Origin: Morinoia aosen | Lineage: Eukaryota > Arthropoda > Malacostraca > Amphipoda > Talitridae | DNA length: 64,000 nucleotides | Reading direction: 5' to 3' | Assembly (NCBI GenBank): GCA_030386875.1 | Contig: CM059567.1 | Coordinates: forward strand, 80,531,130 to 80,595,129 | In this document: positions 1 to 64,000 of the stretch, one piece after another | Position numbering within the stretch: position 1 is the stretch's first letter | Layout: each line of letters starts with the position of its first letter | Translations under genes and position numbers: made by a program | The notes under the pieces: generated by a model | The model's database searches: none | Told to the model about the DNA's origin: nothing | Seen by the model: only the letters and a program-made list of their open reading frames with translations

Positions 1-672
1 ATCTGTCTAGTGAATGAATATTTTTGGCAATGATTGCGCAGGTTATCTCAGCTTGCGCCCTATGATGAGATCTTGGTGTTGGGCGCATCTTTTCCATGCG
101 AGTGTACTCCGCTGAATACATTCGGTGCTGATATTTTTCGATGGACGATTCACGTCGAGCCTCGGAAATGAGCTCTTCGACTGTTATGATGCGCATGCAA
201 GAGTGACAGCTGTGAGCAGCTGCCTGTTGTTCAATGGTCTCAAGATTTTGGAAACTACAGCCCTCCGAAAGTGTAGTCATTTGCGGCTGTGAACGTTCTT
301 TTTGTTTACGGGAGAAGCGTGAGGCTGGGAGATGAAGCTCAGTTGTAGGTAACAGTTTTCCGAGCAAATCGATCGTGATCGTGAATTTCGATGAATGCAT
401 CGCACACTGATTGAATGAATCATCGTGAGCTGGTGTGCAGGCTCCTGCTCAAAGTGAGCATTTGTTCCAATCCTGAGCTGTTTGACGACGTTCCCTGCAA
501 TTGGAAGGTGTGACTTGGTTTTTTTTCGCGCAATTTAGGACGTGGACTACAATCGATAATACTGTTAGTTGAGCGTCGAGCATAGTGAAGCGGCGACATC
601 ATCGAGTATTGTTTTACTTGAAGATAAGTTGGTCAAATACGAATTCGTTCGTTCGACATGGCAATCTTCCTC
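1..672. other. Partial spacer before unit 1
   Basis: This is the end of an intergenic spacer whose 5S gene lies outside the window. It has the variant set CCTGTTG, GGGAGAAGCG, AATTGGAAGG and GACTTGG, which is the type that follows units 9, 26, 29, 32 and 41. It contains no gene. The 60-codon minus-strand frame at 420-602 is a by-product of the repeat. Confidence 0.9.
519..526. repeat. Variable poly-T tract in the spacer
   Basis: A run of T residues about 150 bp upstream of each 5S gene, just before the constant CGCGCAATTTAGG. It is 8 T long here and varies between units, being longest before units 11, 43 and 49. It accounts for most of the 1-3 bp scatter in unit length. Its length is a fast-changing marker but is also the position most prone to sequencing error. 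Confidence 0.8.
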
Positions 673-791
673 GCCAACGGCCATACCACGTTGAATGCAC
701 CGCTTCTCGTCCGATCAGCGAAGTTAAGCAACGTTGGGTCTGGTTAGTACTTGGATGGGTGACCGCCTGGGAACACCAGATGCTGTTGGCT
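673..791 (+). rRNA. 5S ribosomal RNA, unit 1 (reference copy)
   Basis: This gene encodes the small RNA of the large ribosomal subunit, made by RNA polymerase III with TFIIIA and bound by ribosomal protein L5 (uL18). The first and last bases pair to form helix I (GCCAACGG with CTGTTGGCT). The span ATACCACGTTGAATGC near nt 11-26, the AGTTAAGCAACG stretch at nt 50-61 and TGGATGGGTGACCGCCTGGG at nt 80-99 are conserved eukaryotic 5S motifs. The length of 119 nt matches the family (about 119-121). I placed the start at the G that opens helix I and the end at the first T of the terminator; either end could be off by one base. All other copies are measured against this one. Confidence 0.98.
722..769 (+). 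promoter_or_regulatory. 5S internal control region (A box to C box)
   Basis: By position in known 5S genes, the A box is at about nt 50-64 (722-736), the intermediate element near nt 67-72 and the C box at about nt 80-97 (752-769). TFIIIA binds these elements and recruits TFIIIC and TFIIIB. The same region is present in every intact copy. The A box is the target of the TTAA insertion in unit 51, and C-box base 81 is G in most copies but A in units 7, 25 and 39. Confidence 0.85.
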
Positions 792-802
792 TTTTACCTT
801 TT
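791..802 (+). terminator. Pol III T-run terminator of unit 1 with a second T4 run
   Basis: Five T residues (791-795) follow the helix I end, and a second run of four T lies at 799-802. A run of four or more T on the non-template strand is the standard polymerase III stop. Both runs recur at the same place after nearly every gene. After unit 41 the second run is changed (CTTATCCG), while the first run is intact. Confidence 0.9.
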
Positions 803-1760
803 CCGTGTCTTCTTCGATGACAGGAATTTGGGTCAAATCTTCCGAGTGAATTCGATTTTTTCCGCGGGATTGTCCCGTGAGGTCATTTTTTTCAACACTT
901 TAAATTCCTTGCTTGCCTGCATTCGCGTACCCGCAGGTTGGAACCAAGCTCCTATTTTGATATTTGCGCAGTCCAAAGGTCACCATTCAATGGTCGCCTT
1001 TTCGTCGTCACGTTCTGGAAAATCTTAGGCATTTAGATAGAATGAGCCCAATGATGTTCATCGATTGATCGCCCTTTCCGGAAGCACATCTGTCTAGTGA
1101 ATGAATATTTTTGGCAATGATTGCGCAGGTTATCTCAGCTTGCGCCCTATGATGAGATCTTGGTGTTGGGCGCATCTTTTCCATGCGAGTGTACTCCGCT
1201 GAATACATTCGGTGCTGATATTTTTCGATGGACGATTCACGTCGAGCCTCGGAAATGAGCTCTTCGACTGTTATGATGCGCATGCAAGAGTGACAGCTGT
1301 GAGCAGCTGCCTGCTGTTCAATGGTCTCAAGATTTTGGAAACTACAGCCCTCCGAAAGTGTAGTCATTTGCGGCTGTGAACGTTCTTTTTGTTTACGGGA
1401 GTAGCGTGAGGCTGGGAGATGAAGCTCAGTTGTAGGTAACAGTTTTCCGAGCAAATCGATCGTGATCGTGAATTTCGATGAATGCATCGCACACTGATTG
1501 AATGAATCATCGTGAGCTGGTGTGCAGGCTCCTGCTCAAAGTGAGCATTTGTTCCAATCCTGAGCTGTTTGACGACGTTCCCTGCAATTGAAAGGTGTGA
1601 CTTTGTTTTTTTTTCGCGCAATTTAGGACGTGGACTACAATCGATAATACTGTTAGTTGAGCGTCGAGCATAGTGAAGCGGCGACATCATCGAGTATTGT
1701 TTTACTTGAAGATAAGTTGGTCAAATACGAATTCGTTCGTTCGACATGGCAATCTTCCTC
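792..1760. other. Reference intergenic spacer (unit 1 to unit 2)
   Basis: This spacer is about 969 bp and has no recognisable gene. In order it holds the terminator; a small hairpin CGGGA-TTG-TCCCG at 865-877; a TCAATGG site that is TCAATCAATGG in other units; a TTAGATAGAATG/TTAGATGGAATG variant site; a CAGCTGTGAGCAGCTG stretch; the poly-T tract; the TTA where the MITE sits in other units; and a constant leader of about 110 bp before the next gene. A 159-codon minus-strand frame (1008-1487) is open in most spacers, but I do not regard it as a gene. All other inter-gene stretches are this sequence with the differences given under each unit. Confidence 0.85.
865..877. repeat. Small spacer hairpin
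   Basis: CGGGA and TCCCG form a perfect 5-bp stem with a TTG loop, 74 bp after the end of the 5S gene. In units 14, 46, 52 and 54 the second arm reads TCCGG and the stem is weakened. It lies beyond the terminator, so a role in transcription is not indicated. Confidence 0.5.
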
Positions 1761-1879
1761 GCCAACGGCCATACCACGTTGAATGCACCGCTTCTCGTCC
1801 GATCAGCGAAGTTAAGCAACGTTGGGTCTGGTTAGTACTTGGATGGGTGACCGCCTGGGAACACCAGATGCTGTTGGCT
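1761..1879 (+). rRNA. 5S ribosomal RNA, unit 2
   Basis: The gene body matches the reference. The following spacer has TTAGATGG and CCTGTTG and carries the first MITE. Unit 34 is its counterpart in the 37.7-kb duplication but has CCTGCTG, one of the few differences between the two blocks. Confidence 0.97.
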
Positions 1880-2744
1880 TTTTACCTTTTCCGTGTCTTC
1901 TTCGATGACAGGAATTTGGGTCAAATCTTCCGAGTGAATTCGATTTTTTCCGCGGGATTGTCCCGTGAGGTCATTTTTTTCAACACTTTAAATTCCTTGC
2001 TTGCCTGCATTCGCGTACCCGCAGGTTGGAACCAAGCTCCTATTTTGATATTTGCGCAGTCCAAAGGTCACCATTCAATGGTCGCCTTTTCGTCGTCACG
2101 TTCTGGAAAATCTTAGGCATTTAGATGGAATGAGCCCAATGATGTTCATCGATTGATCGCCCTTTCCGGAAGCACATCTGTCTAGTGAATGAATATTTTT
2201 GGCAATGATTGCGCAGGTTATCTCAGCTTGCGCCCTATGATGAGATCTTGGTGTTGGGCGCATCTTTTCCATGCGAGTGTACTCCGCTGAATACATTCGG
2301 TGCTGATATTTTTCGATGGACGATTCACGTCGAGCCTCGGAAATGAGCTCTTCGACTGTTATGATGCGCATGCAAGAGTGACAGCTGTGAGCAGCTGCCT
2401 GTTGTTCAATGGTCTCAAGATTTTGGAAACTACAGCCCTCCGAAAGTGTAGTCATTTGCGGCTGTGAACGTTCTTTTTGTTTACGGGAGTAGCGTGAGGC
2501 TGGGAGATGAAGCTCAGTTGTAGGTAACAGTTTTCCGAGCAAATCGATCGTGATCGTGAATTTCGATGAATGCATCGCACACTGATTGAATGAATCATCG
2601 TGAGCTGGTGTGCAGGCTCCTGCTCAAAGTGAGCATTTGTTCCAATCCTGAGCTGTTTGACGACGTTCCCTGCAATTGAAAGGTGTGACTTTGTTTTTTT
2701 TTTCGCGCAATTTAGGACGTGGACTACAATCGATAATATTGTTA

Positions 2745-3152
2745 AGGCACCGCCACACCTTGCATTATGTCAATGCTACTTGTAACTTTGTTCGTGTCGC
2801 AGAACAACCGCTGCGGCTTAACGAGCTTTTGGATGAGCGCGTGACAAAGCGCGGCAGTCAGTTGCATATAAGCTTTGAGAGGAGGAGGACGTCAGACGAC
2901 AATGTGCTCTGCAAAGCAGCTGCGCTCGGACTTTCGCGGAACACGCTTGCGAGACAACAGTGAGCGCTTGAGCGAGACAACCGTACTCAATGACTGCTTG
3001 GCTAGCACTGGCTCTGCTGTGCGGTGTCGTCTGGCTACGTGAATCAGGAGGGCTGGACTTTTGTTCATGTGGCTGCCCGAACGGTGAGAGAGCTCTGGGC
3101 AACTCGTCGGTGCGGCATGGAGTACTCGAAGTTGCAAGGTGTGGCGGTGCCT
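2745..3152. mobile_element. PIF/Harbinger-type MITE, copy 1
   Basis: This 408-bp insertion is bounded by perfect 20-bp inverted repeats, AGGCACCGCCACACCTTGCA at the left and its exact complement at the right. It is flanked by TTA at 2742-2744 and 3153-3155. Empty units have a single TTA at this place (CTGTTAGTTG), so TTA is the target duplication. A TTA/TWA duplication is typical of PIF/Harbinger elements. Reading it as a TA duplication (mariner-like) would leave one unpaired T. There is no transposase frame: the open frames of 81-117 codons inside are unrelated to any family I know. The 5' flank reads ATAATATTG. G-to-A at 3081 is private to this copy. Confidence 0.9.
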
Positions 3153-3260
3153 TTAGTTGAGCGTCGAGCATAGTGAAGCGGCGACATCATCGAGTATTGT
3201 TTTACTTGAAAATAAGTTGGTCAAATACGAATTCGTTCGTTCGACATGGCAATCTTCCTC

Positions 3261-3379
3261 GCCAACGGCCATACCACGTTGAATGCACCGCTTCTCGTCC
3301 GATCAGCGAAGTTAAGCAACGTTGGGTCTGGTTAGTACTTGGATGGGTGACCGCCTGGGAACACCAGATGCTGTTGGCT
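3261..3379 (+). rRNA. 5S ribosomal RNA, unit 3 (downstream of MITE)
   Basis: The gene matches the reference. The MITE ends 108 bp upstream, so the nearest leader is unchanged. Linked markers are TTGAAAATAAG in the leader and TCTCCCGAG and TTAGATAG after the gene. The spacer has CCTGTAATTG in place of CCTGCAATTG. Confidence 0.97.
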
Positions 3380-4348
3380 TTTTACCTTTTCCGTGTCTTC
3401 TTCGATGACAGGAATTTGGGTCAAATCTCCCGAGTGAATTCGATTTTTTCCGCGGGATTGTCCCGTGAGGTCATTTTTTTCAACACTTTAAATTCCTTGC
3501 TTGCCTGCATTCGCGTACCCGCAGGTTGGAACCAAGCTCCTATTTTGATATTTGCGCAGTCCAAAGGTCACCATTCAATGGTCGCCTTTTCGTCGTCACG
3601 TTCTGGAAAATCTTAGGCATTTAGATAGAATGAGCCCAATGATGTTCATCGATTGATCGCCCTTTCCGGAAGCACATCTGTCTAGTGAATGAATATTTTT
3701 GGCAATGATTGCGCAGGTTATCTCAGCTTGCGCCCTATGATGAGATCTTGGTGTTGGGCGCATCTTTTCCATGCGAGTGTACTCCGCTGAATACATTCGG
3801 TGCTGATATTTTTCGATGGACGATTCACGTCGAGCCTCGGAAATGAGCTCTTCGACTGTTATGATGCGCATGCAAGAGTGACAGCTGTGAGCAGCTGCCT
3901 GCTGTTCAATGGTCTCAAGATTTTGGAAACTACAGCCCTCCGAAAGTGTAGTCATTTGCGGCTGTGAACGTTCTTTTTGTTTACGGGAGTAGCGTGAGGC
4001 TGGGAGATGAAGCTCAGTTGTAGGTAACAGTTTTCCGAGCAAATCGATCGTGATCGTGAATTTCGATGAATGCATCGCACACTGATTGAATGAATCATCG
4101 TGAGCTGGTGTGCAGGCTCCTGCTCAAAGTGAGCATTTGTTCCAATCCTGAGCTGTTTGACGACGTTCCCTGTAATTGAAAGGTGTGACTTTGTTTTTTT
4201 TTCGCGCAATTTAGGACGTGGACTACAATCGATAATACTGTTAGTTGAGCGTCGAGCATAGTGAAGCGGCGACATCATCGAGTATTGTTTTACTTGAAGA
4301 TAAGTTGGTCAAATACGAATTCGTTCGTTCGACATGGCAATCTTCCTC

Positions 4349-4467
4349 GCCAACGGCCATACCACGTTGAATGCACCGCTTCTCGTCCGATCAGCGAAGT
4401 TAAGCAACGTTGGGTCTGGTTAGTACTTGGATGGGTGACCGCCTGGGAACACCAGATGCTGTTGGCT
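4349..4467 (+). rRNA. 5S ribosomal RNA, unit 4
   Basis: The gene matches the reference. The spacer has the 4-bp TCAA duplication (TCAATCAATGG) and TTAGATGG, then a MITE. Confidence 0.97.
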
Positions 4468-5336
4468 TTTTACCTTTTCCGTGTCTTCTTCGATGACAGG
4501 AATTTGGGTCAAATCTTCCGAGTGAATTCGATTTTTTCCGCGGGATTGTCCCGTGAGGTCATTTTTTTCAACACTTTAAATTCCTTGCTTGCCTGCATTC
4601 GCGTACCCGCAGGTTGGAACCAAGCTCCTATTTTGATATTTGCGCAGTCCAAAGGTCACCATTCAATCAATGGTCGCCTTTTCGTCGTCACGTTCTGGAA
4701 AATCTTAGGCATTTAGATGGAATGAGCCCAATGATGTTCATCGATTGATCGCCCTTTCCGGAAGCACATCTGTCTAGTGAATGAATATTTTTGGCAATGA
4801 TTGCGCAGGTTATCTCAGCTTGCGCCCTATGATGAGATCTTGGTGTTGGGCGCATCTTTTCCATGCGAGTGTACTCCGCTGAATACATTCGGTGCTGATA
4901 TTTTTCGATGGACGATTCACGTCGAGCCTCGGAAATGAGCTCTTCGACTGTTATGATGCGCATGCAAGAGTGACAGCTGTGAGCAGCTGCCTGCTGTTCA
5001 ATGGTCTCAAGATTTTGGAAACTACAGCCCTCCGAAAGTGTAGTCATTTGCGGCTGTGAACGTTCTTTTTGTTTACGGGAGTAGCGTGAGGCTGGGAGAT
5101 GAAGCTCAGTTGTAGGTAACAGTTTTCCGAGCAAATCGATCGTGATCGTGAATTTCGATGAATGCATCGCACACTGATTGAATGAATCATCGTGAGCTGG
5201 TGTGCAGGCTCCTGCTCAAAGTGAGCATTTGTTCCAATCCTGAGCTGTTTGACGACGTTCCCTGCAATTGAAAGGTGTGACTTTGTTTTTTTTTTCGCGC
5301 AATTTAGGACGTGGACTACAATCGATAATATTGTTA

Positions 5337-5744
5337 AGGCACCGCCACACCTTGCATTATGTCAATGCTACTTGTAACTTTGTTCGTGTCGCAGAACAAC
5401 CGCTGCGGCTTAACGAGCTTTTGGATGAGCGCGTGACAAAGCGCGGCAGTCAGTTGCATATAAGCTTTGAGAGGAGGAGGACGTCAGACGACAATGTGCT
5501 CTGCAAAGCAGCTGCGCTCGGACTTTCGCGGAACACGCTTGCGAGACAACAGTGAGCGCTTGAGCGAGACAACCGTACTCAATGACTGCTTGGCTAGCAC
5601 TGGCTCTGCTGTGCGGTGTCGTCTGGCTACGTGAATCAGGAGGGCTGGACTTTTGTTCATGTGGCTGCCCGAGCGGTGAGAGAGCTCTGGGCAACTCGTC
5701 GGTGCGGCATGGAATACTCGAAGTTGCAAGGTGTGGCGGTGCCT
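5337..5744. mobile_element. PIF/Harbinger-type MITE, copy 2
   Basis: Same 408 bp, TIRs, TTA duplication and insertion point as copy 1, with 5' flank ATAATATTG. It has GGAATACT near the right end (A at 5714), shared only with the copy at 43069, its counterpart in the large duplication. Confidence 0.9.
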
Positions 5745-5852
5745 TTAGTTGAGCGTCGAGCATAGTGAAGCGGCGACATCATCGAGTATTGTTTTACTTG
5801 AAAATAAGTTGGTCAAATACGAATTCGTTCGTTCGACATGGCAATCTTCCTC

Positions 5853-5971
5853 GCCAACGGCCATACCACGTTGAATGCACCGCTTCTCGTCCGATCAGCG
5901 AAGTTAAGCAACGTTGGGTCTGGTTAGTACTTGGATGGGTGACCGCCTGGGAACACCAGATGCTGTTGGCT
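5853..5971 (+). rRNA. 5S ribosomal RNA, unit 5 (downstream of MITE)
   Basis: The gene matches the reference, with the MITE-linked markers (GAAAATAAG, TCTCCCG, TTAGATAG). The spacer has CAGCTGTCTGCTG, shared only with unit 37. Confidence 0.97.
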
Positions 5972-6940
5972 TTTTACCTTTTCCGTGTCTTCTTCGATGA
6001 CAGGAATTTGGGTCAAATCTCCCGAGTGAATTCGATTTTTTCCGCGGGATTGTCCCGTGAGGTCATTTTTTTCAACACTTTAAATTCCTTGCTTGCCTGC
6101 ATTCGCGTACCCGCAGGTTGGAACCAAGCTCCTATTTTGATATTTGCGCAGTCCAAAGGTCACCATTCAATGGTCGCCTTTTCGTCGTCACGTTCTGGAA
6201 AATCTTAGGCATTTAGATAGAATGAGCCCAATGATGTTCATCGATTGATCGCCCTTTCCGGAAGCACATCTGTCTAGTGAATGAATATTTTTGGCAATGA
6301 TTGCGCAGGTTATCTCAGCTTGCGCCCTATGATGAGATCTTGGTGTTGGGCGCATCTTTTCCATGCGAGTGTACTCCGCTGAATACATTCGGTGCTGATA
6401 TTTTTCGATGGACGATTCACGTCGAGCCTCGGAAATGAGCTCTTCGACTGTTATGATGCGCATGCAAGAGTGACAGCTGTGAGCAGCTGTCTGCTGTTCA
6501 ATGGTCTCAAGATTTTGGAAACTACAGCCCTCCGAAAGTGTAGTCATTTGCGGCTGTGAACGTTCTTTTTGTTTACGGGAGTAGCGTGAGGCTGGGAGAT
6601 GAAGCTCAGTTGTAGGTAACAGTTTTCCGAGCAAATCGATCGTGATCGTGAATTTCGATGAATGCATCGCACACTGATTGAATGAATCATCGTGAGCTGG
6701 TGTGCAGGCTCCTGCTCAAAGTGAGCATTTGTTCCAATCCTGAGCTGTTTGACGACGTTCCCTGTAATTGAAAGGTGTGACTTTGTTTTTTTTTCGCGCA
6801 ATTTAGGACGTGGACTACAATCGATAATACTGTTAGTTGAGCGTCGAGCATAGTGAAGCGGCGACATCATCGAGTATTGTTTTACTTGAAGATAAGTTGG
6901 TCAAATACGAATTCGTTCGTTCGACATGGCAATCTTCCTC

Positions 6941-7059
6941 GCCAACGGCCATACCACGTTGAATGCACCGCTTCTCGTCCGATCAGCGAAGTTAAGCAAC
7001 GTTGGGTCTGGTTAGTACTTGGATGGGTGACCGCCTGGGAACACCAGATGCTGTTGGCT
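6941..7059 (+). rRNA. 5S ribosomal RNA, unit 6
   Basis: The gene matches the reference. The spacer has TCAATCAATGG, TTAGATGG and CAGCTCTGAG. Confidence 0.97.
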
Positions 7060-8032
7060 TTTTACCTTTTCCGTGTCTTCTTCGATGACAGGAATTTGGG
7101 TCAAATCTTCCGAGTGAATTCGATTTTTTCCGCGGGATTGTCCCGTGAGGTCATTTTTTTCAACACTTTAAATTCCTTGCTTGCCTGCATTCGCGTACCC
7201 GCAGGTTGGAACCAAGCTCCTATTTTGATATTTGCGCAGTCCAAAGGTCACCATTCAATCAATGGTCGCCTTTTCGTCGTCACGTTCTGGAAAATCTTAG
7301 GCATTTAGATGGAATGAGCCCAATGATGTTCATCGATTGATCGCCCTTTCCGGAAGCACATCTGTCTAGTGAATGAATATTTTTGGCAATGATTGCGCAG
7401 GTTATCTCAGCTTGCGCCCTATGATGAGATCTTGGTGTTGGGCGCATCTTTTCCATGCGAGTGTACTCCGCTGAATACATTCGGTGCTGATATTTTTCGA
7501 TGGACGATTCACGTCGAGCCTCGGAAATGAGCTCTTCGACTGTTATGATGCGCATGCAAGAGTGACAGCTCTGAGCAGCTGCCTGCTGTTCAATGGTCTC
7601 AAGATTTTGGAAACTACAGCCCTCCGAAAGTGTAGTCATTTGCGGCTGTGAACGTTCTTTTTGTTTACGGGAGTAGCGTGAGGCTGGGAGATGAAGCTCA
7701 GTTGTAGGTAACAGTTTTCCGAGCAAATCGATCGTGATCGTGAATTTCGATGAATGCATCGCACACTGATTGAATGAATCATCGTGAGCTGGTGTGCAGG
7801 CTCCTGCTCAAAGTGAGCATTTGTTCCAATCCTGAGCTGTTTGACGACGTTCCCTGCAATTGAAAGGTGTGACTTTGTTTTTTTTTCGCGCAATTTAGGA
7901 CGTGGACTACAATCGATAATACTGTTAGTTGAGCGTCGAGCATAGTGAAGCGGCGACATCATCGAGTATTGTTTTACTTGAAGATAAGTTGGTCAAATAC
8001 GAATTCGTTCGTTCGACATGGCAATCTTCCTC

Positions 8033-8151
8033 GCCAACGGCCATACCACGTTGAATGCACCGCTTCTCGTCCGATCAGCGAAGTTAAGCAACGTTGGGTC
8101 TGGTTAGTACTTAGATGGGTGACCGCCTGGGAACACCAGATGCTGTTGGCT
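8033..8151 (+). rRNA. 5S ribosomal RNA, unit 7 (G81A variant)
   Basis: Differs from the reference at nt 81 (8113), giving TTAGATGGG instead of TTGGATGGG inside the C box. A at this place is also found in fly 5S, so the RNA is probably functional. The trailing spacer has TCTCCCG but the leader is GAAGATAAG, an unusual combination shared by units 25 and 39. The spacer also has TTTGAAGACG. Confidence 0.95.
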
Positions 8152-9121
8152 TTTTACCTTTTCCGTGTCTTCTTCGATGACAGGAATTTGGGTCAAATCT
8201 CCCGAGTGAATTCGATTTTTTCCGCGGGATTGTCCCGTGAGGTCATTTTTTTCAACACTTTAAATTCCTTGCTTGCCTGCATTCGCGTACCCGCAGGTTG
8301 GAACCAAGCTCCTATTTTGATATTTGCGCAGTCCAAAGGTCACCATTCAATGGTCGCCTTTTCGTCGTCACGTTCTGGAAAATCTTAGGCATTTAGATGG
8401 AATGAGCCCAATGATGTTCATCGATTGATCGCCCTTTCCGGAAGCACATCTGTCTAGTGAATGAATATTTTTGGCAATGATTGCGCAGGTTATCTCAGCT
8501 TGCGCCCTATGATGAGATCTTGGTGTTGGGCGCATCTTTTCCATGCGAGTGTACTCCGCTGAATACATTCGGTGCTGATATTTTTCGATGGACGATTCAC
8601 GTCGAGCCTCGGAAATGAGCTCTTCGACTGTTATGATGCGCATGCAAGAGTGACAGCTGTGAGCAGCTGCCTGCTGTTCAATGGTCTCAAGATTTTGGAA
8701 ACTACAGCCCTCCGAAAGTGTAGTCATTTGCGGCTGTGAACGTTCTTTTTGTTTACGGGAGTAGCGTGAGGCTGGGAGATGAAGCTCAGTTGTAGGTAAC
8801 AGTTTTCCGAGCAAATCGATCGTGATCGTGAATTTCGATGAATGCATCGCACACTGATTGAATGAATCATCGTGAGCTGGTGTGCAGGCTCCTGCTCAAA
8901 GTGAGCATTTGTTCCAATCCTGAGCTGTTTGAAGACGTTCCCTGCAATTGAAAGGTGTGACTTTGTTTTTTTTTTCGCGCAATTTAGGACGTGGACTACA
9001 ATCGATAATACTGTTAGTTGAGCGTCGAGCATAGTGAAGCGGCGACATCATCGAGTATTGTTTTACTTGAAGATAAGTTGGTCAAATACGAATTCGTTCG
9101 TTCGACATGGCAATCTTCCTC

Positions 9122-9240
9122 GCCAACGGCCATACCACGTTGAATGCACCGCTTCTCGTCCGATCAGCGAAGTTAAGCAACGTTGGGTCTGGTTAGTACT
9201 TGGATGGGTGACCGCCTGGGAACACCAGATGCTGTTGGCT
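9122..9240 (+). rRNA. 5S ribosomal RNA, unit 8
   Basis: The gene matches the reference. The spacer has TCAATCAATGG, CAGCTCTGAG and CAAGGTTTTGG. Confidence 0.97.
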
Positions 9241-10213
9241 TTTTACCTTTTCCGTGTCTTCTTCGATGACAGGAATTTGGGTCAAATCTTCCGAGTGAAT
9301 TCGATTTTTTCCGCGGGATTGTCCCGTGAGGTCATTTTTTTCAACACTTTAAATTCCTTGCTTGCCTGCATTCGCGTACCCGCAGGTTGGAACCAAGCTC
9401 CTATTTTGATATTTGCGCAGTCCAAAGGTCACCATTCAATCAATGGTCGCCTTTTCGTCGTCACGTTCTGGAAAATCTTAGGCATTTAGATGGAATGAGC
9501 CCAATGATGTTCATCGATTGATCGCCCTTTCCGGAAGCACATCTGTCTAGTGAATGAATATTTTTGGCAATGATTGCGCAGGTTATCTCAGCTTGCGCCC
9601 TATGATGAGATCTTGGTGTTGGGCGCATCTTTTCCATGCGAGTGTACTCCGCTGAATACATTCGGTGCTGATATTTTTCGATGGACGATTCACGTCGAGC
9701 CTCGGAAATGAGCTCTTCGACTGTTATGATGCGCATGCAAGAGTGACAGCTCTGAGCAGCTGCCTGCTGTTCAATGGTCTCAAGGTTTTGGAAACTACAG
9801 CCCTCCGAAAGTGTAGTCATTTGCGGCTGTGAACGTTCTTTTTGTTTACGGGAGTAGCGTGAGGCTGGGAGATGAAGCTCAGTTGTAGGTAACAGTTTTC
9901 CGAGCAAATCGATCGTGATCGTGAATTTCGATGAATGCATCGCACACTGATTGAATGAATCATCGTGAGCTGGTGTGCAGGCTCCTGCTCAAAGTGAGCA
10001 TTTGTTCCAATCCTGAGCTGTTTGACGACGTTCCCTGCAATTGAAAGGTGTGACTTTGTTTTTTTTTCGCGCAATTTAGGACGTGGACTACAATCGATAA
10101 TACTGTTAGTTGAGCGTCGAGCATAGTGAAGCGGCGACATCATCGAGTATTGTTTTACTTGAAGATAAGTTGGTCAAATACGAATTCGTTCGTTCGACAT
10201 GGCAATCTTCCTC

Positions 10214-10332
10214 GCCAACGGCCATACCACGTTGAATGCACCGCTTCTCGTCCGATCAGCGAAGTTAAGCAACGTTGGGTCTGGTTAGTACTTGGATGGG
10301 TGACCGCCTGGGAACACCAGATGCTGTTGGCT
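10214..10332 (+). rRNA. 5S ribosomal RNA, unit 9
   Basis: The gene matches the reference. The spacer is the CCTGTTG / GAGAAGCG / GGAAGG / GACTTGG type, as before unit 1. Confidence 0.97.
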
Positions 10333-11301
10333 TTTTACCTTTTCCGTGTCTTCTTCGATGACAGGAATTTGGGTCAAATCTTCCGAGTGAATTCGATTTT
10401 TTCCGCGGGATTGTCCCGTGAGGTCATTTTTTTCAACACTTTAAATTCCTTGCTTGCCTGCATTCGCGTACCCGCAGGTTGGAACCAAGCTCCTATTTTG
10501 ATATTTGCGCAGTCCAAAGGTCACCATTCAATGGTCGCCTTTTCGTCGTCACGTTCTGGAAAATCTTAGGCATTTAGATGGAATGAGCCCAATGATGTTC
10601 ATCGATTGATCGCCCTTTCCGGAAGCACATCTGTCTAGTGAATGAATATTTTTGGCAATGATTGCGCAGGTTATCTCAGCTTGCGCCCTATGATGAGATC
10701 TTGGTGTTGGGCGCATCTTTTCCATGCGAGTGTACTCCGCTGAATACATTCGGTGCTGATATTTTTCGATGGACGATTCACGTCGAGCCTCGGAAATGAG
10801 CTCTTCGACTGTTATGATGCGCATGCAAGAGTGACAGCTGTGAGCAGCTGCCTGTTGTTCAATGGTCTCAAGATTTTGGAAACTACAGCCCTCCGAAAGT
10901 GTAGTCATTTGCGGCTGTGAACGTTCTTTTTGTTTACGGGAGAAGCGTGAGGCTGGGAGATGAAGCTCAGTTGTAGGTAACAGTTTTCCGAGCAAATCGA
11001 TCGTGATCGTGAATTTCGATGAATGCATCGCACACTGATTGAATGAATCATCGTGAGCTGGTGTGCAGGCTCCTGCTCAAAGTGAGCATTTGTTCCAATC
11101 CTGAGCTGTTTGACGACGTTCCCTGCAATTGGAAGGTGTGACTTGGTTTTTTTTTCGCGCAATTTAGGACGTGGACTACAATCGATAATACTGTTAGTTG
11201 AGCGTCGAGCATAGTGAAGCGGCGACATCATCGAGTATTGTTTTACTTGAAGATAAGTTGGTCAAATACGAATTCGTTCGTTCGACATGGCAATCTTCCT
11301 C

Positions 11302-11420
11302 GCCAACGGCCATACCACGTTGAATGCACCGCTTCTCGTCCGATCAGCGAAGTTAAGCAACGTTGGGTCTGGTTAGTACTTGGATGGGTGACCGCCTGGG
11401 AACACCAGATGCTGTTGGCT
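11302..11420 (+). rRNA. 5S ribosomal RNA, unit 10
   Basis: The gene matches the reference. The spacer has AAGTGATCATTTG in place of AAGTGAGCATTTG and an extended poly-T tract; both are shared with unit 42. Confidence 0.97.
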
Positions 11421-12388
11421 TTTTACCTTTTCCGTGTCTTCTTCGATGACAGGAATTTGGGTCAAATCTTCCGAGTGAATTCGATTTTTTCCGCGGGATT
11501 GTCCCGTGAGGTCATTTTTTTCAACACTTTAAATTCCTTGCTTGCCTGCATTCGCGTACCCGCAGGTTGGAACCAAGCTCCTATTTTGATATTTGCGCAG
11601 TCCAAAGGTCACCATTCAATGGTCGCCTTTTCGTCGTCACGTTCTGGAAAATCTTAGGCATTTAGATGGAATGAGCCCAATGATGTTCATCGATTGATCG
11701 CCCTTTCCGGAAGCACATCTGTCTAGTGAATGAATATTTTTGGCAATGATTGCGCAGGTTATCTCAGCTTGCGCCCTATGATGAGATCTTGGTGTTGGGC
11801 GCATCTTTTCCATGCGAGTGTACTCCGCTGAATACATTCGGTGCTGATATTTTTCGATGGACGATTCACGTCGAGCCTCGGAAATGAGCTCTTCGACTGT
11901 TATGATGCGCATGCAAGAGTGACAGCTGTGAGCAGCTGCCTGCTGTTCAATGGTCTCAAGATTTTGGAAACTACAGCCCTCCGAAAGTGTAGTCATTTGC
12001 GGCTGTGAACGTTCTTTTTGTTTACGGGAGTAGCGTGAGGCTGGGAGATGAAGCTCAGTTGTAGGTAACAGTTTTCCGAGCAAATCGATCGTGATCGTGA
12101 ATTTCGATGAATGCATCGCACACTGATTGAATGAATCATCGTGAGCTGGTGTGCAGGCTCCTGCTCAAAGTGATCATTTGTTCCAATCCTGAGCTGTTTG
12201 ACGACGTTCCCTGCAATTGAAAGGTGTGACTTTGTTTTTTTTTTTCGCGCAATTTAGGACGTGGACTACAATCGATAATACTGTTAGTTGAGCGTCGAGC
12301 ATAGTGAAGCGGCGACATCGAGTATTGTTTTACTTGAAGATAAGTTGGTCAAATACGAATTCGTTCGTTCGACATGGCAATCTTCCTC

Positions 12389-12507
12389 GCCAACGGCCAT
12401 ACCACGTTGAATGCACCGCTTCTCGTCCGATCAGCGAAGTTAAGCAACGTTGGGTCTGGTTAGTACTTGGATGGGTGACCGCCTGGGAACACCAGATGCT
12501 GTTGGCT
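12389..12507 (+). rRNA. 5S ribosomal RNA, unit 11 (3-bp leader deletion type)
   Basis: The gene matches the reference. The leader lacks one ATC (GACATCGAG instead of GACATCATCGAG). The trailer has the linked set TTTAGGTC, TGCACAG, TTTTCTTCG, TTAAGCATCTAG and TCTTTAGC, with CCATACGAG. A MITE follows, as after every unit of this type. Confidence 0.97.
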
Positions 12508-13372
12508 TTTTACCTTTTCCGTGTCTTCTTCGATGACAGGAATTTAGGTCAAATCTTCCGAGTGAATTCGATTTTTTCCGCGGGATTGTCCCGTGAGGTC
12601 ATTTTTTTCAACACTTTAAATTCCTTGCTTGCCTGCATTCGCGTACCCGCAGGTTGGAACCAAGCTCCTATTTTGATATTTGCACAGTCCAAAGGTCACC
12701 ATTCAATGGTCGCCTTTTCTTCGTCACGTTCTGGAAAATCTTAAGCATCTAGATGGAATGAACCCGATGATGTTCATCGGTTGATCGCCCTTTCCGGAAG
12801 CACATCTGTCTAGTGAATGAATATCTTTAGCAATGATTGCGCAGGTTATCTCAGCTTGCGCCCTATGATGAGATCTTGGTGTTGGGCGCATCTTTTCCAT
12901 ACGAGTGTACTCCGCTGAATACATTCGGTGCTGATATTTTTCGATGGACGATTCACGTCGAGCCTCGGAAATGAGCTCTTCGACTGTTATGATGCGCATG
13001 CAAGAGTGACAGCTGTGAGCAGCTGCCTGCTGTTCAATGGTCTCAAGATTTTGGAAACTACAGCCCTCCGAAAGTGTAGTCATTTGCGGCTGTGAACGTT
13101 CTTTTTGTTTACGGGAGAAGCGTGAGGCTGGGAGATGAAGCTCAGTTGTAGGTAACAGTTTTCCGAGCAAATCGATCGTGATCGTGAATTTCGATGAATG
13201 CATCGCACACTGATTGAATGAATCATCGTGAGCTGGTGTGCAGGCTCCTGCTCAAAGTGAGCATTTGTTCCAATCCTGAGCTGTTTGACGACGTTCCCTG
13301 CAATTGAAAGGTGTGACTTTGTTTTTTTTTTCGCGCAATTTAGGACGTGGACTACAATCGATAATACTGTTA

Positions 13373-13780
13373 AGGCACCGCCACACCTTGCATTATGTCA
13401 ATGCTACTTGTAACTTTGTTCGTGTCGCAGAACAACCGCTGCGGCTTAACGAGCTTTTGGATGAGCGCGTGACAAAGCGCGGCAGTCAGTTGCATATAAG
13501 CTTTGAGAGGAGGAGGACGTCAGACGACAATGTGCTCTGCAAAGCAGCTGCGCTCGGACTTTCGCGGAACACGCTTGCGAGACAACAGTGAGCGCTTGAG
13601 CGAGACAACCGTACTCAATGACTGCTTGGCTAGCACTGGCTCTGCTGTGCGGTGTCGTCTGGCTACGTGAATCAGGAGGGCTGGACTTTTGTTCATGTGG
13701 CTGCCCGAGCGGTGAGAGAGCTCTGGGCAACTCGTCGGTGCGGCATGGAGTACTCGAAGTTGCAAGGTGTGGCGGTGCCT
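13373..13780. mobile_element. PIF/Harbinger-type MITE, copy 3
   Basis: Same element and insertion base as copy 1. The 5' flank is ATAATACTG, the same base as in empty units. TTA duplications are at 13370-13372 and 13781-13783. Confidence 0.9.
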
Positions 13781-13888
13781 TTAGTTGAGCGTCGAGCATA
13801 GTGAAGCGGCGACATCATCGAGTATTGTTTTACTTGAAAATAAGTTGGTCAAATACGAATTCGTTCGTTCGACATGGCAATCTTCCTC

Positions 13889-14007
13889 GCCAACGGCCAT
13901 ACCACGTTGAATGCACCGCTTCTCGTCCGATCAGCGAAGTTAAGCAACGTTGGGTCTGGTTAGTACTTGGATGGGTGACCGCCTGGGAACACCAGATGCT
14001 GTTGGCT
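13889..14007 (+). rRNA. 5S ribosomal RNA, unit 12 (downstream of MITE)
   Basis: The gene matches the reference, with the full MITE-linked marker set (GAAAATAAG, TCTCCCG, TTAGATAG). Confidence 0.97.
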
Positions 14008-14976
14008 TTTTACCTTTTCCGTGTCTTCTTCGATGACAGGAATTTGGGTCAAATCTCCCGAGTGAATTCGATTTTTTCCGCGGGATTGTCCCGTGAGGTC
14101 ATTTTTTTCAACACTTTAAATTCCTTGCTTGCCTGCATTCGCGTACCCGCAGGTTGGAACCAAGCTCCTATTTTGATATTTGCGCAGTCCAAAGGTCACC
14201 ATTCAATGGTCGCCTTTTCGTCGTCACGTTCTGGAAAATCTTAGGCATTTAGATAGAATGAGCCCAATGATGTTCATCGATTGATCGCCCTTTCCGGAAG
14301 CACATCTGTCTAGTGAATGAATATTTTTGGCAATGATTGCGCAGGTTATCTCAGCTTGCGCCCTATGATGAGATCTTGGTGTTGGGCGCATCTTTTCCAT
14401 GCGAGTGTACTCCGCTGAATACATTCGGTGCTGATATTTTTCGATGGACGATTCACGTCGAGCCTCGGAAATGAGCTCTTCGACTGTTATGATGCGCATG
14501 CAAGAGTGACAGCTGTGAGCAGCTGCCTGCTGTTCAATGGTCTCAAGATTTTGGAAACTACAGCCCTCCGAAAGTGTAGTCATTTGCGGCTGTGAACGTT
14601 CTTTTTGTTTACGGGAGTAGCGTGAGGCTGGGAGATGAAGCTCAGTTGTAGGTAACAGTTTTCCGAGCAAATCGATCGTGATCGTGAATTTCGATGAATG
14701 CATCGCACACTGATTGAATGAATCATCGTGAGCTGGTGTGCAGGCTCCTGCTCAAAGTGAGCATTTGTTCCAATCCTGAGCTGTTTGACGACGTTCCCTG
14801 CAATTGAAAGGTGTGACTTTGTTTTTTTTTCGCGCAATTTAGGACGTGGACTACAATCGATAATACTGTTAGTTGAGCGTCGAGCATAGTGAAGCGGCGA
14901 CATCATCGAGTATTGTTTTACTTGAAGATAAGTTGGTCAAATACGAATTCGTTCGTTCGACATGGCAATCTTCCTC

Positions 14977-15095
14977 GCCAACGGCCATACCACGTTGAAT
15001 GCACCGCTTCTCGTCCGATCAGCGAAGTTAAGCAACGTTGGGTCTGGTTAGTACTTGGATGGGTGACCGCCTGGGAACACCAGATGCTGTTGGCT
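14977..15095 (+). rRNA. 5S ribosomal RNA, unit 13
   Basis: The gene matches the reference. The spacer has TCAATCAATGG, CATGCGCGTG and CAGCTCTGAG, and a private TTCCTAGCTTG. Confidence 0.97.
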
Positions 15096-16068
15096 TTTTA
15101 CCTTTTCCGTGTCTTCTTCGATGACAGGAATTTGGGTCAAATCTTCCGAGTGAATTCGATTTTTTCCGCGGGATTGTCCCGTGAGGTCATTTTTTTCAAC
15201 ACTTTAAATTCCTAGCTTGCCTGCATTCGCGTACCCGCAGGTTGGAACCAAGCTCCTATTTTGATATTTGCGCAGTCCAAAGGTCACCATTCAATCAATG
15301 GTCGCCTTTTCGTCGTCACGTTCTGGAAAATCTTAGGCATTTAGATGGAATGAGCCCAATGATGTTCATCGATTGATCGCCCTTTCCGGAAGCACATCTG
15401 TCTAGTGAATGAATATTTTTGGCAATGATTGCGCAGGTTATCTCAGCTTGCGCCCTATGATGAGATCTTGGTGTTGGGCGCATCTTTTCCATGCGCGTGT
15501 ACTCCGCTGAATACATTCGGTGCTGATATTTTTCGATGGACGATTCACGTCGAGCCTCGGAAATGAGCTCTTCGACTGTTATGATGCGCATGCAAGAGTG
15601 ACAGCTCTGAGCAGCTGCCTGCTGTTCAATGGTCTCAAGATTTTGGAAACTACAGCCCTCCGAAAGTGTAGTCATTTGCGGCTGTGAACGTTCTTTTTGT
15701 TTACGGGAGTAGCGTGAGGCTGGGAGATGAAGCTCAGTTGTAGGTAACAGTTTTCCGAGCAAATCGATCGTGATCGTGAATTTCGATGAATGCATCGCAC
15801 ACTGATTGAATGAATCATCGTGAGCTGGTGTGCAGGCTCCTGCTCAAAGTGAGCATTTGTTCCAATCCTGAGCTGTTTGACGACGTTCCCTGCAATTGAA
15901 AGGTGTGACTTTGTTTTTTTTTCGCGCAATTTAGGACGTGGACTACAATCGATAATACTGTTAGTTGAGCGTCGAGCATAGTGAAGCGGCGACATCATCG
16001 AGTATTGTTTTACTTGAAGATAAGTTGGTCAAATACGAATTCGTTCGTTCGACATGGCAATCTTCCTC

Positions 16069-16187
16069 GCCAACGGCCATACCACGTTGAATGCACCGCT
16101 TCTCGTCCGATCAGCGAAGTTAAGCAACGTTGGGTCTGGTTAGTACTTGGATGGGTGACCGCCTGGGAACACCAGATGCTGTTGGCT
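16069..16187 (+). rRNA. 5S ribosomal RNA, unit 14
   Basis: The gene matches the reference. The spacer is the most diverged type: TCCGGTGAGG, TTTAGATTCC, TGCACAG, TTAAGCATCTAG, and CATCGTTTCCTTGCGAG with GTGTTCTCC. It is shared with unit 46 and partly with units 52 and 54. Confidence 0.97.
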
Positions 16188-17157
16188 TTTTACCTTTTCC
16201 GTGTCTTCTTCGATGACAGGAATTTGGGTCAAATCTTCCGAGTGAATTCGATTTTTTCCGCGGGATTGTCCGGTGAGGTCATTTTTTTCAACACTTTAGA
16301 TTCCTTGCTTGCCTGCATTCGCGTACCCGCAGGTTGGAACCAAGCTCCTATTTTGATATTTGCACAGTCCAAAGGTCACCATTCAATGGTCGCCTTTTCT
16401 TCGTCACGTTCTGGAAAATCTTAAGCATCTAGATGGAATGAACCCGATGATGTTCATCGGTTGATCGCCCTTTCCGGAAGCACATCTGTCTAGTGAATGA
16501 ATATCTTTAGCAATGATTGCGCAGGTTATCTCAGCTTGCGCCCTATGATGAGATCTTGGTGTTGGGCGCATCGTTTCCTTGCGAGTGTTCTCCGCTGAAT
16601 ACATTCGGTGCTGATATTTTTCGATGGACGATTCACGTCGAGCCTCGGAAATGAGCTCTTCGACTGTTATGATGCGCATGCAAGAGTGACAGCTGTGAGC
16701 AGCTGCCTGCTGTTCAATGGTCTCAAGATTTTGGAAACTACAGCCCTCCGAAAGTGTAGTCATTTGCGGCTGTGAACGTTCTTTTTGTTTACGGGAGAAG
16801 CGTGAGGCTGGGAGATGAAGCTCAGTTGTAGGTAACAGTTTTCCGAGCAAATCGATCGTGATCGTGAATTTCGATGAATGCATCGCACACTGATTGAATG
16901 AATCATCGTGAGCTGGTGTGCAGGCTCCTGCTCAAAGTGAGCATTTGTTCCAATCCTGAGCTGTTTGACGACGTTCCCTGCAATTGAAAGGTGTGACTTT
17001 GTTTTTTTTTTCGCGCAATTTAGGACGTGGACTACAATCGATAATACTGTTAGTTGAGCGTCGAGCATAGTGAAGCGGCGACATCATCGAGTATTGTTTT
17101 ACTTGAAAATAAGTTGGTCAAATACGAATTCGTTCGTTCGACATGGCAATCTTCCTC

Positions 17158-17276
17158 GCCAACGGCCATACCACGTTGAATGCACCGCTTCTCGTCCGAT
17201 CAGCGAAGTTAAGCAACGTTGGGTCTGGTTAGTACTTGGATGGGTGACCGCCTGGGAACACCAGATGCTGTTGGCT
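17158..17276 (+). rRNA. 5S ribosomal RNA, unit 15 (MITE-type markers, no MITE)
   Basis: The gene matches the reference. The leader has GAAAATAAG and the trailer TCTCCCG, markers otherwise seen together only beside a MITE, but the MITE site is empty (CTGTTAGTTG). GACAGAAATTTG is private. Confidence 0.97.
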
Positions 17277-18243
17277 TTTTACCTTTTCCGTGTCTTCTTC
17301 GATGACAGAAATTTGGGTCAAATCTCCCGAGTGAATTCGATTTTTTCCGCGGGATTGTCCCGTGAGGTCATTTTTTTCAACACTTTAAATTCCTTGCTTG
17401 CCTGCATTCGCGTACCCGCAGGTTGGAACCAAGCTCCTATTTTGATATTTGCGCAGTCCAAAGGTCACCATTCAATGGTCGCCTTTTCGTCGTCACGTTC
17501 TGGAAAATCTTAGGCATTTAGATGGAATGAGCCCAATGATGTTCATCGATTGATCGCCCTTTCCGGAAGCACATCTGTCTAGTGAATGAATATTTTTGGC
17601 AATGATTGCGCAGGTTATCTCAGCTTGCGCCCTATGATGAGATCTTGGTGTTGGGCGCATCTTTTCCATGCGAGTGTACTCCGCTGAATACATTCGGTGC
17701 TGATATTTTTCGATGGACGATTCACGTCGAGCCTCGGAAATGAGCTCTTCGACTGTTATGATGCGCATGCAAGAGTGACAGCTGTGAGCAGCTGCCTGCT
17801 GTTCAATGGTCTCAAGATTTTGGAAACTACAGCCCTCCGAAAGTGTAGTCATTTGCGGCTGTGAACGTTCTTTTTGTTTACGGGAGTAGCGTGAGGCTGG
17901 GAGATGAAGCTCAGTTGTAGGTAACAGTTTTCCGAGCAAATCGATCGTGATCGTGAATTTCGATGAATGCATCGCACACTGATTGAATGAATCATCGTGA
18001 GCTGGTGTGCAGGCTCCTGCTCAAAGTGAGCATTTGTTCCAATCCTGAGCTGTTTGACGACGTTCCCTGCAATTGAAAGGTGTGACTTTGTTTTTTTTTT
18101 CGCGCAATTTAGGACGTGGACTACAATCGATAATACTGTTAGTTGAGCGTCGAGCATAGTGAAGCGGCGACATCGAGTATTGTTTTACTTGAAGATAAGT
18201 TGGTCAAATACGAATTCGTTCGCTCGACATGGCGATCTTCCTC

Positions 18244-18362
18244 GCCAACGGCCATACCACGTTGAATGCACCGCTTCTCGTCCGATCAGCGAAGTTAAGC
18301 AACGTTGGGTCTGGTTAGTACTTGGATGGGTGACCGCCTGGGAACACCAGATGCTGTTGGCT
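18244..18362 (+). rRNA. 5S ribosomal RNA, unit 16 (3-bp leader deletion type)
   Basis: The gene matches the reference. The leader has the ATC deletion plus CGCTCGACATGGCGATC changes within 30 bp of the start. The trailer is the TTTAGGTC / TGCACAG / TCTTTGGC type and is followed by a MITE. Confidence 0.97.
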
Positions 18363-19227
18363 TTTTACCTTTTCCGTGTCTTCTTCGATGACAGGAATTT
18401 AGGTCAAATCTTCCGAGTGAATTCGATTTTTTCCGCGGGATTGTCCCGTGAGGTCATTTTTTTCAACACTTTAAATTCCTTGCTTGCCTGCATTCGCGTA
18501 CCCGCAGGTTGGAACCAAGCTCCTATTTTGATATTTGCACAGTCCAAAGGTCACCATTCAATGGTCGCCTTTTCTTCGTCACGTTCTGGAAAATCTTAAG
18601 CATCTAGATGGAATGAACCCGATGATGTTCATCGGTTGATCGCCCTTTCCGGAAGCACATCTGTCTAGTGAATGAATATCTTTGGCAATGATTGCGCAGG
18701 TTATCTCAGCTTGCGCCCTATGATGAGATCTTGGTGTTGGGCGCATCTTTTCCATGCGAGTGTACTCCGCTGAATACATTCGGTGCTGATATTTTTCGAT
18801 GGACGATTCACGTCGAGCCTCGGAAATGAGCTCTTCGACTGTTATGATGCGCATGCAAGAGTGACAGCTGTGAGCAGCTGCCTGCTGTTCAATGGTCTCA
18901 AGATTTTGGAAACTACAGCCCTCCGAAAGTGTAGTCATTTGCGGCTGTGAACGTTCTTTTTGTTTACGGGAGAAGCGTGAGGCTGGGAGATGAAGCTCAG
19001 TTGTAGGTAACAGTTTTCCGAGCAAATCGATCGTGATCGTGAATTTCGATGAATGCATCGCACACTGATTGAATGAATCATCGTGAGCTGGTGTGCAGGC
19101 TCCTGCTCAAAGTGAGCATTTGTTCCAATCCTGAGCTGTTTGACGACGTTCCCTGCAATTGAAAGGTGTGACTTTGTTTTTTTTTTCGCGCAATTTAGGA
19201 CGTGGACTACAATCGATAATACTGTTA

Positions 19228-19635
19228 AGGCACCGCCACACCTTGCATTATGTCAATGCTACTTGTAACTTTGTTCGTGTCGCAGAACAACCGCTGCGGC
19301 TTAACGAGCTTTTGGATGAGCGCGTGACAAAGCGCGGCAGTCAGTTGCATATAAGCTTTGAGAGGAGGAGGACGTCAGACGACAATGTGCTCTGCAAAGC
19401 AGCTGCGCTCGGACTTTCGCGGAACACGCTTGCGAGACAACAGTGAGCGCTTGAGCGAGACAACCGTACTCAATGACTGCTTGGCTAGCACTGGCTCTGC
19501 TGTGCGGTGTCGTCTGGCTACGTGAATCAGGAGGGCTGGACTTTTGTTCATGTGGCTGCCCGAGCGGTGAGAGAGCTCTGGGCAACTCGTCGGTGCGGCA
19601 TGGAGTACTCGAAGTTGCAAGGTGTGGCGGTGCCT
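19228..19635. mobile_element. PIF/Harbinger-type MITE, copy 4
   Basis: Same element and insertion base as copy 1, with 5' flank ATAATACTG. Its counterpart is missing from the second large block: the place before unit 47 is empty. Confidence 0.9.
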
Positions 19636-19743
19636 TTAGTTGAGCGTCGAGCATAGTGAAGCGGCGACATCATCGAGTATTGTTTTACTTGAAAATAAGT
19701 TGGTCAAATACGAATTCGTTCGTTCGACATGGCAATCTTCCTC

Positions 19744-19862
19744 GCCAACGGCCATACCACGTTGAATGCACCGCTTCTCGTCCGATCAGCGAAGTTAAGC
19801 AACGTTGGGTCTGGTTAGTACTTGGATGGGTGACCGCCTGGGAACACCAGATGCTGTTGGCT
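19744..19862 (+). rRNA. 5S ribosomal RNA, unit 17 (downstream of MITE)
   Basis: The gene matches the reference, with the MITE-linked marker set. Its trailer (TTAGATAG) matches that of unit 47. Confidence 0.97.
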
Positions 19863-20831
19863 TTTTACCTTTTCCGTGTCTTCTTCGATGACAGGAATTT
19901 GGGTCAAATCTCCCGAGTGAATTCGATTTTTTCCGCGGGATTGTCCCGTGAGGTCATTTTTTTCAACACTTTAAATTCCTTGCTTGCCTGCATTCGCGTA
20001 CCCGCAGGTTGGAACCAAGCTCCTATTTTGATATTTGCGCAGTCCAAAGGTCACCATTCAATGGTCGCCTTTTCGTCGTCACGTTCTGGAAAATCTTAGG
20101 CATTTAGATAGAATGAGCCCAATGATGTTCATCGATTGATCGCCCTTTCCGGAAGCACATCTGTCTAGTGAATGAATATTTTTGGCAATGATTGCGCAGG
20201 TTATCTCAGCTTGCGCCCTATGATGAGATCTTGGTGTTGGGCGCATCTTTTCCATGCGAGTGTACTCCGCTGAATACATTCGGTGCTGATATTTTTCGAT
20301 GGACGATTCACGTCGAGCCTCGGAAATGAGCTCTTCGACTGTTATGATGCGCATGCAAGAGTGACAGCTGTGAGCAGCTGCCTGCTGTTCAATGGTCTCA
20401 AGATTTTGGAAACTACAGCCCTCCGAAAGTGTAGTCATTTGCGGCTGTGAACGTTCTTTTTGTTTACGGGAGTAGCGTGAGGCTGGGAGATGAAGCTCAG
20501 TTGTAGGTAACAGTTTTCCGAGCAAATCGATCGTGATCGTGAATTTCGATGAATGCATCGCACACTGATTGAATGAATCATCGTGAGCTGGTGTGCAGGC
20601 TCCTGCTCAAAGTGAGCATTTGTTCCAATCCTGAGCTGTTTGACGACGTTCCCTGCAATTGAAAGGTGTGACTTTGTTTTTTTTTCGCGCAATTTAGGAC
20701 GTGGACTACAATCGATAATACTGTTAGTTGAGCGTCGAGCATAGTGAAGCGGCGACATCATCGAGTATTGTTTTACTTGAAGATAAGTTGGTCAAATACG
20801 AATTCGTTCGTTCGACATGGCAATCTTCCTC

Positions 20832-20950
20832 GCCAACGGCCATACCACGTTGAATGCACCGCTTCTCGTCCGATCAGCGAAGTTAAGCAACGTTGGGTCT
20901 GGTTAGTACTTGGATGGGTGACCGCCTGGGAACACCAGATGCTGTTGGCT
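20832..20950 (+). rRNA. 5S ribosomal RNA, unit 18
   Basis: The gene matches the reference. The spacer has TCAATCAATGG and TTAGATGG with CAGCTGTGAG; it matches the spacer after unit 48. Confidence 0.97.
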
Positions 20951-21921
20951 TTTTACCTTTTCCGTGTCTTCTTCGATGACAGGAATTTGGGTCAAATCTT
21001 CCGAGTGAATTCGATTTTTTCCGCGGGATTGTCCCGTGAGGTCATTTTTTTCAACACTTTAAATTCCTTGCTTGCCTGCATTCGCGTACCCGCAGGTTGG
21101 AACCAAGCTCCTATTTTGATATTTGCGCAGTCCAAAGGTCACCATTCAATCAATGGTCGCCTTTTCGTCGTCACGTTCTGGAAAATCTTAGGCATTTAGA
21201 TGGAATGAGCCCAATGATGTTCATCGATTGATCGCCCTTTCCGGAAGCACATCTGTCTAGTGAATGAATATTTTTGGCAATGATTGCGCAGGTTATCTCA
21301 GCTTGCGCCCTATGATGAGATCTTGGTGTTGGGCGCATCTTTTCCATGCGAGTGTACTCCGCTGAATACATTCGGTGCTGATATTTTTCGATGGACGATT
21401 CACGTCGAGCCTCGGAAATGAGCTCTTCGACTGTTATGATGCGCATGCAAGAGTGACAGCTGTGAGCAGCTGCCTGCTGTTCAATGGTCTCAAGATTTTG
21501 GAAACTACAGCCCTCCGAAAGTGTAGTCATTTGCGGCTGTGAACGTTCTTTTTGTTTACGGGAGTAGCGTGAGGCTGGGAGATGAAGCTCAGTTGTAGGT
21601 AACAGTTTTCCGAGCAAATCGATCGTGATCGTGAATTTCGATGAATGCATCGCACACTGATTGAATGAATCATCGTGAGCTGGTGTGCAGGCTCCTGCTC
21701 AAAGTGAGCATTTGTTCCAATCCTGAGCTGTTTGACGACGTTCCCTGCAATTGAAAGGTGTGACTTTGTTTTTTTTTTCGCGCAATTTAGGACGTGGACT
21801 ACAATCGATAATACTGTTAGTTGAGCGTCGAGCATAGTGAAGCGGCGACATCGAGTATTGTTTTACTTGAAGATAAGTTGGTCAAATACGAATTCGTTCG
21901 TTCGACATGGCGATCTTCCTC

Positions 21922-22040
21922 GCCAACGGCCATACCACGTTGAATGCACCGCTTCTCGTCCGATCAGCGAAGTTAAGCAACGTTGGGTCTGGTTAGTACT
22001 TGGATGGGTGACCGCCTGGGAACACCAGATGCTGTTGGCT
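21922..22040 (+). rRNA. 5S ribosomal RNA, unit 19 (3-bp leader deletion type)
   Basis: The gene matches the reference. The leader has the ATC deletion and ATGGCGATC. The trailer is TTTAGGTC / TGCACAG / TCTTTGGC, then a MITE. Unit 49 is its copy. Confidence 0.97.
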
Positions 22041-22905
22041 TTTTACCTTTTCCGTGTCTTCTTCGATGACAGGAATTTAGGTCAAATCTTCCGAGTGAAT
22101 TCGATTTTTTCCGCGGGATTGTCCCGTGAGGTCATTTTTTTCAACACTTTAAATTCCTTGCTTGCCTGCATTCGCGTACCCGCAGGTTGGAACCAAGCTC
22201 CTATTTTGATATTTGCACAGTCCAAAGGTCACCATTCAATGGTCGCCTTTTCTTCGTCACGTTCTGGAAAATCTTAAGCATCTAGATGGAATGAACCCGA
22301 TGATGTTCATCGGTTGATCGCCCTTTCCGGAAGCACATCTGTCTAGTGAATGAATATCTTTGGCAATGATTGCGCAGGTTATCTCAGCTTGCGCCCTATG
22401 ATGAGATCTTGGTGTTGGGCGCATCTTTTCCATGCGAGTGTACTCCGCTGAATACATTCGGTGCTGATATTTTTCGATGGACGATTCACGTCGAGCCTCG
22501 GAAATGAGCTCTTCGACTGTTATGATGCGCATGCAAGAGTGACAGCTGTGAGCAGCTGCCTGCTGTTCAATGGTCTCAAGATTTTGGAAACTACAGCCCT
22601 CCGAAAGTGTAGTCATTTGCGGCTGTGAACGTTCTTTTTGTTTACGGGAGAAGCGTGAGGCTGGGAGATGAAGCTCAGTTGTAGGTAACAGTTTTCCGAG
22701 CAAATCGATCGTGATCGTGAATTTCGATGAATGCATCGCACACTGATTGAATGAATCATCGTGAGCTGGTGTGCAGGCTCCTGCTCAAAGTGAGCATTTG
22801 TTCCAATCCTGAGCTGTTTGACGACGTTCCCTGCAATTGAAAGGTGTGACTTTGTTTTTTTTTTCGCGCAATTTAGGACGTGGACTACAATCGATAATAC
22901 TGTTA

Positions 22906-23313
22906 AGGCACCGCCACACCTTGCATTATGTCAATGCTACTTGTAACTTTGTTCGTGTCGCAGAACAACCGCTGCGGCTTAACGAGCTTTTGGATGAGCG
23001 CGTGACAAAGCGCGGCAGTCAGTTGCATATAAGCTTTGAGAGGAGGAGGACGTCAGACGACAATGTGCTCTGCAAAGCAGCTGCGCTCGGACTTTCGCGG
23101 AACACGCTTGCGAGACAACAGTGAGCGCTTGAGCGAGACAACCGTACTCAATGACTGCTTGGCTAGCACTGGCTCTGCTGTGCGGTGTCGTCTGGCTACG
23201 TGAATCAGGAGGGCTGGACTTTTGTTCATGTGGCTGCCCGAGCGGTGAGAGAGCTCTGGGCAACTCGTCGGTGCGGCATGGAGTACTCGAAGTTGCAAGG
23301 TGTGGCGGTGCCT
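22906..23313. mobile_element. PIF/Harbinger-type MITE, copy 5
   Basis: Same element and insertion base as copy 1, with 5' flank ATAATACTG. Confidence 0.9.
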
Positions 23314-23421
23314 TTAGTTGAGCGTCGAGCATAGTGAAGCGGCGACATCATCGAGTATTGTTTTACTTGAAAATAAGTTGGTCAAATACGAATTCGTTCG
23401 TTCGACATGGCAATCTTCCTC

Positions 23422-23540
23422 GCCAACGGCCATACCACGTTGAATGCACCGCTTCTCGTCCGATCAGCGAAGTTAAGCAACGTTGGGTCTGGTTAGTACT
23501 TGGATGGGTGACCGCCTGGGAACACCAGATGCTGTTGGCT
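23422..23540 (+). rRNA. 5S ribosomal RNA, unit 20 (downstream of MITE)
   Basis: The gene matches the reference, with the MITE-linked marker set. Unit 50 is its copy. Confidence 0.97.
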
Positions 23541-24509
23541 TTTTACCTTTTCCGTGTCTTCTTCGATGACAGGAATTTGGGTCAAATCTCCCGAGTGAAT
23601 TCGATTTTTTCCGCGGGATTGTCCCGTGAGGTCATTTTTTTCAACACTTTAAATTCCTTGCTTGCCTGCATTCGCGTACCCGCAGGTTGGAACCAAGCTC
23701 CTATTTTGATATTTGCGCAGTCCAAAGGTCACCATTCAATGGTCGCCTTTTCGTCGTCACGTTCTGGAAAATCTTAGGCATTTAGATAGAATGAGCCCAA
23801 TGATGTTCATCGATTGATCGCCCTTTCCGGAAGCACATCTGTCTAGTGAATGAATATTTTTGGCAATGATTGCGCAGGTTATCTCAGCTTGCGCCCTATG
23901 ATGAGATCTTGGTGTTGGGCGCATCTTTTCCATGCGAGTGTACTCCGCTGAATACATTCGGTGCTGATATTTTTCGATGGACGATTCACGTCGAGCCTCG
24001 GAAATGAGCTCTTCGACTGTTATGATGCGCATGCAAGAGTGACAGCTGTGAGCAGCTGCCTGCTGTTCAATGGTCTCAAGATTTTGGAAACTACAGCCCT
24101 CCGAAAGTGTAGTCATTTGCGGCTGTGAACGTTCTTTTTGTTTACGGGAGTAGCGTGAGGCTGGGAGATGAAGCTCAGTTGTAGGTAACAGTTTTCCGAG
24201 CAAATCGATCGTGATCGTGAATTTCGATGAATGCATCGCACACTGATTGAATGAATCATCGTGAGCTGGTGTGCAGGCTCCTGCTCAAAGTGAGCATTTG
24301 TTCCAATCCTGAGCTGTTTGACGACGTTCCCTGCAATTGAAAGGTGTGACTTTGTTTTTTTTTCGCGCAATTTAGGACGTGGACTACAATCGATAATACT
24401 GTTAGTTGAGCGTCGAGCATAGTGAAGCGGCGACATCATCGAGTATTGTTTTACTTGAAGATAAGTTGGTCAAATACGAATTCGTTCGTTCGACATGGCA
24501 ATCTTCCTC

Positions 24510-24628
24510 GCCAACGGCCATACCACGTTGAATGCACCGCTTCTCGTCCGATCAGCGAAGTTAAGCAACGTTGGGTCTGGTTAGTACTTGGATGGGTGAC
24601 CGCCTGGGAACACCAGATGCTGTTGGCT
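24510..24628 (+). rRNA. 5S ribosomal RNA, unit 21
   Basis: The gene matches the reference. The spacer has a single TCAATGG and TTAGATGG, then a MITE with the ATAATATTG flank. Confidence 0.97.
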
Positions 24629-25492
24629 TTTTACCTTTTCCGTGTCTTCTTCGATGACAGGAATTTGGGTCAAATCTTCCGAGTGAATTCGATTTTTTCC
24701 GCGGGATTGTCCCGTGAGGTCATTTTTTTCAACACTTTAAATTCCTTGCTTGCCTGCATTCGCGTACCCGCAGGTTGGAACCAAGCTCCTATTTTGATAT
24801 TTGCGCAGTCCAAAGGTCACCATTCAATGGTCGCCTTTTCGTCGTCACGTTCTGGAAAATCTTAGGCATTTAGATGGAATGAGCCCAATGATGTTCATCG
24901 ATTGATCGCCCTTTCCGGAAGCACATCTGTCTAGTGAATGAATATTTTTGGCAATGATTGCGCAGGTTATCTCAGCTTGCGCCCTATGATGAGATCTTGG
25001 TGTTGGGCGCATCTTTTCCATGCGAGTGTACTCCGCTGAATACATTCGGTGCTGATATTTTTCGATGGACGATTCACGTCGAGCCTCGGAAATGAGCTCT
25101 TCGACTGTTATGATGCGCATGCAAGAGTGACAGCTGTGAGCAGCTGCCTGCTGTTCAATGGTCTCAAGATTTTGGAAACTACAGCCCTCCGAAAGTGTAG
25201 TCATTTGCGGCTGTGAACGTTCTTTTTGTTTACGGGAGTAGCGTGAGGCTGGGAGATGAAGCTCAGTTGTAGGTAACAGTTTTCCGAGCAAATCGATCGT
25301 GATCGTGAATTTCGATGAATGCATCGCACACTGATTGAATGAATCATCGTGAGCTGGTGTGCAGGCTCCTGCTCAAAGTGAGCATTTGTTCCAATCCTGA
25401 GCTGTTTGACGACGTTCCCTGCAATTGAAAGGTGTGACTTTGTTTTTTTTTCGCGCAATTTAGGACGTGGACTACAATCGATAATATTGTTA

Positions 25493-25900
25493 AGGCACCG
25501 CCACACCTTGCATTATGTCAATGCTACTTGTAACTTTGTTCGTGTCGCAGAACAACCGCTGCGGCTTAACGAGCTTTTGGATGAGCGCGTGACAAAGCGC
25601 GGCAGTCAGTTGCATATAAGCTTTGAGAGGAGGAGGACGTCAGACGACAATGTGCTCTGCAAAGCAGCTGCGCTCGGACTTTCGCGGAACACGCTTGCGA
25701 GACAACAGTGAGCGCTTGAGCGAGACAACCGTACTCAATGACTGCTTGGCTAGCACTGGCTCTGCTGTGCGGTGTCGTCTGGCTACGTGAATCAGGAGGG
25801 CTGGACTTTTGTTCATGTGGCTGCCCGAGCGGTGAGAGAGCTCTGGGCAACTCGTCGGTGCGGCATGGAGTACTCGAAGTTGCAAGGTGTGGCGGTGCCT
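25493..25900. mobile_element. PIF/Harbinger-type MITE, copy 6
   Basis: Same element and insertion base as copy 1, with 5' flank ATAATATTG. The upstream poly-T tract is slightly shorter than at the other MITE-bearing sites. Confidence 0.9.
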
Positions 25901-26008
25901 TTAGTTGAGCGTCGAGCATAGTGAAGCGGCGACATCATCGAGTATTGTTTTACTTGAAAATAAGTTGGTCAAATACGAATTCGTTCGTTCGACATGGCAA
26001 TCTTCCTC

Positions 26009-26127
26009 GCCAACGGCCATACCACGTTGAATGCACCGCTTCTCGTCCGATCAGCGAAGTTAAGCAACGTTGGGTCTGGTTAGTACTTGGATGGGTGACC
26101 GCCTGGGAACACCAGATGCTGTTGGCT
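26009..26127 (+). rRNA. 5S ribosomal RNA, unit 22 (downstream of MITE)
   Basis: The gene matches the reference, with the MITE-linked marker set and CCTGTAATTG in the spacer, as after units 3, 5, 35 and 37. Confidence 0.97.
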
Positions 26128-27097
26128 TTTTACCTTTTCCGTGTCTTCTTCGATGACAGGAATTTGGGTCAAATCTCCCGAGTGAATTCGATTTTTTCCG
26201 CGGGATTGTCCCGTGAGGTCATTTTTTTCAACACTTTAAATTCCTTGCTTGCCTGCATTCGCGTACCCGCAGGTTGGAACCAAGCTCCTATTTTGATATT
26301 TGCGCAGTCCAAAGGTCACCATTCAATGGTCGCCTTTTCGTCGTCACGTTCTGGAAAATCTTAGGCATTTAGATAGAATGAGCCCAATGATGTTCATCGA
26401 TTGATCGCCCTTTCCGGAAGCACATCTGTCTAGTGAATGAATATTTTTGGCAATGATTGCGCAGGTTATCTCAGCTTGCGCCCTATGATGAGATCTTGGT
26501 GTTGGGCGCATCTTTTCCATGCGAGTGTACTCCGCTGAATACATTCGGTGCTGATATTTTTCGATGGACGATTCACGTCGAGCCTCGGAAATGAGCTCTT
26601 CGACTGTTATGATGCGCATGCAAGAGTGACAGCTGTGAGCAGCTGCCTGCTGTTCAATGGTCTCAAGATTTTGGAAACTACAGCCCTCCGAAAGTGTAGT
26701 CATTTGCGGCTGTGAACGTTCTTTTTGTTTACGGGAGTAGCGTGAGGCTGGGAGATGAAGCTCAGTTGTAGGTAACAGTTTTCCGAGCAAATCGATCGTG
26801 ATCGTGAATTTCGATGAATGCATCGCACACTGATTGAATGAATCATCGTGAGCTGGTGTGCAGGCTCCTGCTCAAAGTGAGCATTTGTTCCAATCCTGAG
26901 CTGTTTGACGACGTTCCCTGTAATTGAAAGGTGTGACTTTGTTTTTTTTTTCGCGCAATTTAGGACGTGGACTACAATCGATAATACTGTTAGTTGAGCG
27001 TCGAGCATAGTGAAGCGGCGACATCATCGAGTATTGTTTTACTTGAAGATAAGTTGGTCAAATACGAATTCGTTCGTTCGACATGGCAATCTTCCTC

Positions 27098-27216
27098 GCC
27101 AACGGCCATACCACGTTGAATGCACCGCTTCTCGTCCGATCAGCGAAGTTAAGCAACGTTGGGTCTGGTTAGTACTTGGATGGGTGACCGCCTGGGAACA
27201 CCAGATGCTGTTGGCT
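27098..27216 (+). rRNA. 5S ribosomal RNA, unit 23
   Basis: The gene matches the reference. The spacer has TCAATCAATGG and TTAGATGG, followed by a MITE with the ATAATACTG flank. Confidence 0.97.
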
Positions 27217-28085
27217 TTTTACCTTTTCCGTGTCTTCTTCGATGACAGGAATTTGGGTCAAATCTTCCGAGTGAATTCGATTTTTTCCGCGGGATTGTCC
27301 CGTGAGGTCATTTTTTTCAACACTTTAAATTCCTTGCTTGCCTGCATTCGCGTACCCGCAGGTTGGAACCAAGCTCCTATTTTGATATTTGCGCAGTCCA
27401 AAGGTCACCATTCAATCAATGGTCGCCTTTTCGTCGTCACGTTCTGGAAAATCTTAGGCATTTAGATGGAATGAGCCCAATGATGTTCATCGATTGATCG
27501 CCCTTTCCGGAAGCACATCTGTCTAGTGAATGAATATTTTTGGCAATGATTGCGCAGGTTATCTCAGCTTGCGCCCTATGATGAGATCTTGGTGTTGGGC
27601 GCATCTTTTCCATGCGAGTGTACTCCGCTGAATACATTCGGTGCTGATATTTTTCGATGGACGATTCACGTCGAGCCTCGGAAATGAGCTCTTCGACTGT
27701 TATGATGCGCATGCAAGAGTGACAGCTGTGAGCAGCTGCCTGCTGTTCAATGGTCTCAAGATTTTGGAAACTACAGCCCTCCGAAAGTGTAGTCATTTGC
27801 GGCTGTGAACGTTCTTTTTGTTTACGGGAGTAGCGTGAGGCTGGGAGATGAAGCTCAGTTGTAGGTAACAGTTTTCCGAGCAAATCGATCGTGATCGTGA
27901 ATTTCGATGAATGCATCGCACACTGATTGAATGAATCATCGTGAGCTGGTGTGCAGGCTCCTGCTCAAAGTGAGCATTTGTTCCAATCCTGAGCTGTTTG
28001 ACGACGTTCCCTGCAATTGAAAGGTGTGACTTTGTTTTTTTTTTCGCGCAATTTAGGACGTGGACTACAATCGATAATACTGTTA

Positions 28086-28493
28086 AGGCACCGCCACACC
28101 TTGCATTATGTCAATGCTACTTGTAACTTTGTTCGTGTCGCAGAACAACCGCTGCGGCTTAACGAGCTTTTGGATGAGCGCGTGACAAAGCGCGGCAGTC
28201 AGTTGCATATAAGCTTTGAGAGGAGGAGGACGTCAGACGACAATGTGCTCTGCAAAGCAGCTGCGCTCGGACTTTCGCGGAACACGCTTGCGAGACAACA
28301 GTGAGCGCTTGAGCGAGACAACCGTACTCAATGACTGCTTGGCTAGCACTGGCTCTGCTGTGCGGTGTCGTCTGGCTACGTGAATCAGGAGGGCTGGACT
28401 TTTGTTCATGTGGCTGCCCGAGCGGTGAGAGAGCTCTGGGCAACTCGTCGGTGCGGCATGGAGTACTCGAAGTTGCAAGGTGTGGCGGTGCCT
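28086..28493. mobile_element. PIF/Harbinger-type MITE, copy 7
   Basis: Same element and insertion base as copy 1. It has the ATAATACTG flank although the preceding unit is not of the 3-bp deletion type, the only such combination in the window. Confidence 0.9.
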
Positions 28494-28601
28494 TTAGTTG
28501 AGCGTCGAGCATAGTGAAGCGGCGACATCATCGAGTATTGTTTTACTTGAAAATAAGTTGGTCAAATACGAATTCGTTCGTTCGACATGGCAATCTTCCT
28601 C

Positions 28602-28720
28602 GCCAACGGCCATACCAAGTTGAATGCACCGCTTCTCGTCCGATCAGCGAAGTTAAGCAACGTTGGGTCTGGTTAGTACTTGGATGGGTGACCGCCTGGG
28701 AACACCAGATGCTGTTGGCT
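28602..28720 (+). rRNA. 5S ribosomal RNA, unit 24 (C17A variant)
   Basis: C to A at nt 17 (28618), giving ATACCAAGTTG. This base lies in the 5' strand of helix II, where ACGTTG pairs with CAACGT, so the change replaces a C-G pair with an A-G mismatch. It may lower stability or L5 binding. The control region and terminator are intact, so it should still be transcribed. The spacer has TGTTGTCATTTG, also private. Confidence 0.93.
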
Positions 28721-29689
28721 TTTTACCTTTTCCGTGTCTTCTTCGATGACAGGAATTTGGGTCAAATCTCCCGAGTGAATTCGATTTTTTCCGCGGGATT
28801 GTCCCGTGAGGTCATTTTTTTCAACACTTTAAATTCCTTGCTTGCCTGCATTCGCGTACCCGCAGGTTGGAACCAAGCTCCTATTTTGATATTTGCGCAG
28901 TCCAAAGGTCACCATTCAATGGTCGCCTTTTCGTCGTCACGTTCTGGAAAATCTTAGGCATTTAGATAGAATGAGCCCAATGATGTTCATCGATTGATCG
29001 CCCTTTCCGGAAGCACATCTGTCTAGTGAATGAATATTTTTGGCAATGATTGCGCAGGTTATCTCAGCTTGCGCCCTATGATGAGATCTTGGTGTTGGGC
29101 GCATCTTTTCCATGCGAGTGTACTCCGCTGAATACATTCGGTGCTGATATTTTTCGATGGACGATTCACGTCGAGCCTCGGAAATGAGCTCTTCGACTGT
29201 TATGATGCGCATGCAAGAGTGACAGCTGTGAGCAGCTGCCTGCTGTTCAATGGTCTCAAGATTTTGGAAACTACAGCCCTCCGAAAGTGTTGTCATTTGC
29301 GGCTGTGAACGTTCTTTTTGTTTACGGGAGTAGCGTGAGGCTGGGAGATGAAGCTCAGTTGTAGGTAACAGTTTTCCGAGCAAATCGATCGTGATCGTGA
29401 ATTTCGATGAATGCATCGCACACTGATTGAATGAATCATCGTGAGCTGGTGTGCAGGCTCCTGCTCAAAGTGAGCATTTGTTCCAATCCTGAGCTGTTTG
29501 ACGACGTTCCCTGCAATTGAAAGGTGTGACTTTGTTTTTTTTTCGCGCAATTTAGGACGTGGACTACAATCGATAATACTGTTAGTTGAGCGTCGAGCAT
29601 AGTGAAGCGGCGACATCATCGAGTATTGTTTTACTTGAAGATAAGTTGGTCAAATACGAATTCGTTCGTTCGACATGGCAATCTTCCTC

Positions 29690-29808
29690 GCCAACGGCCA
29701 TACCACGTTGAATGCACCGCTTCTCGTCCGATCAGCGAAGTTAAGCAACGTTGGGTCTGGTTAGTACTTAGATGGGTGACCGCCTGGGAACACCAGATGC
29801 TGTTGGCT
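29690..29808 (+). rRNA. 5S ribosomal RNA, unit 25 (G81A variant)
   Basis: Same C-box G81A change as unit 7 (at 29770). The trailer has TCTCCCG, one T fewer in the CATTTTTTTCAAC run, TCAATCAATGG, CAGCTCTGAG and CAAGGTTTTGG. This looks like a unit 7 type front joined to a unit 8 type back. Confidence 0.95.
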
Positions 29809-30780
29809 TTTTACCTTTTCCGTGTCTTCTTCGATGACAGGAATTTGGGTCAAATCTCCCGAGTGAATTCGATTTTTTCCGCGGGATTGTCCCGTGAGGT
29901 CATTTTTTCAACACTTTAAATTCCTTGCTTGCCTGCATTCGCGTACCCGCAGGTTGGAACCAAGCTCCTATTTTGATATTTGCGCAGTCCAAAGGTCACC
30001 ATTCAATCAATGGTCGCCTTTTCGTCGTCACGTTCTGGAAAATCTTAGGCATTTAGATGGAATGAGCCCAATGATGTTCATCGATTGATCGCCCTTTCCG
30101 GAAGCACATCTGTCTAGTGAATGAATATTTTTGGCAATGATTGCGCAGGTTATCTCAGCTTGCGCCCTATGATGAGATCTTGGTGTTGGGCGCATCTTTT
30201 CCATGCGAGTGTACTCCGCTGAATACATTCGGTGCTGATATTTTTCGATGGACGATTCACGTCGAGCCTCGGAAATGAGCTCTTCGACTGTTATGATGCG
30301 CATGCAAGAGTGACAGCTCTGAGCAGCTGCCTGCTGTTCAATGGTCTCAAGGTTTTGGAAACTACAGCCCTCCGAAAGTGTAGTCATTTGCGGCTGTGAA
30401 CGTTCTTTTTGTTTACGGGAGTAGCGTGAGGCTGGGAGATGAAGCTCAGTTGTAGGTAACAGTTTTCCGAGCAAATCGATCGTGATCGTGAATTTCGATG
30501 AATGCATCGCACACTGATTGAATGAATCATCGTGAGCTGGTGTGCAGGCTCCTGCTCAAAGTGAGCATTTGTTCCAATCCTGAGCTGTTTGACGACGTTC
30601 CCTGCAATTGAAAGGTGTGACTTTGTTTTTTTTTCGCGCAATTTAGGACGTGGACTACAATCGATAATACTGTTAGTTGAGCGTCGAGCATAGTGAAGCG
30701 GCGACATCATCGAGTATTGTTTTACTTGAAGATAAGTTGGTCAAATACGAATTCGTTCGTTCGACATGGCAATCTTCCTC

Positions 30781-30899
30781 GCCAACGGCCATACCACGTT
30801 GAATGCACCGCTTCTCGTCCGATCAGCGAAGTTAAGCAACGTTGGGTCTGGTTAGTACTTGGATGGGTGACCGCCTGGGAACACCAGATGCTGTTGGCT
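30781..30899 (+). rRNA. 5S ribosomal RNA, unit 26
   Basis: The gene matches the reference. The spacer is the CCTGTTG / GAGAAGCG / GGAAGG type. It is first in a run of three similar three-unit blocks. Confidence 0.97.
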
Positions 30900-31869
30900 T
30901 TTTACCTTTTCCGTGTCTTCTTCGATGACAGGAATTTGGGTCAAATCTTCCGAGTGAATTCGATTTTTTCCGCGGGATTGTCCCGTGAGGTCATTTTTTT
31001 CAACACTTTAAATTCCTTGCTTGCCTGCATTCGCGTACCCGCAGGTTGGAACCAAGCTCCTATTTTGATATTTGCGCAGTCCAAAGGTCACCATTCAATG
31101 GTCGCCTTTTCGTCGTCACGTTCTGGAAAATCTTAGGCATTTAGATGGAATGAGCCCAATGATGTTCATCGATTGATCGCCCTTTCCGGAAGCACATCTG
31201 TCTAGTGAATGAATATTTTTGGCAATGATTGCGCAGGTTATCTCAGCTTGCGCCCTATGATGAGATCTTGGTGTTGGGCGCATCTTTTCCATGCGAGTGT
31301 ACTCCGCTGAATACATTCGGTGCTGATATTTTTCGATGGACGATTCACGTCGAGCCTCGGAAATGAGCTCTTCGACTGTTATGATGCGCATGCAAGAGTG
31401 ACAGCTGTGAGCAGCTGCCTGTTGTTCAATGGTCTCAAGATTTTGGAAACTACAGCCCTCCGAAAGTGTAGTCATTTGCGGCTGTGAACGTTCTTTTTGT
31501 TTACGGGAGAAGCGTGAGGCTGGGAGATGAAGCTCAGTTGTAGGTAACAGTTTTCCGAGCAAATCGATCGTGATCGTGAATTTCGATGAATGCATCGCAC
31601 ACTGATTGAATGAATCATCGTGAGCTGGTGTGCAGGCTCCTGCTCAAAGTGAGCATTTGTTCCAATCCTGAGCTGTTTGACGACGTTCCCTGCAATTGGA
31701 AGGTGTGACTTGGTTTTTTTTTTCGCGCAATTTAGGACGTGGACTACAATCGATAATACTGTTAGTTGAGCGTCGAGCATAGTGAAGCGGCGACATCATC
31801 GAGTATTGTTTTACTTGAAGATAAGTTGGTCAAATACGAATTCGTTCGTTCGACATGGCAATCTTCCTC

Positions 31870-31988
31870 GCCAACGGCCATACCACGTTGAATGCACCGC
31901 TTCTCGTCCGATCAGCGAAGTTAAGCAACGTTGGGTCTGGTTAGTACTTGGATGGGTGACCGCCTGGGAACACCAGATGCTGTTGGCT
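31870..31988 (+). rRNA. 5S ribosomal RNA, unit 27
   Basis: The gene matches the reference. The spacer has TTAGATAG and GTAGCG, like those after units 1, 30 and 33. Confidence 0.97.
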
Positions 31989-32957
31989 TTTTACCTTTTC
32001 CGTGTCTTCTTCGATGACAGGAATTTGGGTCAAATCTTCCGAGTGAATTCGATTTTTTCCGCGGGATTGTCCCGTGAGGTCATTTTTTTCAACACTTTAA
32101 ATTCCTTGCTTGCCTGCATTCGCGTACCCGCAGGTTGGAACCAAGCTCCTATTTTGATATTTGCGCAGTCCAAAGGTCACCATTCAATGGTCGCCTTTTC
32201 GTCGTCACGTTCTGGAAAATCTTAGGCATTTAGATAGAATGAGCCCAATGATGTTCATCGATTGATCGCCCTTTCCGGAAGCACATCTGTCTAGTGAATG
32301 AATATTTTTGGCAATGATTGCGCAGGTTATCTCAGCTTGCGCCCTATGATGAGATCTTGGTGTTGGGCGCATCTTTTCCATGCGAGTGTACTCCGCTGAA
32401 TACATTCGGTGCTGATATTTTTCGATGGACGATTCACGTCGAGCCTCGGAAATGAGCTCTTCGACTGTTATGATGCGCATGCAAGAGTGACAGCTGTGAG
32501 CAGCTGCCTGCTGTTCAATGGTCTCAAGATTTTGGAAACTACAGCCCTCCGAAAGTGTAGTCATTTGCGGCTGTGAACGTTCTTTTTGTTTACGGGAGTA
32601 GCGTGAGGCTGGGAGATGAAGCTCAGTTGTAGGTAACAGTTTTCCGAGCAAATCGATCGTGATCGTGAATTTCGATGAATGCATCGCACACTGATTGAAT
32701 GAATCATCGTGAGCTGGTGTGCAGGCTCCTGCTCAAAGTGAGCATTTGTTCCAATCCTGAGCTGTTTGACGACGTTCCCTGCAATTGAAAGGTGTGACTT
32801 TGTTTTTTTTTCGCGCAATTTAGGACGTGGACTACAATCGATAATACTGTTAGTTGAGCGTCGAGCATAGTGAAGCGGCGACATCATCGAGTATTGTTTT
32901 ACTTGAAGATAAGTTGGTCAAATACGAATTCGTTCGTTCGACATGGCAATCTTCCTC

Positions 32958-33076
32958 GCCAACGGCCATACCACGTTGAATGCACCGCTTCTCGTCCGAT
33001 CAGCGAAGTTAAGCAACGTTGGGTCTGGTTAGTACTTGGATGGGTGACCGCCTGGGAACACCAGATGCTGTTGGCT
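32958..33076 (+). rRNA. 5S ribosomal RNA, unit 28
   Basis: The gene matches the reference. The spacer has TCAATCAATGG, CAGCTCTGAG and CAAGGTTTTGG. Confidence 0.97.
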
Positions 33077-34049
33077 TTTTACCTTTTCCGTGTCTTCTTC
33101 GATGACAGGAATTTGGGTCAAATCTTCCGAGTGAATTCGATTTTTTCCGCGGGATTGTCCCGTGAGGTCATTTTTTTCAACACTTTAAATTCCTTGCTTG
33201 CCTGCATTCGCGTACCCGCAGGTTGGAACCAAGCTCCTATTTTGATATTTGCGCAGTCCAAAGGTCACCATTCAATCAATGGTCGCCTTTTCGTCGTCAC
33301 GTTCTGGAAAATCTTAGGCATTTAGATGGAATGAGCCCAATGATGTTCATCGATTGATCGCCCTTTCCGGAAGCACATCTGTCTAGTGAATGAATATTTT
33401 TGGCAATGATTGCGCAGGTTATCTCAGCTTGCGCCCTATGATGAGATCTTGGTGTTGGGCGCATCTTTTCCATGCGAGTGTACTCCGCTGAATACATTCG
33501 GTGCTGATATTTTTCGATGGACGATTCACGTCGAGCCTCGGAAATGAGCTCTTCGACTGTTATGATGCGCATGCAAGAGTGACAGCTCTGAGCAGCTGCC
33601 TGCTGTTCAATGGTCTCAAGGTTTTGGAAACTACAGCCCTCCGAAAGTGTAGTCATTTGCGGCTGTGAACGTTCTTTTTGTTTACGGGAGTAGCGTGAGG
33701 CTGGGAGATGAAGCTCAGTTGTAGGTAACAGTTTTCCGAGCAAATCGATCGTGATCGTGAATTTCGATGAATGCATCGCACACTGATTGAATGAATCATC
33801 GTGAGCTGGTGTGCAGGCTCCTGCTCAAAGTGAGCATTTGTTCCAATCCTGAGCTGTTTGACGACGTTCCCTGCAATTGAAAGGTGTGACTTTGTTTTTT
33901 TTTCGCGCAATTTAGGACGTGGACTACAATCGATAATACTGTTAGTTGAGCGTCGAGCATAGTGAAGCGGCGACATCATCGAGTATTGTTTTACTTGAAG
34001 ATAAGTTGGTCAAATACGAATTCGTTCGTTCGACATGGCAATCTTCCTC

Positions 34050-34168
34050 GCCAACGGCCATACCACGTTGAATGCACCGCTTCTCGTCCGATCAGCGAAG
34101 TTAAGCAACGTTGGGTCTGGTTAGTACTTGGATGGGTGACCGCCTGGGAACACCAGATGCTGTTGGCT
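34050..34168 (+). rRNA. 5S ribosomal RNA, unit 29
   Basis: The gene matches the reference. The spacer has CGTGATGTC and TTCATCAC, shared only with unit 32, and a private AAAGTCC. Confidence 0.97.
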
Positions 34169-35137
34169 TTTTACCTTTTCCGTGTCTTCTTCGATGACAG
34201 GAATTTGGGTCAAATCTTCCGAGTGAATTCGATTTTTTCCGCGGGATTGTCCCGTGATGTCATTTTTTTCATCACTTTAAAGTCCTTGCTTGCCTGCATT
34301 CGCGTACCCGCAGGTTGGAACCAAGCTCCTATTTTGATATTTGCGCAGTCCAAAGGTCACCATTCAATGGTCGCCTTTTCGTCGTCACGTTCTGGAAAAT
34401 CTTAGGCATTTAGATGGAATGAGCCCAATGATGTTCATCGATTGATCGCCCTTTCCGGAAGCACATCTGTCTAGTGAATGAATATTTTTGGCAATGATTG
34501 CGCAGGTTATCTCAGCTTGCGCCCTATGATGAGATCTTGGTGTTGGGCGCATCTTTTCCATGCGAGTGTACTCCGCTGAATACATTCGGTGCTGATATTT
34601 TTCGATGGACGATTCACGTCGAGCCTCGGAAATGAGCTCTTCGACTGTTATGATGCGCATGCAAGAGTGACAGCTGTGAGCAGCTGCCTGTTGTTCAATG
34701 GTCTCAAGATTTTGGAAACTACAGCCCTCCGAAAGTGTAGTCATTTGCGGCTGTGAACGTTCTTTTTGTTTACGGGAGAAGCGTGAGGCTGGGAGATGAA
34801 GCTCAGTTGTAGGTAACAGTTTTCCGAGCAAATCGATCGTGATCGTGAATTTCGATGAATGCATCGCACACTGATTGAATGAATCATCGTGAGCTGGTGT
34901 GCAGGCTCCTGCTCAAAGTGAGCATTTGTTCCAATCCTGAGCTGTTTGACGACGTTCCCTGCAATTGGAAGGTGTGACTTGGTTTTTTTTTCGCGCAATT
35001 TAGGACGTGGACTACAATCGATAATACTGTTAGTTGAGCGTCGAGCATAGTGAAGCGGCGACATCATCGAGTATTGTTTTACTTGAAGATAAGTTGGTCA
35101 AATACGAATTCGTTCGTTCGACATGGCAATCTTCCTC

Positions 35138-35256
35138 GCCAACGGCCATACCACGTTGAATGCACCGCTTCTCGTCCGATCAGCGAAGTTAAGCAACGTT
35201 GGGTCTGGTTAGTACTTGGATGGGTGACCGCCTGGGAACACCAGATGCTGTTGGCT
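35138..35256 (+). rRNA. 5S ribosomal RNA, unit 30
   Basis: The gene matches the reference. The spacer is as after unit 27. Confidence 0.97.
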
Positions 35257-36225
35257 TTTTACCTTTTCCGTGTCTTCTTCGATGACAGGAATTTGGGTCA
35301 AATCTTCCGAGTGAATTCGATTTTTTCCGCGGGATTGTCCCGTGAGGTCATTTTTTTCAACACTTTAAATTCCTTGCTTGCCTGCATTCGCGTACCCGCA
35401 GGTTGGAACCAAGCTCCTATTTTGATATTTGCGCAGTCCAAAGGTCACCATTCAATGGTCGCCTTTTCGTCGTCACGTTCTGGAAAATCTTAGGCATTTA
35501 GATAGAATGAGCCCAATGATGTTCATCGATTGATCGCCCTTTCCGGAAGCACATCTGTCTAGTGAATGAATATTTTTGGCAATGATTGCGCAGGTTATCT
35601 CAGCTTGCGCCCTATGATGAGATCTTGGTGTTGGGCGCATCTTTTCCATGCGAGTGTACTCCGCTGAATACATTCGGTGCTGATATTTTTCGATGGACGA
35701 TTCACGTCGAGCCTCGGAAATGAGCTCTTCGACTGTTATGATGCGCATGCAAGAGTGACAGCTGTGAGCAGCTGCCTGCTGTTCAATGGTCTCAAGATTT
35801 TGGAAACTACAGCCCTCCGAAAGTGTAGTCATTTGCGGCTGTGAACGTTCTTTTTGTTTACGGGAGTAGCGTGAGGCTGGGAGATGAAGCTCAGTTGTAG
35901 GTAACAGTTTTCCGAGCAAATCGATCGTGATCGTGAATTTCGATGAATGCATCGCACACTGATTGAATGAATCATCGTGAGCTGGTGTGCAGGCTCCTGC
36001 TCAAAGTGAGCATTTGTTCCAATCCTGAGCTGTTTGACGACGTTCCCTGCAATTGAAAGGTGTGACTTTGTTTTTTTTTCGCGCAATTTAGGACGTGGAC
36101 TACAATCGATAATACTGTTAGTTGAGCGTCGAGCATAGTGAAGCGGCGACATCATCGAGTATTGTTTTACTTGAAGATAAGTTGGTCAAATACGAATTCG
36201 TTCGTTCGACATGGCAATCTTCCTC

Positions 36226-36344
36226 GCCAACGGCCATACCACGTTGAATGCACCGCTTCTCGTCCGATCAGCGAAGTTAAGCAACGTTGGGTCTGGTTAG
36301 TACTTGGATGGGTGACCGCCTGGGAACACCAGATGCTGTTGGCT
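36226..36344 (+). rRNA. 5S ribosomal RNA, unit 31
   Basis: The gene matches the reference. The spacer is as after unit 28, including CAAGGTTTTGG. Confidence 0.97.
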
Positions 36345-37317
36345 TTTTACCTTTTCCGTGTCTTCTTCGATGACAGGAATTTGGGTCAAATCTTCCGAGT
36401 GAATTCGATTTTTTCCGCGGGATTGTCCCGTGAGGTCATTTTTTTCAACACTTTAAATTCCTTGCTTGCCTGCATTCGCGTACCCGCAGGTTGGAACCAA
36501 GCTCCTATTTTGATATTTGCGCAGTCCAAAGGTCACCATTCAATCAATGGTCGCCTTTTCGTCGTCACGTTCTGGAAAATCTTAGGCATTTAGATGGAAT
36601 GAGCCCAATGATGTTCATCGATTGATCGCCCTTTCCGGAAGCACATCTGTCTAGTGAATGAATATTTTTGGCAATGATTGCGCAGGTTATCTCAGCTTGC
36701 GCCCTATGATGAGATCTTGGTGTTGGGCGCATCTTTTCCATGCGAGTGTACTCCGCTGAATACATTCGGTGCTGATATTTTTCGATGGACGATTCACGTC
36801 GAGCCTCGGAAATGAGCTCTTCGACTGTTATGATGCGCATGCAAGAGTGACAGCTCTGAGCAGCTGCCTGCTGTTCAATGGTCTCAAGGTTTTGGAAACT
36901 ACAGCCCTCCGAAAGTGTAGTCATTTGCGGCTGTGAACGTTCTTTTTGTTTACGGGAGTAGCGTGAGGCTGGGAGATGAAGCTCAGTTGTAGGTAACAGT
37001 TTTCCGAGCAAATCGATCGTGATCGTGAATTTCGATGAATGCATCGCACACTGATTGAATGAATCATCGTGAGCTGGTGTGCAGGCTCCTGCTCAAAGTG
37101 AGCATTTGTTCCAATCCTGAGCTGTTTGACGACGTTCCCTGCAATTGAAAGGTGTGACTTTGTTTTTTTTTCGCGCAATTTAGGACGTGGACTACAATCG
37201 ATAATACTGTTAGTTGAGCGTCGAGCATAGTGAAGCGGCGACATCATCGAGTATTGTTTTACTTGAAGATAAGTTGGTCAAATACGAATTCGTTCGTTCG
37301 ACATGGCAATCTTCCTC

Positions 37318-37436
37318 GCCAACGGCCATACCACGTTGAATGCACCGCTTCTCGTCCGATCAGCGAAGTTAAGCAACGTTGGGTCTGGTTAGTACTTGGA
37401 TGGGTGACCGCCTGGGAACACCAGATGCTGTTGGCT
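37318..37436 (+). rRNA. 5S ribosomal RNA, unit 32
   Basis: The gene matches the reference. The spacer carries the CGTGATGTC / TTCATCAC pair of unit 29. The second large block begins in this spacer or earlier. Confidence 0.97.
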
Positions 37437-38404
37437 TTTTACCTTTTCCGTGTCTTCTTCGATGACAGGAATTTGGGTCAAATCTTCCGAGTGAATTCGA
37501 TTTTTTCCGCGGGATTGTCCCGTGATGTCATTTTTTTCATCACTTTAAATTCCTTGCTTGCCTGCATTCGCGTACCCGCAGGTTGGAACCAAGCTCCTAT
37601 TTTGATATTTGCGCAGTCCAAAGGTCACCATTCAATGGTCGCCTTTTCGTCGTCACGTTCTGGAAAATCTTAGGCATTTAGATGGAATGAGCCCAATGAT
37701 GTTCATCGATTGATCGCCCTTTCCGGAAGCACATCTGTCTAGTGAATGAATATTTTTGGCAATGATTGCGCAGGTTATCTCAGCTTGCGCCCTATGATGA
37801 GATCTTGGTGTTGGGCGCATCTTTTCCATGCGAGTGTACTCCGCTGAATACATTCGGTGCTGATATTTTTCGATGGACGATTCACGTCGAGCCTCGGAAA
37901 TGAGCTCTTCGACTGTTATGATGCGCATGCAAGAGTGACAGCTGTGAGCAGCTGCCTGTTGTTCAATGGTCTCAAGATTTTGGAAACTACAGCCCTCCGA
38001 AAGTGTAGTCATTTGCGGCTGTGAACGTTCTTTTTGTTTACGGGAGAAGCGTGAGGCTGGGAGATGAAGCTCAGTTGTAGGTAACAGTTTTCCGAGCAAA
38101 TCGATCGTGATCGTGAATTTCGATGAATGCATCGCACACTGATTGAATGAATCATCGTGAGCTGGTGTGCAGGCTCCTGCTCAAAGTGAGCATTTGTTCC
38201 AATCCTGAGCTGTTTGACGACGTTCCCTGCAATTGGAAGGTGTGACTTGGTTTTTTTTCGCGCAATTTAGGACGTGGACTACAATCGATAATACTGTTAG
38301 TTGAGCGTCGAGCATAGTGAAGCGGCGACATCATCGAGTATTGTTTTACTTGAAGATAAGTTGGTCAAATACGAATTCGTTCGTTCGACATGGCAATCTT
38401 CCTC

Positions 38405-38523
38405 GCCAACGGCCATACCACGTTGAATGCACCGCTTCTCGTCCGATCAGCGAAGTTAAGCAACGTTGGGTCTGGTTAGTACTTGGATGGGTGACCGCCT
38501 GGGAACACCAGATGCTGTTGGCT
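38405..38523 (+). rRNA. 5S ribosomal RNA, unit 33
   Basis: The gene matches the reference. It is the counterpart of unit 1 at an offset of 37,732 bp, with the same spacer markers on both sides, including the 8-T tract upstream. Confidence 0.97.
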
Positions 38524-39492
38524 TTTTACCTTTTCCGTGTCTTCTTCGATGACAGGAATTTGGGTCAAATCTTCCGAGTGAATTCGATTTTTTCCGCGGG
38601 ATTGTCCCGTGAGGTCATTTTTTTCAACACTTTAAATTCCTTGCTTGCCTGCATTCGCGTACCCGCAGGTTGGAACCAAGCTCCTATTTTGATATTTGCG
38701 CAGTCCAAAGGTCACCATTCAATGGTCGCCTTTTCGTCGTCACGTTCTGGAAAATCTTAGGCATTTAGATAGAATGAGCCCAATGATGTTCATCGATTGA
38801 TCGCCCTTTCCGGAAGCACATCTGTCTAGTGAATGAATATTTTTGGCAATGATTGCGCAGGTTATCTCAGCTTGCGCCCTATGATGAGATCTTGGTGTTG
38901 GGCGCATCTTTTCCATGCGAGTGTACTCCGCTGAATACATTCGGTGCTGATATTTTTCGATGGACGATTCACGTCGAGCCTCGGAAATGAGCTCTTCGAC
39001 TGTTATGATGCGCATGCAAGAGTGACAGCTGTGAGCAGCTGCCTGCTGTTCAATGGTCTCAAGATTTTGGAAACTACAGCCCTCCGAAAGTGTAGTCATT
39101 TGCGGCTGTGAACGTTCTTTTTGTTTACGGGAGTAGCGTGAGGCTGGGAGATGAAGCTCAGTTGTAGGTAACAGTTTTCCGAGCAAATCGATCGTGATCG
39201 TGAATTTCGATGAATGCATCGCACACTGATTGAATGAATCATCGTGAGCTGGTGTGCAGGCTCCTGCTCAAAGTGAGCATTTGTTCCAATCCTGAGCTGT
39301 TTGACGACGTTCCCTGCAATTGAAAGGTGTGACTTTGTTTTTTTTTCGCGCAATTTAGGACGTGGACTACAATCGATAATACTGTTAGTTGAGCGTCGAG
39401 CATAGTGAAGCGGCGACATCATCGAGTATTGTTTTACTTGAAGATAAGTTGGTCAAATACGAATTCGTTCGTTCGACATGGCAATCTTCCTC

Positions 39493-39611
39493 GCCAACGG
39501 CCATACCACGTTGAATGCACCGCTTCTCGTCCGATCAGCGAAGTTAAGCAACGTTGGGTCTGGTTAGTACTTGGATGGGTGACCGCCTGGGAACACCAGA
39601 TGCTGTTGGCT
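39493..39611 (+). rRNA. 5S ribosomal RNA, unit 34
   Basis: The gene matches the reference. Counterpart of unit 2, with CCTGCTG instead of CCTGTTG in the spacer. Confidence 0.97.
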
Positions 39612-40476
39612 TTTTACCTTTTCCGTGTCTTCTTCGATGACAGGAATTTGGGTCAAATCTTCCGAGTGAATTCGATTTTTTCCGCGGGATTGTCCCGTGA
39701 GGTCATTTTTTTCAACACTTTAAATTCCTTGCTTGCCTGCATTCGCGTACCCGCAGGTTGGAACCAAGCTCCTATTTTGATATTTGCGCAGTCCAAAGGT
39801 CACCATTCAATGGTCGCCTTTTCGTCGTCACGTTCTGGAAAATCTTAGGCATTTAGATGGAATGAGCCCAATGATGTTCATCGATTGATCGCCCTTTCCG
39901 GAAGCACATCTGTCTAGTGAATGAATATTTTTGGCAATGATTGCGCAGGTTATCTCAGCTTGCGCCCTATGATGAGATCTTGGTGTTGGGCGCATCTTTT
40001 CCATGCGAGTGTACTCCGCTGAATACATTCGGTGCTGATATTTTTCGATGGACGATTCACGTCGAGCCTCGGAAATGAGCTCTTCGACTGTTATGATGCG
40101 CATGCAAGAGTGACAGCTGTGAGCAGCTGCCTGCTGTTCAATGGTCTCAAGATTTTGGAAACTACAGCCCTCCGAAAGTGTAGTCATTTGCGGCTGTGAA
40201 CGTTCTTTTTGTTTACGGGAGTAGCGTGAGGCTGGGAGATGAAGCTCAGTTGTAGGTAACAGTTTTCCGAGCAAATCGATCGTGATCGTGAATTTCGATG
40301 AATGCATCGCACACTGATTGAATGAATCATCGTGAGCTGGTGTGCAGGCTCCTGCTCAAAGTGAGCATTTGTTCCAATCCTGAGCTGTTTGACGACGTTC
40401 CCTGCAATTGAAAGGTGTGACTTTGTTTTTTTTTTCGCGCAATTTAGGACGTGGACTACAATCGATAATATTGTTA

Positions 40477-40884
40477 AGGCACCGCCACACCTTGCATTAT
40501 GTCAATGCTACTTGTAACTTTGTTCGTGTCGCAGAACAACCGCTGCGGCTTAACGAGCTTTTGGATGAGCGCGTGACAAAGCGCGGCAGTCAGTTGCATA
40601 TAAGCTTTGAGAGGAGGAGGACGTCAGACGACAATGTGCTCTGCAAAGCAGCTGCGCTCGGACTTTCGCGGAACACGCTTGCGAGACAACAGTGAGCGCT
40701 TGAGCGAGACAACCGTACTCAATGACTGCTTGGCTAGCACTGGCTCTGCTGTGCGGTGTCGTCTGGCTACGTGAATCAGGAGGGCTGGACTTTTGTTCAT
40801 GTGGCTGCCCGAGCGGTGAGAGAGCTCTGGGCAACTCGTCGGTGCGGCATGGAGTACTCGAAGTTGCAAGGTGTGGCGGTGCCT
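40477..40884. mobile_element. PIF/Harbinger-type MITE, copy 8
   Basis: Counterpart of copy 1 in the large duplication, with the same ATAATATTG flank. It lacks the private A of copy 1 (CCCGAGCGG here). Confidence 0.9.
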
Positions 40885-40992
40885 TTAGTTGAGCGTCGAG
40901 CATAGTGAAGCAGCGACATCATCGAGTATTGTTTTACTTGAAAATAAGTTGGTCAAATACGAATTCGTTCGTTCGACATGGCAATCTTCCTC

Positions 40993-41111
40993 GCCAACGG
41001 CCATACCACGTTGAATGCACCGCTTCTCGTCCGATCAGCGAAGTTAAGCAACGTTGGGTCTGGTTAGTACTTGGATGGGTGACCGCCTGGGAACACCAGA
41101 TGCTGTTGGCT
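40993..41111 (+). rRNA. 5S ribosomal RNA, unit 35 (downstream of MITE)
   Basis: The gene matches the reference. Counterpart of unit 3. The leader has a private GAAGCAGCG in place of GAAGCGGCG. Confidence 0.97.
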
Positions 41112-42080
41112 TTTTACCTTTTCCGTGTCTTCTTCGATGACAGGAATTTGGGTCAAATCTCCCGAGTGAATTCGATTTTTTCCGCGGGATTGTCCCGTGA
41201 GGTCATTTTTTTCAACACTTTAAATTCCTTGCTTGCCTGCATTCGCGTACCCGCAGGTTGGAACCAAGCTCCTATTTTGATATTTGCGCAGTCCAAAGGT
41301 CACCATTCAATGGTCGCCTTTTCGTCGTCACGTTCTGGAAAATCTTAGGCATTTAGATAGAATGAGCCCAATGATGTTCATCGATTGATCGCCCTTTCCG
41401 GAAGCACATCTGTCTAGTGAATGAATATTTTTGGCAATGATTGCGCAGGTTATCTCAGCTTGCGCCCTATGATGAGATCTTGGTGTTGGGCGCATCTTTT
41501 CCATGCGAGTGTACTCCGCTGAATACATTCGGTGCTGATATTTTTCGATGGACGATTCACGTCGAGCCTCGGAAATGAGCTCTTCGACTGTTATGATGCG
41601 CATGCAAGAGTGACAGCTGTGAGCAGCTGCCTGCTGTTCAATGGTCTCAAGATTTTGGAAACTACAGCCCTCCGAAAGTGTAGTCATTTGCGGCTGTGAA
41701 CGTTCTTTTTGTTTACGGGAGTAGCGTGAGGCTGGGAGATGAAGCTCAGTTGTAGGTAACAGTTTTCCGAGCAAATCGATCGTGATCGTGAATTTCGATG
41801 AATGCATCGCACACTGATTGAATGAATCATCGTGAGCTGGTGTGCAGGCTCCTGCTCAAAGTGAGCATTTGTTCCAATCCTGAGCTGTTTGACGACGTTC
41901 CCTGTAATTGAAAGGTGTGACTTTGTTTTTTTTTCGCGCAATTTAGGACGTGGACTACAATCGATAATACTGTTAGTTGAGCGTCGAGCATAGTGAAGCG
42001 GCGACATCATCGAGTATTGTTTTACTTGAAGATAAGTTGGTCAAATACGAATTCGTTCGTTCGACATGGCAATCTTCCTC

Positions 42081-42199
42081 GCCAACGGCCATACCACGTT
42101 GAATGCACCGCTTCTCGTCCGATCAGCGAAGTTAAGCAACGTTGGGTCTGGTTAGTACTTGGATGGGTGACCGCCTGGGAACACCAGATGCTGTTGGCT
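42081..42199 (+). rRNA. 5S ribosomal RNA, unit 36
   Basis: The gene matches the reference. Counterpart of unit 4, followed by a MITE. Confidence 0.97.
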
Positions 42200-43068
42200 T
42201 TTTACCTTTTCCGTGTCTTCTTCGATGACAGGAATTTGGGTCAAATCTTCCGAGTGAATTCGATTTTTTCCGCGGGATTGTCCCGTGAGGTCATTTTTTT
42301 CAACACTTTAAATTCCTTGCTTGCCTGCATTCGCGTACCCGCAGGTTGGAACCAAGCTCCTATTTTGATATTTGCGCAGTCCAAAGGTCACCATTCAATC
42401 AATGGTCGCCTTTTCGTCGTCACGTTCTGGAAAATCTTAGGCATTTAGATGGAATGAGCCCAATGATGTTCATCGATTGATCGCCCTTTCCGGAAGCACA
42501 TCTGTCTAGTGAATGAATATTTTTGGCAATGATTGCGCAGGTTATCTCAGCTTGCGCCCTATGATGAGATCTTGGTGTTGGGCGCATCTTTTCCATGCGA
42601 GTGTACTCCGCTGAATACATTCGGTGCTGATATTTTTCGATGGACGATTCACGTCGAGCCTCGGAAATGAGCTCTTCGACTGTTATGATGCGCATGCAAG
42701 AGTGACAGCTGTGAGCAGCTGCCTGCTGTTCAATGGTCTCAAGATTTTGGAAACTACAGCCCTCCGAAAGTGTAGTCATTTGCGGCTGTGAACGTTCTTT
42801 TTGTTTACGGGAGTAGCGTGAGGCTGGGAGATGAAGCTCAGTTGTAGGTAACAGTTTTCCGAGCAAATCGATCGTGATCGTGAATTTCGATGAATGCATC
42901 GCACACTGATTGAATGAATCATCGTGAGCTGGTGTGCAGGCTCCTGCTCAAAGTGAGCATTTGTTCCAATCCTGAGCTGTTTGACGACGTTCCCTGCAAT
43001 TGAAAGGTGTGACTTTGTTTTTTTTTTCGCGCAATTTAGGACGTGGACTACAATCGATAATATTGTTA

Positions 43069-43476
43069 AGGCACCGCCACACCTTGCATTATGTCAATGC
43101 TACTTGTAACTTTGTTCGTGTCGCAGAACAACCGCTGCGGCTTAACGAGCTTTTGGATGAGCGCGTGACAAAGCGCGGCAGTCAGTTGCATATAAGCTTT
43201 GAGAGGAGGAGGACGTCAGACGACAATGTGCTCTGCAAAGCAGCTGCGCTCGGACTTTCGCGGAACACGCTTGCGAGACAACAGTGAGCGCTTGAGCGAG
43301 ACAACCGTACTCAATGACTGCTTGGCTAGCACTGGCTCTGCTGTGCGGTGTCGTCTGGCTACGTGAATCAGGAGGGCTGGACTTTTGTTCATGTGGCTGC
43401 CCGAGCGGTGAGAGAGCTCTGGGCAACTCGTCGGTGCGGCATGGAATACTCGAAGTTGCAAGGTGTGGCGGTGCCT
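43069..43476. mobile_element. PIF/Harbinger-type MITE, copy 9
   Basis: Counterpart of copy 2, sharing its GGAATACT change (A at 43446) and ATAATATTG flank. Confidence 0.9.
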
Positions 43477-43584
43477 TTAGTTGAGCGTCGAGCATAGTGA
43501 AGCGGCGACATCATCGAGTATTGTTTTACTTGAAAATAAGTTGGTCAAATACGAATTCGTTCGTTCGACATGGCAATCTTCCTC

Positions 43585-43703
43585 GCCAACGGCCATACCA
43601 CGTTGAATGCACCGCTTCTCGTCCGATCAGCGAAGTTAAGCAACGTTGGGTCTGGTTAGTACTTGGATGGGTGACCGCCTGGGAACACCAGATGCTGTTG
43701 GCT
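43585..43703 (+). rRNA. 5S ribosomal RNA, unit 37 (downstream of MITE)
   Basis: The gene matches the reference. Counterpart of unit 5, sharing its CAGCTGTCTGCTG spacer change. Confidence 0.97.
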
Positions 43704-44672
43704 TTTTACCTTTTCCGTGTCTTCTTCGATGACAGGAATTTGGGTCAAATCTCCCGAGTGAATTCGATTTTTTCCGCGGGATTGTCCCGTGAGGTCATTT
43801 TTTTCAACACTTTAAATTCCTTGCTTGCCTGCATTCGCGTACCCGCAGGTTGGAACCAAGCTCCTATTTTGATATTTGCGCAGTCCAAAGGTCACCATTC
43901 AATGGTCGCCTTTTCGTCGTCACGTTCTGGAAAATCTTAGGCATTTAGATAGAATGAGCCCAATGATGTTCATCGATTGATCGCCCTTTCCGGAAGCACA
44001 TCTGTCTAGTGAATGAATATTTTTGGCAATGATTGCGCAGGTTATCTCAGCTTGCGCCCTATGATGAGATCTTGGTGTTGGGCGCATCTTTTCCATGCGA
44101 GTGTACTCCGCTGAATACATTCGGTGCTGATATTTTTCGATGGACGATTCACGTCGAGCCTCGGAAATGAGCTCTTCGACTGTTATGATGCGCATGCAAG
44201 AGTGACAGCTGTGAGCAGCTGTCTGCTGTTCAATGGTCTCAAGATTTTGGAAACTACAGCCCTCCGAAAGTGTAGTCATTTGCGGCTGTGAACGTTCTTT
44301 TTGTTTACGGGAGTAGCGTGAGGCTGGGAGATGAAGCTCAGTTGTAGGTAACAGTTTTCCGAGCAAATCGATCGTGATCGTGAATTTCGATGAATGCATC
44401 GCACACTGATTGAATGAATCATCGTGAGCTGGTGTGCAGGCTCCTGCTCAAAGTGAGCATTTGTTCCAATCCTGAGCTGTTTGACGACGTTCCCTGTAAT
44501 TGAAAGGTGTGACTTTGTTTTTTTTTCGCGCAATTTAGGACGTGGACTACAATCGATAATACTGTTAGTTGAGCGTCGAGCATAGTGAAGCGGCGACATC
44601 ATCGAGTATTGTTTTACTTGAAGATAAGTTGGTCAAATACGAATTCGTTCGTTCGACATGGCAATCTTCCTC

Positions 44673-44791
44673 GCCAACGGCCATACCACGTTGAATGCAC
44701 CGCTTCTCGTCCGATCAGCGAAGTTAAGCAACGTTGGGTCTGGTTAGTACTTGGATGGGTGACCGCCTGGGAACACCAGATGCTGTTGGCT
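44673..44791 (+). rRNA. 5S ribosomal RNA, unit 38
   Basis: The gene matches the reference. Counterpart of unit 6 (TCAATCAATGG, CAGCTCTGAG). Confidence 0.97.
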
Positions 44792-45764
44792 TTTTACCTT
44801 TTCCGTGTCTTCTTCGATGACAGGAATTTGGGTCAAATCTTCCGAGTGAATTCGATTTTTTCCGCGGGATTGTCCCGTGAGGTCATTTTTTTCAACACTT
44901 TAAATTCCTTGCTTGCCTGCATTCGCGTACCCGCAGGTTGGAACCAAGCTCCTATTTTGATATTTGCGCAGTCCAAAGGTCACCATTCAATCAATGGTCG
45001 CCTTTTCGTCGTCACGTTCTGGAAAATCTTAGGCATTTAGATGGAATGAGCCCAATGATGTTCATCGATTGATCGCCCTTTCCGGAAGCACATCTGTCTA
45101 GTGAATGAATATTTTTGGCAATGATTGCGCAGGTTATCTCAGCTTGCGCCCTATGATGAGATCTTGGTGTTGGGCGCATCTTTTCCATGCGAGTGTACTC
45201 CGCTGAATACATTCGGTGCTGATATTTTTCGATGGACGATTCACGTCGAGCCTCGGAAATGAGCTCTTCGACTGTTATGATGCGCATGCAAGAGTGACAG
45301 CTCTGAGCAGCTGCCTGCTGTTCAATGGTCTCAAGATTTTGGAAACTACAGCCCTCCGAAAGTGTAGTCATTTGCGGCTGTGAACGTTCTTTTTGTTTAC
45401 GGGAGTAGCGTGAGGCTGGGAGATGAAGCTCAGTTGTAGGTAACAGTTTTCCGAGCAAATCGATCGTGATCGTGAATTTCGATGAATGCATCGCACACTG
45501 ATTGAATGAATCATCGTGAGCTGGTGTGCAGGCTCCTGCTCAAAGTGAGCATTTGTTCCAATCCTGAGCTGTTTGACGACGTTCCCTGCAATTGAAAGGT
45601 GTGACTTTGTTTTTTTTTCGCGCAATTTAGGACGTGGACTACAATCGATAATACTGTTAGTTGAGCGTCGAGCATAGTGAAGCGGCGACATCATCGAGTA
45701 TTGTTTTACTTGAAGATAAGTTGGTCAAATACGAATTCGTTCGTTCGACATGGCAATCTTCCTC

Positions 45765-45883
45765 GCCAACGGCCATACCACGTTGAATGCACCGCTTCTC
45801 GTCCGATCAGCGAAGTTAAGCAACGTTGGGTCTGGTTAGTACTTAGATGGGTGACCGCCTGGGAACACCAGATGCTGTTGGCT
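45765..45883 (+). rRNA. 5S ribosomal RNA, unit 39 (G81A variant)
   Basis: C-box G81A at 45845. Counterpart of unit 7, sharing TTTGAAGACG in the spacer. Confidence 0.95.
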
Positions 45884-46852
45884 TTTTACCTTTTCCGTGT
45901 CTTCTTCGATGACAGGAATTTGGGTCAAATCTCCCGAGTGAATTCGATTTTTTCCGCGGGATTGTCCCGTGAGGTCATTTTTTTCAACACTTTAAATTCC
46001 TTGCTTGCCTGCATTCGCGTACCCGCAGGTTGGAACCAAGCTCCTATTTTGATATTTGCGCAGTCCAAAGGTCACCATTCAATGGTCGCCTTTTCGTCGT
46101 CACGTTCTGGAAAATCTTAGGCATTTAGATGGAATGAGCCCAATGATGTTCATCGATTGATCGCCCTTTCCGGAAGCACATCTGTCTAGTGAATGAATAT
46201 TTTTGGCAATGATTGCGCAGGTTATCTCAGCTTGCGCCCTATGATGAGATCTTGGTGTTGGGCGCATCTTTTCCATGCGAGTGTACTCCGCTGAATACAT
46301 TCGGTGCTGATATTTTTCGATGGACGATTCACGTCGAGCCTCGGAAATGAGCTCTTCGACTGTTATGATGCGCATGCAAGAGTGACAGCTGTGAGCAGCT
46401 GCCTGCTGTTCAATGGTCTCAAGATTTTGGAAACTACAGCCCTCCGAAAGTGTAGTCATTTGCGGCTGTGAACGTTCTTTTTGTTTACGGGAGTAGCGTG
46501 AGGCTGGGAGATGAAGCTCAGTTGTAGGTAACAGTTTTCCGAGCAAATCGATCGTGATCGTGAATTTCGATGAATGCATCGCACACTGATTGAATGAATC
46601 ATCGTGAGCTGGTGTGCAGGCTCCTGCTCAAAGTGAGCATTTGTTCCAATCCTGAGCTGTTTGAAGACGTTCCCTGCAATTGAAAGGTGTGACTTTGTTT
46701 TTTTTTCGCGCAATTTAGGACGTGGACTACAATCGATAATACTGTTAGTTGAGCGTCGAGCATAGTGAAGCGGCGACATCATCGAGTATTGTTTTACTTG
46801 AAGATAAGTTGGTCAAATACGAATTCGTTCGTTCGACATGGCAATCTTCCTC

Positions 46853-46971
46853 GCCAACGGCCATACCACGTTGAATGCACCGCTTCTCGTCCGATCAGCG
46901 AAGTTAAGCAACGTTGGGTCTGGTTAGTACTTGGATGGGTGACCGCCTGGGAACACCAGATGCTGTTGGCT
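46853..46971 (+). rRNA. 5S ribosomal RNA, unit 40
   Basis: The gene matches the reference. Counterpart of unit 8, with a private GGAAAGTCTTAGG in the spacer. The offset to the first block drops by 1 bp in the poly-T tract just upstream. Confidence 0.97.
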
Positions 46972-47944
46972 TTTTACCTTTTCCGTGTCTTCTTCGATGA
47001 CAGGAATTTGGGTCAAATCTTCCGAGTGAATTCGATTTTTTCCGCGGGATTGTCCCGTGAGGTCATTTTTTTCAACACTTTAAATTCCTTGCTTGCCTGC
47101 ATTCGCGTACCCGCAGGTTGGAACCAAGCTCCTATTTTGATATTTGCGCAGTCCAAAGGTCACCATTCAATCAATGGTCGCCTTTTCGTCGTCACGTTCT
47201 GGAAAGTCTTAGGCATTTAGATGGAATGAGCCCAATGATGTTCATCGATTGATCGCCCTTTCCGGAAGCACATCTGTCTAGTGAATGAATATTTTTGGCA
47301 ATGATTGCGCAGGTTATCTCAGCTTGCGCCCTATGATGAGATCTTGGTGTTGGGCGCATCTTTTCCATGCGAGTGTACTCCGCTGAATACATTCGGTGCT
47401 GATATTTTTCGATGGACGATTCACGTCGAGCCTCGGAAATGAGCTCTTCGACTGTTATGATGCGCATGCAAGAGTGACAGCTCTGAGCAGCTGCCTGCTG
47501 TTCAATGGTCTCAAGGTTTTGGAAACTACAGCCCTCCGAAAGTGTAGTCATTTGCGGCTGTGAACGTTCTTTTTGTTTACGGGAGTAGCGTGAGGCTGGG
47601 AGATGAAGCTCAGTTGTAGGTAACAGTTTTCCGAGCAAATCGATCGTGATCGTGAATTTCGATGAATGCATCGCACACTGATTGAATGAATCATCGTGAG
47701 CTGGTGTGCAGGCTCCTGCTCAAAGTGAGCATTTGTTCCAATCCTGAGCTGTTTGACGACGTTCCCTGCAATTGAAAGGTGTGACTTTGTTTTTTTTTCG
47801 CGCAATTTAGGACGTGGACTACAATCGATAATACTGTTAGTTGAGCGTCGAGCATAGTGAAGCGGCGACATCATCGAGTATTGTTTTACTTGAAGATAAG
47901 TTGGTCAAATACGAATTCGTTCGTTCGACATGGCAATCTTCCTC

Positions 47945-48063
47945 GCCAACGGCCATACCACGTTGAATGCACCGCTTCTCGTCCGATCAGCGAAGTTAAG
48001 CAACGTTGGGTCTGGTTAGTACTTGGATGGGTGACCGCCTGGGAACACCAGATGCTGTTGGCT
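47945..48063 (+). rRNA. 5S ribosomal RNA, unit 41
   Basis: The gene matches the reference. Counterpart of unit 9. The second T run after the gene is interrupted (CCTTATCCG), but the first T5 run is intact. Confidence 0.97.
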
Positions 48064-49032
48064 TTTTACCTTATCCGTGTCTTCTTCGATGACAGGAATT
48101 TGGGTCAAATCTTCCGAGTGAATTCGATTTTTTCCGCGGGATTGTCCCGTGAGGTCATTTTTTTCAACACTTTAAATTCCTTGCTTGCCTGCATTCGCGT
48201 ACCCGCAGGTTGGAACCAAGCTCCTATTTTGATATTTGCGCAGTCCAAAGGTCACCATTCAATGGTCGCCTTTTCGTCGTCACGTTCTGGAAAATCTTAG
48301 GCATTTAGATGGAATGAGCCCAATGATGTTCATCGATTGATCGCCCTTTCCGGAAGCACATCTGTCTAGTGAATGAATATTTTTGGCAATGATTGCGCAG
48401 GTTATCTCAGCTTGCGCCCTATGATGAGATCTTGGTGTTGGGCGCATCTTTTCCATGCGAGTGTACTCCGCTGAATACATTCGGTGCTGATATTTTTCGA
48501 TGGACGATTCACGTCGAGCCTCGGAAATGAGCTCTTCGACTGTTATGATGCGCATGCAAGAGTGACAGCTGTGAGCAGCTGCCTGTTGTTCAATGGTCTC
48601 AAGATTTTGGAAACTACAGCCCTCCGAAAGTGTAGTCATTTGCGGCTGTGAACGTTCTTTTTGTTTACGGGAGAAGCGTGAGGCTGGGAGATGAAGCTCA
48701 GTTGTAGGTAACAGTTTTCCGAGCAAATCGATCGTGATCGTGAATTTCGATGAATGCATCGCACACTGATTGAATGAATCATCGTGAGCTGGTGTGCAGG
48801 CTCCTGCTCAAAGTGAGCATTTGTTCCAATCCTGAGCTGTTTGACGACGTTCCCTGCAATTGGAAGGTGTGACTTGGTTTTTTTTTCGCGCAATTTAGGA
48901 CGTGGACTACAATCGATAATACTGTTAGTTGAGCGTCGAGCATAGTGAAGCGGCGACATCATCGAGTATTGTTTTACTTGAAGATAAGTTGGTCAAATAC
49001 GAATTCGTTCGTTCGACATGGCAATCTTCCTC

Positions 49033-49151
49033 GCCAACGGCCATACCACGTTGAATGCACCGCTTCTCGTCCGATCAGCGAAGTTAAGCAACGTTGGGTC
49101 TGGTTAGTACTTGGATGGGTGACCGCCTGGGAACACCAGATGCTGTTGGCT
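49033..49151 (+). rRNA. 5S ribosomal RNA, unit 42
   Basis: The gene matches the reference. Counterpart of unit 10, with AAGTGATCATTTG and a long poly-T tract. Confidence 0.97.
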
Positions 49152-50119
49152 TTTTACCTTTTCCGTGTCTTCTTCGATGACAGGAATTTGGGTCAAATCT
49201 TCCGAGTGAATTCGATTTTTTCCGCGGGATTGTCCCGTGAGGTCATTTTTTTCAACACTTTAAATTCCTTGCTTGCCTGCATTCGCGTACCCGCAGGTTG
49301 GAACCAAGCTCCTATTTTGATATTTGCGCAGTCCAAAGGTCACCATTCAATGGTCGCCTTTTCGTCGTCACGTTCTGGAAAATCTTAGGCATTTAGATGG
49401 AATGAGCCCAATGATGTTCATCGATTGATCGCCCTTTCCGGAAGCACATCTGTCTAGTGAATGAATATTTTTGGCAATGATTGCGCAGGTTATCTCAGCT
49501 TGCGCCCTATGATGAGATCTTGGTGTTGGGCGCATCTTTTCCATGCGAGTGTACTCCGCTGAATACATTCGGTGCTGATATTTTTCGATGGACGATTCAC
49601 GTCGAGCCTCGGAAATGAGCTCTTCGACTGTTATGATGCGCATGCAAGAGTGACAGCTGTGAGCAGCTGCCTGCTGTTCAATGGTCTCAAGATTTTGGAA
49701 ACTACAGCCCTCCGAAAGTGTAGTCATTTGCGGCTGTGAACGTTCTTTTTGTTTACGGGAGTAGCGTGAGGCTGGGAGATGAAGCTCAGTTGTAGGTAAC
49801 AGTTTTCCGAGCAAATCGATCGTGATCGTGAATTTCGATGAATGCATCGCACACTGATTGAATGAATCATCGTGAGCTGGTGTGCAGGCTCCTGCTCAAA
49901 GTGATCATTTGTTCCAATCCTGAGCTGTTTGACGACGTTCCCTGCAATTGAAAGGTGTGACTTTGTTTTTTTTTTTCGCGCAATTTAGGACGTGGACTAC
50001 AATCGATAATACTGTTAGTTGAGCGTCGAGCATAGTGAAGCGGCGACATCGAGTATTGTTTTACTTGAAGATAAGTTGGTCAAATACGAATTCGTTCGTT
50101 CGACATGGCAATCTTCCTC

Positions 50120-50238
50120 GCCAACGGCCATACCACGTTGAATGCACCGCTTCTCGTCCGATCAGCGAAGTTAAGCAACGTTGGGTCTGGTTAGTACTTG
50201 GATGGGTGACCGCCTGGGAACACCAGATGCTGTTGGCT
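50120..50238 (+). rRNA. 5S ribosomal RNA, unit 43 (3-bp leader deletion type)
   Basis: The gene matches the reference. Counterpart of unit 11, sharing CCATACGAG and TCTTTAGC in the spacer. Confidence 0.97.
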
Positions 50239-51103
50239 TTTTACCTTTTCCGTGTCTTCTTCGATGACAGGAATTTAGGTCAAATCTTCCGAGTGAATTC
50301 GATTTTTTCCGCGGGATTGTCCCGTGAGGTCATTTTTTTCAACACTTTAAATTCCTTGCTTGCCTGCATTCGCGTACCCGCAGGTTGGAACCAAGCTCCT
50401 ATTTTGATATTTGCACAGTCCAAAGGTCACCATTCAATGGTCGCCTTTTCTTCGTCACGTTCTGGAAAATCTTAAGCATCTAGATGGAATGAACCCGATG
50501 ATGTTCATCGGTTGATCGCCCTTTCCGGAAGCACATCTGTCTAGTGAATGAATATCTTTAGCAATGATTGCGCAGGTTATCTCAGCTTGCGCCCTATGAT
50601 GAGATCTTGGTGTTGGGCGCATCTTTTCCATACGAGTGTACTCCGCTGAATACATTCGGTGCTGATATTTTTCGATGGACGATTCACGTCGAGCCTCGGA
50701 AATGAGCTCTTCGACTGTTATGATGCGCATGCAAGAGTGACAGCTGTGAGCAGCTGCCTGCTGTTCAATGGTCTCAAGATTTTGGAAACTACAGCCCTCC
50801 GAAAGTGTAGTCATTTGCGGCTGTGAACGTTCTTTTTGTTTACGGGAGAAGCGTGAGGCTGGGAGATGAAGCTCAGTTGTAGGTAACAGTTTTCCGAGCA
50901 AATCGATCGTGATCGTGAATTTCGATGAATGCATCGCACACTGATTGAATGAATCATCGTGAGCTGGTGTGCAGGCTCCTGCTCAAAGTGAGCATTTGTT
51001 CCAATCCTGAGCTGTTTGACGACGTTCCCTGCAATTGAAAGGTGTGACTTTGTTTTTTTTTTCGCGCAATTTAGGACGTGGACTACAATCGATAATACTG
51101 TTA

Positions 51104-51511
51104 AGGCACCGCCACACCTTGCATTATGTCAATGCTACTTGTAACTTTGTTCGTGTCGCAGAACAACCGCTGCGGCTTAACGAGCTTTTGGATGAGCGCG
51201 TGACAAAGCGCGGCAGTCAGTTGCATATAAGCTTTGAGAGGAGGAGGACGTCAGACGACAATGTGCTCTGCAAAGCAGCTGCGCTCGGACTTTCGCGGAA
51301 CACGCTTGCGAGACAACAGTGAGCGCTTGAGCGAGACAACCGTACTCAATGACTGCTTGGCTAGCACTGGCTCTGCTGTGCGGTGTCGTCTGGCTACGTG
51401 AATCAGGAGGGCTGGACTTTTGTTCATGTGGCTGCCCGAGCGGTGAGAGAGCTCTGGGCAACTCGTCGGTGCGGCATGGAGTACTCGAAGTTGCAAGGTG
51501 TGGCGGTGCCT
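51104..51511. mobile_element. PIF/Harbinger-type MITE, copy 10
   Basis: Counterpart of copy 3, with the ATAATACTG flank and TTA duplications at 51101-51103 and 51512-51514. Confidence 0.9.
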
Positions 51512-51619
51512 TTAGTTGAGCGTCGAGCATAGTGAAGCGGCGACATCATCGAGTATTGTTTTACTTGAAAATAAGTTGGTCAAATACGAATTCGTTCGTT
51601 CGACATGGCAATCTTCCTC

Positions 51620-51738
51620 GCCAACGGCCATACCACGTTGAATGCACCGCTTCTCGTCCGATCAGCGAAGTTAAGCAACGTTGGGTCTGGTTAGTACTTG
51701 GATGGGTGACCGCCTGGGAACACCAGATGCTGTTGGCT
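51620..51738 (+). rRNA. 5S ribosomal RNA, unit 44 (downstream of MITE)
   Basis: The gene matches the reference, with the MITE-linked marker set. Counterpart of unit 12. Confidence 0.97.
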
Positions 51739-52707
51739 TTTTACCTTTTCCGTGTCTTCTTCGATGACAGGAATTTGGGTCAAATCTCCCGAGTGAATTC
51801 GATTTTTTCCGCGGGATTGTCCCGTGAGGTCATTTTTTTCAACACTTTAAATTCCTTGCTTGCCTGCATTCGCGTACCCGCAGGTTGGAACCAAGCTCCT
51901 ATTTTGATATTTGCGCAGTCCAAAGGTCACCATTCAATGGTCGCCTTTTCGTCGTCACGTTCTGGAAAATCTTAGGCATTTAGATAGAATGAGCCCAATG
52001 ATGTTCATCGATTGATCGCCCTTTCCGGAAGCACATCTGTCTAGTGAATGAATATTTTTGGCAATGATTGCGCAGGTTATCTCAGCTTGCGCCCTATGAT
52101 GAGATCTTGGTGTTGGGCGCATCTTTTCCATGCGAGTGTACTCCGCTGAATACATTCGGTGCTGATATTTTTCGATGGACGATTCACGTCGAGCCTCGGA
52201 AATGAGCTCTTCGACTGTTATGATGCGCATGCAAGAGTGACAGCTGTGAGCAGCTGCCTGCTGTTCAATGGTCTCAAGATTTTGGAAACTACAGCCCTCC
52301 GAAAGTGTAGTCATTTGCGGCTGTGAACGTTCTTTTTGTTTACGGGAGTAGCGTGAGGCTGGGAGATGAAGCTCAGTTGTAGGTAACAGTTTTCCGAGCA
52401 AATCGATCGTGATCGTGAATTTCGATGAATGCATCGCACACTGATTGAATGAATCATCGTGAGCTGGTGTGCAGGCTCCTGCTCAAAGTGAGCATTTGTT
52501 CCAATCCTGAGCTGTTTGACGACGTTCCCTGCAATTGAAAGGTGTGACTTTGTTTTTTTTTCGCGCAATTTAGGACGTGGACTACAATCGATAATACTGT
52601 TAGTTGAGCGTCGAGCATAGTGAAGCGGCGACATCATCGAGTATTGTTTTACTTGAAGATAAGTTGGTCAAATACGAATTCGTTCGTTCGACATGGCAAT
52701 CTTCCTC

Positions 52708-52826
52708 GCCAACGGCCATACCACGTTGAATGCACCGCTTCTCGTCCGATCAGCGAAGTTAAGCAACGTTGGGTCTGGTTAGTACTTGGATGGGTGACCG
52801 CCTGGGAACACCAGATGCTGTTGGCT
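52708..52826 (+). rRNA. 5S ribosomal RNA, unit 45
   Basis: The gene matches the reference. Counterpart of unit 13, sharing CATGCGCGTG but having CAGCTGTGAG and no CTAGCTTG, so the two have diverged or been partly converted. Confidence 0.97.
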
Positions 52827-53799
52827 TTTTACCTTTTCCGTGTCTTCTTCGATGACAGGAATTTGGGTCAAATCTTCCGAGTGAATTCGATTTTTTCCGC
52901 GGGATTGTCCCGTGAGGTCATTTTTTTCAACACTTTAAATTCCTTGCTTGCCTGCATTCGCGTACCCGCAGGTTGGAACCAAGCTCCTATTTTGATATTT
53001 GCGCAGTCCAAAGGTCACCATTCAATCAATGGTCGCCTTTTCGTCGTCACGTTCTGGAAAATCTTAGGCATTTAGATGGAATGAGCCCAATGATGTTCAT
53101 CGATTGATCGCCCTTTCCGGAAGCACATCTGTCTAGTGAATGAATATTTTTGGCAATGATTGCGCAGGTTATCTCAGCTTGCGCCCTATGATGAGATCTT
53201 GGTGTTGGGCGCATCTTTTCCATGCGCGTGTACTCCGCTGAATACATTCGGTGCTGATATTTTTCGATGGACGATTCACGTCGAGCCTCGGAAATGAGCT
53301 CTTCGACTGTTATGATGCGCATGCAAGAGTGACAGCTGTGAGCAGCTGCCTGCTGTTCAATGGTCTCAAGATTTTGGAAACTACAGCCCTCCGAAAGTGT
53401 AGTCATTTGCGGCTGTGAACGTTCTTTTTGTTTACGGGAGTAGCGTGAGGCTGGGAGATGAAGCTCAGTTGTAGGTAACAGTTTTCCGAGCAAATCGATC
53501 GTGATCGTGAATTTCGATGAATGCATCGCACACTGATTGAATGAATCATCGTGAGCTGGTGTGCAGGCTCCTGCTCAAAGTGAGCATTTGTTCCAATCCT
53601 GAGCTGTTTGACGACGTTCCCTGCAATTGAAAGGTGTGACTTTGTTTTTTTTTCGCGCAATTTAGGACGTGGACTACAATCGATAATACTGTTAGTTGAG
53701 CGTCGAGCATAGTGAAGCGGCGACATCATCGAGTATTGTTTTACTTGAAGATAAGTTGGTCAAATACGAATTCGTTCGTTCGACATGGCAATCTTCCTC

Positions 53800-53918
53800 G
53801 CCAACGGCCATACCACGTTGAATGCACCGCTTCTCGTCCGATCAGCGAAGTTAAGCAACGTTGGGTCTGGTTAGTACTTGGATGGGTGACCGCCTGGGAA
53901 CACCAGATGCTGTTGGCT
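53800..53918 (+). rRNA. 5S ribosomal RNA, unit 46
   Basis: The gene matches the reference. Counterpart of unit 14, sharing the whole diverged spacer set. Confidence 0.97.
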
Positions 53919-54888
53919 TTTTACCTTTTCCGTGTCTTCTTCGATGACAGGAATTTGGGTCAAATCTTCCGAGTGAATTCGATTTTTTCCGCGGGATTGT
54001 CCGGTGAGGTCATTTTTTTCAACACTTTAGATTCCTTGCTTGCCTGCATTCGCGTACCCGCAGGTTGGAACCAAGCTCCTATTTTGATATTTGCACAGTC
54101 CAAAGGTCACCATTCAATGGTCGCCTTTTCTTCGTCACGTTCTGGAAAATCTTAAGCATCTAGATGGAATGAACCCGATGATGTTCATCGGTTGATCGCC
54201 CTTTCCGGAAGCACATCTGTCTAGTGAATGAATATCTTTAGCAATGATTGCGCAGGTTATCTCAGCTTGCGCCCTATGATGAGATCTTGGTGTTGGGCGC
54301 ATCGTTTCCTTGCGAGTGTTCTCCGCTGAATACATTCGGTGCTGATATTTTTCGATGGACGATTCACGTCGAGCCTCGGAAATGAGCTCTTCGACTGTTA
54401 TGATGCGCATGCAAGAGTGACAGCTGTGAGCAGCTGCCTGCTGTTCAATGGTCTCAAGATTTTGGAAACTACAGCCCTCCGAAAGTGTAGTCATTTGCGG
54501 CTGTGAACGTTCTTTTTGTTTACGGGAGAAGCGTGAGGCTGGGAGATGAAGCTCAGTTGTAGGTAACAGTTTTCCGAGCAAATCGATCGTGATCGTGAAT
54601 TTCGATGAATGCATCGCACACTGATTGAATGAATCATCGTGAGCTGGTGTGCAGGCTCCTGCTCAAAGTGAGCATTTGTTCCAATCCTGAGCTGTTTGAC
54701 GACGTTCCCTGCAATTGAAAGGTGTGACTTTGTTTTTTTTTTCGCGCAATTTAGGACGTGGACTACAATCGATAATACTGTTAGTTGAGCGTCGAGCATA
54801 GTGAAGCGGCGACATCATCGAGTATTGTTTTACTTGAAAATAAGTTGGTCAAATACGAATTCGTTCGTTCGACATGGCAATCTTCCTC

Positions 54889-55007
54889 GCCAACGGCCAT
54901 ACCACGTTGAATGCACCGCTTCTCGTCCGATCAGCGAAGTTAAGCAACGTTGGGTCTGGTTAGTACTTGGATGGGTGACCGCCTGGGAACACCAGATGCT
55001 GTTGGCT
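54889..55007 (+). rRNA. 5S ribosomal RNA, unit 47 (unit 15/17 hybrid, no MITE)
   Basis: The gene matches the reference. Its front (empty MITE site, preceded by a unit 14 type spacer) matches unit 15. Its back (GACAGGAATTTG, TTAGATAG) matches unit 17, as do the units that follow. The join therefore lies in or near this unit. Confidence 0.97.
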
Positions 55008-55976
55008 TTTTACCTTTTCCGTGTCTTCTTCGATGACAGGAATTTGGGTCAAATCTCCCGAGTGAATTCGATTTTTTCCGCGGGATTGTCCCGTGAGGTC
55101 ATTTTTTTCAACACTTTAAATTCCTTGCTTGCCTGCATTCGCGTACCCGCAGGTTGGAACCAAGCTCCTATTTTGATATTTGCGCAGTCCAAAGGTCACC
55201 ATTCAATGGTCGCCTTTTCGTCGTCACGTTCTGGAAAATCTTAGGCATTTAGATAGAATGAGCCCAATGATGTTCATCGATTGATCGCCCTTTCCGGAAG
55301 CACATCTGTCTAGTGAATGAATATTTTTGGCAATGATTGCGCAGGTTATCTCAGCTTGCGCCCTATGATGAGATCTTGGTGTTGGGCGCATCTTTTCCAT
55401 GCGAGTGTACTCCGCTGAATACATTCGGTGCTGATATTTTTCGATGGACGATTCACGTCGAGCCTCGGAAATGAGCTCTTCGACTGTTATGATGCGCATG
55501 CAAGAGTGACAGCTGTGAGCAGCTGCCTGCTGTTCAATGGTCTCAAGATTTTGGAAACTACAGCCCTCCGAAAGTGTAGTCATTTGCGGCTGTGAACGTT
55601 CTTTTTGTTTACGGGAGTAGCGTGAGGCTGGGAGATGAAGCTCAGTTGTAGGTAACAGTTTTCCGAGCAAATCGATCGTGATCGTGAATTTCGATGAATG
55701 CATCGCACACTGATTGAATGAATCATCGTGAGCTGGTGTGCAGGCTCCTGCTCAAAGTGAGCATTTGTTCCAATCCTGAGCTGTTTGACGACGTTCCCTG
55801 CAATTGAAAGGTGTGACTTTGTTTTTTTTTCGCGCAATTTAGGACGTGGACTACAATCGATAATACTGTTAGTTGAGCGTCGAGCATAGTGAAGCGGCGA
55901 CATCATCGAGTATTGTTTTACTTGAAGATAAGTTGGTCAAATACGAATTCGTTCGTTCGACATGGCAATCTTCCTC

Positions 55977-56095
55977 GCCAACGGCCATACCACGTTGAAT
56001 GCACCGCTTCTCGTCCGATCAGCGAAGTTAAGCAACGTTGGGTCTGGTTAGTACTTGGATGGGTGACCGCCTGGGAACACCAGATGCTGTTGGCT
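55977..56095 (+). rRNA. 5S ribosomal RNA, unit 48
   Basis: The gene matches the reference. Counterpart of unit 18 at the second offset (35,145 bp). Confidence 0.97.
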
Positions 56096-57067
56096 TTTTA
56101 CCTTTTCCGTGTCTTCTTCGATGACAGGAATTTGGGTCAAATCTTCCGAGTGAATTCGATTTTTTCCGCGGGATTGTCCCGTGAGGTCATTTTTTTCAAC
56201 ACTTTAAATTCCTTGCTTGCCTGCATTCGCGTACCCGCAGGTTGGAACCAAGCTCCTATTTTGATATTTGCGCAGTCCAAAGGTCACCATTCAATCAATG
56301 GTCGCCTTTTCGTCGTCACGTTCTGGAAAATCTTAGGCATTTAGATGGAATGAGCCCAATGATGTTCATCGATTGATCGCCCTTTCCGGAAGCACATCTG
56401 TCTAGTGAATGAATATTTTTGGCAATGATTGCGCAGGTTATCTCAGCTTGCGCCCTATGATGAGATCTTGGTGTTGGGCGCATCTTTTCCATGCGAGTGT
56501 ACTCCGCTGAATACATTCGGTGCTGATATTTTTCGATGGACGATTCACGTCGAGCCTCGGAAATGAGCTCTTCGACTGTTATGATGCGCATGCAAGAGTG
56601 ACAGCTGTGAGCAGCTGCCTGCTGTTCAATGGTCTCAAGATTTTGGAAACTACAGCCCTCCGAAAGTGTAGTCATTTGCGGCTGTGAACGTTCTTTTTGT
56701 TTACGGGAGTAGCGTGAGGCTGGGAGATGAAGCTCAGTTGTAGGTAACAGTTTTCCGAGCAAATCGATCGTGATCGTGAATTTCGATGAATGCATCGCAC
56801 ACTGATTGAATGAATCATCGTGAGCTGGTGTGCAGGCTCCTGCTCAAAGTGAGCATTTGTTCCAATCCTGAGCTGTTTGACGACGTTCCCTGCAATTGAA
56901 AGGTGTGACTTTGTTTTTTTTTTTCGCGCAATTTAGGACGTGGACTACAATCGATAATACTGTTAGTTGAGCGTCGAGCATAGTGAAGCGGCGACATCGA
57001 GTATTGTTTTACTTGAAGATAAGTTGGTCAAATACGAATTCGTTCGTTCGACATGGCGATCTTCCTC

Positions 57068-57186
57068 GCCAACGGCCATACCACGTTGAATGCACCGCTT
57101 CTCGTCCGATCAGCGAAGTTAAGCAACGTTGGGTCTGGTTAGTACTTGGATGGGTGACCGCCTGGGAACACCAGATGCTGTTGGCT
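57068..57186 (+). rRNA. 5S ribosomal RNA, unit 49 (3-bp leader deletion type)
   Basis: The gene matches the reference. Counterpart of unit 19, sharing ATGGCGATC just upstream and TCTTTGGC downstream. Confidence 0.97.
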
Positions 57187-58051
57187 TTTTACCTTTTCCG
57201 TGTCTTCTTCGATGACAGGAATTTAGGTCAAATCTTCCGAGTGAATTCGATTTTTTCCGCGGGATTGTCCCGTGAGGTCATTTTTTTCAACACTTTAAAT
57301 TCCTTGCTTGCCTGCATTCGCGTACCCGCAGGTTGGAACCAAGCTCCTATTTTGATATTTGCACAGTCCAAAGGTCACCATTCAATGGTCGCCTTTTCTT
57401 CGTCACGTTCTGGAAAATCTTAAGCATCTAGATGGAATGAACCCGATGATGTTCATCGGTTGATCGCCCTTTCCGGAAGCACATCTGTCTAGTGAATGAA
57501 TATCTTTGGCAATGATTGCGCAGGTTATCTCAGCTTGCGCCCTATGATGAGATCTTGGTGTTGGGCGCATCTTTTCCATGCGAGTGTACTCCGCTGAATA
57601 CATTCGGTGCTGATATTTTTCGATGGACGATTCACGTCGAGCCTCGGAAATGAGCTCTTCGACTGTTATGATGCGCATGCAAGAGTGACAGCTGTGAGCA
57701 GCTGCCTGCTGTTCAATGGTCTCAAGATTTTGGAAACTACAGCCCTCCGAAAGTGTAGTCATTTGCGGCTGTGAACGTTCTTTTTGTTTACGGGAGAAGC
57801 GTGAGGCTGGGAGATGAAGCTCAGTTGTAGGTAACAGTTTTCCGAGCAAATCGATCGTGATCGTGAATTTCGATGAATGCATCGCACACTGATTGAATGA
57901 ATCATCGTGAGCTGGTGTGCAGGCTCCTGCTCAAAGTGAGCATTTGTTCCAATCCTGAGCTGTTTGACGACGTTCCCTGCAATTGAAAGGTGTGACTTTG
58001 TTTTTTTTTTCGCGCAATTTAGGACGTGGACTACAATCGATAATACTGTTA

Positions 58052-58459
58052 AGGCACCGCCACACCTTGCATTATGTCAATGCTACTTGTAACTTTGTTC
58101 GTGTCGCAGAACAACCGCTGCGGCTTAACGAGCTTTTGGATGAGCGCGTGACAAAGCGCGGCAGTCAGTTGCATATAAGCTTTGAGAGGAGGAGGACGTC
58201 AGACGACAATGTGCTCTGCAAAGCAGCTGCGCTCGGACTTTCGCGGAACACGCTTGCGAGACAACAGTGAGCGCTTGAGCGAGACAACCGTACTCAATGA
58301 CTGCTTGGCTAGCACTGGCTCTGCTGTGCGGTGTCGTCTGGCTACGTGAATCAGGAGGGCTGGACTTTTGTTCATGTGGCTGCCCGAGCGGTGAGAGAGC
58401 TCTGGGCAACTCGTCGGTGCGGCATGGAGTACTCGAAGTTGCAAGGTGTGGCGGTGCCT
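58052..58459. mobile_element. PIF/Harbinger-type MITE, copy 11
   Basis: Counterpart of copy 5, with the ATAATACTG flank. It is the last MITE in the window. Confidence 0.9.
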
Positions 58460-58567
58460 TTAGTTGAGCGTCGAGCATAGTGAAGCGGCGACATCATCGA
58501 GTATTGTTTTACTTGAAAATAAGTTGGTCAAATACGAATTCGTTCGTTCGACATGGCAATCTTCCTC

Positions 58568-58686
58568 GCCAACGGCCATACCACGTTGAATGCACCGCTT
58601 CTCGTCCGATCAGCGAAGTTAAGCAACGTTGGGTCTGGTTAGTACTTGGATGGGTGACCGCCTGGGAACACCAGATGCTGTTGGCT
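58568..58686 (+). rRNA. 5S ribosomal RNA, unit 50 (downstream of MITE)
   Basis: The gene matches the reference, with the MITE-linked marker set. Counterpart of unit 20. Confidence 0.97.
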
Positions 58687-59726
58687 TTTTACCTTTTCCG
58701 TGTCTTCTTCGATGACAGGAATTTGGGTCAAATCTCCCGAGTGAATTCGATTTTTTCCGCGGGATTGTCCCGTGAGGTCATTTTTTTCAACACTTTAAAT
58801 TCCTTGCTTGCCTGCATTCGCGTACCCGCAGGTTGGAACCAAGCTCCTATTTTGATATTTGCGCAGTCCAAAGGTCACCATTCAATGGTCGCCTTTTCGT
58901 CGTCACGTTCTGGAAAATCTTAGGCATTTAGATAGAATGAGCCCAATGATGTTCATCGATTGATCGCCCTTTCCGGAAGCACATCTGTCTAGTGAATGAA
59001 TATTTTTGGCAATGATTGCGCAGGTTATCTCAGCTTGCGCCCTATGATGAGATCTTGGTGTTGGGCGCATCTTTTCCATGCGAGTGTACTCCGCTGAATA
59101 CATTCGGTGCTGATATTTTTCGATGGACGATTCACGTCGAGCCTCGGAAATGAGCTCTTCGACTGTTATGATGCGCATGCAAGAGTGACAGCTGTGAGCA
59201 GCTGCCTGCTGTTCAATGGTCTCAAGATTTTGGAAACTACAGCCCTCCGAAAGTGTAGTCATTTGCGGCTGTGAACGTTCTTTTTGTTTACGGGAGTAGC
59301 GTGAGGCTGGGAGATGAAGCTCAGTTGTAGGTAACAGTTTTCCGAGCAAATCGATCGTGATCGTGAATTTCGATGAATGCATCGCACACTGATTGAATGA
59401 ATCATCGTGAGCTGGTGTGCAGGCTCCTGCTCAAAGTGAGCATTTGTTCCAATCCTGAGCTGTTTGACGACGTTCCCTGCAATTGAAAGGTGTGACTTTG
59501 TTTTTTTTTCGCGCAATTTAGGACGTGGACTACAATCGATAATACTGTTAGTTGAGCGTCGAGCATAGTGAAGCGGCGACATCATCGAGTATTGTTTTAC
59601 TTGAAGATAAGTTGGTCAAATACGAATTCGTTCGTTCGACATGGCAATCTTCCTCGCCAACGGCCATACCACGTTGAATGCACCGCTTCTCGTCCGATCA
59701 GCGAAGTTAACCCGCGCACTGTAACT

Positions 59727-59922
59727 GGTCGCCTCATTTACCAGGCTCACTGGTTGCCAGACGTAAGGCATAACCCCAAGTTGTTATACACCAAAATGAT
59801 CGTCTCAGCGAGTGCTACACAGCTGGAGCCAGAAACCCCCACATTGTGGGGGTTAAGGCAGAGCTCCAACCACTTGGAAGTTGGGAGGGGTAAGCACAGT
59901 CAGTGTGGTAAATGAGGCGACC
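59727..59922. repeat. Inner inverted repeat of the piggyBac-type element
   Basis: GGTCGCCTCATTTACC at 59727-59742 is exactly complementary to GGTAAATGAGGCGACC at 59907-59922. The two 16-bp arms enclose 164 bp. Both lie in the left quarter of the element, so this is not the usual symmetrical sub-terminal repeat. It could be a transposase-binding repeat or the relic of an older nested insertion. Confidence 0.8.
59834..59854. repeat. G/C-rich hairpin inside the piggyBac-type element
   Basis: AACCCCCAC and GTGGGGGTT form a perfect 9-bp stem around an ATT loop. It lies within the inner inverted repeat, so the left quarter of the element could fold into a nested stem. Confidence 0.75.
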
Positions 59923-59999
59923 GTGAAAGGGTGTGCGTGCGAACAGTCAGTGGCAGCCTCAGTTACCAGCGAAACTACTCAGGGCCTTATTTCGCCTTA

Positions 60000-60480
60000 T
60001 TTCGTAAAAATGGCAAATAAGACAAATCTGAAGTCAGTAGCGTGTAGAACAGTATTTTATTCATATTGTGTGAAAATTACAAGTTTCGAAACACTATACT
60101 TACAGTAATATAACCAGACATGCAAACATGCATTTATGTAGGAACTAAAACGAAGAATGGATAACACCTAGTAGACATAAATGGTCATAACTTTTTTTCT
60201 AATTGTTGTAGAGGAAAAATAAAAACATCAGTAGGTTTGGAAGGATTTTCTGCATAAAATAGCAGTGAAAAACATTACATTGTTCCCAAAACACAAAAAT
60301 GGCCATTGATCTCTTTGAAGCAATGTTGTGCAAAAATCTACGGAGTTTGACTCCATATTACAAAGAAACGGTTCAAGTTATCAAAAATCTGACAACATCA
60401 AAGTGTAAAGCAACATTTTTTACTCATTACTTCATATTTTTACATCTCTGCCTATTACGGTAAGTGAACAGGGAACGGCA
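60000..60480. other. AT-rich interior of the piggyBac-type element
   Basis: This stretch is clearly richer in A and T than the array and has many short A and T runs. It has no long open frame and no RNA gene that I can recognise, and it is probably non-coding filler of the transposon. Confidence 0.6.
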
Positions 60481-60602
60481 GAGTAACGCGGGTAAATTGA
60501 CTACTTTTCTGAGGGATGCGCGACCGTGCGCGGGTTAAGCAACGTTGGGTCTGGTTAGTACTTGGATGGGTGACCGCCTGGGAACACCAGATGCTGTTGG
60601 CT

Positions 60603-61575
60603 TTTTACCTTTTCCGTGTCTTCTTCGATGACAGGAATTTGGGTCAAATCTTCCGAGTGAATTCGATTTTTTCCGCGGGATTGTCCCGTGAGGTCATTTT
60701 TTTCAACACTTTAAATTCCTTGCTTGCCTGCATTCGCGTACCCGCAGGTTGGAACCAAGCTCCTATTTTGATATTTGCGCAGTCCAAAGGTCACCATTCA
60801 ATCAATGGTCGCCTTTTCGTCGTCACGTTCTGGAAAATCTTAGGCATTTAGATGGAATGAGCCCAATGATGTTCATCGATTGATCGCCCTTTCCGGAAGC
60901 ACATCTGTCTAGTGAATGAATATTTTTGGCAATGATTGCGCAGGTTATCTCAGCTTGCGCCCTATGATGAGATCTTGGTGTTGGGCGCATCTTTTCCATG
61001 CGAGTGTACTCCGCAAAATACATTCGGTGCTGATATTTTTCGATGGACGATTCACGTCGAGCCTCGGAAATGAGCTCTTCGACTGTTATGATGCGCATGC
61101 AAGAGTGACAGCTCTGAGCAGCTGCCTGCTGTTCAATGGTCTCAAGATTTTGGAAACTACAGCCCTCCGAAAGTGTAGTCATTTGCGGCTGTGAACGTTC
61201 TTTTTGTTTACGGGAGTAGCGTGAGGCTGGGAGATGAAGCTCAGTTGTAGGTAACAGTTTTCCGAGCAAATCGATCGTGATCGTGAATTTCGATGAATGC
61301 ATCGCACACTGATTGAATGAATCATCGTGAGCTGGTGTGCAGGCTCCTGCTCAAAGTGAGCATTTGTTCCAATCCTGAGCTGTTTGACGACGTTCCCTGC
61401 AATTGAAAGGTGTGACTTTGTTTTTTTTTCGCGCAATTTAGGACGTGGACTACAATCGATAATACTGTTAGTTGAGCGTCGAGCATAGTGAAGCGGCGAC
61501 ATCATCGAGTATTGTTTTACTTGAAGATAAGTTGGTCAAATACGAATTCGTTCGTTCGACATGGCAATCTTCCTC
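60603..61575. other. Spacer after the split unit
   Basis: Standard spacer with TCAATCAATGG, TTAGATGG and CAGCTCTGAG, closest to the spacer after unit 13. It has a private CCGCAAAATAC in place of CCGCTGAATAC. It does not match the spacer after unit 21, so correspondence with the first block ends in unit 51. Confidence 0.8.
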
Positions 61576-61694
61576 GCCAACGGCCATACCACGTTGAATG
61601 CACCGCTTCTCGTCCGATCAGCGAAGTTAAGCAACGTTGGGTCTGGTTAGTACTTGGATGGGTGACCGCCTGGGAACACCAGATGCTGTTGGCT
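61576..61694 (+). rRNA. 5S ribosomal RNA, unit 52
   Basis: The gene matches the reference. The spacer is of unit 14 type (TCCGGTGAGG, TTTAGATTCC, TTAAGCATCTAG) but keeps GTGTACTCC and has a private GATATTATTCG that puts a stop in the 159-codon minus-strand frame. Confidence 0.97.
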
Positions 61695-62663
61695 TTTTAC
61701 CTTTTCCGTGTCTTCTTCGATGACAGGAATTTGGGTCAAATCTTCCGAGTGAATTCGATTTTTTCCGCGGGATTGTCCGGTGAGGTCATTTTTTTCAACA
61801 CTTTAGATTCCTTGCTTGCCTGCATTCGCGTACCCGCAGGTTGGAACCAAGCTCCTATTTTGATATTTGCACAGTCCAAAGGTCACCATTCAATGGTCGC
61901 CTTTTCTTCGTCACGTTCTGGAAAATCTTAAGCATCTAGATGGAATGAACCCGATGATGTTCATCGGTTGATCGCCCTTTCCGGAAGCACATCTGTCTAG
62001 TGAATGAATATCTTTAGCAATGATTGCGCAGGTTATCTCAGCTTGCGCCCTATGATGAGATCTTGGTGTTGGGCGCATCTTTTCCTTGCGAGTGTACTCC
62101 GCTGAATACATTCGGTGCTGATATTATTCGATGGACGATTCACGTCGAGCCTCGGAAATGAGCTCTTCGACTGTTATGATGCGCATGCAAGAGTGACAGC
62201 TGTGAGCAGCTGCCTGCTGTTCAATGGTCTCAAGATTTTGGAAACTACAGCCCTCCGAAAGTGTAGTCATTTGCGGCTGTGAACGTTCTTTTTGTTTACG
62301 GGAGAAGCGTGAGGCTGGGAGATGAAGCTCAGTTGTAGGTAACAGTTTTCCGAGCAAATCGATCGTGATCGTGAATTTCGATGAATGCATCGCACACTGA
62401 TTGAATGAATCATCGTGAGCTGGTGTGCAGGCTCCTGCTCAAAGTGAGCATTTGTTCCAATCCTGAGCTGTTTGACGACGTTCCCTGCAATTGAAAGGTG
62501 TGACTTTGTTTTTTTTTCGCGCAATTTAGGACGTGGACTACAATCGATAATACTGTTAGTTGAGCGTCGAGCATAGTGAAGCGGCGACATCATCGAGTAT
62601 TGTTTTACTTGAAAATAAGTTGGTCAAATACGAATTCGTTCGTTCGACATGGCAATCTTCCTC

Positions 62664-62782
62664 GCCAACGGCCATACCACGTTGAATGCACCGCTTCTCG
62701 TCCGATCAGCGAAGTTAAGCAACGTTGGGTCTGGTTAGTACTTGGATGGGTGACCGCCTGGGAACACCAGATGCTGTTGGCT
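62664..62782 (+). rRNA. 5S ribosomal RNA, unit 53 (MITE-type markers, no MITE)
   Basis: The gene matches the reference. The leader has GAAAATAAG and the trailer TCTCCCG with an empty MITE site, as in units 15 and 47. The spacer has CAGCTCTGAG, a private GAATACTTTCGG and TTTGGCGACG. Confidence 0.97.
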
Positions 62783-63750
62783 TTTTACCTTTTCCGTGTC
62801 TTCTTCGATGACAGGAATTTGGGTCAAATCTCCCGAGTGAATTCGATTTTTTCCGCGGGATTGTCCCGTGAGGTCATTTTTTTCAACACTTTAAATTCCT
62901 TGCTTGCCTGCATTCGCGTACCCGCAGGTTGGAACCAAGCTCCTATTTTGATATTTGCGCAGTCCAAAGGTCACCATTCAATGGTCGCCTTTTCGTCGTC
63001 ACGTTCTGGAAAATCTTAGGCATTTAGATGGAATGAGCCCAATGATGTTCATCGATTGATCGCCCTTTCCGGAAGCACATCTGTCTAGTGAATGAATATT
63101 TTTGGCAATGATTGCGCAGGTTATCTCAGCTTGCGCCCTATGATGAGATCTTGGTGTTGGGCGCATCTTTTCCATGCGAGTGTACTCCGCTGAATACTTT
63201 CGGTGCTGATATTTTTCGATGGACGATTCACGTCGAGCCTCGGAAATGAGCTCTTCGACTGTTATGATGCGCATGCAAGAGTGACAGCTCTGAGCAGCTG
63301 CCTGCTGTTCAATGGTCTCAAGATTTTGGAAACTACAGCCCTCCGAAAGTGTAGTCATTTGCGGCTGTGAACGTTCTTTTTGTTTACGGGAGTAGCGTGA
63401 GGCTGGGAGATGAAGCTCAGTTGTAGGTAACAGTTTTCCGAGCAAATCGATCGTGATCGTGAATTTCGATGAATGCATCGCACACTGATTGAATGAATCA
63501 TCGTGAGCTGGTGTGCAGGCTCCTGCTCAAAGTGAGCATTTGTTCCAATCCTGAGCTGTTTGGCGACGTTCCCTGCAATTGAAAGGTGTGACTTTGTTTT
63601 TTTTCGCGCAATTTAGGACGTGGACTACAATCGATAATACTGTTAGTTGAGCGTCGAGCATAGTGAAGCGGCGACATCATCGAGTATTGTTTTACTTGAA
63701 GATAAGTTGGTCAAATACGAATTCGTTCGTTCGACATGGCAATCTTCCTC

Positions 63751-63869
63751 GCCAACGGCCATACCACGTTGAATGCACCGCTTCTCGTCCGATCAGCGAA
63801 GTTAAGCAACGTTGGGTCTGGTTAGTACTTGGATGGGTGACCGCCTGGGAACACCAGATGCTGTTGGCT
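63751..63869 (+). rRNA. 5S ribosomal RNA, unit 54
   Basis: The gene matches the reference. The visible trailer has TCCGGTGAGG and TTTAGATTCC, the unit 14 type. Confidence 0.97.
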
Positions 63870-64000
63870 TTTTACCTTTTCCGTGTCTTCTTCGATGACA
63901 GGAATTTGGGTCAAATCTTCCGAGTGAATTCGATTTTTTCCGCGGGATTGTCCGGTGAGGTCATTTTTTTCAACACTTTAGATTCCTTGCTTGCCTGCAT
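63870..64000. other. Partial spacer after unit 54
   Basis: Start of a unit 14 type spacer, cut by the window edge. It holds the terminator and the weakened form of the small hairpin, and no gene. Confidence 0.85.

What the first reader, a model, noticed from the sequence alone, without database searches (positions are those of the whole stretch)
59656..60602. piggyBac-type element inserted exactly in the A box of a 5S gene
The insertion duplicates TTAA at nt 52-55 of the gene. This TTAA lies in the conserved AGTTAAGCAACG core of the Pol III control region, so every 5S gene of this type offers a piggyBac target within its promoter. Only one of 54 copies is hit, which suggests a recent event or removal by homogenisation. 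Target and ends are seen directly; loss of function is inferred from known 5S promoter structure.
Basis: partly seen in the sequence, partly recalled or inferred. Interest (0 to 1): 0.75.

Follow-up and report, generated by a model that had tools for sequence, protein, structure and literature searches.

The report
Small transposon inside one 5S gene
One 5S ribosomal RNA gene in a long tandem array is split by an 824-base, probably piggyBac-like, non-autonomous DNA transposon at a TTAA site; the insertion breaks the gene product but leaves almost the whole internal promoter standing beside the element.

Summary
An 824-bp sequence (59711-60534) splits one 5S gene after nt 55, duplicates TTAA (nt 52-55) and has 12-bp inverted ends (11 of 12 match). 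The other 53 genes show the empty site. No transposase was recognised, so it looks non-autonomous. TTAA and CCC...GGG ends fit piggyBac and fail the published end rule of Kolobok; the CC[C/T]T rule quoted for piggyBac is not fully met (CCCG), so the superfamily is likely, not proven.

Hitting the A box needs no targeting: 54 of the array's 134 TTAA sites lie in 5S genes, about 40%. And the promoter boxes survive: the duplicated TTAA rebuilds A box 14/15, intermediate element 6/6 and C box 18/18 on the right side. Lost are nt 1-51 and the upstream flank; a transposon-5S chimeric RNA is possible but untested. Two inner end-like motifs suggest a composite of two short elements. The closest published case found is Pokey/mPok in Daphnia 28S genes. 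No genome was held, so other copies and a parent could not be sought.

The parts
59656..59710 (+). 5' part of the interrupted 5S rRNA gene, nt 1-55
   Evidence: identical to the majority gene
59707..59710 (+). left TTAA target site copy (nt 52-55)
   Evidence: only TTAA in the gene
59711..60534 (.). 824-bp non-autonomous DNA transposon with piggyBac-like ends
   Evidence: single copy in the window
59711..59722 (+). left terminal inverted repeat CCCGCGCACTGT
   Evidence: 11 of 12 against the right end
60523..60534 (-). right terminal inverted repeat (reads CCCGCGCACGGT on the - strand)
59711..59931 (.). GC-rich left module, 221 bp, begins CCC and ends GGG; arms 59727-59752 / 59897-59922 pair (17-bp perfect core)
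   Evidence: z -5.06 for 59711-59970, folded as DNA; 0 of 100 shuffles reach the ungapped inverted match; but in the Against line
59917..59931 (-). inner right-end-like motif CCCTTTCACGGTCGC, 12 of 15 against the outer right end
   Evidence: 1 of 500 shuffles reach it
59936..59969 (+). inner left-end-like motif, 25 of 34 against the outer left end, 4 bp (TGTG) after the left module
   Evidence: 24 of 31 in its core; 0 of 100 shuffles reach it
60535..60538 (+). right TTAA target site copy
60535..60602 (+). 3' part of the interrupted 5S gene, nt 52-119
   Evidence: identical to the majority gene
60533..60547 (+). rebuilt A box (nt 50-64), 14 of 15; one base, from the transposon, differs
   Evidence: box limits from PMC3342222
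60550..60555 (+). intermediate element (nt 67-72), 6 of 6
   Evidence: limits
60563..60580 (+). C box (nt 80-97), 18 of 18
   Evidence: limits
60505..60508 (+). TTTT inside the right end of the element, a possible weak Pol III stop between the expected new start (60484) and the 5S part
   Evidence: role inferred
60602..60606 (+). T5 run at the end of the 5S part, the presumed Pol III stop
   Evidence: role inferred

Best explanation
A non-autonomous DNA transposon, most likely of the piggyBac superfamily, was moved by a transposase supplied in trans and pasted into the single TTAA of one 5S gene (shown: precise ends, TTAA duplication, 53 empty sites; inferred: the enzyme and its family). Because about 40% of the TTAA sites in this array are the one in the 5S A box, ordinary TTAA choice is enough to explain the position. 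The unit no longer encodes a whole 5S rRNA. The duplicated TTAA leaves a nearly complete internal promoter on the right side, so TFIIIA could still bind there; whether Pol III starts about 51 bp inside the element is unknown and, given the lost upstream flank and a TTTT on the way, perhaps weak (inferred). The inner end-like motifs suggest that the element is a fused pair of a 221-bp and a 599-bp relative that now moves by its outer ends (inferred).
For: boundaries, TSD, 53 intact genes; ends 11 of 12, inner end-like motifs, promoter boxes, alignment ending at the junction; 54 of 134 TTAA sites in genes: 53 intact plus the target; 80 elsewhere; longest stretch between stops inside the insert 83 codons; no Pfam match above cut-off in the 10 longest of 21 stretches; Kolobok ends are 5'-RR and YY-3', unlike piggyBac; piggyBac: TTAA, 12-19 bp TIRs, CC[C/T]T; mPok: 750-760 bp piggyBac MITEs with 12 or 16 bp imperfect TIRs in 28S genes.
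Against: The fourth terminal base is G, so the quoted CC[C/T]T motif is not fully met. The perfect TIR is only 9 bp. No second copy and no parent transposase is known, since no genome was held. Composite reading: the 4 bp between the halves are TGTG, not TTAA; the inner left motif has lost two of its first three bases (CGT against CCC); and the gapped inverted-repeat score (46) was exceeded by 1 of 50 simple shuffles (48).
Confidence: 0.8

Rival explanations
1. The element belongs to another TTAA-duplicating superfamily (Kolobok or Sola3) rather than piggyBac.
For: Kolobok too makes TTAA duplications; a TTAA duplication for Sola3 is recalled, not read. The fourth base is not the T of the piggyBac rule.
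Against: Kolobok ends are 5'-RR...YY-3', AG in the ten Xenopus full-length elements of a table; here the ends are CCC...GGG. Sola3 ends could not be checked: the single paper found gave no end sequence in the passages read.
Confidence: 0.12
2. The element family specifically seeks the 5S A box, as Pokey seeks one site in 28S genes and Dada-5S seeks 5S genes.
For: The insertion is in the 5S gene and not in a spacer TTAA; precedents exist.
Against: One insertion only; 54 of 134 TTAA sites of the array are in the genes, so chance gives about 40%. Dada makes 6-7 bp duplications, here 4 bp.
Confidence: 0.07
3. Assembly artefact: the insert was joined into the array by mis-assembly.
For: The window is a near-identical tandem array with a 19.2-kb block repeated at 99.84%, a hard region for assemblers; no reads could be checked.
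Against: Exact TTAA duplication, matched ends and kept array register on both sides are what an insertion gives and a mis-join would hardly give.
Confidence: 0.03

Closest known systems
Pokey and its MITEs mPok1/mPok2 (piggyBac superfamily) in Daphnia 28S rRNA genes
   Same: TTAA insertion inside a multicopy rRNA gene; non-autonomous form of similar length (about 750-760 bp against 824); short imperfect TIRs (12 or 16 bp against 12)
   Different: Target is 28S, not 5S. Pokey is found at just one site of the 28S gene and prefers C one base and T four bases before TTAA; here both of these places are G (read). Sequence relationship not tested.
CMITEs of Acropora corals (piggyBac-type MITEs)
   Same: TTAA duplication, left ends beginning CCC, tandem arrays and a composite form made by MITE insertion
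   Different: About 100 bp long with a conserved internal region; left ends begin CCCTTT or CCCCTC rather than CCCGCG
Dada-5S DNA transposons of ray-finned fish
   Same: DNA transposons found inside 5S rRNA genes
   Different: 6-7 bp target duplications, different superfamily
Mutsu non-LTR retrotransposon of zebrafish 5S genes
   Same: Mobile element in 5S genes (named in a passage of PMC3706591)
   Different: A retrotransposon, which has no such TIRs (recalled)

Membership tests
piggyBac superfamily | TTAA target site, duplicated | tested here: met
piggyBac superfamily | TIRs of 12-19 bp | tested here: inconclusive
   11 of 12 bp, 9 perfect; rule; Pokey has 12 or 16 bp imperfect TIRs
piggyBac superfamily | terminal motif CC[C/T]T | tested here: not met
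   CCCG at both ends; the CCC part is met. Published ends vary: a large part of bee elements begin CAC and one of the coral elements begins CCCATT. The element is therefore called piggyBac-like.
piggyBac superfamily | DDD transposase, own or of an autonomous relative with the same ends | not testable with these tools
   none recognised in the element (10 of 21 stretches); no genome held for a relative
Kolobok superfamily | ends 5'-RR ... YY-3' with TTAA duplication | tested here: not met
   ends are CC...GG; rule
Sola3 | end motif | not tested
   no end motif seen in the passages found
Dada | 6-7 bp target duplication in a small RNA gene | tested here: not met
   4 bp duplication; rule
MITE (short non-autonomous element with TIRs) | short, no transposase, TIRs | tested here: met
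   824 bp, no domain in the fragments scanned, 12-bp TIRs
MITE (short non-autonomous element with TIRs) | many copies in the genome | not testable with these tools
   1 copy in the window; no genome held

The most novel reading that the evidence does not exclude
Because the TTAA lies at the very start of the A box, a TTAA transposon landing there rebuilds the 5S internal promoter on its right side. The hit copy may thus be a live Pol III unit that starts inside the transposon and makes a transposon-5S chimeric RNA, and a family that returned to this site would gain a ready promoter beside its right end in every 5S gene.
Probability: 0.17. Interest if true: 0.6.

Novelty: new member of a known kind. 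Interest (0 to 1): 0.38.

Why it matters
DNA transposons are said to be rarely met in rDNA (start of the abstract of PMC3315735 in the listing); cases seen here are Pokey in 28S and Dada-5S in fish. A TTAA element in 5S would add a case with, probably, piggyBac-type machinery. It also warns that annotation by covariance model counts the chimera as a 5S gene.

Tried and rejected
Search of the window's own genome with the insert: answered with an error because no whole genome is held; copies, flanks and an autonomous parent could therefore not be sought. Exact patterns, one from the element and one from the 5S gene in viral contigs and one from the 5S gene in genome contigs: 0 matches each; these collections are viral and prokaryotic and the scans exact, so this says little. 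The organism was not identified; a 22-base piece of the gene was found in no paper of the library. Tandem Repeats Finder gave no rows, its longest period being 500. ARAGORN, run with the bacterial code, found no tRNA genes. At E up to 5 no Rfam family matched inside the insert apart from two 5S rows, each of which runs over a junction; the CRISPR-DR6 rows at E 3.7 in the spacer were taken as chance. One Pfam row (TilS_C, E 0.14, below cut-off) was taken as chance. Rejected: Kolobok and Dada, by ends and by duplication length.

Literature on novelty: (piggyBac with '5S rRNA gene' or '5S rDNA' and other terms) listed two papers each; by title and start of abstract none reports a piggyBac element in a 5S gene; none of the four was opened, and the library holds open-licence papers only. 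Passages were read of PMC2872659, PMC3849761, PMC10140906, PMC3706591, PMC8869645, PMC9587614, PMC6004289, PMC4912750, PMC5199201, PMC3342222 and PMC3123226; none was read whole. PMC3315735 was seen in a listing only.

Full report
The thing itself. The window is a tandem array of 5S rRNA genes: cmscan gives 54 matches, of which 53 are whole genes and one is the right junction of the reported insertion. 49 of the 53 whole genes are identical; 3 share one change and 1 has another. Gene-to-gene distances are 1086-1092 or 1499-1504 bp, apart from the one across the insertion. In the reported gene, nt 1-55 lie at 59656-59710 and nt 52-119 at 60535-60602, with 824 bp between and TTAA (nt 52-55) on both sides.

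Ends and content. The ends are CCCGCGCACTGT and, read from the other side, CCCGCGCACGGT: 11 of 12, 9 perfect. Inside the insert the longest stretch between stops is 83 codons; longer frames listed (115 and 111 aa) run out into the array. The 10 longest of the 21 stop-to-stop stretches of 25 residues or more were scanned against Pfam: nothing above cut-off, one chance-level row. A blastn of the insert against the window found only itself and its own internal inverted repeats.

Which superfamily. A passage of PMC2872659 gives for piggyBac TTAA duplications, TIRs of generally 12-19 bp and a CC[C/T]T terminal motif. Here TTAA and CCC are met; the fourth base is G. Published ends do vary: a large part of the bee elements begin CAC (PMC10140906 passage). 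Kolobok also duplicates TTAA but ends in 5'-RR and YY-3' (PMC9587614 passage), which is not met here. Sola3 could not be checked. I therefore call the element piggyBac-like and hold the superfamily likely, not shown.

Inner structure. The left 221 bp (59711-59931) begin with CCC, end with GGG and carry inverted arms with a 17-bp perfect core; as single-stranded DNA 59711-59970 folds better than all 200 shuffles (z -5.06). The inner motif at 59917-59931 matches the outer right end at 12 of 15 places (1 of 500 shuffles reach this), and 59936-59969 matches the outer left end at 25 of 34 (for its 31-base core 24 of 31; 0 of 100 shuffles). Exactly 4 bp, TGTG, lie between the two. This is what a head-to-tail pair of two related elements would leave if the middle TTAA and the inner ends had decayed while the outer ends were kept for movement. 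Against it: the middle is not TTAA, the inner left end lacks two of three terminal bases, and in an earlier gapped test the inverted-repeat score (46) was exceeded by 1 of 50 simple shuffles (48). Repeated binding sites inside one element are the plain alternative; a passage on Pokey says that its end regions contain repeats found in other piggyBac elements. Tandem and composite forms of piggyBac-type MITEs have been described in corals.

Why the A box. The window holds 136 TTAA; leaving out the one inside the element and counting the duplicated target once gives 134, of which 54 are in 5S genes (53 intact plus the target) and 80 elsewhere. A transposon that needs TTAA only would thus hit a 5S A box in about 40% of insertions into this array. 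One insertion cannot show targeting. The Rfam consensus of 5S has guUAAGc at this place, so the site is likely common; species were not surveyed.

What it does to the gene. The box limits A 50-64, IE 67-72, C 80-97 come from a figure legend of PMC3342222 on vertebrate genes; that they hold in this organism is assumed. In the register of the right half, with nt 1 at 60484, A box is kept at 14 of 15, IE at 6 of 6, C box at 18 of 18; the left half keeps 9 of 15, 1 of 6 and 6 of 18. The promoter boxes are thus rebuilt, not lost. Lost are nt 1-51 of the RNA and the normal upstream flank, to which the element's end shows no likeness by eye; C at -1 of the normal genes is G here, and the same paper cites reports that C at -1 matters for correct and efficient transcription. 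A TTTT at 60505-60508 lies between the expected start and the 5S part. A chimeric RNA is possible; I put live transcription at about one in six.

Age. Both gene halves are unchanged (0 of 123 nt), but the two nearest whole units differ from the hit unit at only 2 sites, so little decay would be expected even without constraint. In the unit alignment 53 of 54 units were used: the last, incomplete one was dropped, and the hit unit entered with its flanks joined. The largest repeated block ends at 56965, short of the insertion, so it does not date it. A 408-bp element in the spacer, with TTA duplications, sits in 11 of 54 spacer sites (11 filled, 43 empty), each time at the same place: homogenisation has spread a spacer insertion but not, within this window, the gene insertion. 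That contrast fits selection or youth and cannot tell them apart.

Verdict. A real, clean insertion of a known kind. The added points are the 40% chance figure, the surviving promoter boxes and the possible composite make-up. Within the open-licence library, the searches listed no paper whose title or abstract start reports a piggyBac element in a 5S gene.

Noticed in passing
2745-3152, 5337-5744, 13373-13780, 19228-19635, 22906-23313, 25493-25900, 28086-28493, 40477-40884, 43069-43476, 51104-51511, 58052-58459: A second mobile element: 408 bp, 20-bp perfect TIRs (AGGCACCGCC...) in 11 of 11 copies, flanked by TTA duplications, in the same spacer position; 43 empty sites have the single TTA. 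The duplication fits PIF/Harbinger (recalled). Same place and near-identity suggest spread by homogenisation rather than repeated insertion.
   Followed up: partly
1-19227 and 37733-56965: A 19.2-kb block of the array is repeated at 99.84% identity, with mostly the same order of unit variants: block duplication, or an assembly effect.
   Followed up: partly
60496-60602: Rfam scores the transposon-5S junction as a 5S gene just above the cut-off (38.6 against 38), so automatic counts would include a broken copy.
   Followed up: yes
59711-60534: CpG observed/expected is 0.77 in the element (0.53 in its first 230 bp) against 1.13 for the whole window, which may mean that the element spent time in methylated DNA before it landed here.
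   Followed up: no
8033, 29690, 45765 (gene starts): Three genes share a G to A change at nt 81, the second base of the C box.
   Followed up: no
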